Of a DNA stretch of 12,889 nt, positions 1-12,889 are shown piece after piece; position 1 is the first letter of the stretch; the number at the start of each line of letters is the position of its first letter. The stretch spans positions 1-12,889 of the forward strand of contig JABUSX010000197.1 in NCBI GenBank assembly GCA_021442545.1, in the 5' to 3' direction. A program made the position numbers and the translations under genes. The stretch comes from Eubacterium sp. (GTDB taxonomy: Bacteria > Bacillota > Clostridia > Lachnospirales > Lachnospiraceae). The notes below the pieces were generated by a model that had not been told where the DNA came from, made no database searches, and worked only from the letters and a program-made list of their open reading frames with translations.

Positions 1-150
1 ACCGAGCTGAAGGTTGCTGCCGATACCGCCATCAAAGTTCTGAACGGCGATGACTATGAAGAAGAAGTCGATGCAGGCACAGGCCTTGTTGACACCTCCA
101 ATGCAGCTGATTATGTAGATGACAATCTTGCATTCGCAGCTATGCAGTAA
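1..150 (+). CDS. C-terminal end of a sugar ABC-type substrate-binding protein (partial)
   Basis: An open frame enters from the left edge and ends at TAA 148-150, giving 49 residues. The tail reads A-A-D-T-A-I-K-V-L-N-G, then E-E-E-V-D-A-G-T-G-L-V-D, then a short acidic end. This matches the usual C-terminus of periplasmic-binding-protein type I sugar receptors (RbsB/Peripla_BP_4 family): a last helix ending in LNG, then a V-D-x-G strand, then a T-x-x-N-A/V-D segment. If so, it is a lipid-anchored extracellular receptor for a pentose, hexose or polyol ABC importer; the lipobox and ligand pocket lie outside the window. The next gene follows 12 bases later with its own ribosome binding site, so the two are probably co-transcribed. 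Whether this importer feeds the microcompartment pathway downstream is inference, since a strong terminator separates them. With 49 residues the family call is moderate. Confidence 0.6.
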   Translation, partial: TELKVAADTAIKVLNGDDYEEEVDAGTGLVDTSNAADYVDDNLAFAAMQ

Positions 151-162
151 GGAGAAATCCCT

Positions 163-390
163 ATGATTCGACGTATTCGTCTTACAAAAGCAAACGATCT
201 GAAGAAATTCATGGAAATGGCTACTATGTCGTCATACAGCATAGGTGTGCATACGGAAAAGAATCAGATCGCTGACGCAAAATCCGTTCTCGGCCTCATG
301 GCTCTGGACTATGACAAACCGCTGATCGTCGTCACGGATGACGAAGACTTTCTGAAAAGATTAGACCCCTGGGCGGTTGACGACGAATAA
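163..390 (+). CDS. HPr-like (PTS phosphocarrier-family) protein lacking the active-site histidine
   Basis: 75 residues, with AAGGAG at 150-155 upstream of the ATG. The segment around residues 36-50 (I-A-D-A-K-S-V-L-G-L-M-A-L-D-Y) matches the HPr signature around Ser46 (x-x-K-S-I-M-G-V-M-S-L). Residue S41 would be the regulatory serine phosphorylated by HPr kinase in Bacillota. The normal phosphocarrier site G-L-H-A-R-P is absent: the corresponding region (about residues 10-20) reads N-D-L-K-K-F-M-E-M-A and has no histidine. The only histidine, H30, is in a different context. It therefore cannot be an ordinary PTS phosphocarrier. It resembles in principle Crh of Bacillus, which also lost the histidine and kept the serine, but close relationship to Crh is not shown. 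The product ends in an acidic tail and is followed directly by a terminator, so it closes the upstream transporter operon. Confidence 0.72.
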   Translation: MIRRIRLTKANDLKKFMEMATMSSYSIGVHTEKNQIADAKSVLGLMALDYDKPLIVVTDDEDFLKRLDPWAVDDE

Positions 391-404
391 GGATGAACCG
401 AAGA

Positions 405-437
405 CCCCCGGGCTGTACTGCAGCTCCGGGGGTTTTT
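405..437 (+). terminator. Rho-independent terminator closing the upstream operon
   Basis: CCCCCGG (405-411) pairs with CCGGGGG (426-432). The stem continues with GCTG (412-415) against CAGC (421-424) across one bulged T at 425, around a five-base loop. Five T residues follow immediately (433-437). This is a textbook intrinsic terminator, 14 bases after the HPr-like stop codon. It separates the transporter/HPr unit from the microcompartment operon. Confidence 0.93.
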
Positions 438-551
438 AGCAGAATGAACCATTGCCTGGCTTCCATGAAAGGTAATGAAAAAACGAATACCGGGAAGTCC
501 GTTTTTCATAAAACAATTTTCATTTGCAGGCACTTCAGATAAAACCAGAAT

Positions 552-567
552 TTGAAACAATTTTCAA
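552..567. promoter_or_regulatory. Short perfect inverted repeat, candidate operator
   Basis: TTGAAA (552-557) and TTTCAA (562-567) flank the four bases CAAT. The element includes the second copy of AACAATTTT and lies about 80 bases upstream of the predicted -35 box. It could bind an activator or repressor, or assist looping with the site near the start point. AT-rich palindromes of this size can occur by chance. Confidence 0.3.
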
Positions 568-645
568 CAGATAGATAATAATTTCAATTATTGACTGTAA
601 TAACTGTGAAAGGTGCTGAAAGTAGATAACAACAGCGTTCCTGCC

Positions 646-675
646 TTGACATTCAGGGCAGTGCGGTGATAGTAT
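646..675 (+). promoter_or_regulatory. Candidate sigma-A promoter of the microcompartment operon
   Basis: A perfect -35 box TTGACA lies at 646-651. An 18-base spacer leads to TAGTAT at 670-675, which matches four of six positions of the -10 consensus, including its first T-A and final A-T. Transcription would start near 682 and leave a leader of roughly 75 bases. The leader overlaps the GAACA/TGTTC inverted pair, a typical place for a repressor to act. The imperfect -10 box and slightly long spacer fit a regulated promoter. Confidence 0.6.
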
Positions 676-683
676 TCATACAT

Positions 684-716
684 GAACAATTTTAAAAATG
701 TAATTCACAAATGTTC
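684..716. promoter_or_regulatory. Candidate operator: inverted GAACA / TGTTC half-sites over the predicted start point
   Basis: GAACA at 684-688 and TGTTC at 712-716 form an inverted pair with centres 28 bases apart; each arm has AT-rich sequence on its inner side. The element lies immediately after the predicted -10 box, so a bound repressor would block initiation. GAACA-type half-sites are, as I recall, part of the operator of Bacillus DeoR, a SorC-family deoxyribonucleoside regulator. A SorC-family gene ends this locus, which makes it the obvious candidate ligand. The pairing is seen; the binding is inferred. Confidence 0.4.
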
Positions 717-758
717 CAAATGAGATAAACAACTTAGGATAAATTTAGGAGGAATCAC

Positions 759-1826
759 ATGAAAGCAATCGTAATGGAAAAGGTCAAAGATCTGAAGTAT
801 GTCGACGTGGATATGCCTACACCGAAAGATGATGAGGTTCTGATGCAAATTATGGCCGTTGGTGTCTGCGGTTCCGATATCCCGCGTCTCCTGGTTTACG
901 GTTCACATGTGCTTCCGATCATCCCGGGCCATGAATTTGCCGGCAAGATCATCGAAGTAGGAAAAGACGTAGAAGGCTGGAAGCCCGGCGACAAGGCAAG
1001 CGCTGCTCCGCTTCTTCCCTGCAACGAATGTGAATGGTGCAAGCAGGGTATCTATTCCCTCTGCGAAGGCTATATGTACTATGGTTCCCGCAATGACGGC
1101 GCCTATGCACAGTATCTCTGCGTAAAGGCTGCAAACCTGCTGCGCATCGATGCCGATACACCCTATGACTGGGGCGCAACACTGGATCCGGCCGCAAATG
1201 CCATCCATGCTTTCCTTCGCGGAAACGGCACCGGCGATGACATCTGCTGTGTCTACGGTCTTGGCGCGATCGGTCTCTTTGCCATTCAGTATGCTAAGGT
1301 TCTCGGCTGCGAAAAGATCATCGCTGTCGACGTTAACGATGACAAGCTGGCAGTTGCCAAAGAGTGCGGCGCAACCTTCACCGTCAACTCTCTGAAAGAG
1401 GATCCGGTCAAGGCAATCTGGGATTACACAGAAGGCCGCGGCGCAACCTTTACCTGCGATATGTCCGGTTTCCCGAGCGCTCAGGAACAGGCCATCCTTT
1501 CCACCGGCAAGATGGGTCGTGTCGTCTTCCTCGGCATCTCCCACAAGGGTCTGGAACTCAGTGCAGAAGCCGTTGACAACATTGAAAGATATCAGCTTTC
1601 CATCAACGGCAGCTGGAACTCCTTCTCGAATCCGTTCCCGGGCTTCGAATGGACAGAGGCTGCAAGACTGATGAACGAAAAGAAATTCAATCCGGAGCTG
1701 CTGATCTCTCATAAGCTTCTCCTTGAAGAACTTCCGGAAGTGTTCAAAAAGATCGATGCCAGAGACAAGAGCTTTGTTTACAACAAGATCATGTTCTATC
1801 CGAACGGCAAAGAGGAAGTCAAGTAA
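759..1826 (+). CDS. Zinc-dependent medium-chain dehydrogenase, GatD-like polyol-phosphate dehydrogenase
   Basis: 355 residues, full length for the family, with TAGGAGG seven bases before the ATG. Catalytic zinc ligands are visible as C37 (G-V-C-G-S-D) and H58-E59 (P-G-H-E-F). Structural zinc ligands are C88, C91, C94 and C102. The Rossmann glycine motif G-L-G-A-I-G is near residue 168, followed by an acidic residue in A-V-D-V-N, which favours NAD(H) over NADP(H). The segments A-P-L-L-P-C, Y-G-S-R-N-D-G and the N-G-S-W stretch near the C-terminus resemble galactitol-1-phosphate 5-dehydrogenase (GatD) more than threonine or sorbitol dehydrogenase. The expected reaction is oxidation of a polyol phosphate to a ketose phosphate, or the reverse. 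It is the first gene of the microcompartment operon and has no N-terminal cargo extension, so it may be cytosolic. The true substrate is unknown; a deoxy-polyol phosphate would fit the downstream aldolase. It could instead reoxidise NADH by reducing an aldehyde. Confidence 0.85.
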   Translation: MKAIVMEKVKDLKYVDVDMPTPKDDEVLMQIMAVGVCGSDIPRLLVYGSHVLPIIPGHEFAGKIIEVGKDVEGWKPGDKASAAPLLPCNECEWCKQGIYSLCEGYMYYGSRNDGAYAQYLCVKAANLLRIDADTPYDWGATLDPAANAIHAFLRGNGTGDDICCVYGLGAIGLFAIQYAKVLGCEKIIAVDVNDDKLAVAKECGATFTVNSLKEDPVKAIWDYTEGRGATFTCDMSGFPSAQEQAILSTGKMGRVVFLGISHKGLELSAEAVDNIERYQLSINGSWNSFSNPFPGFEWTEAARLMNEKKFNPELLISHKLLLEELPEVFKKIDARDKSFVYNKIMFYPNGKEEVK

Positions 1827-1868
1827 GAAGTCCGACACAGAACAGATATCAGAAAAAAGAGGCAAAAC

Positions 1869-2732
1869 ATGCTGGAGAAGAAAGAAATAGAAAATCTTGT
1901 CCGGGCCCATCTGGCAGAATATCTGCGCGGAAACGGCAGCACCGTAACCGGTGGTGCCGTTTCAGGCACGTCTGCGGGAACCGGAAAACGGAACTATATC
2001 GTTGCGGCGAACTGGAAGATGAACATGAGCTGGAAGGAAACAAAGAATTTCCTGGAAGCCATGAAAAAGGTCACGCTGCCGGATCATCTCAAGGCTGTCA
2101 TTTTTCCGCCTTATCCGTATCTGTCTCTTTTCCGCGACATGCTTCGCTATGACCGTTTCACCTACGGCGGTCAGGACGTGGCAAAGGAGGAAAAGGGTGC
2201 CTATACCGGCGAAGTCAGCGCTATGATGCTGGCCGATCTGGGATGCCGCTATTCGCTGACAGGCCATTCCGAGCGCCGCAGCTACTACGGAGATACGCCC
2301 GAGATCGTCGGCAAAAAGACGAAGGCGGCTCTTTCCTGGCAGCTCACCCCGATGGTCTGCATCGGCGAGACGCTGGATGAAAGAAAGAACGGGCTCTGGA
2401 AGGCCGTTCTGAAAACGCAGCTGGATGCCGTTTTTGCCGAAACCGGCGCGGACATCGCGAAATGCGTGATCGCCTACGAACCGGTCTGGGCGATCGGAAC
2501 GGGCGTGATCCCGACATCGCAGGAGATCCTTGAGACCCATACCTATGTATACAATACACTGGCATCCTATCTGAAAGGAAACGGAGCCGTTCCGCCCATT
2601 CTTTACGGCGGAAGCGTGAACGAAAAGAACGTGCGCGAGATCGCGGCGATCGATCATGTCGGCGGCTTCCTGATCGGAGGCGCAAGCCTGAAGGCCGACA
2701 CCTATGCGAAGATCATCAGCCTCGTAAGCTGA
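1869..2732 (+). CDS. tpiA: Triosephosphate isomerase with an N-terminal microcompartment-targeting-type extension
   Basis: 287 residues, about 38 longer than a normal TIM at the N-terminus. All catalytic residues are present: K50 (A-N-W-K-M-N), H133 (G-H-S-E-R-R) and E204 (A-Y-E-P-V-W-A-I-G-T-G). The phosphate-gripping Y-G-G-S-V and I-G-G-A-S-L motifs are also there. It should interconvert glyceraldehyde-3-phosphate and dihydroxyacetone phosphate. Residues 1-20 form a charged amphipathic helix (K-K-E-I-E-N-L-V-R-A-H-L-A-E-Y-L), followed by a Gly/Ser/Thr linker to about residue 38. This is the architecture of encapsulation peptides on BMC cargo. The gene starts 42 bases after the dehydrogenase with an AGAGG ribosome binding site. 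The context says it handles the triose phosphate released by the aldolase encoded downstream. It is presumably a dedicated paralogue in addition to a housekeeping glycolytic TIM, which I cannot see here. Confidence 0.93.
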   Translation: MLEKKEIENLVRAHLAEYLRGNGSTVTGGAVSGTSAGTGKRNYIVAANWKMNMSWKETKNFLEAMKKVTLPDHLKAVIFPPYPYLSLFRDMLRYDRFTYGGQDVAKEEKGAYTGEVSAMMLADLGCRYSLTGHSERRSYYGDTPEIVGKKTKAALSWQLTPMVCIGETLDERKNGLWKAVLKTQLDAVFAETGADIAKCVIAYEPVWAIGTGVIPTSQEILETHTYVYNTLASYLKGNGAVPPILYGGSVNEKNVREIAAIDHVGGFLIGGASLKADTYAKIISLVS

Positions 2733-2842
2733 AAGCAGCTTAGCCCGGTTCCTGAAGAAACCCGGAAAACGGAGGATAAGAACCGTAGGCAGGCGGAGCT
2801 GACAATGACAGAGATTTCAGACAGGATCAGTTAAAGGACAAC

Positions 2843-3550
2843 ATGAAGAATCCACTGACAAGAGATGAAATAAAAACAATAATTTCCCGGGTGGTGCACT
2901 ATTTCGTCCGGAAGAGAGAGCTGAAAGTCCGTGCCGGACGGGTGCTCTTTCTTGTACCCGAATATCCGATGGGATTAAAGCAGACGATCATGAGCTATGA
3001 TCTCTACGGCGAACTCGACGGGATCGATTTTGTTCTTGCAAAACCGGACCCCGATGTAGCCGGGATCTGCCGCGGAAAGATCTATCTGAAGGACGATCCC
3101 GAGGATATGCGGTGCGTATTTACGCTGCTTCCGGAATATGAAGAGATCAACATCTACACGCCTTCCCTGGATTTTCTCCGCGCACTGCGTGAAGGCCGGG
3201 AAGAGGATCTGATGGTGCGTGCGGCACTGTTTTTCCTGATGAACGGAAAGGTCGTGATCGTGCGTCTTCCGTACAGGGCAGGATCCCTGAAAGACGGGCG
3301 TTTTGCGAAGCAGCTGCGCGACCTGATGGATGATCTCTGGGAAATGGGCGTATCCTTCTCGGAGATGGATCCGCACTTCGGCGACGGTACACCGGAGAAG
3401 GTCGTTCTGGCCGCCGGTCTTGTGACGGAAGACCTTGTCGAGGAATATTACAGACGGGGATTCAGCAAGATCCGTGTGGACGATCATACGATCGTGACGC
3501 CTCTTGCCGCCGACCGCGCAAGAGAGCACGGGATACAGATCTCGAGGTAA
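2843..3550 (+). CDS. BMC-associated protein of unknown function, possibly flavoprotein-like (TIGR02536-type)
   Basis: 235 residues, start supported by AAAGGAC shortly upstream. I do not recognise a catalytic motif. The N-terminus is a helix rich in basic residues (about 1-28). Residues about 30-125 alternate strands and helices (V-L-F-L-V-P-E-Y, then a T-P-S-L-D-F-L segment). Residues about 126-150 contain A-A-L-F-F-L-M-N-G-K-V-V-I-V. The C-terminus holds G-F-S-K-I-R-V and then I-V-T-P-L-A-A-D-R-A-R-E-H-G-I. Similar T-P-L-A-x-D-x-A-R-E-x-G-I tails and the P-x-L-x-x-x-x-L / G-K-x-V-x pattern occur in uncharacterised proteins of firmicute ethanolamine and other BMC operons, with a flavoprotein-like fold. 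I cannot verify this without a search. The gene stands between the triosephosphate isomerase and aldehyde dehydrogenase genes with 110- and 152-base spacers. No signal peptide or membrane segment is evident. A role in cofactor handling or cargo assembly would be speculation. Confidence 0.5.
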   Translation: MKNPLTRDEIKTIISRVVHYFVRKRELKVRAGRVLFLVPEYPMGLKQTIMSYDLYGELDGIDFVLAKPDPDVAGICRGKIYLKDDPEDMRCVFTLLPEYEEINIYTPSLDFLRALREGREEDLMVRAALFFLMNGKVVIVRLPYRAGSLKDGRFAKQLRDLMDDLWEMGVSFSEMDPHFGDGTPEKVVLAAGLVTEDLVEEYYRRGFSKIRVDDHTIVTPLAADRAREHGIQISR

Positions 3551-3702
3551 AACGAATTTCAGATTTCATGCAAAAACCGTACAACAGTGGGCGGAAAAGC
3601 AGGAAAACAGAAATCCGGAGATGTACCATACCGATACAGGTATTTTGAAGTAAATTGGAACATAACTGATAACAGCAGACAGGATACAGGAGGAAATGAA
3701 AA
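3551..3702 (+). promoter_or_regulatory. 152-base spacer with a possible internal promoter and operator-like word
   Basis: This is the longest gap within the main operon. TTGAAG (3645-3650) and GATAAC (3668-3673) are 17 bases apart and could form a weak promoter. The spacer between them contains TTGGAACAT (3655-3663), the same 9-mer that occurs on the opposite strand at 711-719 in the main promoter region. A small inverted repeat, ATACC (3628-3632) and GGTAT (3639-3643), lies just upstream. AGGAGG at 3688-3693 serves the aldehyde dehydrogenase gene. Together these suggest a second, co-regulated entry point, but each element alone is weak. Confidence 0.3.
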
Positions 3703-5274
3703 ATGGGAATGTCACCTTCAGAGATATCGAAATTCATATCGGAAGTTGAGCAGAACCTGACAGAGCCGGAAGCGCTTTCCCGCTACGGCAACGGGCCTGT
3801 TGGCATGACGGATAAGGGTTCCGTGAAGCTTTCGACCTACGGAAATCCGAGCGTCGTTCTGCCGGGCGGCAACAGATTCGGCAACCCGACCGTTGAACTT
3901 CCGAAGGAAAAAGCTCCGGCCGATGACAGGTATTATGCCGGTCTGGACCTCGGAAAGAACGGAATCTTCCGTGATGCGGAAGACGCTGTTCAGGCGGCCG
4001 TCAGAGCTCAGAAAGAACTGATGACGCGTACGCTGGAAGAACGCGAGACCTACATTCAGGCTATGCGCCGTTCCTGCCTCGAGAATGCAGAACTGCTTTC
4101 CCGTATGGCCTGTGAAGAGACCGGTTACGGCCACGTTGAAGATAAGATCGCGAAGCATGTTCTCGTTGCCGAGAAGACACCGGGAACGGAAGATCTGAAG
4201 ACGATCGCCAAGAGCGGCGACAAGGGTCTGATGCTGACAGAGATGGCTCCCTTCGGCGTCATCGGTGCGATCACACCTTCCACGAACCCGACGGCTACCG
4301 TAATCAACAATGCGATCGGCATGATTGCAGCCGGAAATGCCGTTGTCTACAATCCGCATCCCGCGGCAAAGAAATGCTCGCTGACAGCCGTGAAGCTGAT
4401 GAACCAGGCGATCGTTTCCGCCGGCGGTCCGGACAACCTGCTCTGCGCTCCGGAGAATCCGACGATGCAGACCAGCAGCGTGATCATGAACCATCCGGTC
4501 ATCCGTCTTCTTGTCGTGACGGGCGGCGAAGCCGTTGTCAGTGTTGCGATGAAGACCGGTAAGAAAGTTATTGCGGCCGGCCCCGGAAATCCCCCTGTTG
4601 TTGTTGATGCAACGGCCGATCTGGATAAGGCGGCCCGCGGCATCGTCGCAGGTGCATACTACGAGAACACGATTCTCTGTATCGCAGAGAAAGAGATCCT
4701 TGCGGAAGCTTCGATCGCTGACGAGCTGATCCGCGGTCTTGTCCGTGAAGGCGCCTACCTGGTCAACGAGCAGGAACTGAAGCAGGTCTGCGACCTCGTC
4801 CTGCTGAAGTCGCCGGAAGGCAAATATTCTCCGAACAGAAAATATGTCGGACACAATGCCTCCAAGATCCTTCGGGATGCAGGCATCATGTTCGAAGGCG
4901 AAGCGAAGATCGTCCTTGCAGACGTTCCGTTCGAACATCCGCTGGTCATGACCGAAATGCTGATGCCGGTCATTCCGATCACGCGCTGCAAAGATGTGGA
5001 TGACTGTATCGAGAAGGCAGTTATTGCAGAAAACAACTGCCATCACACAGCCATGATGTATTCCGAGAGCGTTTCCAACCTGACAAAGATGGGACGCGCG
5101 ATCGACACCACGATCTTCATCAAGAATGCACCGTCCTACGCCGGACTCGGCTACGAAGGAGAAGGCTATACGACTCTTTCGATCGCGACTCCGACCGGCG
5201 AAGGCCTGACATCGGCAAAGAACTTCACACGTTCACGCCGCTGCACACTTTATGATGCATTCCGGATCGTTTAA
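3703..5274 (+). CDS. CoA-acylating aldehyde dehydrogenase (PduP/EutE family), microcompartment cargo
   Basis: 523 residues, with AGGAGG nine bases before the ATG; an ATG at 3696 is out of frame. The core matches PduP/EutE: T-P-S-T-N-P-T-A-T at about residues 190-198, the G-P-G-N-P-P-V-V-V segment, and catalytic C326 in T-I-L-C-I-A-E-K-E. The reaction is aldehyde + CoA + NAD+ to acyl-CoA + NADH; acetaldehyde is the expected substrate because the operon encodes a deoxyribose-phosphate aldolase. The N-terminal 70 residues are extra: a predicted amphipathic helix (P-S-E-I-S-K-F-I-S-E-V-E) typical of encapsulation peptides, then a low-complexity linker. The linker holds three related words, R-Y-G-N-G-P-V (27-33), T-Y-G-N-P-S-V-V-L-P (45-54) and R-F-G-N-P-T-V-E-L-P (58-67). 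It is the shell's central oxidising enzyme, and its NADH must be recycled, probably by the electron-transfer protein encoded 24 bases downstream. Family confidence is high; substrate chain length is inferred. Confidence 0.94.
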   Translation: MGMSPSEISKFISEVEQNLTEPEALSRYGNGPVGMTDKGSVKLSTYGNPSVVLPGGNRFGNPTVELPKEKAPADDRYYAGLDLGKNGIFRDAEDAVQAAVRAQKELMTRTLEERETYIQAMRRSCLENAELLSRMACEETGYGHVEDKIAKHVLVAEKTPGTEDLKTIAKSGDKGLMLTEMAPFGVIGAITPSTNPTATVINNAIGMIAAGNAVVYNPHPAAKKCSLTAVKLMNQAIVSAGGPDNLLCAPENPTMQTSSVIMNHPVIRLLVVTGGEAVVSVAMKTGKKVIAAGPGNPPVVVDATADLDKAARGIVAGAYYENTILCIAEKEILAEASIADELIRGLVREGAYLVNEQELKQVCDLVLLKSPEGKYSPNRKYVGHNASKILRDAGIMFEGEAKIVLADVPFEHPLVMTEMLMPVIPITRCKDVDDCIEKAVIAENNCHHTAMMYSESVSNLTKMGRAIDTTIFIKNAPSYAGLGYEGEGYTTLSIATPTGEGLTSAKNFTRSRRCTLYDAFRIV

Positions 5275-5298
5275 AGAAAGCGTGGATGACAGAACATC

Positions 5299-6633
5299 AT
5301 GAATAAGATGATTTTAGACCAGATCAAAGAGGCAGGGATCGTCGGCGCAGGCGGCGCCGGATTCCCGACGCATGCCAAGCTCAACTGCGAGCCGGAATAC
5401 ATTCTTGCGAACTGCGCCGAGTGCGAGCCGCTGATCAAGTCCGACAAGCATCTGATGGAGCGTCATGCGGCGGAGATCGTCGCCGGCATGGAAACGGTGG
5501 TCTCCTGCACGGGAGCGGCACATGGTGTGATTGCTCTCAAGAGTAAAAATACGGAAGCTGTCCGCGCACTGGAAGCTGCTGCAGCAGGAACGAGAGTTCA
5601 GATCCATCAGCTGGAAAACTACTATCCGGCCGGTGACGAGCAGCAGATCATCTACGAAGTGACAGGACGCAGGGTTCCTGTAGGGGACATTCCGATCAAG
5701 GCGGGCTGCGTGGTCATGAACGGACAGACGCTCTTCCAGGTGGCACAGGCCGTCAAAGGCATCCCGGTCACATCCCGTATGGTGACGGTGACGGGTGCCG
5801 TTGCAGAACCGTTTACGACAGAAGTTCCGATCGGAACGGCAGTATCCTATCTGCTTGACCTCGCCGGAGGCCCCACGATTGATGATTATGTGATCGTGCT
5901 CGGCGGTCCGCTGATGGGACGTGTTGTACAGTCTGCAGACGGTGAATTTGTAACAAAAACAACGAACGGCGTGATCGTTCTTCCGAAGGACAACGTTCTG
6001 ATCAAGCTTAAGACCGATGATCTCGAGCATCAGCTCAAGATCGCACGCTCGGCCTGCTGCCAGTGCAATTACTGCACGATGATCTGCCCCAGAAACGCAC
6101 TCGGGCTTCACGTGCAGCCGCATAAGATCATGCAGGCACTGACGATCGGAAACGGCGAACTTCTCGGCGACGGCAGCATCGCGCTTGGGTGCTGCAACTG
6201 CGGACTCTGCACCTACGTAGGCTGCAACATGGGTCTGACCCCGAGCCGCTTCATCTCCGAAGTGCGTGCGAAGCTGCTTGCACAGAAGGTGAAGAACCGT
6301 CTTGAGATGGGCAAGGTCGATCTCTTCCGCGATGAGATCAAAGTCGATTCTCATCGTGTGATCGGCAGAATGAATCTGACGGCCTACGATGTGGAAGTAC
6401 CTTTCGTGGAAAATATCTGCAGACCTCGTGCCGTACGGATCCTGCTGAAACAGCATATCGGCGCTCCCTGCGAGCCGGCCGTAAGCGAAGGCAGCTTCGT
6501 CACGAAGGGACAGGTCGTCGGACAGGTTCCGGAAAAAGCACTTGGTGCGCCGGTTCATGCCTCGATCAGCGGCAGAGTCGTATCGGCAACAAAGGACCAT
6601 ATCGATATCCTTGAAGAACAGGAGGTGAGGTAA
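5299..6633 (+). CDS. PduS/RnfC-like iron-sulfur flavoprotein (NADH-linked electron transfer)
   Basis: 444 residues. The N-terminus carries the RnfC/NuoF-type glycine-rich nucleotide/flavin motif G-A-G-G-A-G-F-P-T. Two cysteine clusters follow: C253-x2-C256-x2-C259-x3-C263 and C298-x2-C301-x2-C304-x4-C309, each able to hold a [4Fe-4S] centre (C254 and C299 are extra neighbours). The C-terminal 60 residues (V-S-E-G-S-F-V-T-K-G-Q-V-V-G) look like a barrel-sandwich hybrid domain, as in RnfC. PduS of the propanediol system reduces cobalamin; no B12-dependent enzyme is visible here, so a role in reoxidising NADH and passing electrons on is more likely. The next gene, one base away, encodes a shell protein of PduT type with an iron-sulfur-ligand cysteine, the natural partner. 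The ribosome binding site is weak (no AGGAGG near 5299), so translation may be coupled to the gene 24 bases upstream; ATG 5308 is an alternative start. Confidence 0.9.
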   Translation: MNKMILDQIKEAGIVGAGGAGFPTHAKLNCEPEYILANCAECEPLIKSDKHLMERHAAEIVAGMETVVSCTGAAHGVIALKSKNTEAVRALEAAAAGTRVQIHQLENYYPAGDEQQIIYEVTGRRVPVGDIPIKAGCVVMNGQTLFQVAQAVKGIPVTSRMVTVTGAVAEPFTTEVPIGTAVSYLLDLAGGPTIDDYVIVLGGPLMGRVVQSADGEFVTKTTNGVIVLPKDNVLIKLKTDDLEHQLKIARSACCQCNYCTMICPRNALGLHVQPHKIMQALTIGNGELLGDGSIALGCCNCGLCTYVGCNMGLTPSRFISEVRAKLLAQKVKNRLEMGKVDLFRDEIKVDSHRVIGRMNLTAYDVEVPFVENICRPRAVRILLKQHIGAPCEPAVSEGSFVTKGQVVGQVPEKALGAPVHASISGRVVSATKDHIDILEEQEVR

Positions 6634-6634
6634 G

Positions 6635-7183
6635 ATGGGAACAGCCATTGGTTCACTGGAACTGAACAGCATAGCAACAGGTGTGATCGCCGGTGATGCG
6701 ATGCTGAAGGCAGCAGATGTCAGCCTGATCATGGCGCAGCCCACCTGCCCGGGGAAATTCATCATCCTGGTCGCAGGGGATACGGCAAGCGTGGAATCGT
6801 CGGTCAAGGCGGGCGCCGCAGAAGGCGGAGAACACGTTGTAGATTACACGATCATTCCGAGCATTGATCCGGAAGTCATTCCGGCAATTACGCGGAGCAC
6901 CGCACCGGAGCAGAAGGAAGCGGTTGCCGTAGCCGAGACATTCTCTCTTACGGCGGCGATCCTCGCAGCGGATTACGCGGTCAAGAGCTCATTGATCGAT
7001 CTCATCGAAGTCCGGCTCGGACGGGGTCTCGGAGGAAAATCCTTCGTGATCATGACCGGCGCCGTGGCCGATGTCCGCAGTGCAGCGGATTCGATCCGGA
7101 GTGAGCTGAAAAAGAGCGGCATGGTGCTTAATATCGTTATCGTTCCGCACCTGCATGAAGATATGTATCAGGCAATCCTGTAA
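6635..7183 (+). CDS. Tandem-domain BMC shell protein (BMC-T, PduT-like) with iron-sulfur cysteine
   Basis: 182 residues with two BMC domains, about 1-90 and 93-182, which assemble as a trimer forming a pseudohexamer in the facets. In the first domain the segment A-Q-P-T-C-P-G-K-F puts a cysteine at residue 38. This corresponds to Cys38 of PduT, where three cysteines around the pore ligate one [4Fe-4S] cluster. The second domain ends in I-V-P-H-L-H-E-D-M, the usual BMC C-terminal pattern. GGAGGTGAGG lies directly before the ATG, inside the end of the PduS-like gene; the stop and start are one base apart, so the two products are probably made in step. The inferred job is moving electrons from the lumenal PduS-like protein across the shell. 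The cluster itself cannot be seen from sequence, but the residue and motif are conserved exactly. Confidence 0.93.
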   Translation: MGTAIGSLELNSIATGVIAGDAMLKAADVSLIMAQPTCPGKFIILVAGDTASVESSVKAGAAEGGEHVVDYTIIPSIDPEVIPAITRSTAPEQKEAVAVAETFSLTAAILAADYAVKSSLIDLIEVRLGRGLGGKSFVIMTGAVADVRSAADSIRSELKKSGMVLNIVIVPHLHEDMYQAIL

Positions 7184-7204
7184 AGCAAAAGGAGAACAAA
7201 CGAC

Positions 7205-7558
7205 ATGATCAAAGAAGCACTGGGAATGGTTGAAACAAAGGGACTCGTCGGTTCTGTGGAAGCAGCCGATGCAATGGTCAAGGCAGCGAACGTCCGCCTG
7301 ATCGGCAAGGAAGAGATCGGCTCCGGTCTTGTCACCGTTATGGTTCGCGGCGATGTCGGCGCAGTCAAGGCTTCCGTTGAAGCCGGCGGTGCAGCGGCAA
7401 AGCGCGTTGGTGAGCTGATTTCCGTACACGTGATCCCGCGTCCCCATGAAGATGTGGAACGCATTCTTCCGCAGGAACCCGCTTTTGTTGAAGAAGCCCC
7501 CGCAGAAGCTCCCGCAAAAGCTGCTCCGAAGGCAAGAGCGACAAAGAAGACGAAATAA
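7205..7558 (+). CDS. Hexameric BMC shell protein (BMC-H, PduA-like) with a C-terminal Ala/Lys tail
   Basis: 117 residues, start supported by AAAGGAG. Residues 1-92 form one BMC domain close to PduA (A-L-G-M-V-E-T-K-G, then [11 protein letters not shown], then V-I-P-R-P-H-E-D-V). It tiles the shell facets as a hexamer. The pore loop reads E-I-G-S-G-L with S40, as in PduA; the rim residue 37 is Glu instead of the Lys found in PduA and in the two sister copies. A tail of about 24 residues, rich in Ala, Pro and Lys ([10 protein letters not shown]), is absent from the two following copies and could reach the lumen or cytosolic face. The gene is followed by a hairpin before the second copy. Confidence 0.96.
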
Positions 7559-7597
7559 ATTCCGGGTCGGAAAGAAGCAGTTCTGAAAAGAATCCAC

Positions 7598-7619
7598 GGG
7601 GCTGCAATCAGACAGCCCC
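7598..7619 (+). other. Intercistronic hairpin between the first and second BMC-H genes
   Basis: GGGGCTG (7598-7604) pairs perfectly with CAGCCCC (7613-7619) around an eight-base loop. No T-run follows directly, so it is unlikely to be a full intrinsic terminator. In this position it may be an RNA-processing or 3' stability element, or a partial attenuator, that separates expression of the upstream enzymes from the two abundant shell genes. Confidence 0.5.
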
Positions 7620-7672
7620 AGGAAATATGAAACAGGAAACCATTATTTTTACAAAATAAGGAGATAAAAAAC

Positions 7673-7951
7673 ATGGAAAAAGAAGCTCTGGGAATGGTTG
7701 AGACAAAGGGTCTTGTCGGCGCGATCGAGGCAGCTGATGCTATGGTTAAGGCAGCTAATGTTCGCCTGATGGGCAAAGAAAAAGTCGGTGCAGGCCTTGT
7801 TACCGTTATGGTACGCGGCGATGTCGGTGCTGTTAAAGCTTCCGTCGAAGCAGGCGGCGCAGCAGCAAAGCGCGTTGGCGAACTGGTTTCCGTACATGTC
7901 ATTCCGCGTCCTCATTCAGACGTTGAAGGCATTCTTCCGAAGGCAGAATAA
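7673..7951 (+). CDS. Hexameric BMC shell protein (BMC-H, PduA/EutM-like), second copy
   Basis: 92 residues, the usual PduA length, preceded by AAGGAGAT. It is a single BMC domain nearly identical to the neighbours: [10 protein letters not shown] start, [11 protein letters not shown] core and [14 protein letters not shown] end. The pore loop is K-V-G-A-G-L, so pore position 40 is Ala instead of the Ser seen in PduA and in the first copy; K37 is retained. It is preceded by a 114-base gap holding a hairpin and has a strong ribosome binding site, so it may be a major facet protein. It and the third copy are likely products of tandem duplication. Confidence 0.96.
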
Positions 7952-7991
7952 TTCTGAACAGAAAGAATCCCGTTAAGGAGGATGAATACAA

Positions 7992-8273
7992 ATGATTGTT
8001 GAAGCATTGGGAATGATTGAAACAAAGGGACTCGTCGGTGCAATCGAAGCTTCGGATGCAGCCGTTAAGGCAGCGGATGTCCGTCTGATCGGCAAGGAAA
8101 AAGTCGGCGCCGGACTGGTCACGATCATGGTTCGCGGTGAAGTTGCAGCCGTTAAATCTGCTGTCGAAGCAGGCGGCGCAGCAGCAAAACGCGTCGGCGA
8201 ACTGGTTTCCGTGCATGTTATTCCGCGTCCCCATTCAGACGTTGAAGGCATTCTGCCGAACGTGGAGGCATAA
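7992..8273 (+). CDS. Hexameric BMC shell protein (BMC-H, PduA/EutM-like), third copy
   Basis: 93 residues preceded by the very strong TAAGGAGGAT (7975-7984). It is a single BMC domain with pore loop K-V-G-A-G-L (Ala40). It differs from the second copy at scattered positions, for example I-V-E-A at the start, A-S-D-A-A near 20-24, and V-R-G-E-V-A-A-V in the core. The C-terminal [14 protein letters not shown] is identical. Mixed hexamers, or mixed facets of the two, are plausible. The aldolase gene follows after 32 bases. Confidence 0.96.
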
Positions 8274-8305
8274 CTTACGAGTACATTGTTTGATAGGAGA
8301 TAACT

Positions 8306-9157
8306 ATGGATATTGAAAAGCTTATTGCTGAGATCACAGACGAAATATACAACAAGGTTTCTTCCGATACGAGCTTCCTGAGCGCAGGAAAGACCGGCGG
8401 AAAGAGCCTTGCAAAATACATCGACCACACTCTTCTGAAGGCCAATGCAACAGAAGCACAGGTCATCAAACTCTGCCAGGAAGCACGCGACAACCAGTTC
8501 ATGTCTGTCTGCGTCAACACCTGCTACGTTCCGCTCTGCGCAAAGATGCTGGCCAACTCCGGCGTCAAGGTCTGCTGTGTTGTCGGTTTCCCGCTGGGAG
8601 CCATGAGCACGGCCGGCAAGGTTGCCGAAGCTGTTGATGCGATCAAGAACGGCGCAACAGAAGTAGATATGGTCATCAATGTCGGCGCTATCAAGAGCGG
8701 CAACTGGCACTTTGTAAAAGACGATATCGAAGCTCTCGCAATGGCCTGCCGCGGCAAAGCTCTGCTGAAGGTCATCATTGAGACCTGTCTGCTGACAGAC
8801 GAAGAAAAAGTCAAAGCCTGCACAGTCTCCAAACTGGCCGGCGCTGATTTCGTCAAGACATCTACCGGATTCTCCACCGGCGGCGCAACCGTCGAAGATA
8901 TCCGCCTGATGCGTCAGACCGTAGGCCCGGATATGGGTGTTAAGGCTTCCGGCGGCGTCCGCACATACGAAGATGCGATCGCCATGATCGAAGCCGGTGC
9001 AAGCCGCATCGGTACCAGCAACGGTATCTCCATCGTTGCCGGCCAGAAGAATTCCGCGGATACAGCCGGCCATGTCTGCATCGGCTGCGGAAACTGCGGC
9101 AAGGCTATGTCCTGCCCGTCCGGCAAGGTCGACATCGTTGTTGCCAACAATTATTAA
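8306..9157 (+). CDS. deoC: Deoxyribose-phosphate aldolase (DERA) with cargo-type N-terminus and cysteine-cluster C-terminus
   Basis: 283 residues against about 220 for a usual class I DERA, with TAGGAG before the ATG. The catalytic set is complete: D121 in [10 protein letters not shown], Schiff-base K184 in F-V-K-T-S-T-G, and K213 in V-K-A-S-G-G-V-R-T. The reaction is 2-deoxyribose-5-phosphate to acetaldehyde + glyceraldehyde-3-phosphate. Residues 1-33 are extra: an amphipathic helix ([14 protein letters not shown]) and a short linker, as in encapsulation peptides. Residues after about 245 are also extra and contain C258-x2-C261-x2-C264-x5-C270-P, which looks like half of a ferredoxin cluster site and is not part of the ordinary DERA fold. 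It is the signature enzyme of sugar-phosphate-utilising BMCs and sits between the shell hexamer and vertex genes. The aldolase call is firm; the role of the cysteine tail is unknown. Confidence 0.96.
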
Positions 9158-9164
9158 GAGAGGT
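9157..9164 (+). promoter_or_regulatory. Ribosome binding site that fixes a TTG start
   Basis: AGAGAGGT starts at the last base of the aldolase stop codon and lies about nine bases before TTG 9173-9175. No ATG in the right frame gives a complete pentamer shell protein, whereas translation from this TTG gives the conserved first strand Y-A-A-K-I-I-G. The site therefore decides the start of the next gene. Confidence 0.7.
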
Positions 9165-9172
9165 ATCAGATT

Positions 9173-9487
9173 TTGTACGCGGCAAAAATTATCGGTACGG
9201 CTGTCTGTACCTGTAAAGACAGGAAACTGACCGGATTCAAACTTCTTGTCGTGCAGCCGATCAGTCTGCTGACCCTTGAAAACGAGGGAAAGCCGGTGGT
9301 TGCCGTCGATTCCGTGGACGCGGGTGAGAACGAGATCGTTCTGGTCGTCGGGGGAAGCTCGGCGCGCCAGACGGATCTCACGACGAACACGCCCGTGGAT
9401 GCCACGATCATGGCCGTTATCGATTATATCGATATCAACCACAAGAAGGTGTTTGAAAAATATCCGGGAGCAGGAGGGAATGCCTGA
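9173..9487 (+). CDS. Pentameric BMC vertex protein (BMC-P, EutN/CcmL family), first copy
   Basis: 104 residues from a TTG start supported by AGAGAGGT upstream. The family pattern is clear: A-K-I-I-G-T-A-V-C-T-C-K first strand, G-F-K-L-L-V-V-Q-P, V-A-V-D-S-V-D-A-G, V-L-V-V-G-G-S-S-A-R, and the C-terminal helix A-T-I-M-A-V-I-D-Y-I-D. Pentamers of this family cap the twelve vertices of the shell. The last stop base is also the first base of the isomerase start codon (TGATG), so the two are translationally coupled. The TTG start may lower its output, in line with the low copy number of vertex proteins. Confidence 0.94.
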   Translation: MYAAKIIGTAVCTCKDRKLTGFKLLVVQPISLLTLENEGKPVVAVDSVDAGENEIVLVVGGSSARQTDLTTNTPVDATIMAVIDYIDINHKKVFEKYPGAGGNA

Positions 9488-9948
9488 TGAAAATAGCAAT
9501 CGGCGCCGATCACGGCGGCTATGAAATGAAAGAAAGAATGAAGGAGTATATCACCAAGGAGCTCGGTCATGAATGTGTCGACTTCGGAACCTGCAGCACA
9601 GAGCGCTGTGACTATCCGGATTATGCATTCATGGTAGCTTCTGCGGTATCCTCCCACAAATGCGACTGCGGCATCATGATCGATGCTGTCGGAATCGGCT
9701 CATCCGTAATGGCCAACAAGGTTCCGGGCGTACGCGCCGCCGTTGCAAACGAGATCTATTCCGCCCGCAACAGCAAACTCCACAACGGCTGCAACATGCT
9801 CTGCATGGGAAGCCTGATCATCGGAGACGGCGTGGCGAAGGAAGTCATCAAGATCTGGCTGGAGACCGAGCTTTCCGGCGACAGAAACATCCAGCGCGTG
9901 AAACAGATCTGTGATATTGAAGCCAGAATTCTTGGCTGCAACCGCTGA
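9487..9948 (+). CDS. RpiB/LacA/LacB-family sugar-phosphate isomerase with Asp at the catalytic-Cys position
   Basis: 153 residues, normal for the family. The start A-I-G-A-D-H-G-G-Y-E-M-K, the A-N-K-V-P-G-V-R-A-A stretch, the E-I-Y-S-A-R-N-S helix and the H-N-G-C-N-M-L-C-M-G loop identify RpiB/LacAB. In E. coli RpiB the base is a Cys in the C-G-T-G-x-G loop; here the loop is I-D-A-V-G-I-G with D66 in that place. LacA subunits also have I-D-A at this position, as I recall, and some microcompartment-linked RpiB-like proteins appear to share it. The expected chemistry is aldose-ketose isomerisation of a phosphorylated sugar, probably not plain ribose-5-phosphate. It overlaps the upstream vertex gene by one base and is followed by two more vertex genes, so it belongs firmly to the shell operon. 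No obvious cargo peptide is present. Confidence 0.9.
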   Translation: MKIAIGADHGGYEMKERMKEYITKELGHECVDFGTCSTERCDYPDYAFMVASAVSSHKCDCGIMIDAVGIGSSVMANKVPGVRAAVANEIYSARNSKLHNGCNMLCMGSLIIGDGVAKEVIKIWLETELSGDRNIQRVKQICDIEARILGCNR

Positions 9949-9963
9949 GCGGAAGGGTAGATT

Positions 9964-10260
9964 ATGCAGACTGCAAAAGTCATAGGGACTGTGGTAGCAA
10001 CAAAAAAAGACAAGCGGCTGGAAGGCATCCGTCTGATGGTGATCCAGCCGCAGAATGCGGCAGGAAAAGATGAAGGAACGCCGATCGTGGCCTGCGACGT
10101 CGTCGGAAGCGGGATCGGCGAGACCGTCATCTATGCCAAGAGCAAGGAGGGCGCCTTCGCCCTTCCGGACAAGAATGCCTGCTGCGATGCGGCTATTACG
10201 GCAATCATTGACAGTTTCTATACACTGGAAGGCGGAAACAGAAGGGTGGAAGGATGCTGA
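9964..10260 (+). CDS. Pentameric BMC vertex protein (BMC-P, EutN/CcmL family), second copy
   Basis: 98 residues, preceded by GGAAGGGT. It shows A-K-V-I-G-T-V-V-A-T-K-K-D, G-I-R-L-M-V-I-Q-P, V-A-C-D-V-V-G-S-G-I-G-E-T-V and the helix D-A-A-I-T-A-I-I-D-S-F. It has an adjacent cysteine pair (A-C-C-D) before the last helix, which the other two copies lack. The 3' end overlaps the next vertex gene by seven bases, so the two are coupled. Confidence 0.95.
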   Translation: MQTAKVIGTVVATKKDKRLEGIRLMVIQPQNAAGKDEGTPIVACDVVGSGIGETVIYAKSKEGAFALPDKNACCDAAITAIIDSFYTLEGGNRRVEGC

Positions 10261-10565
10261 TCGCAAAAATCACCGGAAATATCGTTTCTACTGTGAAACA
10301 TCCGGATTATCAGAACCACAAGCTGTTTATCGTCAGGGCCGTTGATCTCGAAGGGAAAGAATACGGTCCGGAGGTAGTCTGTGTGGACGGCTGTGAAACA
10401 CCGGCAGGTGTCGGTGATTATGTCCTCGTGGATGAAGAGGGCGGCGGTGCCCGGGATCTGGCCTGTATCGACCATACAGGACCCGTGGAACACACCGTGG
10501 CAGCCGTGATCGACTACATCAACACAAACCAGGGCGGCTTCAGTCAGTTCGCCCGGGAGGAATGA
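10254..10565 (+). CDS. Pentameric BMC vertex protein (BMC-P, EutN/CcmL family), third copy
   Basis: 103 residues, starting inside the end of the second copy with GGTGGAAGG as ribosome binding site. Family features are A-K-I-T-G-N-I-V-S-T-V-K, H-K-L-F-I-V-R-A-V, V-V-C-V-D-G, G-V-G-D-Y-V-L-V and the helix H-T-V-A-A-V-I-D-Y-I. It is the most diverged of the three in the middle loops (D-E-E-G-G-G-A-R). Three vertex paralogues suggest that not all vertices are identical. The ribosome binding site of the following acetyltransferase lies within this gene's last codons. Confidence 0.95.
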   Translation: MLIAKITGNIVSTVKHPDYQNHKLFIVRAVDLEGKEYGPEVVCVDGCETPAGVGDYVLVDEEGGGARDLACIDHTGPVEHTVAAVIDYINTNQGGFSQFAREE

Positions 10566-10566
10566 C

Positions 10567-11580
10567 ATGAGCATCATGGCAAAAGTAATGGAGCGCGCAG
10601 CCGGAAAAGGCTGCTCGATCCTGCTTCCTGAAAGCTATGACCCGCGCGTCGTAGAAGCGGCGGAAAAGATCCATAAGCAGAATCTGGCGAAGATCATTCT
10701 TCTGTCGGACGGGGAAAATCCGATCCCGAACGAAAAGGCACTGCTGGATGCCGGCGTTGTGATCCTGGATTACAAACACACGCCGTCATTCGAAGAGATG
10801 GCGCAGGGCTTTTACGAACTGCGGAAGGCGAAAGGTGTAACGCCGGAAAAAGCCAGAGAAGCCATGAAGGATCCGATGGCTTACGCGTGCATGATGGTGC
10901 GCACGGGTCTTGCGGACGGACTGGTTTCCGGAGCGGCACATTCCACAGGTGATACGCTTCGTCCGGCTTTGCAGATCGTGAAGACCGGAGACGGGATCAA
11001 AACCGTTTCGGCCTACTTCCTGATCGATGTTCCGGACTGCGAATACGGAAACAACGGCGTCTTCCTTTTTGCGGACAGCGGACTCGTAGAGTTCCCGACG
11101 CCGGAACAGCTTGCGGACATCGCAGTAGCTTCCGCACGCAGCTTTGAGCAGATCACGCAGGAAGAGCCGATCGTGGCTCTGCTGACCTACTCGACAAAGG
11201 GAAGCGCGAAGAACGAACGTCTGAAGCCGGTTTTAAAGGCACTTGAGATCATCCGGGAAAAATATCCGAACCTGAAGGTGGACGGAGAACTCCAGCTCGA
11301 TGCGGCTATAGACAGAAAAGTCGCAGACATGAAGGCAAAAGGCAGCATCGTAGCCGGCAATGCCAATGTTCTCGTCTTCCCGGATCTGAACGCCGGAAAT
11401 ATCGGCTACAAGCTCGCACAGCGGCTCGGAAAAGCGGAAGCCTACGGACCCATGACACAGGGGCTGCGGCGTCCTGTCAACGATCTTTCCAGAGGCTGCT
11501 CCGCAGACGACATTGTCGGTGTTGTGGCACTGACCTGTCTGCAGTCGGACAAGGAGCCTGACGGTAACAAAACAAAATAA
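10567..11580 (+). CDS. pta: Phosphate acetyltransferase (Pta, PTA_PTB family)
   Basis: 337 residues, the size of single-domain Pta/EutD. Characteristic stretches are G-L-A-D-G-L-V-S-G-A-A-H-S-T, T-Y-S-T-K-G-S-A, G-E-L-Q-L-D-A-A and, near the end, G-P-M-T-Q-G-L-R-R-P-V-N-D-L-S-R-G. The reaction is acetyl-CoA + phosphate to acetyl-phosphate + CoA. In the locus it would regenerate CoA for the aldehyde dehydrogenase and supply acetyl-phosphate for ATP formation by an acetate kinase, which is not in the window. Many BMCs use the unrelated PduL enzyme; this one uses the Pta fold and there is no PduL gene here. The start ATG comes one base after the vertex gene stop, with GGGAGG upstream. No clear cargo extension precedes the first conserved strand (S-I-L-L-P-E). 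It is the last gene of the main operon. Confidence 0.95.
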   Translation: MSIMAKVMERAAGKGCSILLPESYDPRVVEAAEKIHKQNLAKIILLSDGENPIPNEKALLDAGVVILDYKHTPSFEEMAQGFYELRKAKGVTPEKAREAMKDPMAYACMMVRTGLADGLVSGAAHSTGDTLRPALQIVKTGDGIKTVSAYFLIDVPDCEYGNNGVFLFADSGLVEFPTPEQLADIAVASARSFEQITQEEPIVALLTYSTKGSAKNERLKPVLKALEIIREKYPNLKVDGELQLDAAIDRKVADMKAKGSIVAGNANVLVFPDLNAGNIGYKLAQRLGKAEAYGPMTQGLRRPVNDLSRGCSADDIVGVVALTCLQSDKEPDGNKTK

Positions 11581-11611
11581 CGACGTGTCTGAAAACAGAA
11601 CATGAACGAAT

Positions 11612-11643
11612 CGCGGGAGCCTGCCGACGGCATGGATCCCGCG
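11612..11643. other. Hairpin after the last operon gene, without a T-run
   Basis: CGCGGGA (11612-11618) pairs with TCCCGCG (11637-11643); inside it TGCC (11622-11625) pairs with GGCA (11629-11632) around GAC. It starts 32 bases after the pta stop and is GC-rich, but no run of T follows. It may be a 3' end-stabilising structure, a Rho-associated or weak terminator, or part of the leader of the regulator gene. Confidence 0.45.
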
Positions 11644-11658
11644 GAGCGTCTATAAGGG

Positions 11659-11740
11659 AATCGCATACGGAAAAGTACGAAATCGCATACGGAAAAGTAC
11701 GAAATCGCATGCGGAAAAGTACGAAATCGCATACGGAAAA
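11659..11740. repeat. 22-bp tandem repeat array upstream of the regulator gene
   Basis: Four head-to-tail copies with a period of exactly 22 bp. The word TCGCATACGGAAAAGTAC begins at 11661 and 11683, returns with one change (CATGCGG) at 11705, and begins a fourth time at 11727, where the unit breaks off after CGGAAAA. Successive units are joined by GAAA. Two degenerate relatives follow (CATGCGGAAATAA near 11753 and CCGCATATGAAAAA near 11773). A 22-bp period is close to two helical turns, so the same face of DNA would be presented each time. The array ends about 80 bases before the regulator start. It looks like a set of protein-binding sites (iteron-like) or a young slippage expansion. Confidence 0.9.
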
Positions 11741-11819
11741 TCAGGATAAAAACATGCGGAAATAAACAGGAACCGCATATGAAAAACAATAAAGAAAGCT
11801 GCAGGAGAATATAAGTATC

Positions 11820-12818
11820 ATGGCCAGAGAAATGGGAAAACAGGAGCTGCTGGTGCAGGTTGCCCGCCTTTATTATGAATATGATCTGAATCAGAATGAT
11901 ATTTCAAAAAAGGTTAACCTGTCGAGGTCATACGTATCCAAACTTCTGACGGAAGCCAGAGAAAGCGGCATCGTCAAGATCAAGATCATTGATCCGATTC
12001 AGGAAGAGACGGCTCTGGAGCGCAGTGTCCGGGAACATTTTCATCTGCAGAAGGCGATCATCGTGCCGGATGGTCAGAAAATGGAACAGCGGTATAAAGT
12101 TTTCTCGGCAGCGGCGGATTATCTGGAATCGATCATTGACGACGAAGATATCCTCGGTTATGTCTGGGGTGAAACAATTTACGAATGTGCCAGCATTATG
12201 CGCCAGATGGACGGACTCGGAGGCGTGACTACCGTACAGATGTGCGGAGGAGTCACCAATACCAGCCAGAGGGTCTTTGTTTCAGAGATATCGCAGCTAT
12301 TTTCCCGTAAGCTGAACAGCTTTGGCTATGAACTGCCCTTCCCGGCCGTAACGTCCATGAAAAGCGTCAAGAACAGCATCGAGAACGAGCCCTCTCTGCG
12401 AAAGATCTATGAACTGGCGGAAAAGGCAAATATCATGCTGATGACAACGGGCGGCTGGCATGACCGTACGACATTGATCCGTTCCGGTTACCTCACGGAC
12501 GATGAGATCCGGCATCTGAACGAAAAAGGAGCCGTCGGAGATATTGCCGCTCATTTCATCGATGCAAAAGGCAATGTCTGCGATCCGGATCTGGATGAAC
12601 GTACCGTATCCGTTCCTCTGGATACAATCAAAAACTGCCCGATCCGCATCGGCGTTGTGGCCGGCACCGATAAGGCAAAGAGTACACTCGGTGCACTGCG
12701 GGGCGGAATCTTCAGCGTTCTTATTACCCACGAATCTATGATCGAGGAGATCCAGAAACTGGATCCTTCCGTTCGTTCCGCCCGGAATAAAGACAAATAC
12801 AGCGGGAAAGATTCCTGA
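11820..12818 (+). CDS. SorC-family (Bacillus DeoR-type) sugar-phosphate-responsive transcriptional regulator
   Basis: 332 residues, normal for SorC-family regulators. The N-terminus has a helix-turn-helix at about residues 24-46 (N-Q-N-D-I-S-K-K-V-N-L-S-R-S-Y-V-S-K), followed by the linker E-S-G-I-V-K-I-K-I. The rest is the SorC sugar-binding domain: D-I-L-G-Y-V-W-G-E-T near 105-114, M-C-G-G-V-T-N near 141, and L-M-T-T-G-G-W near 205. Members usually bind phosphorylated sugars and form tetramers. Bacillus DeoR of this family responds to deoxyribose-5-phosphate, which is the substrate of the aldolase encoded here. Control of the promoter near 646-716 is therefore the best guess. It lies in the same orientation as the operon, separated by 239 bases with a hairpin and a tandem array, so it may have its own promoter and autoregulate. 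GGAG at 11804-11807 is somewhat far from the ATG, so the start could be the second Met (residue 5). Confidence 0.92.
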   Translation: MAREMGKQELLVQVARLYYEYDLNQNDISKKVNLSRSYVSKLLTEARESGIVKIKIIDPIQEETALERSVREHFHLQKAIIVPDGQKMEQRYKVFSAAADYLESIIDDEDILGYVWGETIYECASIMRQMDGLGGVTTVQMCGGVTNTSQRVFVSEISQLFSRKLNSFGYELPFPAVTSMKSVKNSIENEPSLRKIYELAEKANIMLMTTGGWHDRTTLIRSGYLTDDEIRHLNEKGAVGDIAAHFIDAKGNVCDPDLDERTVSVPLDTIKNCPIRIGVVAGTDKAKSTLGALRGGIFSVLITHESMIEEIQKLDPSVRSARNKDKYSGKDS

Positions 12819-12889
12819 ATAAACGTGGCAGAAATCGAATTACAGATCTGAAAAGAACAGAAAGCAGGGAGCGTACCGGAAAACCGGAG
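12819..12889 (+). other. Downstream non-coding end of the window
   Basis: 71 AT- and purine-rich bases follow the regulator stop codon. I see no clear terminator, start codon with ribosome binding site, or repeat in them. Confidence 0.5.

Follow-up and report, generated by a model that had tools for sequence, protein, structure and literature searches.

Microcompartments of the SPU (sugar-phosphate utilization) type have been described by Axen 2014 and Sutter 2021. As far as the available portions of these papers go, SPU loci combine a DeoC-type aldolase, an RpiB-like protein, an aldehyde dehydrogenase (AldDH), and shell proteins, and the signature protein is named RpiB and taken as a ribose 5-phosphate (R5P) isomerase. 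The isomerase reading is at odds with the pathway proposed below because this reaction has no evident place in deoxyribose breakdown.

We analyzed a window of 12,889 nucleotides, the whole stretch of DNA considered here, which is contig C11 (positions 1 to 12889) of a 480-contig assembly. By its gene content, the region from 759 to 11580 is an SPU-type microcompartment operon. An earlier note had placed it in this class, and the assignment is supported by the defining pair given in the available part of Sutter 2021, a pfam01791 aldolase together with a pfam02502 RpiB-like protein within the same shell locus, which occurs here with a CoA-acylating AldDH and BMC-H, BMC-T, and BMC-P proteins. Since the class has been known from these papers since 2014 and 2021, there is nothing unusual about the locus as a member of it; its subtype may be SPU4, which we guess from relatives in gut clostridia. 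From what those papers make available, PduS is common to the window and SPU loci of Atribacteria, one of which also shares the TIM. In contrast to the published loci, the window has Pta and no PduL, a PduT-type BMC-T, and a GatD-like dehydrogenase in front. What is new is the RpiB-like protein, which belongs to a separate branch that lacks the catalytic residues and is tied to DERA.

All genes named in the earlier note are open frames without internal stops at the positions it gave (Table 1). Fifteen coding genes cover 95% of 759 to 11580, with intergenic gaps of -7 to 152 bp. The earlier note had read a shell of one BMC-T, three BMC-H, and three BMC-P proteins, and this was confirmed by five BMC domains (one double-domain BMC-T and three BMC-H) and by EutN_CcmL matches in three proteins. 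The enzymes it listed (DERA, AldDH, Pta, TIM, an RpiB-like protein, and a GatD-like dehydrogenase) are likewise present, with matches to DeoC, Aldedh, PTA_PTB, TIM, LacAB_rpiB, and the zinc MDR dehydrogenases. It was also right about what is missing: the 15 genes include no diol dehydratase (B12 dependent in its wording), glycyl-radical enzyme, or ethanolamine lyase, and two PduL queries found no PduL in the window (best match E 0.77, antisense). PduS, a 235-aa protein, and, beyond its coordinates, the regulator were missing from that note.

Table 1. Features of the SPU-type operon and the adjoining regulator gene (window positions)
Feature	Position	Strand	Basis
GatD-like zinc MDR dehydrogenase (355 aa), heading the operon	759..1826	+	Pfam ADH_N/ADH_zinc_N; nearest PDB 4a2c GatD
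Triosephosphate isomerase (second TIM), ~40-aa N-terminal extension	1869..2732	+	Pfam TIM from residue 44; TIGR00419 above cut-off
235-aa eut_hyp-like protein	2843..3550	+	weak TIGR02536 match at C-terminus
CoA-acylating AldDH, PduP/EutE type, amphipathic N-terminus	3703..5274	+	NF011927 636.7 bits, cut-off 403
PduS/RnfC-type FMN and Fe-S protein	5299..6633	+	Complex1_51K, SLBB, Fer4_17, RnfC_N
BMC-T, PduT type, CPGKF Cys at residue 38 (6746-6748)	6635..7183	+	nearest PDB 3nwg, 3pac, 3n79 PduT
BMC-H with C-terminal extension	7205..7558	+	PF00936 98.9 bits
BMC-H	7673..7951	+	PF00936 100.7 bits
BMC-H	7992..8273	+	PF00936 96.5 bits
DERA, amphipathic N-terminus, Cys-rich C-terminal tail	8306..9157	+	TIGR00126 296.9 bits, cut-off 117.3
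DERA tail CX2CX2CX5CP, residues 258-271, putative Fe-S or metal site	9077..9118	+	tail in 81/120 nearest homologues
BMC-P (EutN)	9173..9487	+	PF03319 92.6 bits
RpiB-like protein, Asp type	9487..9948	+	PF02502 167.5 bits; TIGR01120 149.0 bits, cut-off 138.65; model pLDDT 95.8
RpiB-like DAVGIGS, residues 66-72 (Cys-type RpiB: CGTGxG(I/M/V))	9682..9702	+	alignment
BMC-P (EutN)	9964..10260	+	PF03319 89.5 bits
BMC-P (EutN)	10254..10565	+	PF03319 61.6 bits
Phosphate acetyltransferase (Pta)	10567..11580	+	TIGR00651 358.3 bits, cut-off 311.2
SorC/DeoR-type regulator, 239 bp after pta	11820..12818	+	NF053881 268.8 bits, cut-off 420; nearest PDB 8r7y DeoR

The RpiB-like protein matches the RpiB family model, and its predicted structure reproduces the RpiB fold, although the model adds no information on mechanism. 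It resembles RpiB (PDB 3he8, 45% identical in the fold match) in fold and in the sugar-binding and ring-opening residues, including the ring-opening His99 and the phosphate-binding Arg133 and Arg137. It differs in that the catalytic Cys66 is Asp, the proton-shuttle Thr68 is Val, position 72 is Ser, and Arg110, which we match by alignment offset to Arg113, a phosphate-binding residue of M. tuberculosis RpiB, is lost (Leu). The earlier note had treated this protein as a working isomerase of a known kind, a reading that finds no support with both the catalytic Cys and Thr replaced. Asp66 is found in 118 of the 120 nearest RpiB homologues (one has Cys and one lacks the region). Across 34 aligned Asp-type rows, Asp66 and Ser72 are fixed, position 68 is Ala or Val in 32 and Thr in 2, and Arg110 occurs in 4, compared to 94% of 47 Cys-type rows. 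Five positions (66, 68, 72, 95, and 110) tell the two types apart, and in a tree built without them the Asp type still makes up one side of a branch (98/88).

Could the locus simply encode an R5P isomerase in which these substitutions have no effect? We consider this improbable. The NCBIfam rpiB model does score the protein above its cut-off, and the available portions of Axen 2014 and Sutter 2021 use the name RpiB. However, according to the accessible parts of PMC3755991 and PMC4783025, the Cys is required for activity on R5P or ribose: its mutation abolishes LacB activity (measured with D-ribose) and the R5P activity of Leishmania RpiB, and a T. cruzi RpiB Cys mutant is reported dead. The same sources give an activity loss of about 20-fold for LacB Thr67Ala. 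Moreover, 32 of the 33 Asp-type genomes among the best 80 of at least 591 matches carry a separate R5P isomerase, namely a Cys-type RpiB (24), RpiA (12), or both. Neither a second RpiB nor RpiA was found in two MAGs, the window's own assembly and the genome of L019, as one might expect if the protein were a working isomerase.

Genomic context also sets the Asp type apart. Our first sample comprised the best 80 of at least 591 stretches by similarity to the window RpiB, 33 Asp type and 47 Cys type. Shell genes were sought up to at most 10 kb to either side with models built on the shell proteins of the window, and were found at 24/33 Asp-type and 0/47 Cys-type loci (Fisher p 2.4e-13, with related rows); because of this design, truncated or divergent shells were scored absent. 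DERA was nearby in 26/33 and 0/47, respectively, so that 7 Asp-type loci had no DERA in view, and 9 had no shell gene. In this best-80 sample, DERA and the Asp-type RpiB were fused in 5 of 26 cases and adjacent or fused in 19, and the Asp-type loci with shell genes span at least nine phyla by their labels. A second sample of 38 regions was picked by EutN alone, leaving out one short EutN fragment (G359 C124) and genomes G345 and G337, which were already covered; one genome is in both samples (L225 and L045). The RpiB family was present in 21 of these regions, always as the Asp type, and DERA was in the same 21 and in none of the other 17. DERA adjoined the Asp-type RpiB in 16 of 18 readable cases, with 3 of the 21 DERAs unread by motif. 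Given the Asp type, the linkage to DERA and shell genes, and the separate isomerase in 32 of 33 genomes (best 80 of at least 591), the label "R5P isomerase" for the SPU RpiB is probably wrong. Such a branch would remove a contradiction in the proposed SPU chemistry, and it flags database misnaming: 18 of the 120 nearest homologues, all 18 of them Asp type, are called ribose 5-phosphate isomerase B. Against this reading, two congeners (G303 and G310) have a Cys-type RpiB close to a gene for a DERA-like protein that carries a Cys tail and a targeting-like N-terminus but has altered catalytic residues.

Asp also occupies the catalytic Cys position in LacA, a subunit of galactose-6-phosphate isomerase (4lfk_A). 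This fits a noncatalytic partner, comparable to LacA as the half of LacAB that lacks the catalytic Cys, which would hold DERA in the core or bind 2-deoxyribose-5-phosphate (dR5P) as a sensor, as do the fusion and adjacency to DERA and, in the part of PMC3755991 available, the missing substrate density in a second putative LacAB pocket. In LacAB, however, LacB carries the Cys, whereas each of the 21 second-sample regions with an RpiB-like gene has only one. In addition, all 33 Asp-type loci (best 80 of at least 591) retain Asp8, His9, Tyr43, His99, Asn100, Arg133, and Arg137, and a mere scaffold would need neither these residues nor the fixed Asp66 and Ser72, so we regard a purely structural or sensory role as unlikely.

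The same seven residues could instead serve an isomerase that still interconverts aldoses and ketoses, using Asp66 as its base. It would convert another sugar phosphate to the aldolase substrate, possibly after oxidation of a polyol phosphate by the GatD-like enzyme, which comes near to the idea of the earlier note. As far as the accessible parts of PMC3755991 and PMC4783025 go, there is precedent in Glu75, the base of M. tuberculosis RpiB, and in Leishmania Cys69Ser, which is dead on R5P yet active with D-allose. The GatD-like gene heading the operon, the MDR dehydrogenase beside congener DERA-like genes, and the lack of another R5P isomerase in the window's MAG point the same way. Against it, most Asp-type rows have also lost Thr68 and Arg110, DERA gives no sign of an altered substrate, dR5P is not isomerizable by such chemistry, and no GatD-like gene was found in 28 other SPU loci (best 80 of at least 591). 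We find this alternative possible but doubtful.

Taken together, we believe it fairly probable that the compartment breaks down dR5P and that its RpiB-like protein is not an R5P isomerase. With dR5P as the SPU substrate, AldDH would, from its family, convert acetaldehyde to acetyl-CoA, Pta would convert this to acetyl-phosphate, and the compartment's own TIM would yield dihydroxyacetone phosphate. The RpiB-like protein, from a largely BMC-linked Asp branch, is tied to the DERA step, where it might bind dR5P and open the furanose ring for DERA. The retained residues fit dR5P binding or ring opening, and dR5P binding fits the loss of Thr68, since dR5P lacks the O2 that Thr68 would contact. Binding dR5P and opening its ring would be its most likely role, but by itself this is a tentative proposal. 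In the part of PMC5975929 available, dR5P is 99.8% furanose and phosphorylated furanoses open at 40 to 100 per second (measured for R5P), fast enough that DERA should not be held back by this step; these rates argue against a need for a ring-opening enzyme. A broader version is that the RpiB-derived protein of SPU loci in at least nine phyla (best 80 of at least 591) is a previously unrecognized enzyme that handles dR5P for DERA without isomerizing it, e.g., a ring-opening anomerase in which Asp66 would serve as the base toward the anomeric hydroxyl and His99 as the acid toward the ring oxygen. In parallel, DERA would have gained a four-cysteine metal module, at opposite ends in different lineages. 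We give this less than an even chance. SPU is a widespread organelle, and this gut-type bacterium has a complete gene set, probably for deoxyribose phosphate breakdown. DeoB, pyrimidine-nucleoside phosphorylase, and acetate kinase were not found in the window's own assembly (a fragmented MAG), and a deoxynucleoside route thus has no genomic support there. An erythritol-type reading, in which TIM-like and RpiB-like isomerases presumably act on tetrose phosphates, was rejected: the model for genuine TIM accepts the window protein, which reaches 87 of 240 bits with the erythrulose-4-phosphate isomerase model.

Propanediol compartments have a PduS/PduT electron route. The window resembles them in that PduS adjoins a PduT-type BMC-T with the CPGKF Cys, which we take to have a cluster-binding role and which aligns with CPGKF/CPGKY in the PDB structures of Table 1, but the locus has no B12 enzyme. 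Judging from these families, PduS and the BMC-T may carry electrons out. A blastp search of the 33 Asp-type first-sample loci (best 80 of at least 591) found no PduS, and among the 21 second-sample regions with DERA, one (L246) has it.

The window DERA has Asp121, Lys184, and Lys213. Asp121 and Lys213 are kept in 65/65 DERA rows, Lys184 lying within the motif used to choose them, and at 85/15% no position tells the 45 compartment-type rows apart from the 20 plain ones. The tail count in Table 1 includes the window's own protein, and SPU DERAs frequently have an additional four-cysteine stretch. The AldDHs served as a cysteine control, with N-terminal parts (0 to 67 aa) shorter than those of the DERAs. 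Pfam Fer4 does not match the window DERA; precomputed PF12838 or PF00037 matches exist for some homologues. The hydrophobic moment of the AldDH N-terminus was reached by 0.0006 of shuffles, for helix stretches chosen by eye. The TIM extension is a putative encapsulation peptide; the genome's other TIM is on contig C220.

The GatD-like protein scores 265.2 bits with NCBIfam GatD, below the equivalog cut-off of 550, and blastp (E 1e-8) within at most 10 kb on each side found no such gene at the 28 other SPU loci that have DERA or shell genes (best 80 of at least 591). The entry of a polyol phosphate that the earlier note read from this gene is weak. In its favor, two congeners encode a DERA-like protein whose N-terminus resembles a targeting sequence, and its gene adjoins one for an MDR dehydrogenase (L154 and L156) or belongs to a cluster with TIM, RpiB, and a class II aldolase (L157).

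The regulator falls below the equivalog cut-off for Bacillus DeoR and has a Cys aligned with a Lys of B. subtilis DeoR that is presumably the effector-binding Lys of the dR5P site. In the source portion available, dR5P binds DeoR covalently. With Cys at this position, we rejected the regulator as support for induction by dR5P. The 235-aa protein has six homologues at E 0.001, itself counted, and the search gave no function; we take its C-terminal segment to resemble the EutQ N-terminus. In favor of the dR5P reading, RbsA/RbsB-like genes (ribose-type uptake) and a ribokinase gene precede one SPU operon, that of Pseudogracilibacillus (L013), but this context was found in 1 of 28 SPU loci; the only other sugar-uptake genes upstream of SPU encode an ABC transporter of uncertain substrate (L010).

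The window operon comprises 15 closely spaced plus-strand genes, all with a start and a stop codon and free of internal stops, in the order GatD-like dehydrogenase, triosephosphate isomerase (TIM), a 235-aa protein, AldDH, PduS, BMC-T, three BMC-H, DERA, BMC-P, the RpiB-like protein, two BMC-P, and Pta. A SorC/DeoR-type regulator lies 239 bp past Pta. Families were assigned with Pfam and NCBIfam. The gene list of the earlier note proved correct, though it lacked PduS and the 235-aa protein. PduL, which the note had held to be missing, was not found in the window. Its assignment to the sugar-phosphate utilisation (SPU) class was upheld, as the window has the defining SPU features. The available portions of Axen 2014 name this type for a DeoC aldolase, an RpiB-like protein, and an AldDH, and describe Atribacteria SPU loci with PduS and one with TIM. 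In the available portions of Sutter 2021, more than 280 SPU loci are counted in 26 phyla and SPU is proposed to degrade DNA products; those of a human-microbiome survey assign SPU4 to gut clostridia. Near relatives of the window include proteins of Faecalicatena contorta and Extibacter muris. Among titles and abstract openings in an open-access library, we found no study reporting an SPU experiment.

Coordinates of the operon and of individual features in the window and other genome stretches (L numbers)
Feature	Location	Strand	Remarks
SPU operon	window 759-11580	+	15 genes
Gene end	window 1-440		sugar-binding-protein-like by reading, no Pfam match; stretch also holds a 75-aa frame without family and the hairpin below
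Hairpin	window ~400-435		C-rich/G-rich, then T run; seen by eye, unlisted by hairpin scan (loops 3-8)
235-aa protein	window 2843-3550	+	EutQ-N-terminus-like segment at C-terminal end
DERA Cys tail	window 9077-9118	+	CX2CX2CX5CP at C terminus
Shell locus without DERA match	L006:636-4967		Asp-type RpiB, AldDH, PduL; adjoins LUD-domain gene
232-aa protein	L065:5838-6536		example of recurrent protein without Pfam match
Lone DERA	L154:5795-7796		G310 contig C132

The RpiB-like protein belongs to the RpiB/LacA family, as the note had proposed, but its reading as an isomerase fared less well, with Asp-Ala-Val replacing the Cys66-Gly-Thr68 of RpiB and thus both catalytic Cys66 and Thr68 lost. Asp66 was present in 118/120 of the nearest RpiB homologues. 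Among the best 80 of at least 591 stretches from named genomes, ordered by similarity to the window RpiB, 33 loci were of this Asp type and 47 of the ordinary Cys type, with shell genes nearby in 24/33 versus 0/47 and DERA nearby in 26/33 versus 0/47. Named bacteria of this sample with an SPU locus include Neobacillus rhizosphaerae, Sutcliffiella rhizosphaerae, Pseudogracilibacillus auburnensis, and Levilinea saccharolytica. Five positions distinguish the two types at the set thresholds: 66 (Cys in the Cys type, Asp in the Asp type), 68 (Thr; Ala or Val), 72 (Ile, Met, or Val; Ser), 95 (varied; Asn), and 110 (Arg; Gly or other). Asp8, His9, Tyr43, His99, Asn100, Arg133, and Arg137 were retained in all 33 Asp-type loci. 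In a tree made without the five positions, a branch supported at 98/88 separates the Asp-type rows from the rest, the tree being unrooted, drawn from few columns, and unsettled in bootstrap. Long Asp-type RpiBs carry a segment fused in front (alignment A1) that we take to resemble the EutQ N terminus from its ITE..V and ITPLA motifs; the 235-aa protein bears such a segment at its end. In shell locus L006, DERA was not found in the 14.3 kb examined, whose left end is a contig end. We found no statement in the available texts of Axen and Sutter that the SPU RpiB is without its Cys.

Since this first sample had been selected for similarity to the window RpiB, we drew an independent second one with EutN as the sole criterion, from 400 genomes of the phylum to which Levilinea belongs. 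Thirty genomes were positive, and 38 stretches from 28 of them were read. An RpiB-family gene was present in 21/38, always of the Asp type; these 21 also had DERA, which was found in 0/17 of the remainder. L225, one of the stretches with both genes, comes from a genome that the first sample already contained. Excluding the window's own, all 29 RpiB matches read from 299 family genomes and all 21 from 16 genus genomes were Cys type, so the Asp type looks sporadic within the window's own group. The Asp type was accompanied by a Cys-type RpiB in 24/33 genomes and by RpiA in 12/33; 32/33 had at least one of these, the sole exception being a KSB1 MAG. The window's MAG (1.96 Mb, 480 contigs) is a further exception, in which no other RpiB or RpiA was found; acetate kinase was likewise not found, and this MAG may be incomplete. 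Judged from gene content, the Asp-type protein is probably not the R5P isomerase of its cell.

In the available parts of PMC3755991 and PMC4783025, a LacAB Cys mutant is dead and a Thr mutant ~20-fold slower, LacAB His96 is linked to ring opening, and in Leishmania RpiB the Cys69Ser change abolishes activity on R5P but leaves the enzyme active with D-allose. Together with the retained residues, these data suggest that the Asp type has lost the proton-transfer pair and kept most of the sugar-phosphate pocket and the ring-opening His. In an alignment of DERA, no position told the 45 compartment-type rows apart from the 20 plain ones at thresholds of 85% and 15%, and Asp121 and Lys213 were present in 65/65 rows, Lys184 falling within the motif used for row selection. 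DERA is fused to the Asp-type RpiB in 5/26 loci, and in most loci the two genes adjoin. Deoxyribose-5-phosphate (dR5P) carries no hydroxyl at C2, and RpiB chemistry cannot isomerise it. From these points taken together, we propose that the Asp-type RpiB would handle dR5P for DERA. Opening of the dR5P ring is the foremost candidate activity, although we hold even this leading mechanism to be a minority one. Counting against it, the available part of PMC5975929 indicates that phosphorylated furanoses open fast enough unaided. The protein may instead be an isomerase of another kind or, slightly less probably, a scaffold.

The DERA Cys tail occurs in 81/120 of the nearest homologues, the window's own counted, and goes with an N-terminal extension (77/96 with the extension versus 3/23 without; one further tail was unscored for extension). 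In other groups, at least four Cys lie within the 80 residues that precede the aldolase domain in 16/26 first-sample DERAs, and in the N-terminal part of 15/18 readable second-sample DERAs; the AldDH N-terminal parts used as a control, which are shorter stretches, gave 0/21. The four-Cys stretch often found in SPU DERAs lies at the C-terminal end in the window and in clostridial relatives, and at the N-terminal end in Chloroflexota and others; it is a possible Fe-S or zinc site. We found no paper on it in the open-access literature. PduS lies directly 5' of a PduT-type BMC-T with the CPGKF Cys, a pair that is a proposed route carrying electrons through the shell. N-terminal stretches were amphipathic beyond shuffles for AldDH (0.0006) and DERA (0.006); the values for TIM (0.17) and the 235-aa protein (0.095) were no more than suggestive. 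The 232-aa protein recurs in 17/28 SPU loci and is perhaps a double-stacked BMC-T.

The note had also proposed polyol-phosphate entry through the GatD-like gene. This gene does head the operon, but it scored below the curated NCBIfam GatD cut-off and was not found in 28 other SPU loci. In Pseudogracilibacillus, the SPU operon is immediately preceded by a ribokinase gene together with RbsA-like and RbsB-like genes, which points to free pentose as a substrate in this 1 of 28 loci.

Congeners G303 and G310 carry DERA-like proteins (L156 on G303 C100; L157 on G310 C4) with a targeting-like N terminus and Cys tail and, read from the sequence, an altered catalytic Asp and second Lys. Their genes cluster with a Cys-type RpiB, a class II aldolase, and other sugar genes, one also with an MDR dehydrogenase and a DhaK-like kinase (named by reading); no shell genes were found on either contig. 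Such clusters are at odds with a strict rule and are possibly satellites. A different shell locus (L155, G303 C132) has a PduL-like gene, two tandem DERA-like genes, TIM, PduS, and a PduT-like shell protein, with no RpiB match found on its contig. The lone DERA of L154, 69% identical to that of the window and with an N-terminal helix and Cys tail, adjoins a divergent MDR dehydrogenase and a malic-enzyme-like gene and is a possible satellite cargo gene.
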